From Cafeteria roenbergensis (lineage: Eukaryota; Sar; Bigyra; Bicosoecida; Cafeteriaceae): a stretch of 64,000 bases of DNA. The notes beneath the pieces were generated by a model. The model was not told the DNA's origin. It made no database searches and saw nothing but the letters and a program-made list of their open reading frames with translations. Location of the stretch: the NCBI GenBank assembly GCA_008330645.1, contig VLTN01000091.1, forward strand, positions 18,547 through 82,546, given 5' to 3'. The translations under genes and the position numbers were made by a program. Of this stretch, positions 1 through 64,000 are shown piece after piece (position 1 is the stretch's first letter; each line of letters starts with the position of its first letter).

Positions 1-390
1 GGAGAGCTGCTTGTCTTGGTCGCCGACGCAGGCGGGTAAACAAGAGCTCGGGACCCTCAGAGTCACGCCGGGGGCACCCCCAGCACGCTGTGGGGAAGCC
101 GCGTGGCCCAAGAGAGTGTCGTGACGATGCCAGATGGCTTGTCTGTTTTGTCGGGGTAGAATCTACGTCTGCGGACAAATATGAACCCAACCGGTTACCG
201 AACGAACTCAGCCGGTTACCGAACTGATGAGTCTGTGAATCGAGTGTGTGGTATGGTGACGCGAGTTCTCGCCCCCCTCCAACGATGTTCCTTCCCAGAG
301 ATGTTGAGGATGCCACACCTCTTTTTAACCTCCAAACCAATCAGTCCGTCAATCGCACGCAGCTTCCGAACGTCCGAGGGGGGCAGTGCC
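1..390. other. Window edge, no gene recognised
   Basis: This stretch lies downstream of the last exon of the first ankyrin gene. It is less GC-rich than the rest and carries short imperfect repeats of accggttaccgaac near 187-222. No open frame resembles a known protein. It is probably 3' flanking sequence, or the end of a gene lying outside the window. Confidence 0.4.
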
Positions 391-3300
391 TCAGTGTCTC
401 CACTTTACCAGGCGTTCACGCCGGTGCCAGCGTTGGCACTGCTCGGACTGCGCGATTATGGTTCTGCATCGTTCGTCAAACAGCCGCCAAGACGGAGCAC
501 TCCCATCCTGCAGCTCAGTGGCTCGCAAGCAGCGCATGGAACGTCGTACTGTCGGTGCGTTGTGCGAAGTGAATATGTCGAAGGAGACTTGGATGGCATG
601 GAAGAGAGGGGCAATGCAGGGTGCCAGGAATGCGTGGCTGCTCGCCAAGCATGAAAAATTGCTCAGTGAGCGTGAACTTGGAGACTCTGCCCTGAAGGGG
701 TGGCTGACTTGATGAGTCAACGAAAACAACAAGGCAAGGTACGCAAGCCTACAGCGGGCTAAGCATGGCGCAAGGCTCACGTCAGCTCTTCCCTCCACGA
801 AGGCGCCACGGTCCAGCAGCAGCTTCACGGTGTCCGCTTTGCCTGCCTTTGCCGCAGCTGTCAGCGCCGTGTCGCCGTCCTGCTAAAACACCGACCATGC
901 TCGCAACGGCGCCCCATCGCGCTCCCAGTCAGCGCCGCTTCCCACTCCAGCTCGGACACCGCCCCGCTCCGCAGCGATCGGACGCTCATCACGGACTGCG
1001 GCCCGCCGGCGAGGCCCGAGCACGGACCGGTGCGCAGCAGTCCCGTCTCCAGACTCACGCGGCTCTTCGCCTCCAGGTCGGCGCCACGGTCCAGCAGCAG
1101 CTTCACGGTGTCCGTTTCGCCTTCCTCTGCCGCCATGATCAGCGCCGTCTCGCCGGCCTGCGAAGACACCGACCATGCTCGCAACGGCGCCCCATCGCGC
1201 TCCCAGTCAGCGCCGCTTCTCACTCCAGCCCGGACACCACCCTGCTCCGCAGCGATCGGACGCTCATCACGGACTGCGGCCCGCCGGCGAGGCCCGAGCA
1301 CGGACCGGTGCGCAGCAGTCCCGTCTCCAGACTCACGCGGCTCTTCGCCTCCAGGTCGGCGCCACGGTCCAGCAGCAGCTTCACGGTGTCCGTTGCTCTT
1401 GCCCCGACCGCCACGATCAGCGCCGTCTCGCCGTCCTGCGAAGACACCGACCATGCTCGCAACGGCGCCCCATCGCGCTCCCAGTCAGCGCCGCTTCCCA
1501 CTCCAGCTCGGACACCGCCCCGCTCCGCAGCGATCGGACGCTCATCACGGACTGCGGCCCGCCGGCGAGGCCCGGGCACGGACCGGTGCGCAGCAGTCCC
1601 GTCTCCAGACTCACGCGGCTCTTCGCCTCCAGGTCGGCGCCACGGTCCAGCAGCAGCTTCACGGTTTCCGTTTCGCCTTCCTCTGCCGCCATGATCAGCG
1701 CCGTCTCGCCGTCCTGCGAAGACACCGACCATGCTCGCAACGGCGCCCCATCGCGCTCCCAGTCAGCGCCGCTTCTCACTCCAGCTCGGACACCGCCCCG
1801 CTCCGCAGCGATCGGACGCTCATCACGGACTGCGGCCCGCCGGCGAGGCCCGAGCACGGACCGGTGCGCAGCAGTCCCGTCTCCAGACTCACGCGGCTCT
1901 TCGCCTCCAGGTCGGCGCCACGGTCCAGCAGCAGCTTCACGGTGTGCGTTGCTCTTGCCCTGATCATCAAGATCAGCGCCGTCTCGCCGTCCTGCGAAGA
2001 CACCGACCATGCTCGCAACGGCGCCTCATCGCGCTCCCAGTCAGCGCCGCTTCCCACTCCAGCTCGGACACCGCCCCGCTCCGCGGCGATCGGACGGTCA
2101 TCACGGACTGCGGCCCGCCGGCGAGGCCCGAGCACGGACCGGTGCGCAGCAGTCCCGTCTCCAGACTCACGCGGCTCTTCGCCTCCAGGTCGGCGCCACG
2201 GTCCAGCAGCAGCTTCACGGTGTCCGTTGCTCTTGCCCTGATCATCAAGATCAGCGCCGTCTCGCCGTCCTGCGAAGACACCGACCATGCTCGCAACGGC
2301 GCCCCATCGCGCTCCCAGTCAGCGCCGCTTCCCACTCCAGCTCGGACACCGCCCCGCTCCGCAGCGATCGGACGCTCATCACGGACTGCGGCCCGCCGGC
2401 GAGGCCCGAGCACGGACCGGTGCGCAGCAGTCCCGTCTCCAGACTCACGCGGCTCTTCGCCTCCAGGTCGGCGCCACGGTCCAGCAGCAGCTTCACGGTG
2501 TCCGTTTCGCCTGCCCTGATCATCATGATCAGCGCCGTCTCGCCGTCCTGCGAAGACACCGACCATGCTCGCAACGGCGCCCCATCGCGCTCCCAGTCAG
2601 CGCCGCTTCCCACTCCAGCTCGGACACCGCCCCGCTCCGCAGCGATCGGACGCTCATCACGGACTGCGGCCCGCCGGCGAGGCCCGAGCACGGACCGGTG
2701 CGCAGCAGTCCCGTCTCCAGACTCACGCGGCTCTTCGCCTCCAGGTCGGCGCCACGGTCCAGCAGCAGCTTCACGGTTTCCGTTTCGCCTGCCCCGACCG
2801 CCATGATCAGCGCCGTCTCGCCGTCCTGCGAAGACACCGACCATGCTCGCAACGGCGCCCCATCGCGCTCCCAGTCAGCGCCGCTTCCCACTCCAGCTCG
2901 GACACCGCCCCGCTCCGCAGCGATCGGACGCTCATCACGGACTGCGGCCCGCCGGCGAGGCCCGAGCACGGACCGGTGCGCAGCAGTCCCGTCTCCAGAC
3001 TCACGCGGCTCTTCGCCTCCAGGTCGGCGCCACGGTCCAGCAGCAGCTTCACGTTTCCGTTGCTCTGCCCTGACCGCCATGATCAGCGCCGTCTCGCCGT
3101 CCTGCGAAGACACCGACCATGCTCGCAACGGCGCCCCATCGCGCTCCCAGTCAGCGCCGCTTCCCACTCCAGCTCGGACACCGCCCCGCTCCGCAGCGAT
3201 CGGACGCTCATCACGGACTGCGGCCCGCCGGCGAGGCCCGAGCACGGACCGGTGCGCAGCAGTCCCGTCTCCAGACTCACGCGGCTCTTCGCCTCCAGGT

Positions 3301-6300
3301 CGGCGCCACGGTCCAGCAGCAGCTTTACCGTGTCCGTGTGTCCAGCCTTGACCGCCAGGATCAGCGCCGTCTCGCCGTCCTGCGAAGACACCGACCATGC
3401 TCGCAACGGCGCCCCATCGCGCTCCCAGTCAGCGCCGCTTCCCACTCCAGCTCGGACACCGCCCCGCTCCGCAGCGATCGGACGCTCATCACGGACTGCG
3501 GCCCGCCGGCGAGGCCCGAGCACGGACCGGTGCGCAGCAGTCCCGTCTCCAGACTCACGCGGCTCTTCGCCTCCAGGTCGGCGCCACGGTCCAGCAGCAG
3601 GTTCACGGTGTCCGTTTCGCCTTCCCCGACCGCCATGATCAGCGCCGTCTCGCCGTCCTGCGAAGACACCGACCATGCTCGCAACGGCGCCCCATCGCGC
3701 TCCCAGTCAGCGCCGCTTCCCACTCCAGCTCGGACACCGCCCCGCTCCGCAGCGATCGGACGCTCATCACGGACTGCGGCCCGCCGGCGAGGCCCGAGCA
3801 CGGACCGGTGCGCAGCAGTCCCGTCTCCAGACTCACGCGGCTCTTCGCCTCCAGGTCGGCGCCACGGTCCAGCAGCAGCTTCACGGTTTCCGTTTCGCCT
3901 GCCCTGATCATCAAGATCAGCGCCGTCTCGCCGTCCTGCGAAGACACCGACCACGCTCGCAACGGCGCCCCATCGCGCTCCCCGTCAGCGCCGCTTCTCA
4001 CTCCAGCTCGGACACCACCCCGCTCCGCAGCGATCGGACGCTCATCACGGACTGCGGCCCGCCGGCGAGGCCCGAGCACGGACCGGTGCGCAGCAGTCCC
4101 GTCTCCAGACTCACGCGGCTCTTCGCCTCCAGGTCGGCGCCACGGTCCAGCAGCAGCTTCACGGTGTCCGTTTCGCCTGCCCTGATCATCAAGATCAGCG
4201 CCGTCTCGCCGTCCTGCGAAGACACCGACCATGCTCGCAACGGCGCCCCATCGCGCTCCCAGTCAGCGCCACTTCCCACTCCAGCTCGGACACCGCCCCG
4301 CTCCGCAGCGATCGGACGCTCATCACGGACTGCGGCCCGCCGGCGAGGCCCGAGCACGGACCGGTGCGCAGCAGTCCCGTCTCCAGACTCACGCGGCTCT
4401 TCGCCTCCAGGTCGGCGCCACGGTCCAGCAGCAGGTTCACGGTGTCCGTTGCTCTTGCCCTGATCATCATGATCAGCGCCGTCTCGCCGGCCTGCGAAGA
4501 CACCGACCATGCTCGCAACGGCGCCCCACCGCGCTCCCAGTCAGCGCCGCTTCCCACTCCAGCTCGGACACCGCCCCGCTCCGCAGCGATCGGACGCTCA
4601 TCACGGACTGCGGCCCGCCGGCGAGGCCCGAGCACGGACCGGTGCGCAGCAGTCCCGTCTCCAGACTCACGCGGCTCTTCGCCTCCAGGTCGGCGCCACG
4701 GTCCAGCAGCAGCTTTACCGTGTCCGTGTGGCCAGCCTTGACCGCTGCTGTCAGCGCCGTGTCGCCAAACTGCGACTCCCAACAACGTGCTCGCATCGTC
4801 GCTCCATTGCACGCCTCCCCAAGAACAAACCGTTGCCGCCTTCCTGGCTGGCCCAAGGCACCAGCCCGCCATGACACGGTATGGCTGTCATGTCGACCCA
4901 AGGCCCACCCGTGACGGCATATCCCAACCGATTCGCAGAAGCGCCGTCTCCAGACTCACGCGGCTCTTCGCCTCCAGGTCGGCGCCACGGTCCAGCAGCA
5001 GCTTCACGGTGTCCGTTTCGCCTTCCCCGACCGCCATGATCAGCGCCGTGTCACAGACCTGCGAAGACACCGACCATGCTTGCAACGGCGCCCCATCGCG
5101 CTCCCAGTCAGCGCCGCTTCTCACTCCAGCTCGGACACCACCCCGCTCCGCAGCGATCGGACGCTCATCACGGACTGCGGCCCGCCGGCGAGGCCCGAGC
5201 ACGGACCGGTGCGCAGCAGTCCCGTCTCCAGACTCACGCGGCTCTTCGCCTCCAGGTCGGCGCCACGGTCCAGCAGCAGGTTCACGGTTTCCGTTTCGCC
5301 TGCCCTGACCGCCACGATCAGCGCCGTCTCGCCGGCCTGCGAAGACACCGACCATGCTCGCAACGGCGCCCCATCGCGCTCCCAGTCAGCGCCGCTTCTC
5401 ACTCCAGCTCGGACACCGCCCCGCTCCGCAGCGATCGGACGGTCATCACGGACTGCGGCCCGCCGGCGAGGCCCGAGCACGGACCGGTGCGCAGCAGTCC
5501 CGTCTCCAGACTCACGCGGCTCTTCGCCTCCAGGTCGGCGCCACGGTCCAGCAGCAGCTTCACGGTGTGCGTTGCTCTTGCCCTGACCGTCGTGATCAGC
5601 GCCGTCTCGCCGGCCTGCGAAGACACCGACCATGCTCGCAACGGCGCCCCATCGCGCTCCCAGTCAGCGCCGCTTCCCACTCCAGCTCGGACACCACCCC
5701 GCTCCGCAGCGATCGGACGCTCATCACGGACTGCGGCCCGCCGGCGAGGCCCGAGCACGGACCGGTGCGCAGCAGTCCCGTCTCCAGACTCACGCGGCTC
5801 TTCGCCTCCAGGTCGGCGCCACGGTCCAGCAGCAGCTTCACGGTTTCCGCTTCGCCTGCTTTGACCGCTGCGACCAGCGCCGTCTCGCCGTCCTGCGAAG
5901 ACACCGACCATGCTCGCAACGGCGCCCCATCGCGCTCCCCGTCAGCGCCGCTTCTCACTCCAGCTCGGACACCACCTCGCTCCGCAGCGATCGGACGCTC
6001 ATCACGGACTGCGGCCCGCCGGCGAGGCCCGAGCACGGACCGGTGCGCAGCAGTCCCGTCTCCAGACTCACGCGGCTCTTCGCCTCCAGGTCGGCGCCAC
6101 GGTCCAGCAGCAGCTTCACGGTGTCCGTTTCGCCTGCCCTGATCATCATGATCAGCGCCGCGTCGCCGGCCTGCGAAGACACCGACCATGCACGCAACGG
6201 CGCCTCATCGCGCTCCCCGTCAGCGCCGCTTCTCACTCCAGCTCGGACACCACCCCGCTCCGCAGCGATCGGACGCTCATCACGGACTGCGGCCCGCCGG

Positions 6301-7431
6301 CGAGGCCCGAGCACGGACCGGTGCGCAGCAGTCCCGTCTCCAGACTCACGCGGCTCTTCGCCTCCAGGTCGGCGCCACGGTCCAGCAGCAGCTTTACCGT
6401 GTCCGTGTGGCCAGCCTTGACCGCTGCTGTCAGCGCCGTGTCGCCAAACTGCGACTCCCAACAACGTGCTCGCATCGTCGCTCCATTGCACGCCTCCCCA
6501 AGAACAAACCGTTGCCGCCTTCCTGGCTGGCCCAAGGCACCAGCCCGCCATGACACGGTATGGCTGTCATGTCGACCCAAGGCCCACCCGTGACGGCATG
6601 TCCCATCCGATTCGCAGAAGCGCCGTCTCCAGACTCACGCCATTGATCGCGTTCAGGTCGGCTTCCCGGTCCACCAGGAGCTCCACCATGTCCGTGTGTC
6701 CTGCTCTGGCCATCATGATCAGCGCCGTGTCGCTAACCTGCGAAGATACCGACCATGCATGCATTGTCGCTCCATCACACGCCTCCCAGACTTTCATGCG
6801 CTGCCGGCTCCCTCGGCGCCTCGCGAAGGACCCCCGCCGTGTCCTGAGCTGCCCCGCAATCGCGGCTTGCGCCCCCGGCAGCGCACCCCCGGACACGGTC
6901 CGCCGCGCAGCGGCACCGTCTCCAGGCTCACGCGGCTCCTCGCCTCCAAGTTGGCGCCACGGTCCACAAGCAGCTTCAACAAGTCTTTGTGGCCCGATTT
7001 CGCCGCCATGATCAGCGCCGTCTCGCCATACTGCGATCCAACGTACCCTCGTGACACTGGACTCGTCACCACGTAGAACGCGTCACGTCGTGCAGCCAGC
7101 GTTACTTCCCACGCCGGCCCCGCTACCAGCGCGCCTTGCAAGAATTGAGAGGCAAGTGCAGAACGGCGCCAGTCCATGTCGCCTGGCGCGGTCCGTCGCG
7201 CAGCGGGCAATGCCGCGGGTTGGGCACTTTTGCCTTGCGTTCTCGCGTCCCCTGCTCTCGACGACGGGCGGGCAGCAGGCCAGCAATCCCTGAGCTCACC
7301 TTCAGAACATCACTCCAGTTGACTCGTGCGCCCGCGTCGAGGAGCCTGCGGGCTTCAGCAGTGTTCCCGTCTCTTGCTGCCTCCCAGAGAGCTAGTGCCT
7401 GTGCGCCGGCGCTCGCCGGAGTGAGGGCCAT
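391..7431 (-). CDS. Ankyrin-repeat protein, one repeat per exon (25 exons)
   Basis: Predicted binding scaffold made almost only of ankyrin repeats, about 841 aa; partner unknown. Exon 1 is 7300-7431 (ATG at 7431; 44 codons starting MALTPASAG, containing a capping half-repeat). Internal exons are 99 nt, 33 codons, phase 0: 6932-7030, 6639-6737, 6350-6448, then low ends at 6072, 5794, 5516, 5238, 4960, 4671, 4393, 4115, 3837, 3559, 3281, 3005, 2727, 2449, 2171, 1893, 1615, 1337, 1059 and 781. The last exon, 391-507, encodes 38 residues and a TGA. Donors are GTGAGT or GTGAGC and acceptors end in GCAG. Each repeat follows the ankyrin pattern (xGxTAL, VKLLLDRGADLEA). The exon at 3005-3101 is 97 nt and would shift the frame. 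The terminal exon is supported by a matching exon in the paralog at 45091-46878. Splicing is inferred from motifs and constant phase. Confidence 0.85.
3005..3101 (-). other. Frameshifted ankyrin exon (97 nt)
   Basis: This unit is 2 nt short of the 99-nt exon length. Compared with neighbouring exons, about one base is missing in the codon 11-13 region and one more about ten bases on, just before the conserved VKLLLDRGADLEA stretch. The flanking donor (GTGAGT) and acceptor (TTCGCAG) are intact. Inclusion would shift everything downstream out of frame, while skipping would preserve it. It could be a decayed exon, a regulated poison exon or a sequencing or assembly error. Confidence 0.75.
4770..4959 (-). 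repeat. Variant 190-nt intron, copy A
   Basis: This intron differs from the standard 179-nt intron over most of its length but keeps the GTGAGT donor and CGCAG acceptor. It is nearly identical to the intron at 6449-6638, and in both places the exon downstream in transcription reads FGDTALTAAVKAGHTDTVK. The two copies are 1679 bp apart, which equals one 289-bp unit plus five 278-bp units. That points to duplication of a multi-unit block. Confidence 0.85.
6449..6638 (-). repeat. Variant 190-nt intron, copy B
   Basis: Near-identical partner of the intron at 4770-4959. It sits between the divergent exon at 6639-6737 and the first exon of the homogeneous array at 6350-6448, so it may be the original from which copy A was duplicated into the array. 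Confidence 0.85.
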
Positions 7432-7968
7432 GTCGGTCGCTGCGCGGGGTGAGGGGTGATTGCTGGACGGATGAGTCACCAGCCGCCCGGAAGCCGATCC
7501 CCCCTGCAGAGCTTCCCCGGGCAAGGCGCAACGAGCCGCAGAAATGGCCCAAGGCCCAGCCCTCGTTGCAGCCCGTGCCGAGCAGGCGCGGGGTCAGGCT
7601 CGGCGTAGCAGCCTTGGTGTTGGGCTCTCCAGACCTGCTGATGGCGAGGCCGCCGCACGTGCCTCGGGCTCCTGCCCTCCGGCAACGCGACCGCACCGGG
7701 CCCTGGCTGCGGCCTGCAGCCACGCGCCCAAGGCGTTCCGAAACTGTGCGCTAGCTGTGGACGCATGGCCTTCGGCGACCTTTCCAGGCTTGCGTGCATG
7801 TGCAGATCGACTCCAAGATTGTCTCGCCCGGGTCTGGCCCAAGACCGAGCGGGGGTCGGGACATTGGTGCTGTTGGGCGTTAGGGGTTCGATTGCGCTGC
7901 TGCGTGGTGTTTTTTGCGCCTGCTCGGACGTGCCTCTCGGCTGCACTCTGCCCGCGAGCAGCGGACAT
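7432..7968. promoter_or_regulatory. Divergent intergenic region, ankyrin gene / secreted protein
   Basis: These 537 bp separate the minus-strand ankyrin start codon from the plus-strand signal-peptide protein start. The open frames here are short and overlap on both strands. I see no convincing TATA box. The region presumably holds both promoters and 5' UTRs; that is inferred from gene orientation only. Confidence 0.4.
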
Positions 7969-9320
7969 ATGCGCCTCATCCTCGCGGCCCTGGCTGCATT
8001 GCTTTGCGCTAGTGCGACTGCCGCTGGCCTCAGGGGCGTTGCGGGAGCGGGTGAGCCAGCTGGCCGCGCTGCGTTGCCTCATGCGGCGGCTGCCTGTTGT
8101 TCCTTCGTCGACGCGCTTGGCTCAGATTCGTCCCCGGCTACTCCTTGGAGCTGGCTCGCTGTTTGCTTGTGTGCCTTGTTGCAGGGGCGGGGGGGCGTCC
8201 AAAGGAGCGTCCGGCGAGCGCGGCGGCGCGGAATCTGGTCCTGTCAGCCGCGCAAGCGAGCATCGCTCTCGCAGCACGAGAGGCGTCTGTGCCTGCTGTG
8301 GCCCGGCCAGACGGCGGCACCGAGCGGGGTTGCCAGTCAGACTTCGCCTCGCCTTCTGGCCTGCTTGCTCGCTCGGCCATCGGTGGGCACAAAGCGCCGG
8401 AGCTCGGTGGCACGCTCTTGAATGCGGCGGAATGCCGCTCCGGTGCTCGTTTCCGCTCGGCGTGCGGCATGGACCCTCCCAGCGGAGGCCCGGCTGGCCT
8501 TGGGTCGCAAGAAGGCAGCGGGGGAGGCTTGCCAGCAAGCCCTGACTCCAATCAAGGCTCCGAACATGACGACGATGAGGCAGACGGTTCCGACGGGGCG
8601 CCCAGTGGCGGCGACGGCAGCCAAGCGGAGGAGGACCGCGACGACGAGGCAGACGGTTCCGACGGGGCGCCCAGTGGCGGCGACGGCAGCCAAGCGGAGG
8701 AGGGCCACGATGAAGAAGGAGAAGGTGGTGGCTGGGCAGCTGCCCCGTCGACGGACTCAGGTCTGTTCCACAGCGAGTCTGCCGGTTCTGCACCGACCAC
8801 TGCTCCCCAGGAGGACGTCCAAGCACTGCCTGCTGGCTTCTTTGGCCCGCCCGCCGGCGCCCACGCCGGGGACGGCGCCGGTGCTGTTCTAGGCGACGAA
8901 GCACCGTTTGCTCAGTGCGGCCCTCCGGCAGATCAAGAGTCTGTTGCTTCCACAGACCCTGGGTCCCAGGCGACACTGCCGGAGGCACGGGCAACCCGCG
9001 ACAGTGAGTCGTCGGCTGCTGCTGCTGCTTCAAGCTGTGCTGCAGCGCGCAGCATGGGCCCAGGTCGAAGATCGTCTAGTGATGCTGACTGCAAGACGAC
9101 TGATGCTGCTGCAGCTGTGCGCGCCCCTGCGGGTTCTTCCATGCCGGCGGCCGCTTGTGCTCCCGCGAGTGACGCTGGAAGCGCTCACGTCTCCACGGGG
9201 TCAGCAAGCTCAGGAGGCTCCTCGAGACAACCTTCGACGGCGGCGCCCAGCGCGGCTGATCACAGGCACGGCGGTGGCTTTGGCGGAGCCGGCGGCACTG
9301 GCTTTGGCAGGCGAGAGTGA
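7969..9320 (+). CDS. Secreted acidic Ala/Ser/Gly-rich protein
   Basis: Exon 1 is 7969-8050 and encodes a clear signal peptide (MRLILAALAALLCASATAA, with an ATAA-type cleavage site). A GTGAGC donor at 8051 joins a pyrimidine-rich acceptor ending at 8184. The phase-1 junction leads exactly into the long open frame 8185-9320, which is good support for the intron. The mature protein has no recognised domain. It contains an acidic segment with a direct repeat (DDEADGSDGAPSGGDGSQAE), then Ser/Ala-rich stretches and a Gly-rich end. It is probably an extracellular or secretory-pathway disordered protein. The last codons follow an acceptor-like TTTGGCAG at 9303-9310, so the 3' end could be spliced differently. 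Confidence 0.6.
8577..8706 (+). repeat. 69-bp in-frame direct repeat
   Basis: Two copies of a segment beginning gaggcagacggttccgac at 8577 and 8646. The period of 69 bp is 23 codons, so the acidic peptide unit is duplicated without a frame change. The copies are almost identical, which suggests a recent slippage event. Confidence 0.85.
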
Positions 9321-9616
9321 GAGATTTGGTCTTTCTGCTCAGCTGTGATTGCACTGCCGCCTCTGCCAGGCTCGACTCTGATGGCCTTGGCCCGGCACAC
9401 GGGCGGCCCGAAGCTGAGGGAGCGAAACGTGCAATGGGCGAAGCACACGTTCTCGCAGCCGCGCAGACTTTTTCTTTCGTTCCAATTGGAAGCGGGAATG
9501 TACCATGTGCATTTCAGGCACCGGCATCCTTACACTCGTGTACAAACAATGGGGTCCAGTCCCGCATGCAAGCCCGAGCCCGAGGGCTCGAAACATTTGC
9601 AGACGAATTCGAGTGC
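9321..9616. other. Convergent gap, nothing recognised
   Basis: Short region between the stop codons of two converging genes; probably the 3' UTRs of both. No poly(A) hexamer stands out. Confidence 0.4.
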
Positions 9617-12600
9617 TCATGAAACCTGAGCCTGAACCTCGGCTCTGGCCAGTGCCCGCGCGACTTCCATGACGCGCGAGTCCATCTCGAAGTCAAGCGC
9701 GTCAGGCAGACCCTGAGCGTCTGCGGTTCGCCGCGCCCAAACTCGGCGACTCCTGCGCACAGGAGTTGCGCTCATTGGGGCATCAGCATGAGTCCGCACC
9801 ACATGCAGTGCTGTGAAGCTTCCCCCCAACGAGTCTGACTCAGTCTCCGGGCACACCTGCGCCTCCGAAGCCACTGCGCGGTTGTTGGCGCGAGAACTTT
9901 CCGGACTCGGAGGCGGGTGGCCCGCAAAAGCGACCGCACGCTCGCCAGGCGTTGACCAGTCGCGAGCCAGAACATACAAGCCTGCCGCCAAGAGAGCAAT
10001 CGAAGACACGAAGGCGTTCGCAGCCGTCGGCGCCGGGCCCTGGCCAGCGACACGTGGCTCGCCCAGGGATGCCCGCTGTGGCCAGCGGTTCAGCTCCAGC
10101 TGCGCATCTGCTGACGTGTCGCAGCCCGCGGGAGCCTGCGCGGAATCAGCTTCCAAGCCAGTGGGCTTGGGCGAGCCGTCCACCTCGTGCTGGGCATCGG
10201 GCAGCGCGGGTACCTTCGCGCTGCGCTGGGGCTGGACCTCGACTGCGTTCGCTGCCTGGGCCAGAGGAGCCAGGCACCACGCGGTGGCGTTGCCGTCGCG
10301 AGCCACGGGCTCTGCCTCGTGGGGCACCCTGCTCAGGTGACTGGGATGCAGGCTGCCGGCTGGCAGCAGGCCCGCAGAGTCGACCGTCCGTGGCTGCCCT
10401 CCGGTCGAAGGCCAATCCGCAACACCCGACAGCGTCTCGCGACCGCTGCCGGACGCTTCAGCTGCTTGTGAGCCTGTCTTCATCGCTCCTGCAATGCCCC
10501 GTTGCTGCGGCAGAGTCTCGGACTTCTGACGATGAAGCACCTCACCCCAGTGAGGAGCCTTGCAAACAGACGCAACGTGCTCCTGTGTCGTCGCAGAATG
10601 CGCGGCCACTGCCACTTCTTGCGCCCGTTCATCCAATGGGCTCTCGGTGGATGCCACCGCCACATGCGGCGCTGTCAGCCCCGCAAAGCGAGGCACGGAG
10701 TGGGCCAAGAGCGCGAGGAGCAGAGCAACCAGCACAGCGCTCAGGCTGCCCCGCAGCCACCGCACCCCCTCGGCCGACTCGGTAGCGGCGGGGCACGGCA
10801 CTCCCCAGGGGGAGCGCTCGCGAGAGGCTCCAGCTTCTGGTTCTTGAGCCTGCTTCGGCGTTGGCTCCTCGCTGCTGAGCATGAGGGACGTGCCGCGGCA
10901 AACAACAGACGGCCGCTGGTGCCGGACGTCGGGGTCTTCATTGCCTGCCCTGGCCCCCGTAGATGCAGCCTCAGCCACGGCGGCCTCCAGCGGCGACTCC
11001 TCCGCACCGGCAGCCTCAGCCACGGCGGCCTCCGTCGGCGACTCCTCCACACCGGCAGCCCCAGCAGCGGCGGCCTCCGTCGGCGACTCCTCCGCACCGG
11101 CGGCCCCAGCAGCGGCGGCCTCAGTCGGCGACTCCTCCGCACCGGCGGCCCCAGCAGCGGCGGCCTCCAGCGGCGACTCCTCCGCACCAGCGGCCCCAGC
11201 AGCGGCGGCCTCCAGCGGCGACTCCTCCGCACCGGCGGCCCCAGCAGCGGCGGCGGCGACTCCTCCGCACCGGCGGCCCCAGCAGCGGCGACTCCTCCGC
11301 ACCGGCGGCCCCAGCAGCGGCGGCCTCCGTCGGCGACTCCTCCGCACCGGCGGCCCCAGCAGCGGCGGCCTCCAGCGGCGACTCCTCCGCACCGGCGGCC
11401 CCAGCAGCGGCGGCCTCCAGCGGTGACTCCTCCGCACCGGCGGCCCCAGCAGCAGCGGCCTCCAGCGGCGACTCCTCCGCACCAGCGGCCCCAGCAGCGG
11501 CGGCCTCCAGCGGCGACTCCTCCGCACGAGCAACAGTAGCGGCCACGGTGTCACCGCTGCGGGCTCCCACCGGCACACAATCTGCACTCAGGGCCGGCAC
11601 AGAGCTTGCACCGAGACGCTGCTCTTGGCTGCACCCTGCATCGACTCCGGAGATTTCCTGCCCTGGGGCCGCCCCGCCTGCCTTTGGGGCAGGCCCGTCG
11701 TTGAGTTGGGCTGCGTCGGCGGCTGTCTGTGGGCATGCCTGCCGCTCACCCGCCGCGCAGGTTGCGCGCTTGCCAAGCCCGTGGTGCAGAGGAGAGCCAG
11801 ACTCATCCTGCGTGAACCCAAGGGTTCTTGCTGTGGGGCTCGATTTCCTTGCTTCGTCTGCCTGGCCATGCGGCGTCGTCGTGCGTTGCAGCTGCCGTTG
11901 CTGCTGCTGCTCCTGCTGCTGCTTGGGCCGAGCTGGTGTGGCCTGGAACAAGGCGGTTTGCACTGACACACCTTGCTGCGCTGCCCACTCGCGGCGAGCG
12001 ATTGCTGCCGCCTTGGCAACTGACCTGGAGAGAGCTGGGGTGAACCCGGTGCGCTTGGGCGAGGGGGGCGACGGCCAAGCAAGGTCCGCAGTGTCGGCCG
12101 GAGACGGAGCCTGTGGCTCAGCCTCTTTTGTTGAAGCCTCAGGCTTGCTTGCACCCTGCTGGCTTCCCGCCTTGGGTACGGCTGCACGGCCATGCTGTTC
12201 CGGTTCAGATCCGGCCGGCCGAGGCATGCCGCCTCCAGCCTCAAGCGTGCCAGCCGTTTCCCCCTCGCGAGGGCTGGACTGCGAGGGCCGAACCGAGCTC
12301 TGACTCGCGCGGGCTGTCGGGAGCGGGTGGTATGGGCTCTTGCTTGCCGCATGCGGAGTGGAGTGCGCCTTGAGGGTGCGGGATCGTGGGAGCGCCCGCG
12401 ACGCGCTTGGCAAGCCAAGCCGAGCCGATGTCGCGCCCGCTCGGGTTCGGCTCATCAACACCGGCAGCTGACTGACTGACCCATGGGTGGGGGACTGTAG
12501 GAGCCGAAGAGGTCTCCCGTTGGGGTCAAACGCAAGGGAAGACCCAGCGGGCGTTGCCAGGGGGGTCAAAGCTGAAACGGTGGTTGCCAACCTGCTTGGC

Positions 12601-12986
12601 GTCGCGGCTCCCAGCCTGCTGCCCGCTGCTGCGCGCCCCGCCGCGCGGCCCGCACGCACTGTGCGAATCGGCGTCTTCCGCGAGCTGGCGGCATTGGCCA
12701 TCGCGCCTGCAAGCCCGAGGGGCTTGCGGGCGGCGTCTTTGGCATCCGCCTTGCGAGCAGACAGGCCCGCGCCGGCGCCCGGCGTGGCGTGCCCCCTGCG
12801 GCGCGGCGATCGGGGCGGCACGGCCCCTGGCGTTCTGTGCATGGCGCTCCAGCCACAGCAACGTTGCAATGGAGGCAGCGGCGTGGTCCGCGAGCGTCGA
12901 GCGGAGGCGGTGGCGCGGCGCTCCTTGGGGAGCCGACGCGCAATGGCCTGCAGAGCCCCCCCGCCCCGAGAAGCAGCGTACGCCAT
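9617..12986 (-). CDS. Repeat-rich membrane protein with internal frame break
   Basis: An upstream frame (from ATG 12986, MAYAASRGGG; a further in-frame ATG is at 13175) runs into a 45-bp minisatellite encoding AEESPLEAAAAGAAG-type repeats. The same peptide repeat resumes in another frame and continues to a TGA at 9617. The N-terminal half is basic and disordered with a Gln run. The C-terminal half has two hydrophobic segments that look membrane-spanning (near plus positions 10700-10750 and 9965-10030). The frames fail to join because two adjacent repeat units at 11247-11316 are 38 and 32 nt instead of 45. I see no intron that would repair this. It is a frameshifted allele, a pseudogene or a repeat-collapse assembly error. 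Function unknown. Confidence 0.55.
10976..11527 (-). repeat. 45-bp coding minisatellite
   Basis: About a dozen units of 45 nt, each encoding 15 residues of the type AEESP(L/T)EAAAAGAAG. The distal units (10980-11110) are more diverged (EAAVAEAAG), while the central ones are almost identical. Two units at 11247-11316 carry internal deletions of 7 and 13 nt, both between gcggcg hexamers, as expected from slippage at short direct repeats. The net loss of 20 nt breaks the frame. Confidence 0.9.
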
Positions 12987-13162
12987 TGCATGGCCGCCTG
13001 GCGCAGGCTCTGCGCGCGGCTCCCGACGCCGCCCTGAGGCCCCGCGGCGCCGGCACCCCACTCGCTGGAGTTTGAAGTGGTCCCAGCAGGTGGCCTGCTG
13101 GGGCCCGGTGTTCCGTTTTGAGCTGAGCGCCTTGGCCTGCGTCTCCGAAGCTGCACGGCTGC
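12987..13162. promoter_or_regulatory. Short divergent promoter region
   Basis: About 176 bp lie between the preferred start of the minus-strand repeat protein (12986) and the plus-strand start at 13163. If the outer ATGs were used (13175 minus, 13163 plus) the two coding regions would overlap by 13 nt, so at least one gene probably starts further in. Confidence 0.35.
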
Positions 13163-16100
13163 ATGGGCGGGTCATGGCAGCCAGAGGCGCAGGCGATAGT
13201 CAACGGCATGCGCGGTCCGGGCGCAACCATTCCTGCAGTCCTTGTTGCCAGCATCGACTCTTTGTGCGCAATTTTCTCGCGGATGAGCGTTGAGGAGCTG
13301 GAACTGGTTGCCAGAGCGGCTCGTTTGGACCGATGGGCTGCAACCATTCGCTCAGCGGCGCAGCAGCTCGTTCAGGCAGACCCGGGAGTGCCCACGCAGC
13401 CCACATCGGAGCTATGGGACCCATCAGCGCAACGTGGCTGCGCCTTGTCGCCCGCGTTTTGGACCGGGCCGTGCCCTGTCGGGAAGGCGTTCCGTCTGCT
13501 CGCGGTGGTGGACGACGGCCCGATGCCGGAGCTCAGGCGCGAGTACCGGCGTCTCAGGCGTCGAGCAAGGCTGGCTGCTGGGCAGAGTGCCAGTCAGGTC
13601 GTCGAGGAAGAGCCGTCGTCGGACAGTGACAGAGCGCTGATGCGCGAGACTGGCTTGGAGCGGCGCCGCTGGAGGCCTCCGACTGCCGTGACTTTGGAGG
13701 CTCGGAGCTCCGGATCAAGGACTCGCTCGGCCCGGCCCGGCAGCGCCGCGCGGCCCTCTCGGCAGAGCTCTCGTCACCGCTGCGGCGCAGCCTTGAGCCC
13801 GCGCGAGGCCGCCGCGAGGCCGTCTGATGGCTCCCGCCGCTGTGGGTCGGCCGCTCGGTCAAGGCAGCGGCGCCAGAGCAGCCTTGACCCCGTGGCTGTT
13901 CCTGTTGCCGGCCAGCCCGTCAGGGCGCGCCGCCGGCGCGTCGGGGAACCCGCCAGCTCGCGGTCTCGGCCCGGCCGCCACACGTCTGCCCCGCCGCCCG
14001 CAGCGCGCACGGCGGCGGCAGCGGGCCCTGGCGCCCCCAGCTGCAGCGCCGCGAGACGCGCGTGGGAGCGATTCAGCGCAGCGCTGCCCAGCAGCGCCGC
14101 CCCCCGCCTCCTCGCCGGCCCCGGCTCCACAGTCCTCCTTGCGCCGGACGGCTCGTCGGCGCGCGTGGACTGCGCGCTGTTGATGCCAGATGGCGTGCCG
14201 GTGGTTCGCATGGGGTCGGTGTTTTCGGTCAGCTGGGTCCCCGCCGGGACGGGCCGTTCGACGACCTCGCTCGGTGCTCCGCCGTCTGCCAGGGATGGGC
14301 CACAGGGCGGCACCGGCGCTCGCCAGCGGGAACTGCCAAGCAGCGGCCAACGGCGCGCTCGGCAACGCAGCGGCAGCCGGCGCGGGCGGCCGCGCCGCCG
14401 CCGCATCCGCCGGCGCCGCAGCGCTGACCCGACGGCCTCTGCGGGACCCGTGGCGGCCGAAGCAAGCGCCTCCCGCTCCACCGAGGGCGGCCGCCAGCCG
14501 GACGCGCTGCGGATGCTGCTCGGTCCGTTGCCATCGCAGCGCGCGCCGCCTGCATCAGCCGTGGCTGCGCGGCCGGACCAGTTGGCTCTGCCCAATTCGC
14601 GCCCCGGCGGCGCTTCTGCCTTCGCCGAGGCCGCCACGGACCACGACAACGGCCGCAACCGCAACTGCCTTCACAGCGGCGACTGCAGCTGCGACCGTAA
14701 CTCCGCCCGCGAGCGCGACGCAGGGGCGGACTGGGCGGGAGGCACCGTGGCTGGCGCGCCCGCCCGCGCGCTGCGGGCTGCGCGGCAGGACTCTCGCGCC
14801 AGGGCTGTTGGGGTCGAGGCCGGGGCCGGCCATCAGGCGCCGTCGCCTGCCGCAGAGCAGGGCGTGGCTGCAGGAACGGTCGCCCTGCCCGACGCCGCGC
14901 AGGCCGGCGACGGAGCGTCCGGCGACGGCTCGTCCGGCGACGAGTCCTACTCCTCCTTCGAGGCGTCTGACTCTCTGACCGAAGGCGGGGGAGGCGAGCC
15001 GCGGGGCGGCCAGGGCCAGGGCCCGGCTCTGACGAGCGCGAGAGGGGGCCAGGCTCGGGGTGCAGCGGCGGCTGGGGGCGGCCTCGCGCGCGCAGACAGC
15101 CCGTCTGTGGGCGACCCCGAGGCCGTCACCGAAGGGGGCAGCGAGCCTGATGCCGACCCGCGGCCGGCCTCGCCTCGGCCCCGGGCCGCGGCCAGCGGGC
15201 TTGTTGTGGCCCCGCCGGCAAGCCCCATCGTCCCGGCTGCCTCCTCGCCCCGGGTCCAGACTCCCGCCCCGGGGGCCGCATTTGGCGGACTCGGCTCGCT
15301 GGGCAGCGCGGCAGCTGGGCCCTCGTCCGCCTTCGCAGGTCCTCAGTCCAGCTCGCGCGGCAGCGCCGCTGTGGCAGGTGCAAGCCGCCGACGTCGCTCC
15401 TCGACAGGCAGGCCTCGCAGCGCCCTCTCCGCCAACAGGGCAGAGCCGTTGCCGCAGAGCTGTGCGCCGTCCCTGCCCGTGCCTGGCATCCGGTTCGTGA
15501 CGCTCACGGACTGGCACCTTGGGCGGGAGCGAGCAAAGCGGGCGAGCGCTGCCCCAGCGCGGCTCGGGCCTTGCGTCAGCGCGGCGGGACAGGTCGCGGC
15601 GCAGGAGGCGGCGGCTGCCGGGCAGGAAGGCCGAGCGGTTCCTCCGGGCGGCCCCACCGGGCTGTGGATCTTCGAGCGGGTGGCTGCCGCCCTCGGAGGA
15701 GGCGCGGATGCGGCCGAGGCTGCGTGCGCCGCTGCTGGCCGGTCCAGGGCGGCTGTGGCCGCGCGTCGACTGGCGGCCCCTCCCGCCCCGCTAGGCGATG
15801 CCGCCCCCGCTGGCGAAGATGGAGAAGTGGTTCAGCTTGACAGGCGAGAGCTCGTGGGCCCGCCGCCGCCTTCGCTGCTGCCTCCGCACCCCGGACGTGG
15901 CGACAGGCCGGCCGGCTTGTCGGCATCCGTGCCTGTCATGGCGCGCGCGCGCGGGGGCGCTGCGGCCAGCCCCACCGCGGACGCGGCCGCCGCCCGGCAG
16001 CTGCTCCGGCGGCTCAGCAGGCAGTCGCTGCGCGCTGCTGCCTCGCTGCCCCCAGCGGCCGGGCCCGTGCTCGTGCGGCCCATCGCGCAGCCCGGCGCGC

Positions 16101-16597
16101 GGGCTCGGCAGGAGGGCGCCGAGCCGCGCAGCGCCGCGTCCACACCGGCCCTCGCCCCTCTGCGCGAGCGACCGGCCACTGCGGCCTCGCGGCGCGCACG
16201 CCCGCAGAGCGCAGCCAAGCGGCCCTCGGAAGCCATTCGGCTCGCCCGACAGGCCTACGGCGCAGAGCCACTCGCCCGCGCTCAGACGCCGGGCTCGGGG
16301 CCGGCTGGCCCGCGCCCGGCCACTGCGCGCCCGGCATCGGCATCCGCCCGTGCGGCTCGCCCGCGGCAGGCCGCGTCCCCATCCGGGCCGTCGCGCGGGA
16401 GAAACTCGGCTCGCAGCGCCGCGGATGGCGCACTGGCGGGGCCGCCGGCCCCTAGCGCGCTTCCTGCAGTGCGGCCCCGCACCGCGCGGCCGCGGTCCTC
16501 AGCTGGAGCCCGCCCTGCTACGACGTCCGCGGCGCGAGTGTCTGAGCTGGACGACTTCCTGGCGCTGGCAGACGCCGCGATCGCCATGGCGCAGTAG
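13163..16597 (+). CDS. Large disordered Arg/Pro/Ala-rich protein
   Basis: An uninterrupted frame of 1144 codons ending in TAG. In-frame alternative ATGs exist at 13208 and slightly later (MSVEELELV). The N-terminal 60 residues look helical; the rest is low complexity with Ser/Asp/Glu patches near the middle. The C-terminal third is dense in RPxSA/RPxTA motifs (for example RPQSAAKRP and ARPRSSAGARPATTSA), ending in a short acidic helix (SELDDFLALADAAIAMAQ). Such motifs occur in disordered cytoskeletal and ciliary proteins, but that is only an analogy. Long spurious frames are common at this GC content, and competing minus-strand frames exist. The length and the coherent, non-random C-terminus favour this frame. 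An intron may be hidden inside. Confidence 0.55.
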   Translation: MGGSWQPEAQAIVNGMRGPGATIPAVLVASIDSLCAIFSRMSVEELELVARAARLDRWAATIRSAAQQLVQADPGVPTQPTSELWDPSAQRGCALSPAFWTGPCPVGKAFRLLAVVDDGPMPELRREYRRLRRRARLAAGQSASQVVEEEPSSDSDRALMRETGLERRRWRPPTAVTLEARSSGSRTRSARPGSAARPSRQSSRHRCGAALSPREAAARPSDGSRRCGSAARSRQRRQSSLDPVAVPVAGQPVRARRRRVGEPASSRSRPGRHTSAPPPAARTAAAAGPGAPSCSAARRAWERFSAALPSSAAPRLLAGPGSTVLLAPDGSSARVDCALLMPDGVPVVRMGSVFSVSWVPAGTGRSTTSLGAPPSARDGPQGGTGARQRELPSSGQRRARQRSGSRRGRPRRRRIRRRRSADPTASAGPVAAEASASRSTEGGRQPDALRMLLGPLPSQRAPPASAVAARPDQLALPNSRPGGASAFAEAATDHDNGRNRNCLHSGDCSCDRNSARERDAGADWAGGTVAGAPARALRAARQDSRARAVGVEAGAGHQAPSPAAEQGVAAGTVALPDAAQAGDGASGDGSSGDESYSSFEASDSLTEGGGGEPRGGQGQGPALTSARGGQARGAAAAGGGLARADSPSVGDPEAVTEGGSEPDADPRPASPRPRAAASGLVVAPPASPIVPAASSPRVQTPAPGAAFGGLGSLGSAAAGPSSAFAGPQSSSRGSAAVAGASRRRRSSTGRPRSALSANRAEPLPQSCAPSLPVPGIRFVTLTDWHLGRERAKRASAAPARLGPCVSAAGQVAAQEAAAAGQEGRAVPPGGPTGLWIFERVAAALGGGADAAEAACAAAGRSRAAVAARRLAAPPAPLGDAAPAGEDGEVVQLDRRELVGPPPPSLLPPHPGRGDRPAGLSASVPVMARARGGAAASPTADAAAARQLLRRLSRQSLRAAASLPPAAGPVLVRPIAQPGARARQEGAEPRSAASTPALAPLRERPATAASRRARPQSAAKRPSEAIRLARQAYGAEPLARAQTPGSGPAGPRPATARPASASARAARPRQAASPSGPSRGRNSARSAADGALAGPPAPSALPAVRPRTARPRSSAGARPATTSAARVSELDDFLALADAAIAMAQ

Positions 16598-17039
16598 CCT
16601 CACTCCGCGCCGCGCCGATTGCGACCTTTGCGCAGCGGCCGGGGCGGGCCTGTGCCTTGCACGGCAGCCACGCAGGAGAGAGGGAGGGAGAGAGAACGGG
16701 AGAGAGAGCGCGTGGGAGGGAGGGTGTGAGAGAGAGAGCGTGTGAGAGAGAGAGCGTGTGAGAGAGAGAGCGTGTGAGAGAGAGGGTGTGAGAGGGAGAG
16801 AGGGTGTGTATTTGGCGCGGGATGGGGGGGGGTAGGGTGGGGAAGGCCGAGAGGGCGGCGCCACTGGGCCGCCCCCAGGCGCCCCGACAAGCGGCGACCG
16901 CGCGTCGCGTTGCGGAATCAGACACCAGTGCAAAACTGCAGCGTGATCGCATTGGCCCCTCTTTCATCCCCACGCTGCGTGTTGAGGATTCGCGGCTGAA
17001 ATCACGGACACACAAACACCGGCTGAAGAATCGACCAGC
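16598..17039. other. Convergent gap with GA-rich minisatellite
   Basis: Intergenic region between two converging stop codons. It is dominated by a purine tract at about 16674-16812 with units of the form gagagagagcgtgt. The remainder shows no open frame of interest. Confidence 0.7.
16674..16812. repeat. GA/CT-rich minisatellite
   Basis: Polypurine on the plus strand: repeated gagag tracts punctuated by gcgtgt or gtgt. A long purine-pyrimidine tract of this kind can form triplex (H-DNA). Here it lies in the shared 3' region of two convergent genes. Confidence 0.85.
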
Positions 17040-19375
17040 CTAAGCAGCTGTGGCAAGCATCGACACGAACTCGGACATGGAAAGCGTGCCGTCGCCCGAG
17101 CGGTCGAATCGCGCCACGAGATCGTCCGCCGCGGCGGGGTCAAGCGAGCACCCGAACCTGGTCATCCGCGCCACGAGGTCCGCGCCGCTCACGCGCCCGG
17201 CGCTGTTGCGGTCGCACGCGGCGAACACGTGCCGGGCCCCCCTGCTCGCAGTCGCGACGGCGTCGGCCAGCTGACGCAGCGCCACGTGCCACTGGCCGTC
17301 GTCGGCCCGCTTGCGCCCAGCTGCCGCGTCCCCCGGCGGCCCTTCCGCCCGGCCCCGGGACGGGGTTCCGCCCGCCGCCGTGCCCGGCTCGCCAGAGCGG
17401 GCAGGGGCGAAGCCAGCCGCAGCCTGGGCCGGGTCCCCCCCACCCGCCGGCTGGCGGGCGCCGCCGGAGGGAGCGTGGAGGACTGGAGACGAGCGGGGCG
17501 GCGTTCCGCGAGCCGGCGAGCCGACAGCCGCCGCCGCCTGCCGCAGGCCTCTGACAGCCACGCCCCCCACGGGCGACGACGCAACGTGGCCGGCGGCGCC
17601 CGGCGTCCTGACAGGCGACGAGCGGGGCGCCCCCTGCCCGTGGGAGTGGCCCTCTTGCTCCGCCCGCTGCCGCTGGCGGGGCTGCGGCCCCAGCCGCGGG
17701 GAGGCGGACGGCGGCGAGCGCCACCCTGCCTCAGGGTGCCCAGCCGCGCCGGGCGCCGGGCCGCCGGCCGCTTCAGCGGGTGCTCGTGAGGCCGCCTTGG
17801 CGCGTGATGCTCCCGGCAGCCGGGCCCGCGGGCCCCTGGCTCGAGCCGCCGCCGCGGCCGGCTGGCCGGCAATGATGGCTGAGAGAGACGCGGCGTCGAT
17901 GGCGCCGCCGTCGCCCCGCGCGCGCACCAGAGCCTCGCACTCTGCCAGGCAGACGCGGCCCAGCGGGCCCGCCTCGGCGCCCATGGCCGCAGCCACCCGC
18001 ATGAGCGCGGCGTGCAGCTGCAAGCCGGTGAGACGGCCGCTGCCAGTCACGTCCTGCTGCTTCAGCGCGCGCCGCAGCACCGGCAGCCGCGCCGACCGCA
18101 TCGCCCCGCCCACCGACCGGGCCACGACCTCGTCAGAGGCCAGCGCCGCGCTCGCGCGCTCCGCCTGCGCGCGGGCAGCCTCCAGTTCCCTGTCGTCCTT
18201 GGCCGTGCGGCCGGCCACGCGGCTCTGCCGCTGCCTCGCCGCCGCCGGCGGGGCAGCGGCCACCGCAGGCGGAGCCCCGGCCCCCGACGCGCTGCGTTGC
18301 GAGGCCGCAGGGCTCACACTCGCGGCCTCGAAGCTAGTGGCCTGCCGTGCGCCGCCTGACACCACGCGGGCCAGAGCAGGCCGATCGACCGACAGGCCGG
18401 CGGCACTCTCGAGGCCGACGTCGGCGGCAGTTCCGCGAGCGCCGGCCTCGTCCGCGGCCAGGAACGACGCCAGGCCGCGCATGGACAGCGATGCAGCGCC
18501 GGGGGTCAAGAAGGGCGCGATGGCGGCGGAGAGCGTTTCCGAGGCGCAGTCCATCCCCTCGCTGCGGAGGCAGCGGTCGGGCCGGAACGCGCCAAGGGTC
18601 GGGTCGAGACACGACGAAGCGTGGGCGGGGCGCGGCGAAGCGTGGGCGGGGCGCGGCGAGGCGAGGGCGGGGAAGGGGAGGAGGAGCGGCAGTGGAGCCA
18701 GCTGCATGCTGGAGTGATGCCCACCGGGCCCGGCGGCCGCGTGCTGAACCCGAATGAGCGACATTGAGTTCGGACAGCGCCGCTCCCGCCTGCGCGGCGG
18801 CTGGCTGGCGGCGCGACGCTGGACAGCGCTCCGCGAGCGGGCCTCAAGACTGCTTGGGCGCCGTGACATCACTGCTGTGGGACTCACACGTGGAGGAGCT
18901 CGAGCAGAGCGTGGGCCGTCACGCCAGCTTGCCGCCGCTTGCTCCCGCCCGAAGCGTGCGACGCAGGCGCGGCGCGGTGAGCAGCGCGCCACACTGCCGA
19001 CACGGAGCCGTGCCGCCGGAGCAGCTTGGAAGCCGCCGCCTGCCGCAGCCGGCTGGCATGGCCCGGCGATGCGGCAGTTGCATCTTCCGCAGCGTCCTGA
19101 TTCGGCATGCGGCTCGCGCTCGAGGAGTCTGAGCCAGGCCGGGCCACACCGGCCGCGCTGCCCGATAGCCTCGGCCCAACGGGCTGAACTGGCGACGGGG
19201 CGGCACGGGGCGCGGGTGCGGGCGCAGCCTGAGGCGGTGCGGCCAGCTCGTCCAGAATCCGATCGAGCGCGTCTGCGACCCGTTCCCCCAGCGCCTCGCG
19301 CTCCGCCTCGGTGAGCCGCAGCTGAGACACCTGGGTCCGAAAGGACGACCACGCGGCTTCCATGACCGCTGCCAT
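17040..19375 (-). CDS. EF-hand calcium-binding protein
   Basis: Exon A, 18888-19375 (MAAVMEAAW), joins exon B, 17040-18561, across a 326-nt intron. The GTGAGT donor and CCGCAG acceptor agree in phase 2, giving HALLELLHV-EGMDCASETL and 669 aa in total. Two EF-hands lie at the C-terminus. The loop DRNSAGRVSGAD has Asp at 1 and 12 and Gly at 6; the loop DRSGDGTLSMSE is canonical. A weaker third site (DVTGSGRLTG) lies near the middle, and between them is a long Pro/Gly/Arg-rich linker. It is therefore a Ca2+-sensing protein of unknown target. The frame is also open upstream of 19375, so the true start could lie further up. Confidence 0.7.
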
Positions 19376-19953
19376 CTCGGGATCGACCCGGGTCCTGGCA
19401 CGTGCTCGCCGCGCGGCGCGGAGGGCCAACCGTCGCCGGCAGAGCTCGGAGCTGCTCGCCAACGGAGGGTCAGCCACCGTAGCCTCGCCTCCCGCCTCAG
19501 CCACGGAGGAACCAACAGCGGCAGCCTTGGCCGCTCGAGCAGGGGAGGCGCTCAAAGGCGGAGCTTCTCGTCGGCGCCCTCCTCCAGCACAAAAAGGTCC
19601 GAGCTCCGTCGCGCACAGCCATTCGTCGACTTGTGGTAGTGTGTGTTTCTGTGCCGAGGGTCGGCCTGGCCAGCAGCGTCCGTGAGCGCCGCCAAGAGAG
19701 GGCGTCCGTCTCCGCACAGCTGCACCCGGCCAGCGTGAGAGTTTCCGTTCCCGTCGCCGTCTTGCTCGGCCGGCCGCGCAGCAGTAGGCACTTGTCCCGC
19801 CGGCGCGAGCGGCGGTCAGCGGGCAAGCTCTGCCAAGCAACGGAGTTGGGACCGCTCGGGCCTGCGTTCCACAGCAACGCCTCCGTGCTCCGTCCCGGAC
19901 AGCCCCACCCGCGCTGCCAGGCGCTCCCCGACGGCCACTGGCCTGCACGCGTG
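19376..19953. promoter_or_regulatory. Divergent region, EF-hand gene / kinase-phosphatase gene
   Basis: 578 bp between two genes on opposite strands. The part nearest 19376-19560 keeps the EF-hand frame open and could be coding. The remainder has no recognised protein and presumably carries both promoters. Confidence 0.4.
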
Positions 19954-22900
19954 ATGGGGACTTGCGCGTCGGCAGAGGCAGTGCACCCGTCCAAGGTAAG
20001 GCGCGCCGGTCGAGATTGACAAGCCAACGCGCCGCACCAGACCTTGACAGGCCTGCATCCCCGCCCCGGCACGGTGGGGGGGTGGGGGGGGGCGCAGCAG
20101 CGGGCCATCTGCAAAAGGCCGCGCGGGGCACCCACCCACAGCAGGCGCGTGGGCGCCCTGCTTGTCTTCCGCTTGCCCGGCTGGCGCTGGCGCCCAAGCG
20201 GGCCATTGTCAGCCGACTGCGCGCGCCAGCCAGACTGGCGCGGCGTCGGGAGCGGCACCGAGCGACCCCCCCTGGGTGATGCACGGGGCGCCTGGGCTGG
20301 CCGCCGCGCCACGCACCATCGCGCCGGGCTGTCATGAGTGTGACACAACGGGTCTGCTTGTTTGCGTCGCTGCGCGCCTGCCGCCCTGTGTTCCGCAGCT
20401 CGACGTTCACCCAGAGCAGGGCCGGCCCGCGAGCAGCAGCTCCAACGACAAGCCAGCCGCTGAGGCGCACGCGCCGGCCCCCAAGCAGCAGCCCGGGGCC
20501 TCGGCGCCAGAGACCGCGGCAGAGGGGTCAGGCGGCAACCGCGATTCTCGATCGCGAAGCGTCCAGTCGGACACCAAGGCGGCGGCCAGGCAGCCTGGGA
20601 CTGCCGCGGCGCCAAAGGGCGCCAAGACTGTGGACGATGCCGTGGCGGGCGCGGTGCTGGAGTCAGCGGACCGCGAGGCGGTTGTGCAGGGCATTCTTGC
20701 CGGGGACTTTGACGGCGTCATGACCAGGGACAAGCTCCGCGGGCTCCGGCTCAAGCCCGAGGTGGCCAAGTCGGCGCGCGTGGACACGGACGGCTCTGAC
20801 GACGAAGGCGTCATGCCGTCGGTCAAGACTGCGGGCGCCTCGACCGGCGTCCCGGCTTCCGACTGGCTGGCCGACGACCACGTGCCGGTGGACGACCTGC
20901 GGCGGGAGTTCGGCGAGTCGGGCGTGCTCCAGACGGCCAACCTCGACGACCACTTCGAGCACCGCGGCCTGCGGGGCCTCAAGCTCAAGGCGCCAGTGCC
21001 GGCCCCCGGAAACGCGGGGCGGCGGTCGTCGGCGCACGCCTCCAGCGGCGGCGGCGCGGGGCTGGCAGAGGACCAGGCCAAGGACTGGACGCTCGAGGAG
21101 GGCCCGCCGGACAAGGACTTCCCGGAGTCCCGCGTGCTCCAGACGGCCAACCTCGACGACCACTTCGAGCACCGCGGCGTGAGGGGCCTCAAGCTAAGGG
21201 GCGCCCCTCGGGCTCCCCGCTCCTCGGCCAACAGGAAGAGGGGCGACCGCCCCGGACCCAGCCGCCGCGAGGACGTCGGCGCCGGCAAGGACGATGTGGC
21301 GGTGCCGTCGAGCGACCTCACAGCAGGCGTCTCCCCCGTGTCAGGGGGCTTGCAGGGCGACACCAAGGCGTTCGGTGACGACACAGCCCCGAGCCGCCCT
21401 GGCGCGGAAGCCAGCGGCGAGGGCGCCCCGGCGGCTGCGGAGCCGGGGTCCGGCACCGCTGTGACAGGCAGCCAGGGGGCGCCCGCGGGCAGCACGCAGC
21501 CCTCTGCCGTCACGGGGGGCGCGTCGGCGTCCTCGCTGGGCTCGAGCAGGGTGGCCGGCCCGTCGCGGCCCTCCCGTGCCGGGGCGCTGCCGATGGCCCA
21601 GCCAGCGTCCCAAGGGCGCCGCGCCTCGGAGAGCAGCGGCGCGAGCGCGGACATTGATGACCTAAGCAGCGACGACGACACCGACGGCAGCGCCGTGATG
21701 GACGACTGGCTGGCTGAGCCGGACAAGCCGGAGCAGATCGGGGACGTGTCTGCAGAGTCTTCCGACGACGACGACGATGACGACGACGACGTGGTGGACG
21801 ACTGGCTGAAGCCAGCGTCGGCCAGAGGCCGCGAGGGCCCCCCTGCGCCGCTGCGGATCTCAAAGGGCAAAGCCGTCGACTCGGCTGCGCCGTCGCCGGC
21901 GTCCGGGGCAACCTCGGCGTCGGGCATGTTCGAGGCGCAAGGCGACATCAGCGGCGGCACCGTGGTGGAGCGGGGCATCGAGGCCAAGGGCCGCGCTCTG
22001 TCCAAGTCCGACTCTGCCACCTCGCGGAGTCAGGGGTCCGCCTCCGCGGCGCCCAACTACGCGGACTTTGACGAGGAGTGGGAGCACCTCAAGACGCTCA
22101 AGCTGGTGTTCCAGCGGGCGGGGCTGGAGCGGCGGCAGCAGCAGCGCTTCCTCGAGGCGCTGGTGGCGGAGCGGTTCAGCGAGGGCGAGTACATCGTGGC
22201 GCAGGGGGACGTTGGCGACAAGTTCTACATCATCACCGAGGGCGAGGTGATGGTGACCCGCACGCTGGCCGAGGCGGACGCCGAAAAGGTTCCCAAGTCG
22301 AAGCTCCGTCGCTCGCCCGCAGGCGCCTCGGAGATGCGCATCACGTACCTGTACGACGGGCACTTCTTCGGGGAAACGTCGCTGTTCAAGGAGGAGCCTC
22401 GCAACGCCAACGTTATTGTGTCGAGCAACGAGGCCGCGGTGATGTCCATGGCCAAGTCCAAGTTCAAGCCCTTCCTGGACGAAGACGCCAAGTTCCGCGA
22501 GCTCATCGAGCAGCTCATCCTGCGCAAGGAGGAGGCGGCGCGCAAGCGGGACGAGTACCTGAGCAAGCAGTCGGCGGAGGCGCAGGCCTCGCTGCTGACG
22601 GAGCGCGAGCACGTCAAGGTGAGCAAGGTGCGCGTCAAGCGCAAGACGGACGACGGCAAGGTAATCCTCAACGACTACGTCCTGCAGACCAAGGTGGGCC
22701 AGGGCAGCTACGGCACCGTGTGGCTGGCCATGGCGGTGACGGACGCGAAAAAGTACGCCATCAAGATGGTCAACCGCGAGAAGCTGCGCCGAAAGGGCCG
22801 CTTTGCGCGCGGCGCCGGGGAGGGCGACGAGGAGCTGCTGAACGAGGTGGCAGCCATGAAGAAGCTCTCCCACCCCAACCTGGTCAAGCTGTACGAGGTC

Positions 22901-25900
22901 ATCGACGAGCCCCAGCGTGGCAAGTTCTACATGGTGCAGGAGTACATGGCGCTCGGGGCCATCATGGACGAGGTCGAGTACTGCGACCCGCTGGACCCCG
23001 AGGTGGCCAGGGCATTCTTCCGGCAGGTGGTGGCGGGCCTGGCCTACATGCACTTCCAGGGCGTCATCCACCGGGACCTCAAGCCCAGCAACTGCCTTGT
23101 GGGCGAGGGCGGCGTGTGCAAGATCGCCGACTTTGGCACGGTGGCCATCGTCGGGGACGAGCCCCAGGAGGGCGGCAAGCCGGCCGACTGGCTCACGGGC
23201 GTGCGCGGGACGGCCGCCTTCCAGCCGCCCGAGGTGTTCCTGCTGGAGCCGGGGGGCGGCTACGGAGGCCGCGCCGTGGACATGTGGGCCCTGGGCGCGA
23301 CGCTCCACAACATGGTGGTGGGCTCCCCGCCCTTCATGGGCAAGAACGAGTTCGAGCTGGTGGAGAAGCTCAAGCGAGGCGAGTTCCGCGTGGCCATCGA
23401 GGTGCAGCTGGACCCGCACCTCAAGAACCTCCTCCAGGGCCTCCTCGAGGTGGACGTCGACCGCCGCTTCACCATGGAGCAGGTGGCGGAGCACGACTGG
23501 GTCACGGCAGAGGGGACGGAGCCGCTGCCCTTCCGCAACTTCCGCAAGGTGGCCCTCAAGGACACGCCCTCGACCTCGCCGCGCTCGTCGGCGGCCGACG
23601 GCCAGGCCTTCCCCCTGCCTGAAGGCAGCCCCAGCGTGCTGGGCAACGTAAGCTCGGAGAACGCCGCGCTTAGCCACCGCAGCAAGATGCGGCGCAGAGA
23701 CGCGCGGGACAAGGCCCTGTCCAGGGCGGGCTCCGAGGTCGGGTCGAAGGATGCGGTTCACGGCAGCCAGGGCGGCAGCGAGTCAAGCCGCCCCGCCGTG
23801 GTCGGGGGCGGCCCCGCGCGGCCCATGGTCGGCGCAGCTGTGGCCGCCGCGGTCAGCGCCTTTGCCGACGGCCAGTCCAGCTGGTCGCAGCGCTCGCCGT
23901 CGTGGGTGGCCGCCTCCGAGGCGCTGGACGAGGGCGCCGCCGACGCCGCCGTCAGGCGCGCATCGGCCATGCATACCACCCCCACCCCGACGGCGGAGGC
24001 CCTCAAGAAGGCGCGGGCCGGCCTGCTGAGCAAGGAGACGCTGGCCGAGCAGGTGGAGACTCGCCAGCGCGTCCTGCTGGCCGGCGTCAAGGCCAAGGCG
24101 CTCCTTCGCGCGATGCGCAACCGGCAGCTGCGGCTGATCAAGGAGCACAGCACGCTCACGGACAAGGACCGCGACATCCTGCTCGACCAGCAGAGGTTCG
24201 CCATCTCCAGCACGCGCGCCGACATTGAGGTCATGGCCGTTCGCATGGACGCCAAGGGGCGCTTCTCGGACGAGGCGCCCCGCTCCAGCCGCTACGGCGC
24301 GCCCGGCGCCATGAAGTCGATGCACGTGATGCGCGCGCCGGGCCGGGCCGCCGCCGACGTCACCAAGCCGCCGCGCCACTCCCAGGACCTGGGCATCGGC
24401 GCTGCGGCTGAGGCAGAGCGCCGCGCGCTCAGGCTGTCTGAGGGCACAACTGACGCGACGGACCACTCCCCCGGCCGCTCGGGGCCCAGCCACGTCGGCG
24501 GAGCAGGCGAGCTCTCCGGGTTCGACCACATGGTGGACGACCTGGTGTCCGAGCAGGGCACCACCTCGCGGAAGAACTCGAGCAGCCGCGCAGGGTCCTT
24601 CCGGGGCATGCACCCGCCCGGGCACGCCTCCTCGCCGAGCCGCAGCGACGACACGGCCGGCCACTCCACGCTCTCGCGGCTCGAGTCGGAGCGCCGCATC
24701 GGCAGCCTGCAGCGCAAGAAGGACTTCGTCATGGTCACCTCCACGGTGGAGGGCGACGAGGACGGCGGCAAGGTGCACAAGAAGGTCATCTTCCGGGCCA
24801 AGGACCCGTCCCTCTCGCTCTTCTCGGGGCGGGCGGGGACGGCGGCAAGCCTCAGCAAGCGGCGGTCCAAGGCGGGCTCCGGCGTGGCGAGCGGCAGGCA
24901 CTCCAGCACGAGGCTGCCCGGGTCCGTCTTGGGCAACGCGAGCGACACAGGCGACGACAGCGACGACGATGTGGGCGACGGGGACGAGCAGGTGCAGCCG
25001 CTGCACGAGAACCTGGACCTCGACTCGTACAAGCGGCGCGCGCGCCCCCCGGGCCACGCTGCCGGTCCCAGCGTGGAGGAGGGGGAGGAGGACGAGGAGT
25101 CGGGGGGCTCCTCCACGCACTCCAGCCTGATGGAGGAGGAGGAGGACGACGACGACGACGAGAGCGACTACGGCGACGTTGCGACCGTGGACGACATGAC
25201 CACGTCCGTGGTGGGCGGCAACCTCAAGAGCATGTTCGACGAGATCACGGCGCAGCCCAAGCAGGACGACTCCGACCTCGAGGACCTCACGCCCGAGGAG
25301 GTGAGCGCCTTCCAGCGCCAGATGAACGCGGGCCTCCTCCCTGCCACGACGGCGGGGCCGGGCGACGTCAAGCCCTCGGGCTCCGACAGCGCTCGCGACC
25401 GCGCGCCCCGCCTGTCGGGCGAGAGCAAGCCGTCCCCCGAGCAGGCGAAGCGGTTCGCGCCGCAGGCGACGCCCGCCTCCGTTGACCTCACTGCGGAGTC
25501 CGGGGCCGGCGGCGCGTCCGCAGATGCCGCCGCGACCGAGGCCGGGTCGGGGCCGGGGTCCGCAAGGAGCGGCGCCTTGCGATCGGGCTCGTCGTCGCCC
25601 CGTGCTGCGGGGGCGTCGCCTCGCGAGGCCGGCACTTCTGCCGGGGCCTCCGCTGCCGCCGCGGCCGCAGCCAGCTCGCATGCCGCGGGGGCTTTGGCCT
25701 CGGTTCACTCGCTGGCAGTGTCGGCGTCGCCCGCCCCCACCCCCACGGGCCCGTCGCTGTCTCACCAGTCGCTCCAGCCCTGGGAGCTGCCCCAGTCCCG
25801 CGATCCCGAGATGGAGGCCAAGATGGCCGCGCTTGCCGGCCGCAAGTCGCCGCTGCGGCACGCGGCCGGGGGCTGCTTCCCCTCCATGGGGATCATGTTT

Positions 25901-26902
25901 GCGGTGGCGGACGCGGTGGGCCGGCGCAGCGCCATGGAGGACAGGCACATCGCGGTGCCGAACCTGACTGCGCAGCTGGCAGCGGACGTCGCAGCCGGGG
26001 AGCTCGGCGTCGGCGGCGACGCGGAGGCTGCCTCCAAGGCGCTGGAGGCCCGCAGCGGCGCGCAGACGGCCATGTTTGGCGTGTTCGACGGCCACAACGG
26101 CAGCGGGGCCTCCGAGTTCCTCGCCCAGCGCATGCCCGGCGCGCTGGCAATGCACCCCGAGTTCGGGACCGACCTGCAGGCCGCCATGCGCGACGCGGCC
26201 GACCGCGTGGACAACGAGTACATGGACTACGCGCAGGAGAACCAGGTCTACGACGGCGCGACGGGGGTCATGGTCGCGCTGCGCATGCCCCGGCTGGAGC
26301 CGGGGGCGACGGGGCTGCAAAAGGCGGAGCTGCTGTGCGCCAACGTGGGGGACTCCCGCGCGGTTCTCAGCAAGCGCGGCGAGGCGATCGAGCTGAGCAG
26401 CGACCACAAGGTCACGCGGGAGGACGAGCTCGAGCGGATCACGCGCGCCGGGGGGTGGGTCACCAAGGACCGGCTCTGCGGCGTGATTGCCGTCAGCCGC
26501 GCGTTTGGCGACATTGAGCACAAGCGCCTCAAGACGGAGTGCTGGGGCATCGACTTCACGGGGGACACGCTCATCTCCGAGCCGGAGTTCCAGTCCTGCC
26601 GCGTGTCCCTCCCCGCGGTGGCGCCGGGCGGGGCAGCGGGCCGCCGGCCGTCTGGGGCGGGCGACGAGTTCATCATCGTGGCCTGCGACGGCGTGTGGGA
26701 CGTGATGACCAGCCAGCAGGCGGTCAACTTTGTGCGGAGGCGCATTGCCGCGCATGGCGACGCCGGCCGAGCTGTGTTCGACCTGATCCAGAAGGCGCTG
26801 GACCTCAACACAATCGACAACTGCACTGCGTGCCTGGTGCTCTTCGCCCAGGAGCGCGACCCGGCGGCGGGCTCCCCACGCAGCAGCGTCGGTCGCCCCT
26901 GA
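19954..26902 (+). CDS. Lipid-anchored CNB-protein kinase-PP2C fusion
   Basis: Predicted 2181-aa signalling enzyme joining a cyclic-nucleotide sensor, a Ser/Thr kinase and an opposing phosphatase. Exon 1 (19954-19995) encodes MGTCASAEAVHPSK: Gly2 with Ser6 fits N-myristoylation and Cys4 fits palmitoylation. GTAAGG at 19996 joins an acceptor ending at 20398, in phase 0, to exon 2 (20399-26902). A single CNB domain (about 575-715) keeps FGE and PRNA of the phosphate-binding cassette. The kinase (about 769-1050) has GQGSYGTV, AIK, HRDLKPSN, DFG and PPE, and looks CaMKK/SNF1-like. After a long acidic linker with a helical patch (about 1200-1300), the PP2C (about 1845-2170) has MEDRH, FDGHNG, GDSRAVL and CDGVWDV. 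All catalytic residues appear intact. Plant relatives, as I recall, have the order PP2C-CNB-kinase. Confidence 0.93.
20915..21210 (+). repeat. Duplicated QTANLDDHFEHRGxRGLKL module
   Basis: Inside the disordered N-terminus of the kinase-phosphatase gene, the 19-residue motif QTANLDDHFEHRGLRGLKL occurs twice (about 20931-20987 and 21141-21197). A weaker relative (RDKLRGLRLK) lies near 20730. DWLA/DWLK motifs recur nearby. The duplicated bases are almost identical, so the copy is recent or strongly constrained. It may be a docking motif. Confidence 0.8.
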
Positions 26903-27397
26903 GCACCCGGGCGCTCAGTGGGACCCTTTGCAACGCAATGGCTGTCTGCGCTTCCAGGCCAGCGGCTTTGCTCGAGAAGCCTTCGTTGGAGCGCCAGGCG
27001 CTCGGCTTCCCTTTGACAGACTGCTACGCGCTCCTGCTGCAACTCGAGGCTTCGCCTCGCGCAGCCCGCGCCTCGGCGATATTTCGGCACTGCGTGGCGA
27101 GCCTTGGCTCCGCTTGGCGCGGGCTTTGTGTTTGTTTCCTTGCAAGATGATGAGTCCTCGCCCCGAGTGCGTGTGTGCATGTGCGTGTCCGGGTGGGCAC
27201 CTGAAGCCGTGCGGCGTGGACGGTGTTGTTCCCCCGCGGTTTGCTCACTGCGGCAAGCGGCTGCAGGCCTGGGCTTGTTGGGGGCTCGGGCCAAACCTGG
27301 ACGCGTCACGCAAGCACTTAAGAACTGAGGCAGCAGCGAGAGCAAGCGAGCAAACGCAGGCGGCAGCACCAGCGCGTCGCGAAGGCTAGCAACACAA
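26903..27397. other. Convergent 3' region, no gene recognised
   Basis: 495 bp between the stop codons of the kinase-phosphatase gene and the ferlin gene. It is somewhat less GC-rich than the coding sequence. No domain, RNA gene or repeat is evident, so it is probably both 3' UTRs. Confidence 0.5.
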
Positions 27398-30300
27398 TCA
27401 GTTGGAGGCCGCCTTGGCATCAGCAGCGGCCTGCGCGTCGGTGGCGGGGCTTGCCGCAGCCGCAGGCAGGTCCTGTGCCGGCGTGGGGGCAGCCGACACA
27501 GCTGAAACGGCTCCCGGGGACGCTGCTGAGGCCGCACTCGCCGCCGCGGGGCTGTCGGCCGGGGCGGCCGCGGCGGCGCCAGCGCCCGCGGCGGCACCAG
27601 CGCCCGCGGCGGCGGCTGCAGTTGGGGGCGCGGGGAGCTGCTTGGCGTCGCCAGCCGCCGCGGCCGGCGCTGGGTCCGCTGCGAGGGGCTCTGGGTCCGC
27701 GATGAAGCCCATTTGCTTGACACGTTTCATTCCCCGCTGGCGGGAAATGATGGCGGCGTCCCGGAGGAACATCAGCTCCTCCTCGTCCTCTGCGTAGCCG
27801 TAGTCGGGCTTGTTCGGGTCCGACGTTGGCTCTGCAGCGCTGCGGCCAAAGTTGCCGCCGGGGCCCGCCTCGGCCCCCACGGCGTCTTGCACGCCTCCCT
27901 TCTCGATGCCGCGCTCCTCGTCCTTGTCGCCCAGCACGGAGTGGTCGTCCGGGCCGTCAGGGCGGGACTCGATGGCCGCAAGCACCGCCTGCCGAATGCA
28001 CGAGCGAACGCACAGCAGCACGGTGGGCCCGCAGAGGCAGACGAAGACGATGGCAAAGATGATCAGGTTGGCTGGCCACGGGATGATGTTGTACATGTCC
28101 ACCAGCACCTGGATGGCTGGCCCGCCGAGCGCGAAGACCAGGATGATGATGAGCAAGCAGAAGCAAATGAGGCACTGCTGGAACAGCCGCGGGCCGCAGA
28201 TGGCGTTGCCGAGGTAGAAGGGGTTGAGCGAGAAGCGAAGGCGGCCCGCGGGCGGCGGCAGGATGGGGTTCATGTTCGGCTGCGAGCGGCCGCGGCCGGC
28301 CGGCACCGCCTGCACCAGCTCCTCGGGGACGAGCTCCGCGGACACGAGGAGCTCGCCCCGCTTCGTTGGGAAGTACTTGCCGTTGCGGTAGTTGCACGTG
28401 CACGGCAGCCACTTGGCGTGCTCGGCCTTGGGATGCTGCGGGAAGCCCATGAGCGACTTGACGGTGCTGATCGTCTCCTTCGCCTCGTTGGCCTTCTCCT
28501 CGTCGTCCGCCAGCGTGACGGCCATGGTGTCCAGCTCCGTCTGCTGGCGGTCCGGGTCGCGGTCCTGCAGCAGGCGCTCTCGCTCCTCCCGCGTGACCAG
28601 GTCCAGGGCGATGTTCTCGGCGTCCTCGGTGGGCGACCGCTTGATCCGGCCGCGCGCCTCCGCCCGCTGCTTCCGCCGCTTCTTCTCTGCCTTGCGCCGC
28701 GCCTTTTCCATGGCCTTGACCATGCGCTCGTGGCGGCGCTTCGCGGCCACCTCGTCGTCCACGGCCTCGTGCGGGTCGCCCGCGCTGCCCTCGTCCCAGT
28801 CGTCGTCGCCGGGGCCGATGGCCCCGCCTGGGGCCGCCATGGCGGGCCGCGGGCTGGTGAGGGCTGCGGCGGTGGACTTGAGCTTGGCCGCCTTGCTCCA
28901 GCGCTTGTCGGCAGCGGCCATCGCCGACACTGCCGCGTCGTCGGCCTGAGGCACCGGGGCCGAGTCCTCGCCGTACACGGAGGGGGCCTTGCCGTCGGAG
29001 CGGACCGTGACAGACCCTTGGCGCGAGGACTGCGAGCGCGAGCCGCGGCTGCGCGACCCGGCCACGCTGGCTGCAGCAGCGCCGCCGCCAACGCCCGCCG
29101 CTGCGCTGTGGCTGTCGCTGTGGCTGTGGCTGTGGCCGTGGCCCTGCGCGGCGTCCTTGTCCGAGTCAGAGCCAGTTCCGGAGTCGGAGTCAGAGTCGGA
29201 GTCCGAGGATGACCCGCCCGCCGCCGCTGCGGCAGCAGCAGTCGCGCCCGCCGCCGTGGAGGGGTCCGGGTCGACCTCGTCGGGGTCCACGCCGCCGTTC
29301 TTGTGCCGCCTGGCGTCGTCGAAGATGCGGTACACGGAGTCCTGGAACTGCGCTCGCTTGAACAGGGCGGACAGGTCCACCTGCACCTCGGCGATGCAGT
29401 CGTTCCACTTGAGGATGTCCCTGTCCCAGAGCTGCACGTTGAGGTAGGCGAACTTGTAGGGCAGCTCGATGTCCCAGAGGAAGCGCCAGTTGAAGGAGGC
29501 CTTGCCTCCCTTGGCGCGCCAGTGGGTGTCCGTCTCCATGGGCCGCATGCCCTCGAGCCAGACGCGGGCGTACATGTCGTTCATGTTGGTCAGCTTGTCG
29601 TTGGTGGCCACGCCGCGGGCCCGCCACACCACCACGCGGAACTGGAACTTGCGGGGGGGCGGCGGCGTGATGTCGATCATGGGGTACTTGGCGGCGTCGC
29701 CGGGCCGCAGGATGTCCACCCACATGCGCAGCTGCCCGCAGGAGCCGAAGAAGGTGGGCGAGAAGAGCGTGCGGTCCTCCACCGGCCGCGTGGCGAGGCG
29801 CTCGTCCGTCTGCTGCGCCAGGCCGAAGGACTGCCAGCGCTTGTCGAACCAGCGGTCCTCGAGGTCCACGATGGTCTCCCCGATGAAGTCGTCGAACGTC
29901 ACGTAGTCGTAGTCCCACGCGGCGATGTGCAGCCGGGACGGGCCGGGCAGGTTGGCCTTGATCTCGAGGCAGCGATAGAACTGCGGCGAGAGGGTCTTGG
30001 GGATGTACCGCTTGCGGTCGGACACCTTTTCGTCCCCCAGAGTCAGGACCAAATAGGGGTCGCCAGAGTTGCCGTCGGTCGGGATGAAGTCGCGCCCGTC
30101 CATGACGTAGACGCGCACGAGGTACTGCTCCGGGCGCAGCAGCGACTCGAGCGCGACGGGCGGCGGCGTCTTGCGCGGGTCCCTGATGATGCGGATGATA
30201 CCCTTGAACACGCCAACGCGCCGGTTGGACGAGCGCAGGCGAAACCCGAAGATGCTGCCGCGCGGCAGGGCGGAGCCGCGGCGCACGTCGTACGTCTCGA

Positions 30301-33300
30301 ACGGGGCCGTGACCAGCGCCTCCTCCAGCCCGCACTCGTACTCCCGCCGCTGCGAGAGGTACCCCACGGCCTTGTCCTCCTCAGGCATGCCTTCCGCCGC
30401 GTCGGCGCGCTTCAGGTGCCGGTAGAGCCAGGACAGGTCCCCGTCCACCGCAGCCTCTGACGCAGCAGCCTCGGCCGCCGTGTCGCGGGACGACCTGGCG
30501 ACGGCGGCGAGACCGCCGCCGTCCTCGGCGGCGCCGAACACGCTAAAGTCCACGTCCGCGGCCTCGTCGCCAAGCACGCCCTCCTCGACCACCTTCACGC
30601 CGCCCTCCTGCCCCGCGGCGGCAGCGGCGGCGGCGGCGGCGGCGGGGCCGGGCTGCGCGAGGCCGCGCTTGCCCCCGCCGGCCGACTTGGCGGCGGCGGG
30701 CGTGGCGGCAAGCGCCGAGCGCTTCACGGACCGCCGGCCCTGGGACCTGGCAGAGCCTGCCGCCCCAACGCGGTGGCGGTTGAGCAGGAGCGCCGCCTCG
30801 TCCGCCACGCTGCCGGCAGCCCGCTTCTTCACCTTGCCCGTGCGCCGCGACCGCAGGTGCTGCTGGCTCCGTAGCCCGCCCTCGTCCTCCTCGGAGCTCA
30901 CGTCGTCCACGTCGCTGGAGAGCTCGCCGGCGTCGGGCTGCAAGAACACGGACTTCTCCTCGGCGCTCACCGAGTACGCGTCGTGCGCGCCCACGGGCCG
31001 CACCTGGCTGGACCGCGCGGCGCCGGACGCGCCGCCAGCAGCAGACCCGCCCAGGCGTCGCGAGCGCGTGCGGCGGCTGCCGCGGGACCTGCTCCCGCGC
31101 CGCCGGCCGCGAGTGCTGCTGGAGGCCAGCGACGCCGTGCCAGCGGGCCCGTTGTCAGCGGTGCCGGGGTCGGAGCTGCCGCCGTCGTGGTCGCCGTCGC
31201 CGTCGCGGCCGGAGAGCAGCTTGGCGCTCTCGCTGTGCTCGCCAGCGAAGCTGTCCGTGTCGTCGTCGAACTCGCCGGACTCGTCGTCGTCGTACTCGGA
31301 GTCGTACTCGTCAGTGTCGTCCTCGTCCTCCTCGTCGACGTCGTCGAGTCCGGCGCTGGTGGGATCCCCGGCGCCGCTGCCGCCGCCGACGGACGCGTTG
31401 CCTCCCAGGCCCTCGCCGTCCTGTCCGCCCGCCGCGGCCGCGGCCGCCGCCGCCTTGTGCCGCCTCGCCGCCTTCTTCCGCAGCTTGCTGCGAAGCTTGG
31501 CCTCTGCCGAGCGCTGCTGCCGCTTGGCGGCCGCCTTGACCGCCATGCGCGCCGGGTCCGGGCCCGTCTCGCCCTCCTCCAGCTCGTTCAGGTGCGGGTT
31601 CTCCGTGATGATGGAGCCCTCCACGCCCACGGGGCGGCCGTCGGGGCGCGGGTACTTGTTGGCGAGGGGGATGGACGTCGTGCCCACGATGGGCGTGGAC
31701 CAGCCGCCGAGGCGCCGGTCGCGGATGGTGATGTTGAGGGAGGGGGCGTAGATGGGGTTGATGGGCAGCTTGATGGGCAGGAGGATGCGCTCGCCGAAGT
31801 TGGGGTTGGTCCCCGAGGGCTGCTTGGAGTGCTTGGTGGCCTTGATGCCGCCGCTGTCCTTGCGGTCGCCCACGTCGAACTCCACGCAGGGGTCGTAGAT
31901 GGGGAAGCCCATGTAGGGCTTGAGGTCCCGCATGCCCAGGGCAACGATCTCGACAAAGTAGTCCTCGCACCGTGGCCGGAGGCTGGCCACGGGCGGCAGC
32001 ACCGCGTCTAGCCGGTCCAGGGCGATGAGCTGCACCCCGATGAGCAGCTCGCCCTGCGCGCCCTCCGACTCGCGGTTGCGCGCCCAGAGCTCCCGCCACT
32101 TGGGGCGCGGCAGCTCGTCGGGGAGGTCGGTGGCCCCGTTGGAGGCGAAGCGGTGCTTGGGCACGCCGGCGTCGCTGAGCGGGATGCGCAGCTGGCTCAC
32201 CTTGACGTTGCTGAAGAGGTTCTCGTCCCACAGCTGCACCAGCATCTCGGGGAAGAAGTCGGAGCGCTGCGGCAGGTCCAGCCGCAGCTCCAGGGGCTCG
32301 TACCAGAGCGGGCACGTGGTCCGCTTGAGGGCCGAGGTGCGCGCCGTCTGGCCGGCCACCTGCACCCTCGCCCACGGGTCCGTGCTTCCGTTGGAGTCCG
32401 TCGCAGGCAGGTTGCGGCCCTGGTACATGTTCACGCGCACGGCGTAGGGGGCGGTGAGCGACGCCTCTTCCGCCTCGCCCTCCCAGTCGTCCACGCCCGC
32501 GGCGGCGTCCACGGTGCCGAACCCGAGGCGGGCCAGGATCGAGCCCGGCTGCTCGTCCGCAGGCACCGCGTGGATGGACGCGTCCTCGTCCAGGTGCAGC
32601 CACGCCGCCGGCTGCGTGAAGCCGCGCTCCAGCATCTCCTTGGCGGTGAAGCGCGCGAAGCTGATGGGCACGCGGCGCGCCCCCTGGCCGCGGAAGAGGT
32701 ACACGAAGATGTCGGGAATCTGGTCCACGTCCGACGGGAGCTCCACCTGCTGGCCCACGCCCAGCAGCTCGCCCCAGTTGGCGGAGCGCTGCCTGGGGGT
32801 CTTGCTCGTGGTCATGAGCACGTAGGAGCCCACCCGCAGCTCCACGCCCACGTCCCGGGCAGAGAGGCCGAGCCCCTCCGCGATGGCGCCCAGCAGGGCC
32901 GTGCGCTGCGGGAGCTCCGACCCCGAGACGATGAGCGCGCGCAGCTCGTAGCGCGTGGTGGGGGGCCGCAGCGCGCGCATCACGCGCGCGGCGTCGAGGG
33001 CGTGGATCGCCTCGTCGTGGCCGGCCATCTCCTTCTCGTCCGTCACCACCCGGGCGGAGAGCAGGAGGCGGCCGCGGTAGGTGGAGGCCACGTCGGGGTA
33101 CTCGTTCATGCGGTCCGCCTGCTGGCCCGCCGCGAAGACCGGTGCGCCGTAGAGGTTGAACCACTTGCGGACCACGGCGCGGCGGCGCACCCGCGCGTAG
33201 TCGAGGAAGATGGTGGAGCAGAGCTGGTTCCCGAAGAGGGCGAAGTCCTCGTCCCACAGCGTGACGCGCACGCGGGTGCTCATGGTGGGCGTGAGCACCG

Positions 33301-36083
33301 GGATCCACAGCTCGTTCTGCTTGGACCACGACGGGTCGAGCTCCCCGGAGGGCCCCTTGCGCGTCACGCGCAGCGTCCGCGCGGGGACGCCGCCGCCAAA
33401 GTCCACCTGCACAAAGGCGTCGATGCCGCCCTGGATGAGGCCGAACAGCTGGGGGGCGTCCAGCGCGGGCAGGTGCTCCGCCAGGTGGGCCGAGACGACG
33501 AGGTACTCGAGGCGGCGGTCTACGGCGGGGGGCATGAGCAGCTTGGCGGTGACGCCCTTGTCCGCGTCCTCCGCGGCCTCGCGCTCCTCGTCGCGCGGGT
33601 CCCACGCGTAGCGCTTGTCGTGCGGGCCCATCACCGCGACGCTGATCTTGAGGAAGCCCTGCACGCCCTCCTTGTCCGCGTTGGAGGGGTCGGAGATGCC
33701 GATCCACTGGTTGTGGATCTCGTGGTGCTCCCGGAAGTACACGAAGCCGGCGTCGAGGCTGTACTCCCCGATCAGGTCGTTGGAGGTGATCATGTCCACG
33801 TCGTACACCGCCAGCCGGATCGTCGCCGTCTCCACCTCCTGCTTGGTCAGGCCCTTGAAGTCGAACCACATCACGTGGTCGAACACGCACGACGTCCGGC
33901 CCCACATGGTGCGCGTGTGCTGCTTCTTGCCCAGCACCTCGGCGAAGACGCACGGGTCCGCGGTGCCGTTGGGGTCCTCCGGGTGGAGGTCCTTGGCCTG
34001 GATAACGTGCACGAGTATCCTGTAGTCGCCGTCCACGAGCTCCATGTCGTCCAGCATCGCCTTGGTCTTGTCCTCCGCGTCCTTCTTCTCCTGCTCCTCC
34101 TCCGGGAGCATCTCGCCCGTCTCGCGGCCGCCCACCCGGCCCATGTCGCCGTCCTGCGTGCCGCCGGGGCGCATGTCTCCGGGGTCGCTCTCGCCGTCGT
34201 AGGCCACGCGCCGCGCCGCCGACGGCGGCCCCACGGCCCCCTCGCCGGGCAGCTCCCAGCTGACCGCCAGCTGCACCTCCCCCCTGTACTCCCCGTCGTC
34301 CTCCCCGCCGGCCCCGCGCAGCGCGAACCAGGTCTCGACGGGAGCGGTGTACACCGGCAGCCCGTCCACCACGCCGTCCGCGCTGGGCACCCCCACGGCG
34401 CCGAGCGCCGACAGCGGGGCCACGCGCGAAACGGTGGGGTCCGGCTCCCCGTCGGCGAGCCCGCTGCCGGAGCTGGCCCCGCGGCCGCCGGGCCGGCCGT
34501 GGCGGCCGCGGACGGCCGCGGGCGAGCCCGCGGCGCTGGCACCCCCCTTGGCAGCAGCAGCAGCAGCAGCCGACGACGACGACGACCCGGCGGCGGACCC
34601 TGACGGTGGCGCCGAGGCCCCGGCCTTGGCCGCCCGGGCCGCCTCGATCCGCGCCGCGGTGGCCGCCTTGTGGCGCATCACGTCCGCCTGCGCCTCCAGG
34701 CGGGAGTGCAGCAGCAGCCCTGGCAGCATCATGAAGTACTTGGCCTCCAGGGACAGGGTGCCCATCACGCGCGTGCCCGACAGGCCCTGGGCCGTCTCAA
34801 CCTGCAGCAGCACCTTGGAGTTCTCCGAGGGCGCCGGGAACAAAAACTCCTCCCTGTTGCCCCACTCCGGCTCGGCCGTGCGCTGCAGCGTGCGCGTGCT
34901 CAGCTGCTGCCCGCTGGGCGCCATGAGCCGCACGAGAGGGTTCACCTCGCTGTCCGCGCGCCCCGACGCAGCTGCGGCGCTGGCGCTCGACACCAGGCCG
35001 CGCCCGCGCAGCACCTTGACGCGCAGCTGCACCGGCCTCAGCTGGTCGTTGCCCATGTTGGGGCCATTGTAGTCCACCATCTGCATGCACATGCGCAGCC
35101 GGCCCAGGTACCGGGGCTTGGGCTTGTCGCTGCCCTCGAGAGCAGCCTCCGCCGCAGCGGCGGCCGCGGCCGCGCCCATCGTGGACGCGGTGCTCGCGGA
35201 CGAATCCCGCCGCGCAGCCTCGCGCTCGGACACGGGCTCCTCCGGCGCCGTGAGCTCGACCCAGCTTGCGATGCCCTTGAGCCGGCCAGACACCAAGTCT
35301 GCGCGGGGAATCAGCGAGGCGCACCAGGTCGCGGCAGATGGACCGGGCACGGGGAGAAGCGGCGGGGAAGGAGCAGCACCGCGAGCCAGGGCTCCGACTT
35401 GGCCGCGCACGCGGGACGCTGCGGCTGCACGCTCGCGTGCGGCCGGGAACTCTCGCAGCCCGGCGGGCCGGATTGCGCAGTGCCCTCATCCGCACACGCT
35501 CCCCTCGGGCCCGGCACGCCGCCGGCCCCGCGCGGGCCGCTCGCCCCAGTGGCGGATGACCTAGGCAGGGGGAGAGGAGGGCGGGGAGGCTCCGGCAAAG
35601 CGGCAAGTCAGCGGCGAACAGCTGTTCTCCGGCTTTTTTTTTGCTTTTTTGGTCTGGCTGGCGTTGTTGGTGCCCCTTGTTCAACCAAGGCGCGCACTCA
35701 CCGTGGTAGGGGATCCGCGCCCGGCCGATTTCCCTGGGCCGAAGCACACCTGAGCTGAAGACCACACACTCTACCACGTGCTGGCCGTCGTCGTCGGGCT
35801 CGAGCGGCTCGTGCTCGCCGTCGCCGCCAAAGAAGAAAGAAGCGTCGGGCCACACCGGGTCGATGTCGTGCGACTGGCGCGAGGTGCGGAAGGTCTGCCC
35901 CGCGCACCGCAGCTCGACGAACGGCGAGATGGCGGCCTTGGCCTTGTCCTCCGCGTTGCGACGAAGGCGCGGGTCCCGCTCGCGGCACTGGTGCATGAGC
36001 CCGCCCAGATCATCGCCCTCGATTCCGAACACGTGCAGCTTGGGCTTGGGAGGCTCCTCCTCCTGGACGCGGCGCGAAAACAT
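27398..36083 (-). CDS. Ferlin-like multi-C2 membrane protein
   Basis: Ferlins are tail-anchored multi-C2 proteins of Ca2+-triggered membrane fusion and repair. Exon 1 (35702-36083, ATG MFSRRV) joins exon 2 (27398-35298) through a GTGAGT donor and CGCGCAG acceptor in phase 1; total 2760 aa. There are about seven or eight C2 domains. The second or third is followed by a FerI-like segment (ending GFLKISVAVMGP); later ones include DPCVFAEV, TDPWARVQV, YDPCVEFDV and GDPYLVLTLGD. The last C2 has the ferlin signature FNWRF...ELPYKFAYLNVQLWD. Acidic Ser-rich linkers separate the blocks. Two hydrophobic helices near plus 28010-28200 are followed by about 190 residues, which is unusual because animal ferlins have one C-terminal helix and a very short tail. 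No DysF domain is seen. Confidence 0.9.
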
Positions 36084-37509
36084 GTCTGCGGGCCTCCTGG
36101 GGCTGGTCGCAGCGCAGCGCGCCGCCGCCCGCGAGCCCTCGAGCGCCGGCAAAGTGTTTGTGATGTAAATCTTGTGCTGCTGTCCCCTCGAGTTGAGAGG
36201 CCGCCTTCAGACGCGACAACAACACCGGGCCCGCTCTGCCCCACGGCAGGCGCGGGCCATCCCGACCCGCTCGCAAGCCCGCCCTCTGGGCGAGCACTCC
36301 GACCCGAGCCCGCGTGGGGGCTCGCCGGCCGTATCCCGCTCCCGCCGCGCGCATGCGTTCCGACTAGCGCGTGAGCGGTCTCGATCACATGACCCCGGCT
36401 CTGCCTCACGGCAAGCGCGGGCCATCCGACCCGCTCGCAAGCCCGCCCTTTGGGCGGGCACACCGGTTCGAGCCCGCGTGGGCTCACCGGCCGCACCCGC
36501 ACCCGTACCCGCCGTACGCGCGCGCCCCGAGTGGTGTGCGTGTGCTCGATTCGATCGTTTGACCCCTCCCTCCCGTCCCTCGGGCGACCCCGTGCGGTCC
36601 CCGCCGCGCCAAACTTAAGCCATTTGAGTCAACACCAATCCTCCACCAACAAGCAGCCTCTCAACGCCCACTCAGGTCAGCAGTGGCGTTGCTGCTCTCG
36701 CTGACAACGCCCAAAATGCCAACACGAAAGCACGTCGGCAGAGCCCGGAACGGTCGGTTTGCGCCGCGGCGCCGGCGCCCGGGCCGAAGCGGAGCGGCCC
36801 CGCAACTCGGCTGCGCTCTCGCTACCGGTTCGGCGCGGCCTCCAACGCCCGCCGCGGACGCTCTGGCGCGCTGGCAACGGCGTGCGCAGCATTCAGCGAC
36901 TCTGGCCAGCGACCCCAATAGCCAGCAGCCTCGTGCGCCTCGGCCAATCAGTGCGCTCCCAGCCGGGCTGCGCGAGAGCCGCCTGCTGGCGGCGAGCTAC
37001 CGCTGCGCGGGTCAAATCGGCGCGCGATTGAGTCGCGCCCCAGTCTGCTGAGCTGCCAGCCGAGCTGCGCGACCAGACGGAACCGGGTTGCACCCCGGAG
37101 GAACCCCTGAGCAAACCAGGCAAATCGCAACAACAGCGATGGCCGATTCCGGTCCAAGAGGCTCTCGACGCCCAACGCTGCTCGAGAGCGGGAGGGCGGG
37201 CGGGCAGGCGTCAATGGCAGCCTGCAGAGCCGATCGCGGAACGCAACCATGCAATCGGCGGCGGAACCCCGTAGCGCGCACCGGTGAAGCCCGGCGGCCC
37301 GCCACCCCTCTGGGCCTTTGTAGTTCCGCACTGTGCGTACTGGCTGGGGCGTAGCGCCGGCTGCCTTGTTGACTGGGGGCCTTGCTGAGACGGCTCGGGG
37401 CTGCGGGTTGGCAACGTTTTTGCTGCTCGCGACGGTCACAGCGGCCGCTCATCAGCGGGCTCCTGCGCCGAGCCAACGCCTGGACGTTCCGTCCAGCAAG
37501 TAGCCGAGC
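36084..37509. promoter_or_regulatory. Longest intergenic region; divergent promoters
   Basis: 1.43 kb between the ferlin and FKBP-fusion start codons, with no convincing coding frame. It contains the tandem hairpin repeat at 36229-36492, a caccaat (CCAAT-like) motif near 36633 and an AT-richer stretch at 36600-36730. Several short open frames overlap on both strands and look random. Confidence 0.45.
36229..36492. repeat. Two tandem copies of a double-hairpin element
   Basis: A segment of about 100 bp occurs twice, about 164 bp apart (about 36229-36330 and 36394-36492). Each copy holds two inverted repeats. One is GCCCGCCC, a 3-nt loop, then GGGCGGGC at 36441-36459 (one mismatch in the first copy, 36277-36295). 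The other is GAGCCC-GCGT-GGGCTC at 36470-36485 (first copy 36306-36323, with a longer loop). The stems are kept while flanking bases differ, so the hairpins may matter. Confidence 0.8.
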
Positions 37510-39486
37510 ATGGATGCGCCTGTGGATAGTCGCCGACGGCATGCGGCGGCCGTGCGCATCCAAGCGGCGGTGCGCCGCCTGATTGCGCGCGGCCCGCTCA
37601 TCGACCTTGTCAACGCTGTCTACGAGAAGGCCTACGACGAGTCGTCGGGGCACTTCTTCTACTTCAACCGCAAAACCGGCGAGAGCACGTGTGAGCAGGC
37701 TCCCTTCCCCCCCCCCCCCCCCACCCGCGTTTTTCTGCCCCGGCCCGCCGCACTTGCCTTTCGCGCCCCTGTGACCGCGACCGCGGCCGGTGCTCGCGCC
37801 CCATGCTCCCCGCGCCGCACCCTTGTCGACCCGGCTCTCGCAGGGGAGCGTCCCAAGTTTCTCAGGGGCGAGGAGGACGTGGAGCTGACGCCCCGGAGCC
37901 GCGCGAGGTTCGCCGCGACGGCGGATCCGGCGCCGGAGTGGCCCGACGACGCTGCGCCCGGGAGCAGCGACGGGGACAGGGCGGCTGCTTCAGCCGGCGA
38001 GGACAACGCCAGTGAGACGGCGGGCGGGGCTGGCGACGACGCCGGCGGGTCCGCGTCCGGGGCAGCCAGCGGGCACCTGGGCGCGACGGCCGGGGGGCGC
38101 GCGCTCGCTGCGTTCCGCCTGAGCTTCGACATGGGGGCGTTCCTTGAGGAACACGGGCTGGAGCGGTTCCAGGAGGCGCTCGAGGAGGAGGGGTTCGAGG
38201 ACGCGGAGGCGCTGCTGGAGGCGACGTCGGACGACCTGGAGGCCGTTGGACTCCGCACCGGTCACCGGCGGGTCATGGCGAGGGCCGTTGATGCGCTTCG
38301 GGAGCGCATGCACGCGGCAGGGGTGCCCATCGCGGCGGACGGCGGCGTTGACGTCGCCGCGCTTGGCGGGAGCGAGCCTGAGGACCCGCCGCCGGCGCAG
38401 GTTGCGGGCGGGGCAGCAGCGGCAGACCTGCCGATGGCGGGGGCTGGAGGCACGCCGCGGTCCGGTAGGCGTAGCGCGCTGCGTTCCGCCAGCCCGGGGT
38501 CGCCGTCCGCTGGCGGCCACGCCGACTCGTGGGGCTTCGCGTCGCCGCAAGCCGGGCAGACCACGTACACCGTCGCGGCAGCTCCAGGCGGGGCGGTGAA
38601 GCTGGGCGGCCTGGTGGACGTCGCGGCGCGCGAGGGCCGCGCGGCCATGGCTGCGCAGCGAGTGGCGGAGCGGGAAGGCAGGCTGAGCGGCTCGCGCGGC
38701 GGCGTCAGCCGCTCCGGCTCGGAGCGCGGGGACAGCCGCGACGGGCGCCGCTTTACCGAGGCCGAGCACGCGATGTCGAGCGAAATAGTGCTGGAGGTGC
38801 TGCTCCCAGGGTGAGAGTGGCGCGCCGCGGCCTGCTGCCCCCGGCGTTGCGGCGTCGCCAGCCGCTGGCACGGGCGCCACCGACTGCCCGCGCTGCCTGG
38901 CGATTGGTTTTGCGCGGCCGCGATCGTGGCCGCGCGCGCGCCGCTTGAGGTTGTTTGCTTGTATTTGCGCCCCTCTCATCCTGGCTCGCGCGCAGGCACG
39001 ACCCGGAGGCGCCGCGCGAGGGGCAAATCGTGCGGTTGCACTACGAGGGCCGGCTGCCGTCCGGGCACGTGTTCGAGAGCTCTCGCGACCGCGGCCGCGC
39101 CTTTCAGTTCCGCCTGGGAGCGGGGCAGGTCATCCGTGGGATGGAGTTCGCTGTGGCACAGCTCACTCGCGGGTGCCGGGCGCGGTTCAGAGTGCCGCCA
39201 GAGCTTGCCTACGGCGCTGCCGGAAGGCTCCCAAAGGTCCCGCCGAACACGCCCCTCGAGTTCGAGGTCCAAATCATCGACTTCTTCTCCCCGGACGGTG
39301 AGTGCGGCGCCTGGTATCGTTGCGCGCGCCGCGGCGCGCGCGCGGGCCCCTCGCTCCGCCACTCGCGCAATCGAGCTGCTGTCGGCCAGTCGCCAACCGT
39401 CCGTGCCCGAGCGCGCTCTCCCCGCAACGCCCCCCGCCGGCGCAGTGGACTTGACGCCTCGTGACGAGTTCGAGGACGACGGCTGA
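37510..39486 (+). CDS. IQ-WW-SAM-FKBP fusion protein
   Basis: Four exons (37510-37690, 37844-38810, 38996-39297, 39446-39486), with phases agreeing at every junction, give 496 aa. Splicing of exons 1 and 2 creates the WW tryptophan (STWERP). The order is an IQ motif (RIQAAVRRLIAR, about 14-27), then a WW-like domain (about 33-66, GHFFYFNRKTGESTWERP; its first Trp is missing). A SAM domain (about 155-216, FLEEHGLERFQEAL...) and a disordered Gly/Ser linker follow. An FKBP-type peptidyl-prolyl isomerase domain lies at about 383-483 (VRLHYEG, ESSRDRGRAFQF, VIRGMEF, AYGAAG). The FKBP12 Trp59 position is Met here, so activity may be reduced. The short last exon ends DEFEDDG. It is likely a calmodulin-regulated scaffold; partners unknown. 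Confidence 0.88.
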
Positions 39487-39880
39487 GCGCCGCGGCGCAG
39501 CAGGAGCAGCCGCAGCGGGCGTGACAAGCGCTTGACGTGATTGTTTCCTCCCCTCCCAGTTCAGCCGTGAACATGACCGACTCGTCACCAGATTCAAGTC
39601 CGCACACGCTGCATCGCGCGCCACAGCCCGCGCACGGCGCCCACGCAACCCGGCGCGCCCGCAGCCGTGGCCTGCTTGCACAGCCGCCCCCGCCGCCCGC
39701 CCCTCTGAGTGCCGCGGGGCGCCGCGGGCCTGGGGCTGCAGCGCGCGTTGTGGACAAAGCCGAGTCGCTCTCGCCCATTTGGCAGCCTGACTCGCACGCT
39801 CGAACTCTGCCCTGTCGAAGGTTTGACGCCCAGCACTCTGGTCGCTGACCCCGCACGCGAGGTGCGGCACCGCAGGCAAG
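39487..39880. other. Tandem intergenic region before CK1
   Basis: 394 bp between two co-oriented genes; it must hold the 3' end of the FKBP fusion and the CK1 promoter. Open frames on the minus strand here are not recognisable proteins. Confidence 0.45.
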
Positions 39881-42021
39881 ATGGGTGAGAACGCGCAAGC
39901 TGGAGCCAGCCAAGGCCTAGGGTGTCCGGCCTGCTGCTGGGGGGCGCGGGGGAGGCGCGGGCGCGCGCCCAGCGATTGTCGCGGTCCCCGGCGCCAGGCG
40001 TTGCCGAGCCAACCCCCTTATTTTGTTCCCCTCCCCCCCCGCTCCCGCCGCCGCAGCCTCGTCGTCCTCGACGTACCCCAAGAGGTACCGGCTCGGCCGG
40101 CGCATCGGAAAGGGGTCCTTCGGAAGCATCTGTGAGCGGCATGGGCGCGCCCGGTGCCCAGCGGGCCGACCGCAGACGATGCGCTGCTGAGCTTTCGGCC
40201 GTCGGAGGTGCAAGCGCCTTGCCGCTGCTGCTCCTCTCCCGGCGCCTTGCGGCTGGCCGGGCCCATGCCCGCCGCCCCCTCCGCCCCGTGTCCCTTGTTC
40301 CCGCGCAGACCTCGCCGTTGACGCCGAAGAGGGCAAGCAGTATGCGGCCAAGCTCGAGCGCGGTGAGCTCAAACCTGAACCTGAACCCCTCGCGTCCACC
40401 TGTCTTTCGGCGCCGGCCCGCTGCGCCGCCCCCCCGCCCGCTGCGCCGCGATCTTCCGCCCGCCGCGGCCCCGTGCTGAATCGCGCGTGCTCCCGGTGAC
40501 ACCATGCTTGCCCCTCGCAGCGGACTCTCCCGCCGCCCAGCTGCCGTACGAGGCGCGTGTCTACCGCGTTCTTGAGGTAAGCCGCGCTCGGCCCCGACCG
40601 CCTGCCCGCCGCCCCCGCCGCCCCCGCCCCGCCCCGGCCCTCCACCGCGCGGCAGGAGCGCCGCGGCTTGGCCTGCTCGCACGGCCACCGGCGGCTCGGC
40701 GCGCGCCCTGCGAGCCGGTGCAGGCCTCGGAAGCTGCCGCAGCAGATGCTTCGAGCTGAACCGTTTGCGGTCCGACTGCCTCTCCCGGCCAGGATCAGGG
40801 CCCGAACCAGCGCTGCTGCGCGCCCCGCCTCCCCGGAACTTTCGCGCATGTGCCTGCCCTTTCCACTTCCCGCTTCGCGGCGCCCTTGGCTCGCTCGTTG
40901 CGCAGGGCATGCGCGGCGCGCCCAAGCTGCACTGGTGCGGCCGCGAATCGGGCTACAACGTGCTGGTCGTGGACCTCCTTGGCCCGTCCCTGGAGGACAT
41001 GTTCAACTTTTGCGGGCGCAAGTTCTCGGTCAAGACCGTGTGCGAGGTCGGGCTGCAGATGATCGACCTGCTCGAGGAGGTGCACAACCGCGGCGTGATG
41101 CACCGCGACATCAAGCCGGACAACTTCCTGCTCGGCCTCGGGTCGGCCGCGGACCAGCTTCACATTATCGACTTTGGCCTCGCCAAGGGCTGGCGTGACA
41201 GCCGCGGCAAGCACATCCCGTTCCGCGACGGCAAGAGCCTCACCGGCACCGCCCGGTACTGCTCCATCCCCACGCACAAGGGCCACGAGCAGGGACGCCG
41301 CGACGACATGGAGAGCGTCGCCTACGTGATGCTCTACTTCCTCAAGGGCCGCCTGCCGTGGCAGGGAATCAAGGTGACGTCGAAGCGCCGCAAGTACGCC
41401 GAGATCCTGCGGCGCAAGGAGAGCATCCCCCCCGCCGAGCTCTGCGCCGGCCTCCCCGACGAGTTCCGCCAGGTGCTCGTGTACACGCGCGAGCTCGGGT
41501 TCGACGAGAAGCCGGACTACGACTGGATGCGCAAGCGCCTCGAGGGCGTGATGGAGCAGAACAAGTGGGAGCGCGACGGCCTCTGCGACTGGGTCGTCAA
41601 GAACATGGGCGACTCGGGCCGCATCGGCGAGGCAATGGACGCGCAGCTGCTGGCCGCCCACATCCGCCGCGCTCGCCGGCGCCGCCTCGCCGAGGCGGAG
41701 GCCGCCAAGAAGGCCGACGACGACAAGGACTCCGACACCGGCGCTGCCGCCGGCGACGACGGCCCTGCCGCGGCCGGCGCGGCAGACGAGGGCAGGGGCG
41801 CCTCCATGGCCGCCATGGCGGGATCGGCCGGCCGCGCCTCTGGAGCCGGAGTCCCCTCCTCCCCCAACGAGGCCATGGCGGGCTCCCGCGTGGCCGGGAG
41901 CTCCGTTGCTGTGGCTGCTGCCAGCTCCCGCGCAGGCGCGGCGAGCCCCGCGGCGGGCGCTCCGGACGTGGGCGGCTTCTCCGGCAAGGCCGCCGGCGAG
42001 GTGGGGGACAGGACGGCCTGA
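39881..42021 (+). CDS. Casein kinase 1 (CK1)
   Basis: A Ser/Thr kinase of the CK1 family, 434 aa, from five exons: 39881-39884, 40057-40131, 40309-40362, 40521-40576 and 40906-42021. All phases agree, giving MASSSSTYPKRYRLGRRIGK, then IYLAVDAEEGKQYAAKLER. The Gly loop is GKGSFGSIY, the catalytic loop HRDIKPDN, the metal motif DFG and the CK1-type substrate region GTARYCSIPTHKG. The kinase domain fills residues 10-295. The C-terminal tail of about 135 residues is Ala/Ser/Gly-rich and probably regulatory. Oddly, the first coding exon is only ATG plus one base, immediately followed by a GTGAGA donor. CK1 enzymes act widely in vesicle traffic, clock and DNA-damage signalling; the role here is unspecified. 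Confidence 0.93.
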
Positions 42022-42518
42022 GCCCCCCGAGCGGGCGCCTGCCAACCCGACTGCCCCCGCCCCCGCCCCCTCTCGCCCCGGCTGCGGCTACTGCGGCTGC
42101 CCGCGTCATGCGGGTCTGCGGCTCGCCTCGCAACAGAGCCCGCCCCCCAGCTTTCGCCTTCGGAGCCCCGCGCACTCGCGCCGAGGCTCTCGTGGGGCTG
42201 CCTAAGCCCCACCCCACCCCTGTGCCTCCCACCCTCCCTGCCTGCCTGCCCGCCAATTCTTCTCGCCTGGCATTGTCTGTGCGTGGAAGTTGGTGCTGCG
42301 TTCCATCCGACCTGCCCTCGCGATTCGAGCGAGCCATCAACTACGAGTTACCACACGGCCGCACCCCCGCTGCCCCCAACCCGTCGTAGCTCGGGCCACG
42401 GCAAACCGCGCAGCTAGTCCCAGCGCAATGGCCAAGCCGGTTGAGGCTGGCGGGAGGGCGCAGCTCGCTTCAGAGCGGCGCAGCGGCCGGCCTGTAGCTC
42501 GCCTCAGATCGGCGCAGC
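42022..42518. other. Convergent 3' region, nothing recognised
   Basis: 497 bp between the CK1 stop and the stop of the minus-strand ankyrin gene. Pyrimidine-rich on the plus strand at 42040-42260. No domain-bearing frame. Confidence 0.5.
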
Positions 42519-43369
42519 TCACTCCCGGTCCAGCATCACGTCCAGCAGCATGTCGTACATGGCCTCGCGGCGCTCCTCGGACGGGTGCACCCCCTGCCGC
42601 GCCGCGTCGAAGGCGAGCGACGTGGTCTGGTCCTCACTCTCGAAGAAGTTCGCGCCCGCCCGGGCCAGCACCTCGGCGGCGCGCAGCGACCCCAGCCGCG
42701 CAGCAATCAGCAGCGCGGTGTCCTTGTGGTCGCCCTCGTCCGCCACCTCCAGGTCTGCGCCGCCACCCAGCAGGGCCTCGCACGCCGCTGCCGCGTCCCC
42801 CTGCGCCGCCAGCATCAGCGGCGTGCGGCCGTCCTTGTCCCGGGCGTTCAGCGCCTCGCTGGCATCGCTGGCCCCCAGCACTGCAGTGACCACATCTGCG
42901 TAGTCGCGCTCGGCCGCGGCGTGCAACGGGTTGCGCCCGCCCTTGGAGGTCTTGCAGGCCAGCGCCCCAGCAGCAAGCAGCGCCTCAACTGCAGCAAGCT
43001 GGCCCTTGGCCGCGGCGTGGAGCAGTGCCGAGCCGCCAAACTGCGGGGGCCACAGGGACGGCCAACGCGCCAGCCGGGGTGACAGTTCGGGCGCGGTTGC
43101 CGCTGCGCTCGCGCCCGGACACTGGCGGAATTGCTCACGTCTGCCTCCCCGTTGACGTCCACACGCGCGGCAAGGTGCTCGGCTATGGCGTCCGTGTCCC
43201 CAGCCATTGCAGCGGCGGCCAGCGTTGTCGGGTTCCTGGCAACAGACTTGTTGAGCTTGGCGTGCTCCATGGTCGATGTGGACGGCTCGCGGTGGGCCTG
43301 CTCCAGGGCCCGCTTGCGCTCCTCCAGCGTCGCGATACCTGCCTCCAGTCCGCCGGCGGCCGCTGCCAT
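42519..43369 (-). CDS. Small ankyrin-repeat protein
   Basis: Two exons, 43139-43369 and 42519-43040, joined in phase 0 across a 97-nt intron (GTGAGC donor, CCGCAG acceptor), give 250 aa. The N-terminus is a short helical segment (ATLEERKRALEQAH). It leads into about five ankyrin repeats (SALLHAAAKGQLAAVEALLA, GRTPLMLAAQGDAAAACEAL, DTALLIAARLGSLRAAEVL and others). The end (MYDMLLDVMLDRE) caps the last repeat. It resembles the other two ankyrin genes in its first junction but packs several repeats in one exon and lacks their C-terminal tail. It is probably a soluble protein-interaction module. Confidence 0.88.
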
Positions 43370-43580
43370 GTCGAGTCGGCGCACGCCCGCTGTCGGCCGC
43401 GGGTGGGAGTGGTGACGGGAGGGGTTGCAGCGGGGACACCTGTCAGGCGCTCTGCCGGCCACGGCGAGCAGGCGGCCAAGCCCCCGACTCCGCACGCAAA
43501 GGACGGCCCGGGCACGAGGCACCGGCAAGGGCTTGCAAGGGGGGCGATTCGGACGCGGCTGGCGCTGCTCTTGCGGTCCG
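43370..43580. promoter_or_regulatory. Divergent promoter, ankyrin / PfkB kinase
   Basis: Only 211 bp separate two opposite start codons, so both promoters and 5' UTRs must overlap or share elements. No clear TATA or CCAAT box is visible. Confidence 0.45.
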
Positions 43581-44798
43581 ATGGCCGAGGCCGTTTTCGT
43601 CGGGACTGCGTGCGTCGATATTCTGCTGGCTGTCGACGCCATGCCGCCCGAGGACACAGAGACGCGCGTTGCGGAGCGAACCACGCGTGCTGGCGGCAAC
43701 TCCTGCAACGCCGCCGTGGTTGCGGTATCCCTTGGCCTGGCCAGCGCCTGGATTGGCGCCAGCGTCGACCCGAGCGTCGACGCCGGCGCTGCCGTGTGCC
43801 TGGACGCGATGGGCGGCGCCGGGGTCGACACTGCTGGAGCAGCCTTGCGTGCCGAAGGCGCAGTTCCCACGTCGTACATCGTGAGCGTCCGCGGGGGCAG
43901 TCGCACGATCTTGCACCACCGGCAGCTGGCGGAGCTCACCGCCGCCGAGCTGGAAGCCGGCCTGGACAGGGTGCAGCGTGCGTCGGCAGCGCCCGCGGCG
44001 GCGGCGGCGGCGGCGGCTGGGTTGCGGTGGGCGTACTTTGAGTGTCGTGGCGACGTTCGAGGCGAGCTGGTGCCGATGCTTCGCGAGTGCGCCTCGGGGC
44101 GGTGGGCCGCTTGCGGGGAGCGCACCCTAGTTGGGCTGGAGCTGGAGAAACCGCGGCGGGGGGAGCGAGAGGCCGTCGGGCTTGCGGACGTGGTCGTGGT
44201 GGCCGCGGAGTGGGAGCGGCAAGCGGGGAAGGGCCTCGCCGCGACTGACCCGCTCGCGGCAGCTCGCGAACTAGTGTGCGGGCAGGACGCCCTGCCCCTG
44301 CGAGGTGATGCCGGCATGATCCTGACCTGCGGTGCCGCTGGGTGCGTGGTAGTTCCTTGCGCTGGAGCCCTTCGCGCCTGTCCCACAGCGCCCGCCGCCG
44401 TGGCGCGGCGTCCGGCTGCAAGCGAGGCCCTGGCCTGGCTCGAAGGGCCGCAGGCAGCACCGCCAGCAACGGGGGAAGCGCAATCAACGGAGCCGACGGC
44501 CGTGGCTTCCCCCGCGGCAGCGCGCGCATCAAGTGCTGCGCCGCTGGTCCACGTGCCTGCTCTCAGCCTTCCTGGCGGCTGGCTCGAGCGCGGCGACTCG
44601 GTAGGAGCAGGCGATGCGTTCGCGGGAGGGCTTGCCTTGCGGGTGGTGCGGAGAGGCGCTGCGGACCTCGTTGAGGCCGCCAGGTTTGCCTCAGCTGTCG
44701 CGGCAGCCAAGCTAGGGAGCGCTGGTTTGAGCGGAGTGAAGTCGGCGCTGCGAGAGCTGGCGGCCCACAGCACAAAAGTCACAGCGCGCAGTGCTTGA
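43581..44798 (+). CDS. Ketohexokinase-like PfkB sugar kinase
   Basis: A PfkB/ribokinase-fold kinase of 405 aa, apparently without introns. The N-terminal sheet is FVGTACVDILLAVDAMPPED. The first PfkB signature is RAGGNSCNAAVV and the second DSVGAGDAFAGGL, with the catalytic Asp in GAGD and the anion hole intact. Between them, SYIVSVRGGSRTILHHR, AYFECRGD and LVGLELEKPRRGE match the order seen in animal ketohexokinase, so fructose C1 phosphorylation is the best guess. Other PfkB sugars cannot be excluded. Ala-rich insertions before the last motif make it longer than the usual roughly 300 aa. The ATG at 43581 is chosen because the conserved first strand starts at residue 5. Confidence 0.87.
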   Translation: MAEAVFVGTACVDILLAVDAMPPEDTETRVAERTTRAGGNSCNAAVVAVSLGLASAWIGASVDPSVDAGAAVCLDAMGGAGVDTAGAALRAEGAVPTSYIVSVRGGSRTILHHRQLAELTAAELEAGLDRVQRASAAPAAAAAAAAGLRWAYFECRGDVRGELVPMLRECASGRWAACGERTLVGLELEKPRRGEREAVGLADVVVVAAEWERQAGKGLAATDPLAAARELVCGQDALPLRGDAGMILTCGAAGCVVVPCAGALRACPTAPAAVARRPAASEALAWLEGPQAAPPATGEAQSTEPTAVASPAAARASSAAPLVHVPALSLPGGWLERGDSVGAGDAFAGGLALRVVRRGAADLVEAARFASAVAAAKLGSAGLSGVKSALRELAAHSTKVTARSA

Positions 44799-45090
44799 TG
44801 CTACGCCCCCGCCCTTGTTCGACCAAGACCGCGACGACGGCTGGCGGCCGGCGTCAATGCACCGCGCAGGCTGCGAGATCAGCTTGTGTTAACAGCTTGG
44901 AGACAACTCCCAGCGCCGTCGCTGCTGGAAGCAACGACCCTCGCAAGCTCGCCTTTTGCTGCCCGACGACGCTTGCAGAAAAGGGCGTCAATGTTGTGCT
45001 GAAGATTGATCCGCTTGGTCCTTTGCGAAGCGGTCGGCAATGTGGCACAGATGTTCCGCGGGTGCAACGTTCTGAATAGTCGCGCACACA
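44799..45090. other. Convergent gap, nothing recognised
   Basis: Less GC-rich sequence between two converging stop codons; probably 3' UTRs. Confidence 0.5.
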
Positions 45091-46878
45091 CTACGCACGC
45101 CAAAGCGTGAGAAGTCGCCGCCGATACCACCTCTGGAATGGCTCTGGGTGGGCAAGCAGTCGGCGGCAGGCGTCATCTGTGCACATGGCCAAGGCAGTGG
45201 GACCAGCCTGCGCAGGGGTTGGCGTTGGGATCGGCGGCGCACCGTGCGATCTTTTCGGCCGCCAGGACCGCACGCGCGCGGCTTCTCAGCATCGTTGCGG
45301 GGTTAAGGGCCGCAGGTTGGCAAAAGTTGACTCCTCGGCGGCGTTTGCGAGGCGATCGCTAGCGCAGAATGCACTCCATTGCAGCCGGCCAGCCAAAGCA
45401 ACAATCCACTCGACGGCCAGCGCCACCTCAAATGCAAGCATGGGCAAAATTGTACCCTGCCAGCTGCGTTCATACGAACCGGCTCTCTCACCTTGCAAGT
45501 TGGCTCCGGCTCGGCACCCCAGTCGAGGAGTAACCGCACCACTTCAATGTTTCCAGCGTTGGCAGCCGTGTGAAGAACGCTTGCCCCGTCCTGCGTTGAA
45601 CAACGAACAGAGGGACAAGGGCCCGTACTGCCTGTCTCTCGCACGCACGTGTCGAGTCCCAGTGCCGCACGCAGCTGCCAGACTGCTCTCACTGGAGAAG
45701 CACCACGGGAGTGCTACTGCCGCCTTGAGCAAGGCAAGATCGCGAACTCACCGTTGCCCGCGCGTTTGGGTCCCCGCCGCGGACCAGCAGCTCGTGGGCC
45801 ACGCTCGCGTGACCGAGCTTGGCAGCCCAGTGAAGTGCTGTCCAGCCGTTCTGCGAGTTTCAAGCCGCCGCCACAGTCCAGCAACACGCGATTGGTTCAC
45901 GGATGCAACACCAGAACCGGCGGTCGTGTGGATGACGCAGCGCACCCACGACCCAGGCGCGCGTGTGCTTCAGCTGCATGCCAGCGAGGGCCTCGACCGT
46001 GGCGACCTCGAGCTTGCCGACTGACGTCGGCCTTGAAGTGAGGGTCCGCGCCGGAGTCCAGCAGCAGCAGAATCATGTCCAGCCGCCCTCGCACAGCGGC
46101 CCTGTGGAGCGGCACCCACCCAGCCTGCAGCGGCTATTGAGGCCGAGTCCGCCGTGCATCAGCGCAACGCTGTCACTGGCCCCAGGCCCCCCTTGTCAAC
46201 AACGACTGTGCCGGCGCGGCAGCCCGTGAGAACCACCACCGACAAGCGACCCGCCAAAGCCACGCAGCCGCAGTCGCGACCGCGGCAAGCGAACCCACTT
46301 GTGCCTTGGCATTCAAGACTGCGCCGCGTTCCAACAGCAGTCGGGAGAGTGCCACATGTCCGTTTTCAACCGCCCCGAGAAGAGCCGTCCAGCCGTTCTG
46401 CGCCAATAGATCAGACAGCAAACGCGATGCAGAGGCGCGGCGCTGCTGAACAGGGCTCGGCGGGAGCCGCAGCGCCCGTCGCGCACAGGGTGGGCCCAGC
46501 AACCAGCCAGGCTTTGCGCAGCAACAGGCCGCGGACCGGCTTACACTTGCCTTGGCTGCCAGGTCTGCGCCGTTGTCCAAAAGCAGTTGCACCACGTCAA
46601 CATGGCCTTGAGCAGCTGCCGTGTGGAGGGGCGTCCAGCTGTACTGCAGCGACGAAACGCACACCACAACCCAAGTATATCGTTGCCCTCGCCCCCTTTT
46701 CCTCCCTTCCGCGGTGCAGCGCCTCCGGGCCCAGCGCAAGGCACGACGCGCGCACAGCGTTCCTGCACCCAACGGGAGCTCCTGCCGCCAGCAGCCGAGC
46801 GACCACCTCTGCATCGCCCGCCTGGGAGGCCGCGAACAGTTGCCCGCCAGCAGTAGCGCGCGAGGGGCCAGAGCTCAT
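45091..46878 (-). CDS. Ankyrin-repeat protein, one repeat per exon (7 exons)
   Basis: Predicted 244 aa. Exons are 46756-46878 (ATG MSSGPSRATAG), then five 99-nt exons of one ankyrin repeat each (46545-46643, 46299-46397, 46026-46124, 45752-45850, 45492-45590), and a 117-nt terminal exon 45091-45207. All junctions are phase 0. Donors vary (GTGCGC, GTAAGC, GTGGGT, GTCAGT, GTGAGT, GTGAGA). The repeats are close to consensus (WTPLHTAAAQGHVDVVQLLL; WTALHWAAKLGHASVAHELL). The terminal exon has the same length as that of the array gene at 391-7431 and shares its spaced CR...A..E..QRW.RR.....WR pattern. The two are therefore paralogs, and this one, with unrelated introns, resembles the pre-expansion form. 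The exon 1 donor is the least certain. Confidence 0.85.
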
Positions 46879-47257
46879 GCTGCTTCCAGTGGCGCCACGG
46901 GGGCGTGGCGGCGCCTGATGCGGCTGCGGGCTCTGCCTTGCAGCCAGCCATCGCGGCAACTGCGCCGTCAGACATCCGCCCAGACGCGGCGCCAGCTCCC
47001 CCGCTCTCGGCGGGCTATCCACGAGTCGCATCGCTGCGCACACGCGTGACTGGGCGCGGGCGGTGTGGGGGCAGCAGCGGTGCCTCAGCGGCCGTGGCAG
47101 CAAACGAGTGCGGCCCGAGAGCGCGACCGGGTGGAGCCAGCTTTTTCGCGGCACCACTTGCACGCACACACGCACCCGCACACGAAACGGGGCATCGCAC
47201 ACACCGTGGCCAGTGTCGGCCGCCGGGAGGCGCGATCGGGCCGAGCTTGACTGGGCG
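46879..47257. other. Tandem intergenic region
   Basis: 379 bp between the ankyrin start and the stop of the SET-domain gene, both on the minus strand. The plus-strand frames seen here run antisense into the SET gene and are not credible. A promoter for the ankyrin gene is expected. Confidence 0.45.
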
Positions 47258-50200
47258 TCACTTCTGCTCAGCTTGCGGGCTGGCCGCAGCTGCGGCAGCG
47301 GTGGCCGCCTCGGCGATGGCCGCGATGCGGAGGGGGCTCAGGAGCGGGAAGGGGTCAGCCAGCAGCGCGCGCACGACCGACGTCTGCTTCGCCGCGGCCT
47401 CTCTGAGGAGCGCCGCCGGCGTGGCCGAGTGCGGCGGCAGGGCGCCCGCTGGGTCCTCGTCCTCGGCGGGGTCCTCTGCGAGGCCGGCCGCCAGCCTGGC
47501 CCTGGGACCGCAGAGCCGCGTGCGCAGCTCTGCCGGGGGTCGGTGGGAGCGGAAGTAGGGGTGGGCGGTCGCGGCCCGGACGGTGAGGCGGCTCGCTGGG
47601 TCGGGCCGGATGAGCTCTGCCACGAGGGCGGCTTGGTGGGCGCCCATGCCGATTGCGGTGAGGGCGGCGCGGACGGACTGCGGCGCGCCGTCGGCGTCGC
47701 TGGGGGCCGCGGGGTCGGCAGAGGCGCCCGCAGCGGCGGCAATGCCAGCCTCCACCTCTGGCCAGAGGGGGAGGCGACGCGCGGCCGGCCAGCGGGAGTC
47801 CAAGCGGCCGAGGAGGGCGGCCTGCTCGGCTAGCACGGCGGCCGGGCTGCGGCCTGCGAAGAGCGGGCGGCCGAGGAACAGGTGTGCCAGGCAGCAGCCC
47901 AGCGACCAGGCGTCTGAGGCGGGGCCAACGCAGGCCGCGGACCCGCCCAGCAGGAGCTCAGGAGCGGCGCAGCTGAGCACGAAGGCAGCGCGGGCCGCAG
48001 CGGCAGGGGGGGCGGCGGGGGCAGCGTCGGGCCCCAGCACGGCAGTGAGCGCGGGGGTGGCGGGGTGGGCGGCGGGGCCGGGCGCGTCGCCGACGGCCAC
48101 AGCCACGCGCAGGGCGGGTGAGCCATCGGGTACCAGCGGCGGGCGGCGCAGCAGCTCGACGCCGGCGGCGAACGTAGAGGCGGCGGCGCTGCCAGAGGGC
48201 CTTGGCCCCGCCCCGGAAGACGACGACGATGATGATGATGATGATGATGAGGAGGAGGAGGCCACCACTGCCGAGGGAGCTCCCGCAGACCCAGCAAGCG
48301 CCGCAACGGCCGCGGTCCAGGCGGCCGGAGGGGCCCATCGCGCCGCGGAGAGGTCAGAGAGGCGGATGCCTCCCTGCGCCGTGAGACACACGGCGGCTGG
48401 GCTGACGCGGCGGTGGGCGACGCCCCGCTCGTGGCAGCGCCGCAGAGCGCGAGCGAGCTCGCCGGCCACGCGCTGGCTCTGGGCGGCGCCGAACCGGACC
48501 CCGGCCACGAGTAGGCCGGCCAGGTCGTGGGCCAGCGGCTCGAAGAGGAGGGCGCTCGTGGCGCCGGAGGGGTGCGCCGGGGCCAGCGCCACCAGCTGCG
48601 TGGGCAGAGCCAGGAACGGGTGCCGGCCAGCACCAGCCGACACGCCGGCGCCGAGGAACCGGGCGGCGGCGTCCCCGCGCGCAGTGGCGGCTGCGAAGGC
48701 GCCCGGGCGCGGCCCGGGGCCAGCGTCCGCCGAGTCGCCGTTCGAAGCCGGCCGGCTAGCGTGCTTGGCAAGCATCGCTCCCGCGGCCGCCGAGGCCGTG
48801 GCAGCCGCACGTGCCCTCTTTTCGCTGGGCAGAAGCGCCTCGCAAACTCGCCGCGCTGCCGCACCGCCGCCGCCCTCGCCCTCGCCGTCACCCGCCTCCT
48901 CCTCCTCCTCGTCTTCGTCGTCGTCGTCGTCGTCGGCCGCGCTCCCAGCGCCACCGGCAGCCTTGCGAGCCCGCCGAACAGCCCTGGCAGCCGGCAGAGC
49001 CAGCTCCGCCCCAAGGGGCCCCGACACGTCCACCTCCGGCGAGTGCAGGTGCCTGAGCAGAGAGAGCACGCGCAGGCCGCCGCCGCCCCAGCCGCCGCCC
49101 CCCGCCTCCCACACGGATGCACCATCGGCGGCAGGCTCCACGAGCAGGGCTGGCACCGCCGCAGGACTGGCGGGGCGGGCGGGCGCGCCGTCGGCCAGCC
49201 GCGCCCGCTTCGCGCCCGTTGGCCCATCCCTGCCCTCGTCCTCAGCGTCGGCGTCAGCGTCGCTGTCCTCCGCGTCCCCGGCACCAGCGGTCCTGCCGCT
49301 GCCACCCCTCCGCAGCGCCACGAACCCGGGTCCGCCCAGCGTGCCCCCCGGGCACTGCCAGCCCTCGTCGAGGCGAAGCATGAGGGCGGCGGACCGCTCG
49401 TCGCCGGCGCGCAGCACCAGCGGCGACACCATCGCCTGCGCCGCGCCAGACGCCCCCGCGGCCCCGCTGGCGCCCACCGCCGCCGGGCCGCTTGCCCCCC
49501 CGAGCAGCCGGAGGGCCATGTGCGTCGGGCCAGACCCCTGCGCCGGCGCCTGGCTCTCGGCCTCCAGCGCTGCAGCCCAGTCCTCGGCCGCGCCACCCGC
49601 GGCAAGCACTGCCCCCGCGACGTCGCCCACCGACAGAAGGACGTCGGTCACGCCGTCGCCGTGCGCGGGCCCCTTCCCGCCCTCTGCGTCAAAGGCGCGG
49701 CAGAGCTTCGCGCTGAACTCAAGGCTCTGCCCGGCGCCAGAGCGGGTCCAGGCAGTGGCCTCGGCGCTGTGGGCGGAAGCAGCCTCCCCGCCATCGCCGC
49801 CCCCGCTGCTGCTGCTGCTGCTGCTGCTGCTTCCGCCGCTCCCGCTGCTGCTGCTGCTGCCAGGCGCGGGGCCACTTCCCGCGGCAGCCTCGACTTGCGA
49901 CGCAGCGTCAGCAATGCCAAGATACGCGGCGGCGACGGCAAGAGCAGCCGGGGGCTGGCTCAGGGCCGCGGCCGGCCGGCAGGCCATGGCAGCGAGGGCG
50001 CGGGCGGCGGCTGCAAGCACCACTGCGGCGAGGACGGGGGACTGCGCGGCCTTCTCCTGGGCTGCTCCGGCCGCCGACGCGCCGCCAGCGCCTGCCTCGA
50101 CGGACGCGTGGATGAGCGCGGCTGCGAGGCACGACGCAGAGCCCGCTGCCAGGGACGGCACCCCAGCGAGGGGTCCGCCGGCGGGCCGGGCGCCAAACAC

Positions 50201-50317
50201 GCCGCGGGCTGCCACGGTGGCCACCGGGGCCGCAGCCTCCATGGCGGCCGCTCCAGTCGCGGGCGCCGATGACGCCGTGGCGGACGGCGCTGCCGCGGCC
50301 GCTCCAGCATCCCCCGA

Positions 50318-50352
<35 letters not shown>

Positions 50353-53300
50353 ACGACGACGCGCGGACGAGAGCGCGCCAGTCAGCCACGGCGCGGTCCG
50401 CCCGGCCCGCAGCGTGGCGCAGCGCCCTCGCCCGTGTCTTGGCGTCGCCGCGGGTGCGAGAGGCCTCGGCGACGGTCTGGCGCGCGGAGGCGGCCTTCTC
50501 ACACAGCGCCGCTGCCTCCAGGGTCTTGCGCCACGCGCGGGCGGACCGGGCTGCCAGTGCCAGCTCAGCCTGCAGCCAGCCCCGCGCGGCCCCCGGGTCG
50601 TCCAGGGTGGCGCCGCCCTCGCCCAGCGCTGCCTCCGCCGCCGCCTCGGCGGCAGCCGATGCGCCCGAGCGGACCACGGGCGGCGCCGCCCTGTCGCGGA
50701 CGGCGGCCCGTGAGGCGGCCACGGTGAGCGCGAGCACGTCCACCGGGGCGACGTCGCCGCCGAGGGCGAGCACCATGGCCTGGACCGCCGGCGCTGTCTC
50801 GGCGGGGGTCGGCGGCGGCGCCGCTCCAGCGGCAGCTGCTGTGGCCGCGCGGAGCGTCGTCGGAGAGAGCGCCGCGATGGCGGGCGCCAGCGTCGCAGCG
50901 CCGAGCGGCGGGGGGCTGCCCACGACGGACCACGCCGCCGTCGCGATGGCAGCGGCTGCAAGGGACGCCACGTCATCCGGGGACAGGGCCGCGCACCGGG
51001 GATAGCCCTTCCCGCCCGCCGCCGCCGCCGCCTCCGCGGCTGCCGCGGGCACCAGCGCGGCCGCGGCCGGGGCGGGCACGGCGCCCGCGGCCAGCGCCCA
51101 CGCGGAGCGGCCGGCGAGAAGCAGCGCGCGCCCCACCAGCGGCAGCGGCAGCGCCAACGCGGCGCCCGCCTGCAGCACCGGGCGGCAGACCGCCGCGTGA
51201 GCCGCCTCCGCCGCGGCCAGCCCGCCAAAGGGCGCGGCGAGCTCTGCCGGCGTGAGCCGCCAGGCGAGGCGAAAGGGAAAGGCAGCCCCGGCGGGCAGGC
51301 AGCCTGTGGCGGGGGCGGGGCCGCCGGACAGCGCGGCGAGAGCGGCGTCGAGCTCCGCCGCTGAGGGCGCCTCCGGGCCCATGGAGGCTTGAAGGGCCTC
51401 AATTCCCCGGGCGCGGGTGGCCGCGGCTGCGGCAGCCGCTGCGGCCGTGGCGCCGCGTGACGCGAAGCTGCCGTCCGGCAGGGCGGGCGCGAGGTCCGAC
51501 GCCATGACGAAGCGGCGCGGAGCCCCGAGGGCTTCCCTGGCCCGCGCGGCGGCGTCTGCCTTGAGGGCGGCCGAGGCAGCCTTCCGCCGTTGCCGGCGGG
51601 CGGAGTCCCGCTCCGCGTGCCGGAGTCGCTTGCTCCGGCGCCGCTCCTTACGGACGGCGCGTCGCGCGGCCTTGGCGGCTCTGCGGGCGCGGAGCTCCTC
51701 GACGGACGGCTTGGACGCCCCGCTGGCCCTGGCCTCCGCCTCGGCTCTGCGCAGCTCCTCGTCCTTCTTCAGCGCGTCAGCTGACGCCAGCTCGAGCGAA
51801 GTGCGAAGCCGCTCTGCCTGCGACGCCTTGGCGATGCGCGTGAGCTCCTCGGCGCGGCGCGCCTGGGCCTCGGCCAACTGGGCGCGGGCGGCGGCCTCCT
51901 CCTGCCTGAACCGTCTGGCCTCGTCCGCGAGCCGTCGGGCCAGCGCCTGGGCGTCCTCCGCAACGCGGCCGGACACGGGGGCATCCGCCCTGGCCACGCC
52001 GTCGGCAGCCCTGCCGAGGCCAGACACCGCCGCCTCTGCCCCGGGGCGGCCGTTGAGGGGGGACCCGGAACGAGAGGGCGCCGCGCGCTCGCCAGAGGCG
52101 GCGGCAGCGGCAGCCGCCGTGGGCGGGTGCAGGTCCAAGCCGCGCTGCGAGCGGAGCTCCGTTCTCCGCACGAGGGCGATCATGAGCGGGTCATGCCTGG
52201 CCGCGGCGGCGGCCGCCTCCTCCTCGTCCTCCTCGTCGTCGGTGGCGTCCGGGTCGGACCACGTTGACAGGGCGTCCTCGTCGGCAGCCGCGGCGGCCTC
52301 CACAGTGTGGAACACCTCCAGGACGTGCCAGCGGGCGCTTCGTCCGGGCCCGTCGTTGCCAAGCGACGGACCGCCGTCGGCCTCCGCGCCAGCGCTGTCG
52401 GCAGCGGCGCCACCAGCAGCGCCCCCTCCGTCGCCGCCGTCATCATCGACTTCGTCGTCCTCGTCGTCGTCCTCGTCGTCGTTGTCGTCGTCGTCTGCGT
52501 GCGGGTCGTTCGCGGTGAGCAAGAGCCGCTCCCAGCGGCGGACTCTGCCGCCGCCCTCCAGCATGAACTCTACCAGCTGGAGCACCAGCTTGTCGCTGGA
52601 GGGGGGCTTGGCTGCGGCCTCCCCCTCGGCCCCGTCCGCCTCCAGGCCGGGGAGCGCCTCGTCGCCGTCCGCCTCGGCCGCACCGCTATCGGAGGTGTGC
52701 TCGTCGGGTTCCCGGCCAGTGGCGCCCCAGCCCGCGGCCGTGGCCTCTGCCTCCGTCAGCTCCGCACCCGAGACGACGCGGCCAGCGTACCAGCCAGAGG
52801 CTCCCAGGACGGGGCCGCCGGCGGCGGCGGTGGGGCTGGGGGTGACGATGGGGGCGCGCGCTGCTGGCGGCTGGAGAGCCCCCGGGCCGGGGCTGGCGCC
52901 CGCCGCCCTCAGGCGTGCCGTGTGCAGGCTTCGGCGGAAGTAGACCTCGAGCCAGCGGCCAACGAGGCCCGGGCCGGCGCCGCCGGCCGGCGGGGACGAT
53001 CTGGCCGCAGCGCTGGTGGGCGACGCGGACGGCGGGGCAGCGTGGGGCTCGGCGGCGCTAGCTCGCTCCTCTGCGGTGGGCTTGCGGAAGCGGCCGGGGG
53101 GCACCCCGGACCCGCCCTCGCTGCGGCCGCCGAGAAACCCCCGGCAGGCGGGGGTGCCGCAGCGGCAGATGATCGGCTCAAAGCCCTTGCGCTCCCACTT
53201 GTAGTCGAAGCAGAGCTCCTCCCCGGCCGCGATGGCGCAGAGGGCGAAGATGCCGACGCGCTTCTCGCCGGCCACGTCCCAGATCTGCGCCTCGGCGTTG

Positions 53301-54366
53301 GGCTGGCAGCTGTGGTTGATGAACCGCGCGAGGCCGCCGCGCTGGCCGGCGTCGAGGTAGCTTGCGCCCACGGCCATCATGTAAAAGTGGGCGCCCTTCT
53401 GAGGCAACAGAGGCATCGGGGGAGAGGCGGGGGAGGGGGGGCGCGGGTGGCGGCGGGCGGCTGGGCAGGCAAGCGCGGGGCGCTCGACGGGCGGCAGGGG
53501 CGCCTGCCAACTGGAGGCAGCGCTGGCAGCAGCAGCAGCAGGAGCTGTTCCCAGGCCCCGAGCTGCCCTGGCCGGCGCGGCCCTCGCCGAGCCTGTTTGT
53601 TCCCGCCGCGAGGGGCGACCCGGTGCGGCACGGCCTCGCGCTCGGCGGGGCTGCTCGCCTCCGGGCTCCAGCGCACGCAGCCAAGCACCGGGGCCCGACG
53701 GCACTGGAAATGTCATGCAAGCGCCTAGAGAGGCCCAGGCTGCGCCTGGCGCGCGTGCGCCCGGCTCACATCCTGCTCGGCAAGGCGGCGCGCCATTTCG
53801 GCGCCGCTGATCATCTCGCCAACATACTCCAGCACAAGATCGCCCTCGGCAATGGGGCCGAGCGCCTTGAGACCGCGGCCCTTGCCAGGCGTCTGCGAGG
53901 CGGACGCGCGGGGAACGTGCATTGACAGCGCGGGGCGGGAGGTCAGGAGCGGGCGAGGCAAAGGCTGGAGGCGGCCTCGCGCAACAACCCCGGCGCTGCC
54001 GCGCGCACGGTCTGCGACGCGCCGGGAGCTCCGCCCCCGCGCTTGGCCGCTCACCTCGATGACAGCCACGTCCGCATAGGTGCGCCGCTGGATTCGCTTG
54101 TTGCCGCACCGCTTCTTGCTGCAGGAGCCAACGATGCACTCCGTCCGGGACGCCCGGTTGATGCATTCCGACGAGACGCAAATCTCCCCTCCCCCCGAGC
54201 TGCCGACGCGGCAGCCGCAACCATAGGATTCGTCCCGCGGGTGCACTCGCTGGGTCCTGGGCACGCGGTACTCGTTCTCGTCGATGAAGACGAAGTCTGC
54301 GGCAGCCTCCAGCGCAACCATCGCCGGGTCCTCCTTCGGGGTGTTTGCCGTGACAGGGGCGGCCAT
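47258..54366 (-). CDS. SET2-like histone methyltransferase fused to cyclin-like and pseudokinase regions
   Basis: About 2191 aa from exons 54055-54366, 53770-53892 and 47258-53398, all phase 0. AWS domain about 48-100 (YGCGCRVG, SSECINR, GSCSKKRCGNKR); SET about 105-240 (KGRGLKAL, EYVGEMI, RFINHSCQPNA, EELCFDY); post-SET CRCGTPACRG. This order is that of SET2/SETD2, which methylates H3K36 during transcription; NHSC and the zinc cysteines are intact. A charged coiled coil follows at about 620-760. Residues about 860-1300 have alternating helices resembling two cyclin folds (LALPLPLVGRALLLAGR; AALSQPPAALAVAAAYLGI), which is tentative. The C-terminal kinase-like region (about 1720-2130) keeps APELLL, SDAWSLGC and a CDK-like HPYFRSHRPP end, but HRD is HRR and DFG is DLS, so it is probably inactive. 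Ser, Ala and acidic homopolymers fill the linkers. Confidence 0.85.
48220..48262. repeat. Trinucleotide tract encoding poly-Ser
   Basis: A gat/gac then gag run on the plus strand; the minus-strand reading is a Ser homopolymer inside the pseudokinase region. Similar gct/ctg tracts at 49801-49860 also give Ser, and gcg tracts at 50310-50351 give Ala. These slippage-prone tracts mark surface loops in the protein. Confidence 0.85.
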
Positions 54367-54574
54367 GGCGCCCTATGCCCAGCGTCCGTCCGGCCGCGGT
54401 CGCTGCGGCGCGTCCCAGCGCGCGCGGCAGTGGCGGTTGTCCGCGGCCGGCAATCCAGCAGAGCGACCGCTCGAGCGCGCGCCGACGGGTCTCGCCGGCT
54501 GGTGCGACCTCCCACAGCCAGACCCTCGTGAAGCACGCCCGCCCACCCGACGGCTTCGGGCTGAAGGGCCTGCT
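54367..54574. promoter_or_regulatory. Divergent promoter, SET gene / UNC50
   Basis: 208 bp between opposite start codons. Both genes must be driven from here; no standard core element is obvious. Confidence 0.45.
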
Positions 54575-55458
54575 ATGGCTGGCGCCACGGCGCACGGCCT
54601 TCCGGCGGGCGCCGGCACGGGGACCGGCGCAGCCTGGACGCACACGCTCAGTCGCGCCGGCCGCCGGCTGGCCCGCTTTGACATGGACCTGGACCTTGCG
54701 GCGTGGCACATGACGCTTGTTTTGGGCAGCGTTCGGCTGTCGCAGAAGCTGTCGAAGCTTCACCGAGGTGCGCTGGCACGTGGCGCGAGTGTCGCCTTGG
54801 AAGCCGGGCGCCGCGCCTGCTGCTGAGCGCCCGGAGCCAAGAACCGATGCATGTGCCCCCTCGGAGCCGCTCCCTGCCCGCCGCAGAGCACTCGGGCGCG
54901 TGGGCCCGAGAGGACCCGGCAATGGCGTTCCTGTGCATGTGCGCGGCATCCGTGGTGGGGGCATCGTATTCGGTGGCACTCAGCCCCGCCTCGTTGTCCC
55001 TGGGGGGCGTGCTCGCCTCCCTTGCGTGGGGCGGCCTGCTTGGAGTGCTGTGGTTCGTCGCCTCCGGAGTGGCGTGCGCCTCGGCAGTGTGGTGGGCGCT
55101 GGAGCACCTGGGCCGCGACCGGCCCGCCGGCGGCGTGGAGTGGGCCTTCTGCTTCGACTTGCATTGCAAGGGCTGCGTGCCTCTCCTCCTCGTCGCGGCG
55201 GCGCACCTGCTGCTGCTCCCGGTGATGGCGGCCGGCTGGGCGGGGGGCGCTGCGAGCAACTGCTTCTTTGCGCTGGCAGTGCTGCTCTACTGGGGGGCGG
55301 TCGACGTCGGGGCAAGGGCTCTGCCGCAGCTCGAGGGCCGTGGCCCCACGTCGCTGTTGCTTCCGGGGGCAGTGGCTCTGGTCGCCGCTGTCGTCGCCTC
55401 GCTGGCAGGGGCGGACCTGATGCTGGAGGCCGCCTCCGCGTTTGCTGTGTCGTTCTAG
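54575..55458 (+). CDS. UNC50: UNC-50 family Golgi membrane protein
   Basis: Two exons (54575-54767 and 54887-55458), joined in phase 1 across a 119-nt intron (donor GTGCGC, acceptor CGCCGCAG), give 254 aa, close to the usual length of about 260. Exon 1 ends with the conserved soluble segment (RRLARFDMDLDLAAWHMTL...SQKLSKLHR). Exon 2 opens with WAREDPAM, then several hydrophobic helices. The family signature GVEWAFCFDLHCKGCVPLLL lies near the middle. UNC-50 proteins are multi-pass Golgi proteins involved in receptor assembly and ARF-dependent traffic in other eukaryotes. The splice is needed to reconstitute the family's N-terminus, which supports it. Confidence 0.9.
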
Positions 55459-56001
55459 CCGAGGAGGGAACTGTGGCCGGTCGCAACCGAGGCGCCTCGC
55501 TGATTGAGCGGGCCATGTGTGGCGGAGACGGCGCCGGCGCCGCGGTTTGTGGGCGGGCGCGGGCTGGCTGGCGGGGCCTGCCCGCGTTCAGTCGGTTGCG
55601 CGTGCGAATCTGTGTTGCTTGCAGTGCCGGGGCGCGTGTGTGGCCTGCGCTGCGACGAGCCACGTAGCCACACGGCATATAGGGGAGCTGGGCAGGCGGT
55701 GGAGCGCGGGGGGCCCGGCTGCAGCGCTCTCGGCAGGTGGCGCACACGCACACTGGCAGATCAAACAATTGTTGTGGGGGGGAGGGGGGGTGGAAGAAGG
55801 GGAGTCAGTACGGCGGCGGCAACGGGAGAACACGTTCGGACACGCGACGCGGCAGGGCCGAGCGGAGTGCTTAGCCCTGCCACGCAATGCGGTGGCGCTG
55901 CGAGCGCTGCGCCGTGAAGTCTCAGTCTTTCGGCCGAAGCGCCGATCGGGGGGAGGTGAGCGCGGGAGGAGGTCCAGCGCGCCACCTGAAAGGCGCGAGC
56001 C
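55459..56001. other. Convergent 3' region, nothing recognised
   Basis: 543 bp between the UNC50 stop and the RNase T2 stop. It contains an isolated catatagggg near 55676 and a G-rich run near 55775, but no open frame resembling a protein on either strand. Confidence 0.5.
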
Positions 56002-57085
56002 TCACGCGAAGGTGGCGTTGAGGAGCGGGGCGTAAGCCTTGTTGGTGGCGGGGAAGGTCATCTGGGACGGGCAGCGGTTGGGCGTCACGGCCGGGGGGCA
56101 CGCCATGGGCTGCAGGTTGGGGGACACGCAGATGGTCACCGAGTCCAGGTTGCCCTTGGAGTCGCAGGCGATGGCGGCCTCGCCTCCGACGGCGCTGGAG
56201 ATGGTGCTGACAAAGTTGTTCGACGACACGGTGCTGCTGTCGCTGGGCAGGATGCCAGCCTGGGCCAGAGCCTGGTTGATGGAGAACTTGCTGCGGAGGT
56301 TCAGGGCGTCCTCGAAGAAGGCCTTCTGGTCGGGCACGAAGGTGCTGTTGTAGGTGGCGCAAGTGCCGTGCTTGGTCCACTCGTGGCTCCAGAAGGACTT
56401 GTCGCTGCTGGCGTAGGACGGCCAGAACTTCTCCATCTCCTGCGGCCAAGAGGATCACAGCGGGGCGGGACGGCTGGGGCGGCTCGAGGGGGGCGAGCGG
56501 GGCGATGATTCCATTTGCAAAGCGGGCCGGCTTCGGAGCGGCAAACACGCGCGCATCAGCCCGCGCTCACCGGCATGATGCTGGACACAGCGTTCTCGTC
56601 GAACTGCTCGTTGGTGCAGGTGCAGGGGTACGACCCGTCCACGTTGTCCGGCCAGAGTCCTGCGGGCGGAAGGGGCGGGGAGAGGGGCGAAGCTCGCGGC
56701 GCGGAAGGGCGCGCGAGTTGAATCGGCGACTTTCGGAGGGAGCGCGCGCGGCAGAATTGCTTGGCGCGTTCGACCGAAAGGTTCCGGGGCCAGCGGGCCC
56801 GCCCCGCCCCGCGCTGGCCACGGGCGCCACCGCCGCGGTGCCCCCGACGCGCCCCGGCACCCGGGGCGCGTCTGGGCACGAGGCGGGGGACGAGTTCGGC
56901 CGCGCAAGTTGAAGCTCACCGTGCAAGGTGAAGAAGGTCTTGCTGTACGTCGAGCAGCCGTAGTTCTGGGACATGCACTGGGTGGGCGGCCACTGCATGA
57001 CGAGCATGAAGAAGTCCCACGTGTTCTGCTTGGTGCAGGCGGAGGCCGACCCGAGAAGGGCGAGGAGGGCGACGACGGCGATCAT
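56002..57085 (-). CDS. Secreted ribonuclease T2
   Basis: Three exons (56920-57085, 56571-56659, 56002-56439) give 230 aa. Exon 1 encodes a signal peptide (MIAVVALLALLGSASA) followed by CTKQNTWDFFMLVMQWPPTQ, the usual start of mature T2 enzymes. The exon 1-2 junction completes active-site segment CAS I, HGLWPDN. Exon 3 carries CAS II, FWSHEWTKHGTCA. The catalytic His of both segments and the Glu and Lys of CAS II are present, as are the conserved cysteines. T2 RNases cleave single-stranded RNA without strong base preference in secretory or acidic compartments, often for phosphate scavenging or rRNA turnover. Donors are GTGAGC; phases agree (1, then 0). Confidence 0.94.
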
Positions 57086-57369
57086 GGGGCTCGCTCGCTC
57101 GGATGGAGTGCCTGAGATCGGGACTGCAACAGCGACCGGCGCTGCGAGTTTCCGCGGCTCTGCAGCATTGTTTGTGGCGGCAGCCTCGCGGCACGCAGTG
57201 GCGGTGTTGCAGTGTCACACACGCAGGGCCGGCGCGCGCACGCCTCGCAGCCTAGTGCAGGGGGAGCATCACCACACGGCGGGGGCGCCGCAGGCGCACC
57301 GCTCCCCGCCCGAGGCGAGGCAAGGCGCGGCGCAGACACAGGCCGACACGCGACCAGCGCCCCGCTGCC
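57086..57369. other. Tandem intergenic region
   Basis: 284 bp between the RNase T2 start and the DAHP synthase stop on the same strand; likely RNase T2 promoter plus DAHP synthase 3' UTR. Nothing else recognised. Confidence 0.45.
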
Positions 57370-59680
57370 TCAGGCGTCCGCCTCTGCCTCGCCCTCCTCG
57401 TCCGGGTCCAGGCTGGACGTCTTCCACGCGTAGGTGGCGGCGCCCTCCGTTCCCGCCGCCGTGCTGCGCAGGTAGGATGCGATCAGGAACGCGAGCTCCA
57501 TGCTCTGCGCGTAGTTGAGCCGCGGGTCGCAGTGGGTCATGTAGCGCAGCGGGAGGTCCTCCTCAGCCACGCGCGAGGGTCCGCCGGTGCACTCGGTGAC
57601 GTCCTCCCCAGTGAGCTCGAAGTGCACGCCGCCCAGGCGCGACCCGAGCTCGCGGTGCACCTCGAAGGTGTCGCGCAGCTCCGACACCACGTCGGCAAAG
57701 TCGCGCGTCTTGAGCCCCGTCACGGACGACTTGCGGGTGTTGCCGTGCATGGGGTCGCACGTCCACACCACCGGCAGGCGGGCGGCCTGCACCGCGCGGA
57801 TGAATGGCGGGAGGAGCTCGCGGACCCGGCCGGCGCCCAGGCGGGTGATGAGGACGATCTTGCCGGGCTGCTCCTCCGGGGAGGGCCAGAGCATGCGGAT
57901 GAGCGGCACCAGCTCGGCGCGCTTCATGGAGGGGCCGACCTTGACCCCGATGGGGTTGGCGATGCCGCGGAAGTACTCGATGTGCGCGCCGTCCAGGGCG
58001 CGGGTGCGGTCCCCGATCCAGAGGAAGTGGGCGCCGAGGTTGTACCAGCGCCTGGACGAGGACGAGGGCTCGCCCGCGGCGGCAGCGGCGGCGTCGGCCG
58101 CGCCCGGCGAGGAGGTGCGGGAGGCGGGCGACGTGGCGGCGGGCGGCGACGACGCCGCGGCCGCAGCGGTGGACGGCTCGCTGTCCTCCGGTGCGGGCGC
58201 GGGCGCTCCTGCGACCCCTGCCGCGCGGTCCCAGATGGAGGCCGCCGAGTCTGCGCTGCGGGTGAGCGCCTGCTCGAAGTCGAGGTGGAGCCCCTCGTGG
58301 CTGGAGAAGATGCTCGCGCGGCGCACCGCCTCCGCGCCGTCGAGGGAAGAGCCGCCGACCGTGCGCATGAAGTCCAGGGCGGAGAGGATCTCGGCGGTCA
58401 TGGCCTCGTACTTGGCCTTCTGGGCGGGGTCCTTGACGAACCCAAGCTCCCACGAGCGCGCGCGGTGCAGGTCCGAGAAGCCGCTGTCCAGCAGGGAGCG
58501 CACGTAGTTGAGCGTGGCGGCAGAGTGGAAGTAGCCGGCGAGCAGGCGCTGCGGGTCGGGCGCGCGGTCCGTGGCGTCGAAGCCGTTGACGTTCTCGCCG
58601 CGGAAAGAGGGCACGAGCCCCACTGCGAACGAGAAGGCGGGTGAGCGGGCGGACGATCGGGCGGGTGAGCGGGCGATCGGGCGGGCGGGTGAGCGGGTGA
58701 GTGGGCGGCGGTTGACGAGATTGCATCAACCGGAGAGGGGGGAGGAGCGGAAAGGCGGGAGGGCGCAGCGGGGATTGCGCGACAGCAGTGCCGCGCTAGA
58801 TCGCGCCTGCAGCGACACGTCCCTGCGGATGCAAGGCGCGGGAGCGGCGGCCTCACCTCCCTCCACGGTCTCCATGTCGGCCGAGCGCGGCTTTGAGTAC
58901 TGGCCGGCCATGCGGCCGATGCGCAGTGTCGGCATGCGCGCACCCCAGGTGAGGACCAAGGACATCTGTGCGGGCCGGCGTGTGAGGGGGAAGGGGGGAC
59001 GGAGCAGTGGCGAGAGCGGCAGCCGGGGCGCGGCGAGGGACTGGGGCAACGCGAGGTGCGACACCGCGACAGCCTCGCAACGAGCCGTGCCGCCGCGCCC
59101 GCTCACCTGCAGCAGGATCCGCAGCTTGTTCTCGATCAGGCTGCTGTTGCAGTCAGCGAAGCGCTCGGCGCAGTCGCCGCCCTGGAGCAGGAAGCGCTTG
59201 CCCTCGGCAACCTCTGCCAGCTGACGCCGCACATCGTCGACCTCCTCCGAGCAGACGAGGGGGGGCAGCGACTTGACTGCGACGTGCCGCGGGGGCGGAC
59301 CGGCGGGGTGGGGACGGGCGGGGCGGGTTTGGCGGCGGCGAGGCTGCGTCCTTGGGAGGCATTTCCGTCACCGCTGGTGCGGAAATGCGCGCACCCTCCC
59401 CAGGCCGCAGCGGCCGCCCAGCCACGGCCCACCACAGGCATCAGAGCCCGCCGAAGCCCAACAGCTGGGACACCCGGGCGCCAAGCCGCTGGTGGGGCTG
59501 CCGGCGGGTGGGCCGCACGCGCTTGCGCTTGCGCTTGCTTCAATGCTGGCCACGTCGCTGGGTCAATGCGGCCGCCTCACCCTGGGCCAGCACGGCGTCC
59601 AGAGCGGCCTTGTCAGCGTACTTGGGCTGCTGCTTGGCCTCGAATGCCCTCCAGGAGCCCGGAGCCCAGTCGTCTGCCAT
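57370..59680 (-). CDS. DHS: Class II (plant-type) DAHP synthase
   Basis: 3-Deoxy-D-arabino-heptulosonate-7-phosphate synthase joins phosphoenolpyruvate and erythrose 4-phosphate, the first step of the shikimate pathway. Four exons (59581-59680, 59107-59276, 58857-58965, 57370-58622), phases 1, 0, 1, give 543 aa. Conserved blocks in order are WAPGSWR with [29 protein letters not shown] (metal Cys), [49 protein letters not shown] (metal His), [15 protein letters not shown] (metal Glu) and THCDPRLN (metal Asp). A low-complexity Ala/Ser/Pro insertion of about 55 residues (near 58040-58220) interrupts the middle. The first ATG lies only three residues before the conserved core, so no plastid transit peptide is seen unless an upstream exon was missed. 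Confidence 0.94.
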
Positions 59681-59991
59681 GGGAGCTCGCTCGTCGGGGC
59701 GCGCGGGGCGCGGCAGAGGTGGTCCCAGCGCGCTGCAAAGAGGCGCAACACCCAATCGACGACAAAGGGCGGGCGCGCCCTAAATATTTACACGAGCACA
59801 AGGATCCGCGGTTGAAGCTCTGCAGTGGGGTCACCGACCAACGCACCGGCCGCGCCTGCGTCCCGGCCTCCCGGGAGGCAGCCCCCGAGCGCCCAGCGGA
59901 CAGCAGGCGAGTGACCCACGCGCACCGCGCCGCCAGCTCCCGCGAGCGGGCCCCGAGCCGAAGCTCTCTGAGGGCGGCGAGAGCGGGCCGA
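59681..59991. promoter_or_regulatory. Divergent promoter with AT palindrome
   Basis: 311 bp shared by DAHP synthase (minus) and the C2/EF-hand gene (plus). The perfect palindrome taaatattta at 59781-59790 is the only strongly AT-rich motif around, about 100 bp from one start codon and 200 bp from the other. It could serve as a TATA-like element in both directions. Confidence 0.5.
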
Positions 59992-62900
59992 ATGTCTGGC
60001 CGCGCGCCCCCGCGCGGGCCGCCGCCAGGGCGGGCCCCGCCGAGGGGGCCGCCTCCCGGAAGGGCTCCGCCCAGAGGCCCCCCTCCGGGACGTGCCCCGC
60101 CGAGGGGCCCGCCCCCGGGAGCCGCGGGAGGCGGCCGACCTGGCCCGCCCTCAGCGTCGCTGCCGAGCTTGCCGCCGGCCTCCAGCACCCCTGCGGCTGG
60201 ATCGGCAGCAGGGGGACCCGGCCCCTCCACGGCAGCCTCCCGGGCCCCACGGGGGGCGCCGCCGTCGTCAGTCCTTCGCGGCGCGGGGCGCGGGGTGCCG
60301 CGGCCCGCGGGACCAAGACCGGCGCCGGCCGCCGCAGCCGGGGGAGGCGCGGCGCCCGGCGCCACCAGCGAAACGAGCGCCGCCGCAGCATCGGCACAGG
60401 GCCAAGGAGCTGCGGGGGGCGCTCCCCCGCCGGGCCGCGCGCTCCCTCGCGGCCCGCCTCCCAACCGCGCGCCGCCCAAGGGCATGCCGCCAGTGCGCTC
60501 CCCTCACACCCGGGCGCCTCCCCGCGGCCCGCCTCCCGCCCGCAAGCCCCCGGCCGGTCAGCCCCCACGGACGTCCGCCACGGCCGCCGTTGCCCCTGCC
60601 GCGGACCCCAACGCCACTTCCGGCCAGCCGGCCCTGTCCGCTCAGGAGCTGCGCGCCATCGCCCCCGCCGGCGCACCCCCTCTCCGGACGCTTCAGGCGG
60701 CGGGAAAGGTTGCCCAGCGCCCGGCCGGCGCCCCGCCCGGCTGGACGCCCCCGGGCGCGACACAGCAGCAGGACTCACCCCAGCCCCAGCCCCAGCCCCA
60801 GCCCCAGCAGGGGCAGGGGCAGCAGAAGCCGGGTCCCCCGGCTGGGCCCCCTCCTGCCGGCGGCGCGCCGGTCCGCCAGCCCGCCCCCGCCACGCTGTCT
60901 CGGCCCCCGCCGCCCAAAGGCCCTCCGCCCAGCGCGGCGCCGCGGCCCCTCCCGCCGTCCCTGGCGCCCCCGCCCAACACCAGCGCCGTCGACTCGGACC
61001 GCAAGAGCCCCGCTCCCTCGCGCCCTGCCGCGTCGCCCCCCAGCCCCGCCGGCTCTGCCGGGTCGTTCGGGTCAGGCGACGGCGACGAGGACCTGGACGA
61101 GATCCCGATGGGGTCGCCGACCAAGCCGGCGGCCGCCGACGCCCCCGCTGCCGCAGGGGCCTCCACCGCGGCGGACAGCGACTCCGAGAGCGACGGGCTC
61201 CCGGCCCCGCCCCCGCCGCCGCCCGAAGGGACGGTCGGCCCCGTCGGCGGCTCCCAAGGCGCCGCGAGCGCGGCTGCGGGCGGCGCCGCGGCCGCGGCGG
61301 GCGCAGAGGAGCTCGCCCTGGCCGGCACCGAGGGCCTCGAGGCCATCGCGGCCGCCTTCCAGTTCGTGCAGGCGGGCAGGTTCACCGTGACCCTGTCGCA
61401 CGGCGACGAGATCTACAAGCCGGACAAGCGCGGGCAGTCGAGCAAGATCGACGCCTACGTCAAGTTCGAGGTGGGCCGGGGCTCGGCGCGGCCGGTGCGC
61501 GCCAAGTCCTCCACCATCAAGAACACGGGCTCGACGCCGTCGTGGGCGGACGAGGAGGTTCAGCTGGACCTGATGGACCCGCTGTCGCTGGTGCAGGAGG
61601 GCAACGTGGTGCTCAACTACGAGGTGTGGGACCGGAACATGTTCGCCGACACCAAGCTCGGGGAGGGCTCCGTGTCCGTGCTCCGGTTCTTCGCCGCGGG
61701 GGCCAAGAACCCCCGCGGGGAGGGCATGCGGCACTGGCTTCCGCTCACGCTGACGCCGTCGGGGCGCCGCGGCGGCCAGGCACAGCGGCCGCAGCCCGCG
61801 GGCAAGCTCCTGGCCACGCTGCGCTTCCAGCCCGCGCGGCCGGGGCTGCTCGTGGTGACCACCTTCTCGGCGCAGAACCTGCGCAACATGGACATGTTCT
61901 CGCAGCAGGACCCCTACGTGGCGCTGGAGCTGGAGGATCAGGTGGCCCGCGGCAGCACCGTCCCCAGGGGCGGGACGGAACCCAACTTCAGGGAGGAGGA
62001 GCTGGAGATCCGCGTCACGAGGCAGAACTGGAGCAAGCCTCTGCGCGTGGCCCTCTACGACGAGGACCCCGGGCGAGACGACTTCATCGGCGACTGCCTG
62101 CTGGGGCTGCTGGCGCTGACGTCGCTGGCGCCGGGCGGCAAGGGCGCGGTGGAGAACACGATGCAGCTGCAAGCAGGGGGCAAGGCGGCCGGCCAGATCC
62201 ACCTCGGCTTCCGCTTCTACCCCGCCGGCGAGCTGCGCCTCGAGGTCACGGAGGGCCGCCGGCTGGCAAGCCGCGAGACCGTCGGGCAGATGGACCCGTA
62301 CGTCACCATCACGCTGGGGGGCAGTCGGCACCCCGTCACGCTGCGGACCAAGACGGACTCCAGGGCGGGGTCCGACCCGGTGTGGAACGAGGTGCTCACG
62401 TTCGACGTGGTGTCCGAGCACGAGGCGCGCATCGAGGTCTGGGACTACGACGTCTTCTCGGCCGACGACGTGGTGGGGGGGGCCACCATGTCGCTGCTGC
62501 CGGTGTTCAAGGCGGGGGTGCGCGACCACTGGTTCCGCCTCGCGCTCCGCAGCCAGTGGGGCCGCGTCGAGGCGGCGGGCGAGGTTTACATCAAAGCGGA
62601 CTTTACAGGCCCCCCGGGCGTCCGCTTTCCGCAGCGGCAGCCGGACATGGACTCCTTCGACGAGTCGGAGCGAGTGGCGCGGTCGGGGGAGCGGGTGAAG
62701 GACCTCGTGGCCAAGACCTCCGGCGGGGCGGGCGACGGCACGGGACGGGACCCCACCACCGGCCGGGCCAGCACCGACGCGCCCCCCTCCTCCGGCGGGG
62801 AGTTCGACGACCAGGAGGTGGTGGACGCGTTCGCCTTCCTGGACCTCGACGGCAACCAGCACCTCAGCGCGGCAGAGCTGCGGCACGTGCTGGTGTGCAT

Positions 62901-63762
62901 GGGCGAGCTCATCACGGACGAGGAGATTGACGAGATGGTTCGGATGGTGGACGCGGACGGGGACGGGCAGATCTCGTTCGACGAGTTCCGCACCCTGGCC
63001 ATGCACCCGGACCCTGCCTCTGCCGAGTTCGACCTGCTCGTGCGGGGCGGAGACAAGGAGCCCGCCGACGTGGCGACGCGCGCCATCGAGGACCGCACGG
63101 CGGCTTCGGGCGCGGGCGGCAGGGCGCCGCCGCCGCCGCCCTCCGGCCCCGGCGCCGCGCTTGCTGCTGTGGGCAACCGCTCGGACGACGTGGCGCGCGA
63201 GAAGCTGGCGCGCGAGAAGCGGAAGAACTACCTGCAGCGCTTCGCGTCCGACCAGCGGCTCCGCGTGGCGGACCTCCAGCGAGCGTGGGAGAAGCTGCTG
63301 GCGGACCGGCCCATGCCTGCGGGCGGCGCGGCGGCCATAGCGGCCGCCGGCTGGAGCGATCTTGTCTCGTTCCAGGACATGTGCGACGTCTTTGCGGCCG
63401 AGCCCACGGGCGAAGCCAGGCAGCTCTACAACGTCTTCGTGGACCCGGACCTGGGTCGCGTGCCCCTGCGCCGGCTGCTGCTAGCGCTTTGCAGCTTCGC
63501 GGGCGCCGACCGGAGCACGCGCGTCAACCTGTGCTTCTACCTCTTCGACGACGACAAGAGCGGCACCATCGACGAGGACGAGCTCAGGGAGATCCTCCGG
63601 GCGAACCACCTTGCCTCAGACGCCTCTCAGATCGAGAGCAAGGCCAGGCACGTGCTGGCGCAGGCCGACAAGGACGGCGACGGCCAGATCGACATGGACG
63701 AGTTCGTGGTGCTCGCCAGCAAGATGCCCAACCTCCTGTTCCCCCAGCTTGCCGACGGCTGA
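59992..63762 (+). CDS. Triple-C2, four-EF-hand protein
   Basis: A single exon of 1256 codons plus stop; the ATG at 59992 ([13 protein letters not shown]) is chosen because the open frame upstream runs antisense through the DAHP synthase exons. The N-terminal 370 residues are Pro-rich with [10 protein letters not shown] repeats and a PQPQ run. Three C2 domains follow at about 460-570 ([11 protein letters not shown]), 619-710 ([24 protein letters not shown]) and 745-870 ([26 protein letters not shown]). Then come EF-hands with loops [36 protein letters not shown] and [12 protein letters not shown]; the first has Gln at the Gly position. No transmembrane helix is seen. It is likely a Ca2+-dependent membrane-binding adaptor; the Pro-rich tail could recruit SH3, WW or EVH1-type partners. 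Confidence 0.88.
59998..60117 (+). repeat. 30-bp repeats encoding [10 protein letters not shown]
   Basis: Four tandem in-frame units at the N-terminus, with related degenerate copies further on (near 60435-60545), and a separate cccag run at about 60779-60810 encoding alternating Pro-Gln. The protein repeat is kept although synonymous bases differ, which suggests selection on the peptide. Confidence 0.8.
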
Positions 63763-64000
63763 GTGGAGGTCTCTCTCACCCGCCCCCTCCGTTCTTCCTT
63801 TTCTCTGCCCCGATGCTTCTCCCCGAGACAGGGAACGTGCGCGTGTGCGTTGCCAGTGCTTGTGCGTGTCAGCGTGCTGTTGCGTTTCTGCGAATCACGG
63901 CTGCTGGGAGTGGGGGGCGTGCATGTCCGGGCTCCCGTGGCCGGTGCACCCGGGCCGGCTCTTGCACTCGCACGGCACACTACCACGCCCGAGTGGGAAG
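63763..64000. other. 3' flank to window edge
   Basis: Pyrimidine-rich, then GT-rich sequence after the last stop codon; presumably 3' UTR. No feature recognised. Confidence 0.5.

What the first reader, a model, noticed from the sequence alone, without database searches (positions are those of the whole stretch)
781..6448. Ankyrin gene expanded as exactly one repeat per exon with homogenised introns
Twenty-one consecutive 99-nt exons, each one 33-residue ankyrin repeat in phase 0, are embedded in 278-bp units whose 179-nt introns are almost identical. In ordinary ancient repeats introns diverge faster than exons; here it is the reverse. Because every internal exon is symmetric, any subset can be spliced in frame, so the locus could yield many receptor-like variants by alternative splicing or unequal crossing-over. 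This is the best candidate in the window for an undescribed diversity-generating system. Seen: period, exon length, splice motifs. Inferred: function.
Basis: partly seen in the sequence, partly recalled or inferred. Interest (0 to 1): 0.92.

Follow-up and report, generated by a model that had tools for sequence, protein, structure and literature searches.

The report
Ankyrin exon array with variable patches
A gene in an unidentified GC-rich eukaryote is built from about twenty near-identical exon-plus-intron units, each coding one ankyrin repeat, and nearly all differences sit in the short stretch that codes the probable binding side of the repeat, a pattern that resembles known recognition proteins of fungi and brown algae.

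Summary
On the minus strand, 20 units of about 278 bp plus a last exon each carry one ankyrin repeat in a phase-0, 99-nt exon with GT-AG introns; one exon has 97 nt and one intron 190 nt. The gene reaches exon 1 at 7431. Introns differ by 1.6% and exons by 10.5%, all of it in the first 57 exon bases. Six consecutive introns are identical while four exons between them differ by 3-11 nt. A second ankyrin gene (45492-46643) has the same exon design with ordinary divergence, so the architecture is not special here; the homogenised array is. Best reading: concerted evolution of units, with exon patches kept diverse and partly shuffled, probably for binding. Positive selection is suggested (pN/pS 1.55 and 2.07) but not significant by allele count. 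Variant frequencies speak against fresh hypermutation. Closest known: fungal NLR repeats and brown-algal one-repeat-per-exon genes. Alternative splicing, copy-number change and function are untested; no strain, transcript or close relative could be reached.

The parts
7300..7431 (-). Exon 1: proposed start ATG and N-terminal cap repeat (44 codons), donor GTGAGC
   Evidence: Translation and splice motif; start codon inferred
6932..7030 (-). Exon 2, one diverged ankyrin repeat, 99 nt, phase 0
   Evidence: Pfam Ank on the spliced N-terminal part
6639..6737 (-). Exon 3, one diverged ankyrin repeat, 99 nt, phase 0
6449..6638 (-). 190-nt intron, repeated with 2 differences at 4770-4959
1059..6448 (-). 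Array of 20 exons (19 of 99 nt, 1 of 97 nt) with the 19 introns between them (18 of 179 nt, 1 of 190 nt)
4770..4959 (-). 190-nt intron inside the array; marks a duplicated block (exon-3-like start, 190-nt intron, FGD exon)
   Evidence: block duplication inferred
3005..3101 (-). 97-nt exon; if included unchanged it shifts the frame of the rest of the gene
2270..3836 (-). Six identical consecutive introns (3658-3836, 3380-3558, 3102-3280, 2826-3004, 2548-2726, 2270-2448) with five exons between them
   Evidence: introns 9-14
880..1058 (-). Last 179-nt intron, acceptor TTTAGCAG
781..879 (-). Last ankyrin exon seen; followed by donor-like GTGAGCC, or read-through to a stop at 391-393
   Evidence: end inferred
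45492..46643 (-). Second ankyrin gene (control): five 99-nt phase-0 exons (46545-46643, 46299-46397, 46026-46124, 45752-45850, 45492-45590), introns 147, 174, 175, 161 nt

Best explanation
It is an ankyrin-repeat gene whose single-repeat exon-intron unit expanded in tandem and is kept uniform by recombination between units (unequal exchange and short gene conversion), while the 57-nt exon patch coding the beta-turn, first helix and inter-helix turn is kept diverse and partly shuffled among units, most likely because diverse binding surfaces are favoured. Shown: architecture, homogenised introns and 3' exon halves, site pairs in all four combinations within patches, patch and intron histories that do not match. 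Inferred: conversion as the process, selection for binding diversity, a recognition role, production of the protein.
For: Ankyrin identity: Pfam Ank 3.5e-40 on the spliced 209-aa N-terminal part. Variation: exon nt 1-57 18% (pi 10.43 of 57), exon nt 58-99 0%, intron nt 1-73 0.14%, nt 74-179 2.6%. 18 distinct sequences among 19 exons. 70 of 325 informative site pairs show all four combinations, Rmin 7. Exons 10, 11, 13 and 14 have identical flanking introns yet differ by 3-11 nt in the patch; exons 0 and 6 are identical but their downstream introns differ by 6 nt. Mantel tests of patch against introns: r 0.12, P 0.22 (18 units, downstream) and r 0.15, P 0.17 (17 units, upstream). Single-copy variants: 6 of 34 patch sites, 12 of 17 intron sites, Fisher P 0.0004; P 0.057 without units 0 and 6; P 0.009 without 0, 6 and 11. 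pN/pS over codons 1-19: 0.186/0.120, or 0.174/0.084 without the FGD units. Amino-acid identity of the 19 repeats (80.6%) is lower than DNA identity (89.5%). Control gene of the same exon design with ordinary divergence.
Against: By allele count the synonymous share is what unselected mutation gives: 9 of 37 against 0.251 expected, P 0.54; 4 of 27, P 0.15, without units 0, 6, 11; 2 of 20, P 0.13, without 2 and 5 as well. So positive selection is not demonstrated. Nonsynonymous alleles are not confined to surface positions: 12 in 10 framework codons, 16 in 9 others (framework set from recalled consensus). Linkage within the patch falls only weakly with distance (rho -0.14, P 0.011) and is higher again in the farthest bin (0.26), and the two patch halves are correlated, so the shuffling is partial; recurrent mutation could also make four combinations. 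No signalling domain was found. One exon is out of frame.
Confidence: 0.55

Rival explanations
1. Relaxed constraint after recent duplication: introns and 3' exon halves are homogenised by conversion, while older patch variants survive by chance or because mismatches there block conversion; no selection for diversity.
For: Synonymous share of variant alleles fits neutrality; variable sites spread over codon positions as 12, 8, 14. Horizontal evolution of repeats is often under relaxed selection (PMC5120217, passages).
Against: The frame is kept in 19 of 20 array exons and the splice sites in 20 of 20; patch codons for T, A, L, T, T, V are fixed or changed in 1 of 19 at the protein level. Survival in just the 57 nt coding the concave side is unexplained.
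Confidence: 0.22
2. Targeted mutation: a local error-prone or templated process (template switching in a hairpin, or copying from donor repeats elsewhere) rewrites the patch.
For: Synonymous changes are raised in the patch too; the only length change among the 20 exons falls within one patch; the MMI variant, in 3 of 20 units, is a perfect palindrome with 8-base arms.
Against: Patch variants are mostly shared by several units, not single-copy as fresh mutation would give (P 0.057 in one of three versions). Donor copies elsewhere cannot be sought without the genome.
Confidence: 0.13
3. Assembly artefact: number and order of units, or the out-of-frame exon, come from read mis-joining or polishing.
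For: Repeats of high internal identity were not recovered reliably from short reads, and a 1-nt deletion in one such repeat was judged a misassembly (PMC12222747, passages). The sequencing method behind this window is unknown.
Against: Units carry in-frame, shared, multi-base variants and intact splice sites, which random error does not give. This does not vouch for the unit count.
Confidence: 0.1

Closest known systems
Fungal NLR WD/ANK/TPR repeats with high internal conservation (PMC4986451 and PMC2873952, passages read)
   Same: Near-identical tandem repeats, variable positions on the concave/binding side, recombination and conversion between repeats
   Different: Those proteins carry a NOD domain, none was found here; the 85% identity used there is not reached here by a simple mean (80.6%); strain polymorphism and positive selection were shown there, not here; no repeat-per-exon structure appears in the passages read
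Brown-algal ROCO (LRR) and NB-ARC-TPR genes (PMC11378527: abstract, introduction and passages; Zambounis 2012 not held, known through that paper and recall)
   Same: One repeat per exon in a uniform phase, exon shuffling, diversity at the binding face
   Different: LRR exons of 72 bp in phase 2 with ROC-COR there; ankyrin exons of 99 bp in phase 0 and no partner domain found here; splice variants have data there, none here
Snake three-finger toxin genes, accelerated segment switch in exons (PMC2474615, passages)
   Same: Introns conserved while short exon segments differ strongly
   Different: Separate gene copies, not units of one gene; unrelated protein
Second ankyrin gene of the same window, 45492-46643
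   Same: Five 99-nt phase-0 single-repeat exons
   Different: Exons 36-56% different, introns no more alike than shuffled controls

Membership tests
Ankyrin repeat proteins | 33-residue repeats matching the ankyrin profile | tested here: met
   Pfam PF00023 E 3.5e-40 on a 209-aa spliced N-terminal part
High-internal-conservation recognition repeats (fungal NLR type) | Repeats over 85% identical over at least 100 aa | tested here: not met
   Mean amino-acid identity of 19 repeats 80.6%; 34 of 171 pairs reach 85%. A simple mean, not that paper's own method
High-internal-conservation recognition repeats (fungal NLR type) | Positive selection at binding-face sites | tested here: inconclusive
   pN/pS 1.55 and 2.07; allele-count tests P 0.09 to 0.54
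High-internal-conservation recognition repeats (fungal NLR type) | NOD/NACHT/NB-ARC domain in the same protein | tested here: not met
   No such match in the spliced N-terminal 209 aa or the tail 391-879, nor in nine ORFs between 7544 and 20470. A missed exon cannot be excluded
High-internal-conservation recognition repeats (fungal NLR type) | Repeat-number polymorphism between strains | not testable with these tools
   No own genome and no second strain
Brown-algal exon-shuffled receptors | One repeat per exon, uniform phase | tested here: met
   20 of the 21 exons of the claimed span are 99 nt, phase 0
Brown-algal exon-shuffled receptors | LRR or TPR repeats with ROC-COR or NB-ARC | tested here: not met
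   Ankyrin repeats; no such domain found
Brown-algal exon-shuffled receptors | Alternative splicing of repeat exons | not testable with these tools
   No transcripts
Introner-type introns (recalled) | The same intron sequence in unrelated genes | tested here: inconclusive
   Only the window was searched, with one 179-nt and one 190-nt intron: outside this gene the 179-nt one has one 21-nt match (47673-47693), the 190-nt one none

The most novel reading that the evidence does not exclude
A eukaryotic exon-cassette diversification system: introns and constant 3' exon halves act as uniform recombination arms, so that short conversion tracts reshuffle 57-nt binding patches among some twenty phase-0 ankyrin cassettes, giving new combinations in the germ line, perhaps also in somatic cells or by exon skipping (which would also bypass the out-of-frame cassette).
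Probability: 0.12. Interest if true: 0.85.

Novelty: new variant of a known kind. Interest (0 to 1): 0.5.

Why it matters
Within 5.6 kb a near-neutral yardstick (introns) alternates with coding patches, so homogenisation and diversification can be measured side by side. If strains differ in patch combinations, the fungal and brown-algal pattern of fast-changing recognition repeats would extend to ankyrin exons of another eukaryote.

Tried and rejected
Own-genome search: none held. Phage records, distant blastn of 781-1400: no match. Exact 27-nt exon/intron junction pattern: 0 matches in viral contigs and in genome contigs. Protein searches: viral contigs 15 candidate stretches and 0 relatives, twice; genome contigs 5 of 183 candidates, in five bacterial records at 30-38% identity, not pursued. 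Rfam: 0 at gathering score; ARAGORN: 0. Introner idea: disfavoured, introns matched only within the gene but for a 21-nt hit (the 179-nt query's array hits were filtered from the listing). Selection on surface positions only: not borne out. DGR-like adenine-directed change: judged only by eye on the codon table. Palindrome reading of the MMI variant: a lead, since exon 3 already has a similar ATGATG stretch (sequence). PMC2805694 was searched for introns and exons (passages): 'intron' occurs 0 times, no use. Organism: not identified. Structure prediction was not tried, since a spliced protein is not a letter-for-letter reading of the window.

Full report
What is there. On the minus strand, 776-6445 is a 278-bp tandem array of 20.4 copies. 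Each copy holds one exon that encodes a 33-residue ankyrin repeat in phase 0, followed by a GT-AG intron, as a rule 99 and 179 nt. With the last exon (781-879) this makes the 21 exons of the finding. Two exceptions: exon 3005-3101 has 97 nt, and the intron 4770-4959 is a 190-nt intron of another type, 2 nt different from that at 6449-6638. Upstream lie exon 3 (6639-6737), exon 2 (6932-7030) and exon 1 (7300-7431, start codon inferred). The end of the gene is uncertain: a donor-like GTGAGCC follows the last exon, or the frame reads to a stop at 391-393. The spliced N-terminal 209 aa match Pfam Ank at 3.5e-40 and solved ankyrins and designed ankyrins.

Where the variation lies. Leaving out the 97-nt exon and the 190-nt intron, mean pairwise difference is 10.5% over 19 exons and 1.6% over 19 introns. 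All exon variation is in nt 1-57: 34 of 57 sites vary there and 0 of 42 in the rest, against 17 of 179 in the intron; the 97-nt exon has the same last 42 nt. The first 73 intron bases differ by 0.14%, the remainder by 2.6%. Each unit is thus a uniform frame with one variable patch which, by alignment with the recalled ankyrin consensus, codes the beta-turn, first helix, inter-helix turn and start of helix 2; the rest of the repeat is invariant. The 19 repeats average 80.6% amino-acid identity against 89.5% in DNA.

How the units relate. There are 18 distinct exon sequences among 19. 70 of 325 informative site pairs show all four combinations, with a minimum of 7 recombination intervals in 57 nt (recurrent mutation could inflate this). 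Linkage falls only weakly with distance (rho -0.14, P 0.011; mean r2 0.35 at 1-3 nt, 0.17-0.19 at 4-39 nt, 0.26 beyond), and the two halves of the patch stay correlated (Mantel r 0.40, P 0.008): shuffling is partial. Patch and intron histories do not match: introns 9 to 14 are identical, yet exons 10, 11, 13 and 14 between them differ by 3-11 nt; exons 0 and 6 are identical but their downstream introns differ by 6 nt. Mantel tests of patch against downstream intron (18 units, r 0.12, P 0.22) and upstream intron (17 units, r 0.15, P 0.17) are not significant. Intron difference grows with distance along the array (rho 0.30, P 6e-5), exon-patch difference does not (rho 0.11, P 0.17). Exon 5 begins like exon 3 (VCD, VSD), goes on like the array, and stands before the same 190-nt intron and FGD exon as exon 3 does: I infer a block duplication followed by conversion. 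Variants seen in one unit only make up 6 of 34 patch sites and 12 of 17 intron sites: P 0.0004 with all, 0.057 without units 0 and 6, 0.009 without 0, 6 and 11. This favours kept and shuffled diversity over fresh local mutation.

Selection. pN/pS for codons 1-19 is 0.186/0.120, and 0.174/0.084 without the FGD units. By allele count 9 of 37 changes are synonymous where 25.1% is expected (P 0.54), 4 of 27 without units 0, 6 and 11 (P 0.15). Framework codons vary about as much as others: 12 nonsynonymous alleles in 10 codons against 16 in 9. Positive selection is plausible, not shown.

A control in the same window. A second minus-strand ankyrin gene at 45492-46643 has five exons of exactly 99 nt in phase 0, with introns of 147-175 nt; its exons differ by 36-56% and its introns are no more alike than shuffled sequence. 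One repeat per exon is thus how at least two ankyrin genes of this organism are written; what is special at 781-6448 is the homogenised expansion with variable patches.

The out-of-frame exon. It aligns to exon 18 with two 1-nt losses and three substitutions, or to exon 13 with three losses, one gain and one substitution. Included unchanged, it shifts the frame, which then stays open to the last codon of the model (residue 802). It may be skipped, may spoil the rest of the protein, or may be an assembly slip; PMC12222747 (passages) judged a 1-nt deletion in such a repeat to be a misassembly.

Relation to known systems. In passages read of PMC4986451, fungal NLR ankyrin repeats show high internal conservation, copy-number polymorphism and variable sites on the concave face. 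PMC2873952 (passages) describes chimeric repeats and a likely short conversion in hnwd genes. PMC11378527 (abstract, introduction and passages) describes brown-algal genes with one LRR per exon, exon shuffling and splice variants. PMC2474615 (passages) describes conserved introns with switched exon segments. Nine library searches were answered, not all aimed at ankyrin arrays and all limited to open-licence papers; I noticed no ankyrin array with this combination in their listings, which is weak evidence of absence.

Limits. The organism is unknown; no own genome, strain, transcript or close relative was reached.

Noticed in passing
window 45492-46643, minus: Second ankyrin gene with five 99-nt phase-0 exons and ordinary divergent introns; a first exon near 46870 is possible.
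   Followed up: yes
window 20048-26899, plus: One long open frame holds a cyclic-nucleotide-binding domain, a protein kinase and a PP2C phosphatase.
   Followed up: no
window 27401-35485, minus: Open frame of 2695 codons with five C2 stretches and a FerI match below its cut-off, ferlin-like.
   Followed up: no
window 57373-59367, minus: Class-II DAHP synthase matches in two open frames that are separated by one stop codon; an intron there is likely.
   Followed up: no
window 10965-11527: 45-nt tandem repeat, two abutting rows of 7.1 and 5.8 copies; extensin-like matches below cut-off on both strands.
   Followed up: no
window 6072-6170, 4393-4491 and 2449-2547, minus: The MMI exon variant forms a perfect palindrome of 8-base arms around one base, a possible trace of templated mutation.
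   Followed up: partly
window 765-6420, plus: Overlapping antisense open frames of 262 to 403 codons recur along the array; probably a by-product of composition.
   Followed up: no
window 781-2825, minus: After the 97-nt exon the shifted frame stays open through all eight following exons.
   Followed up: no
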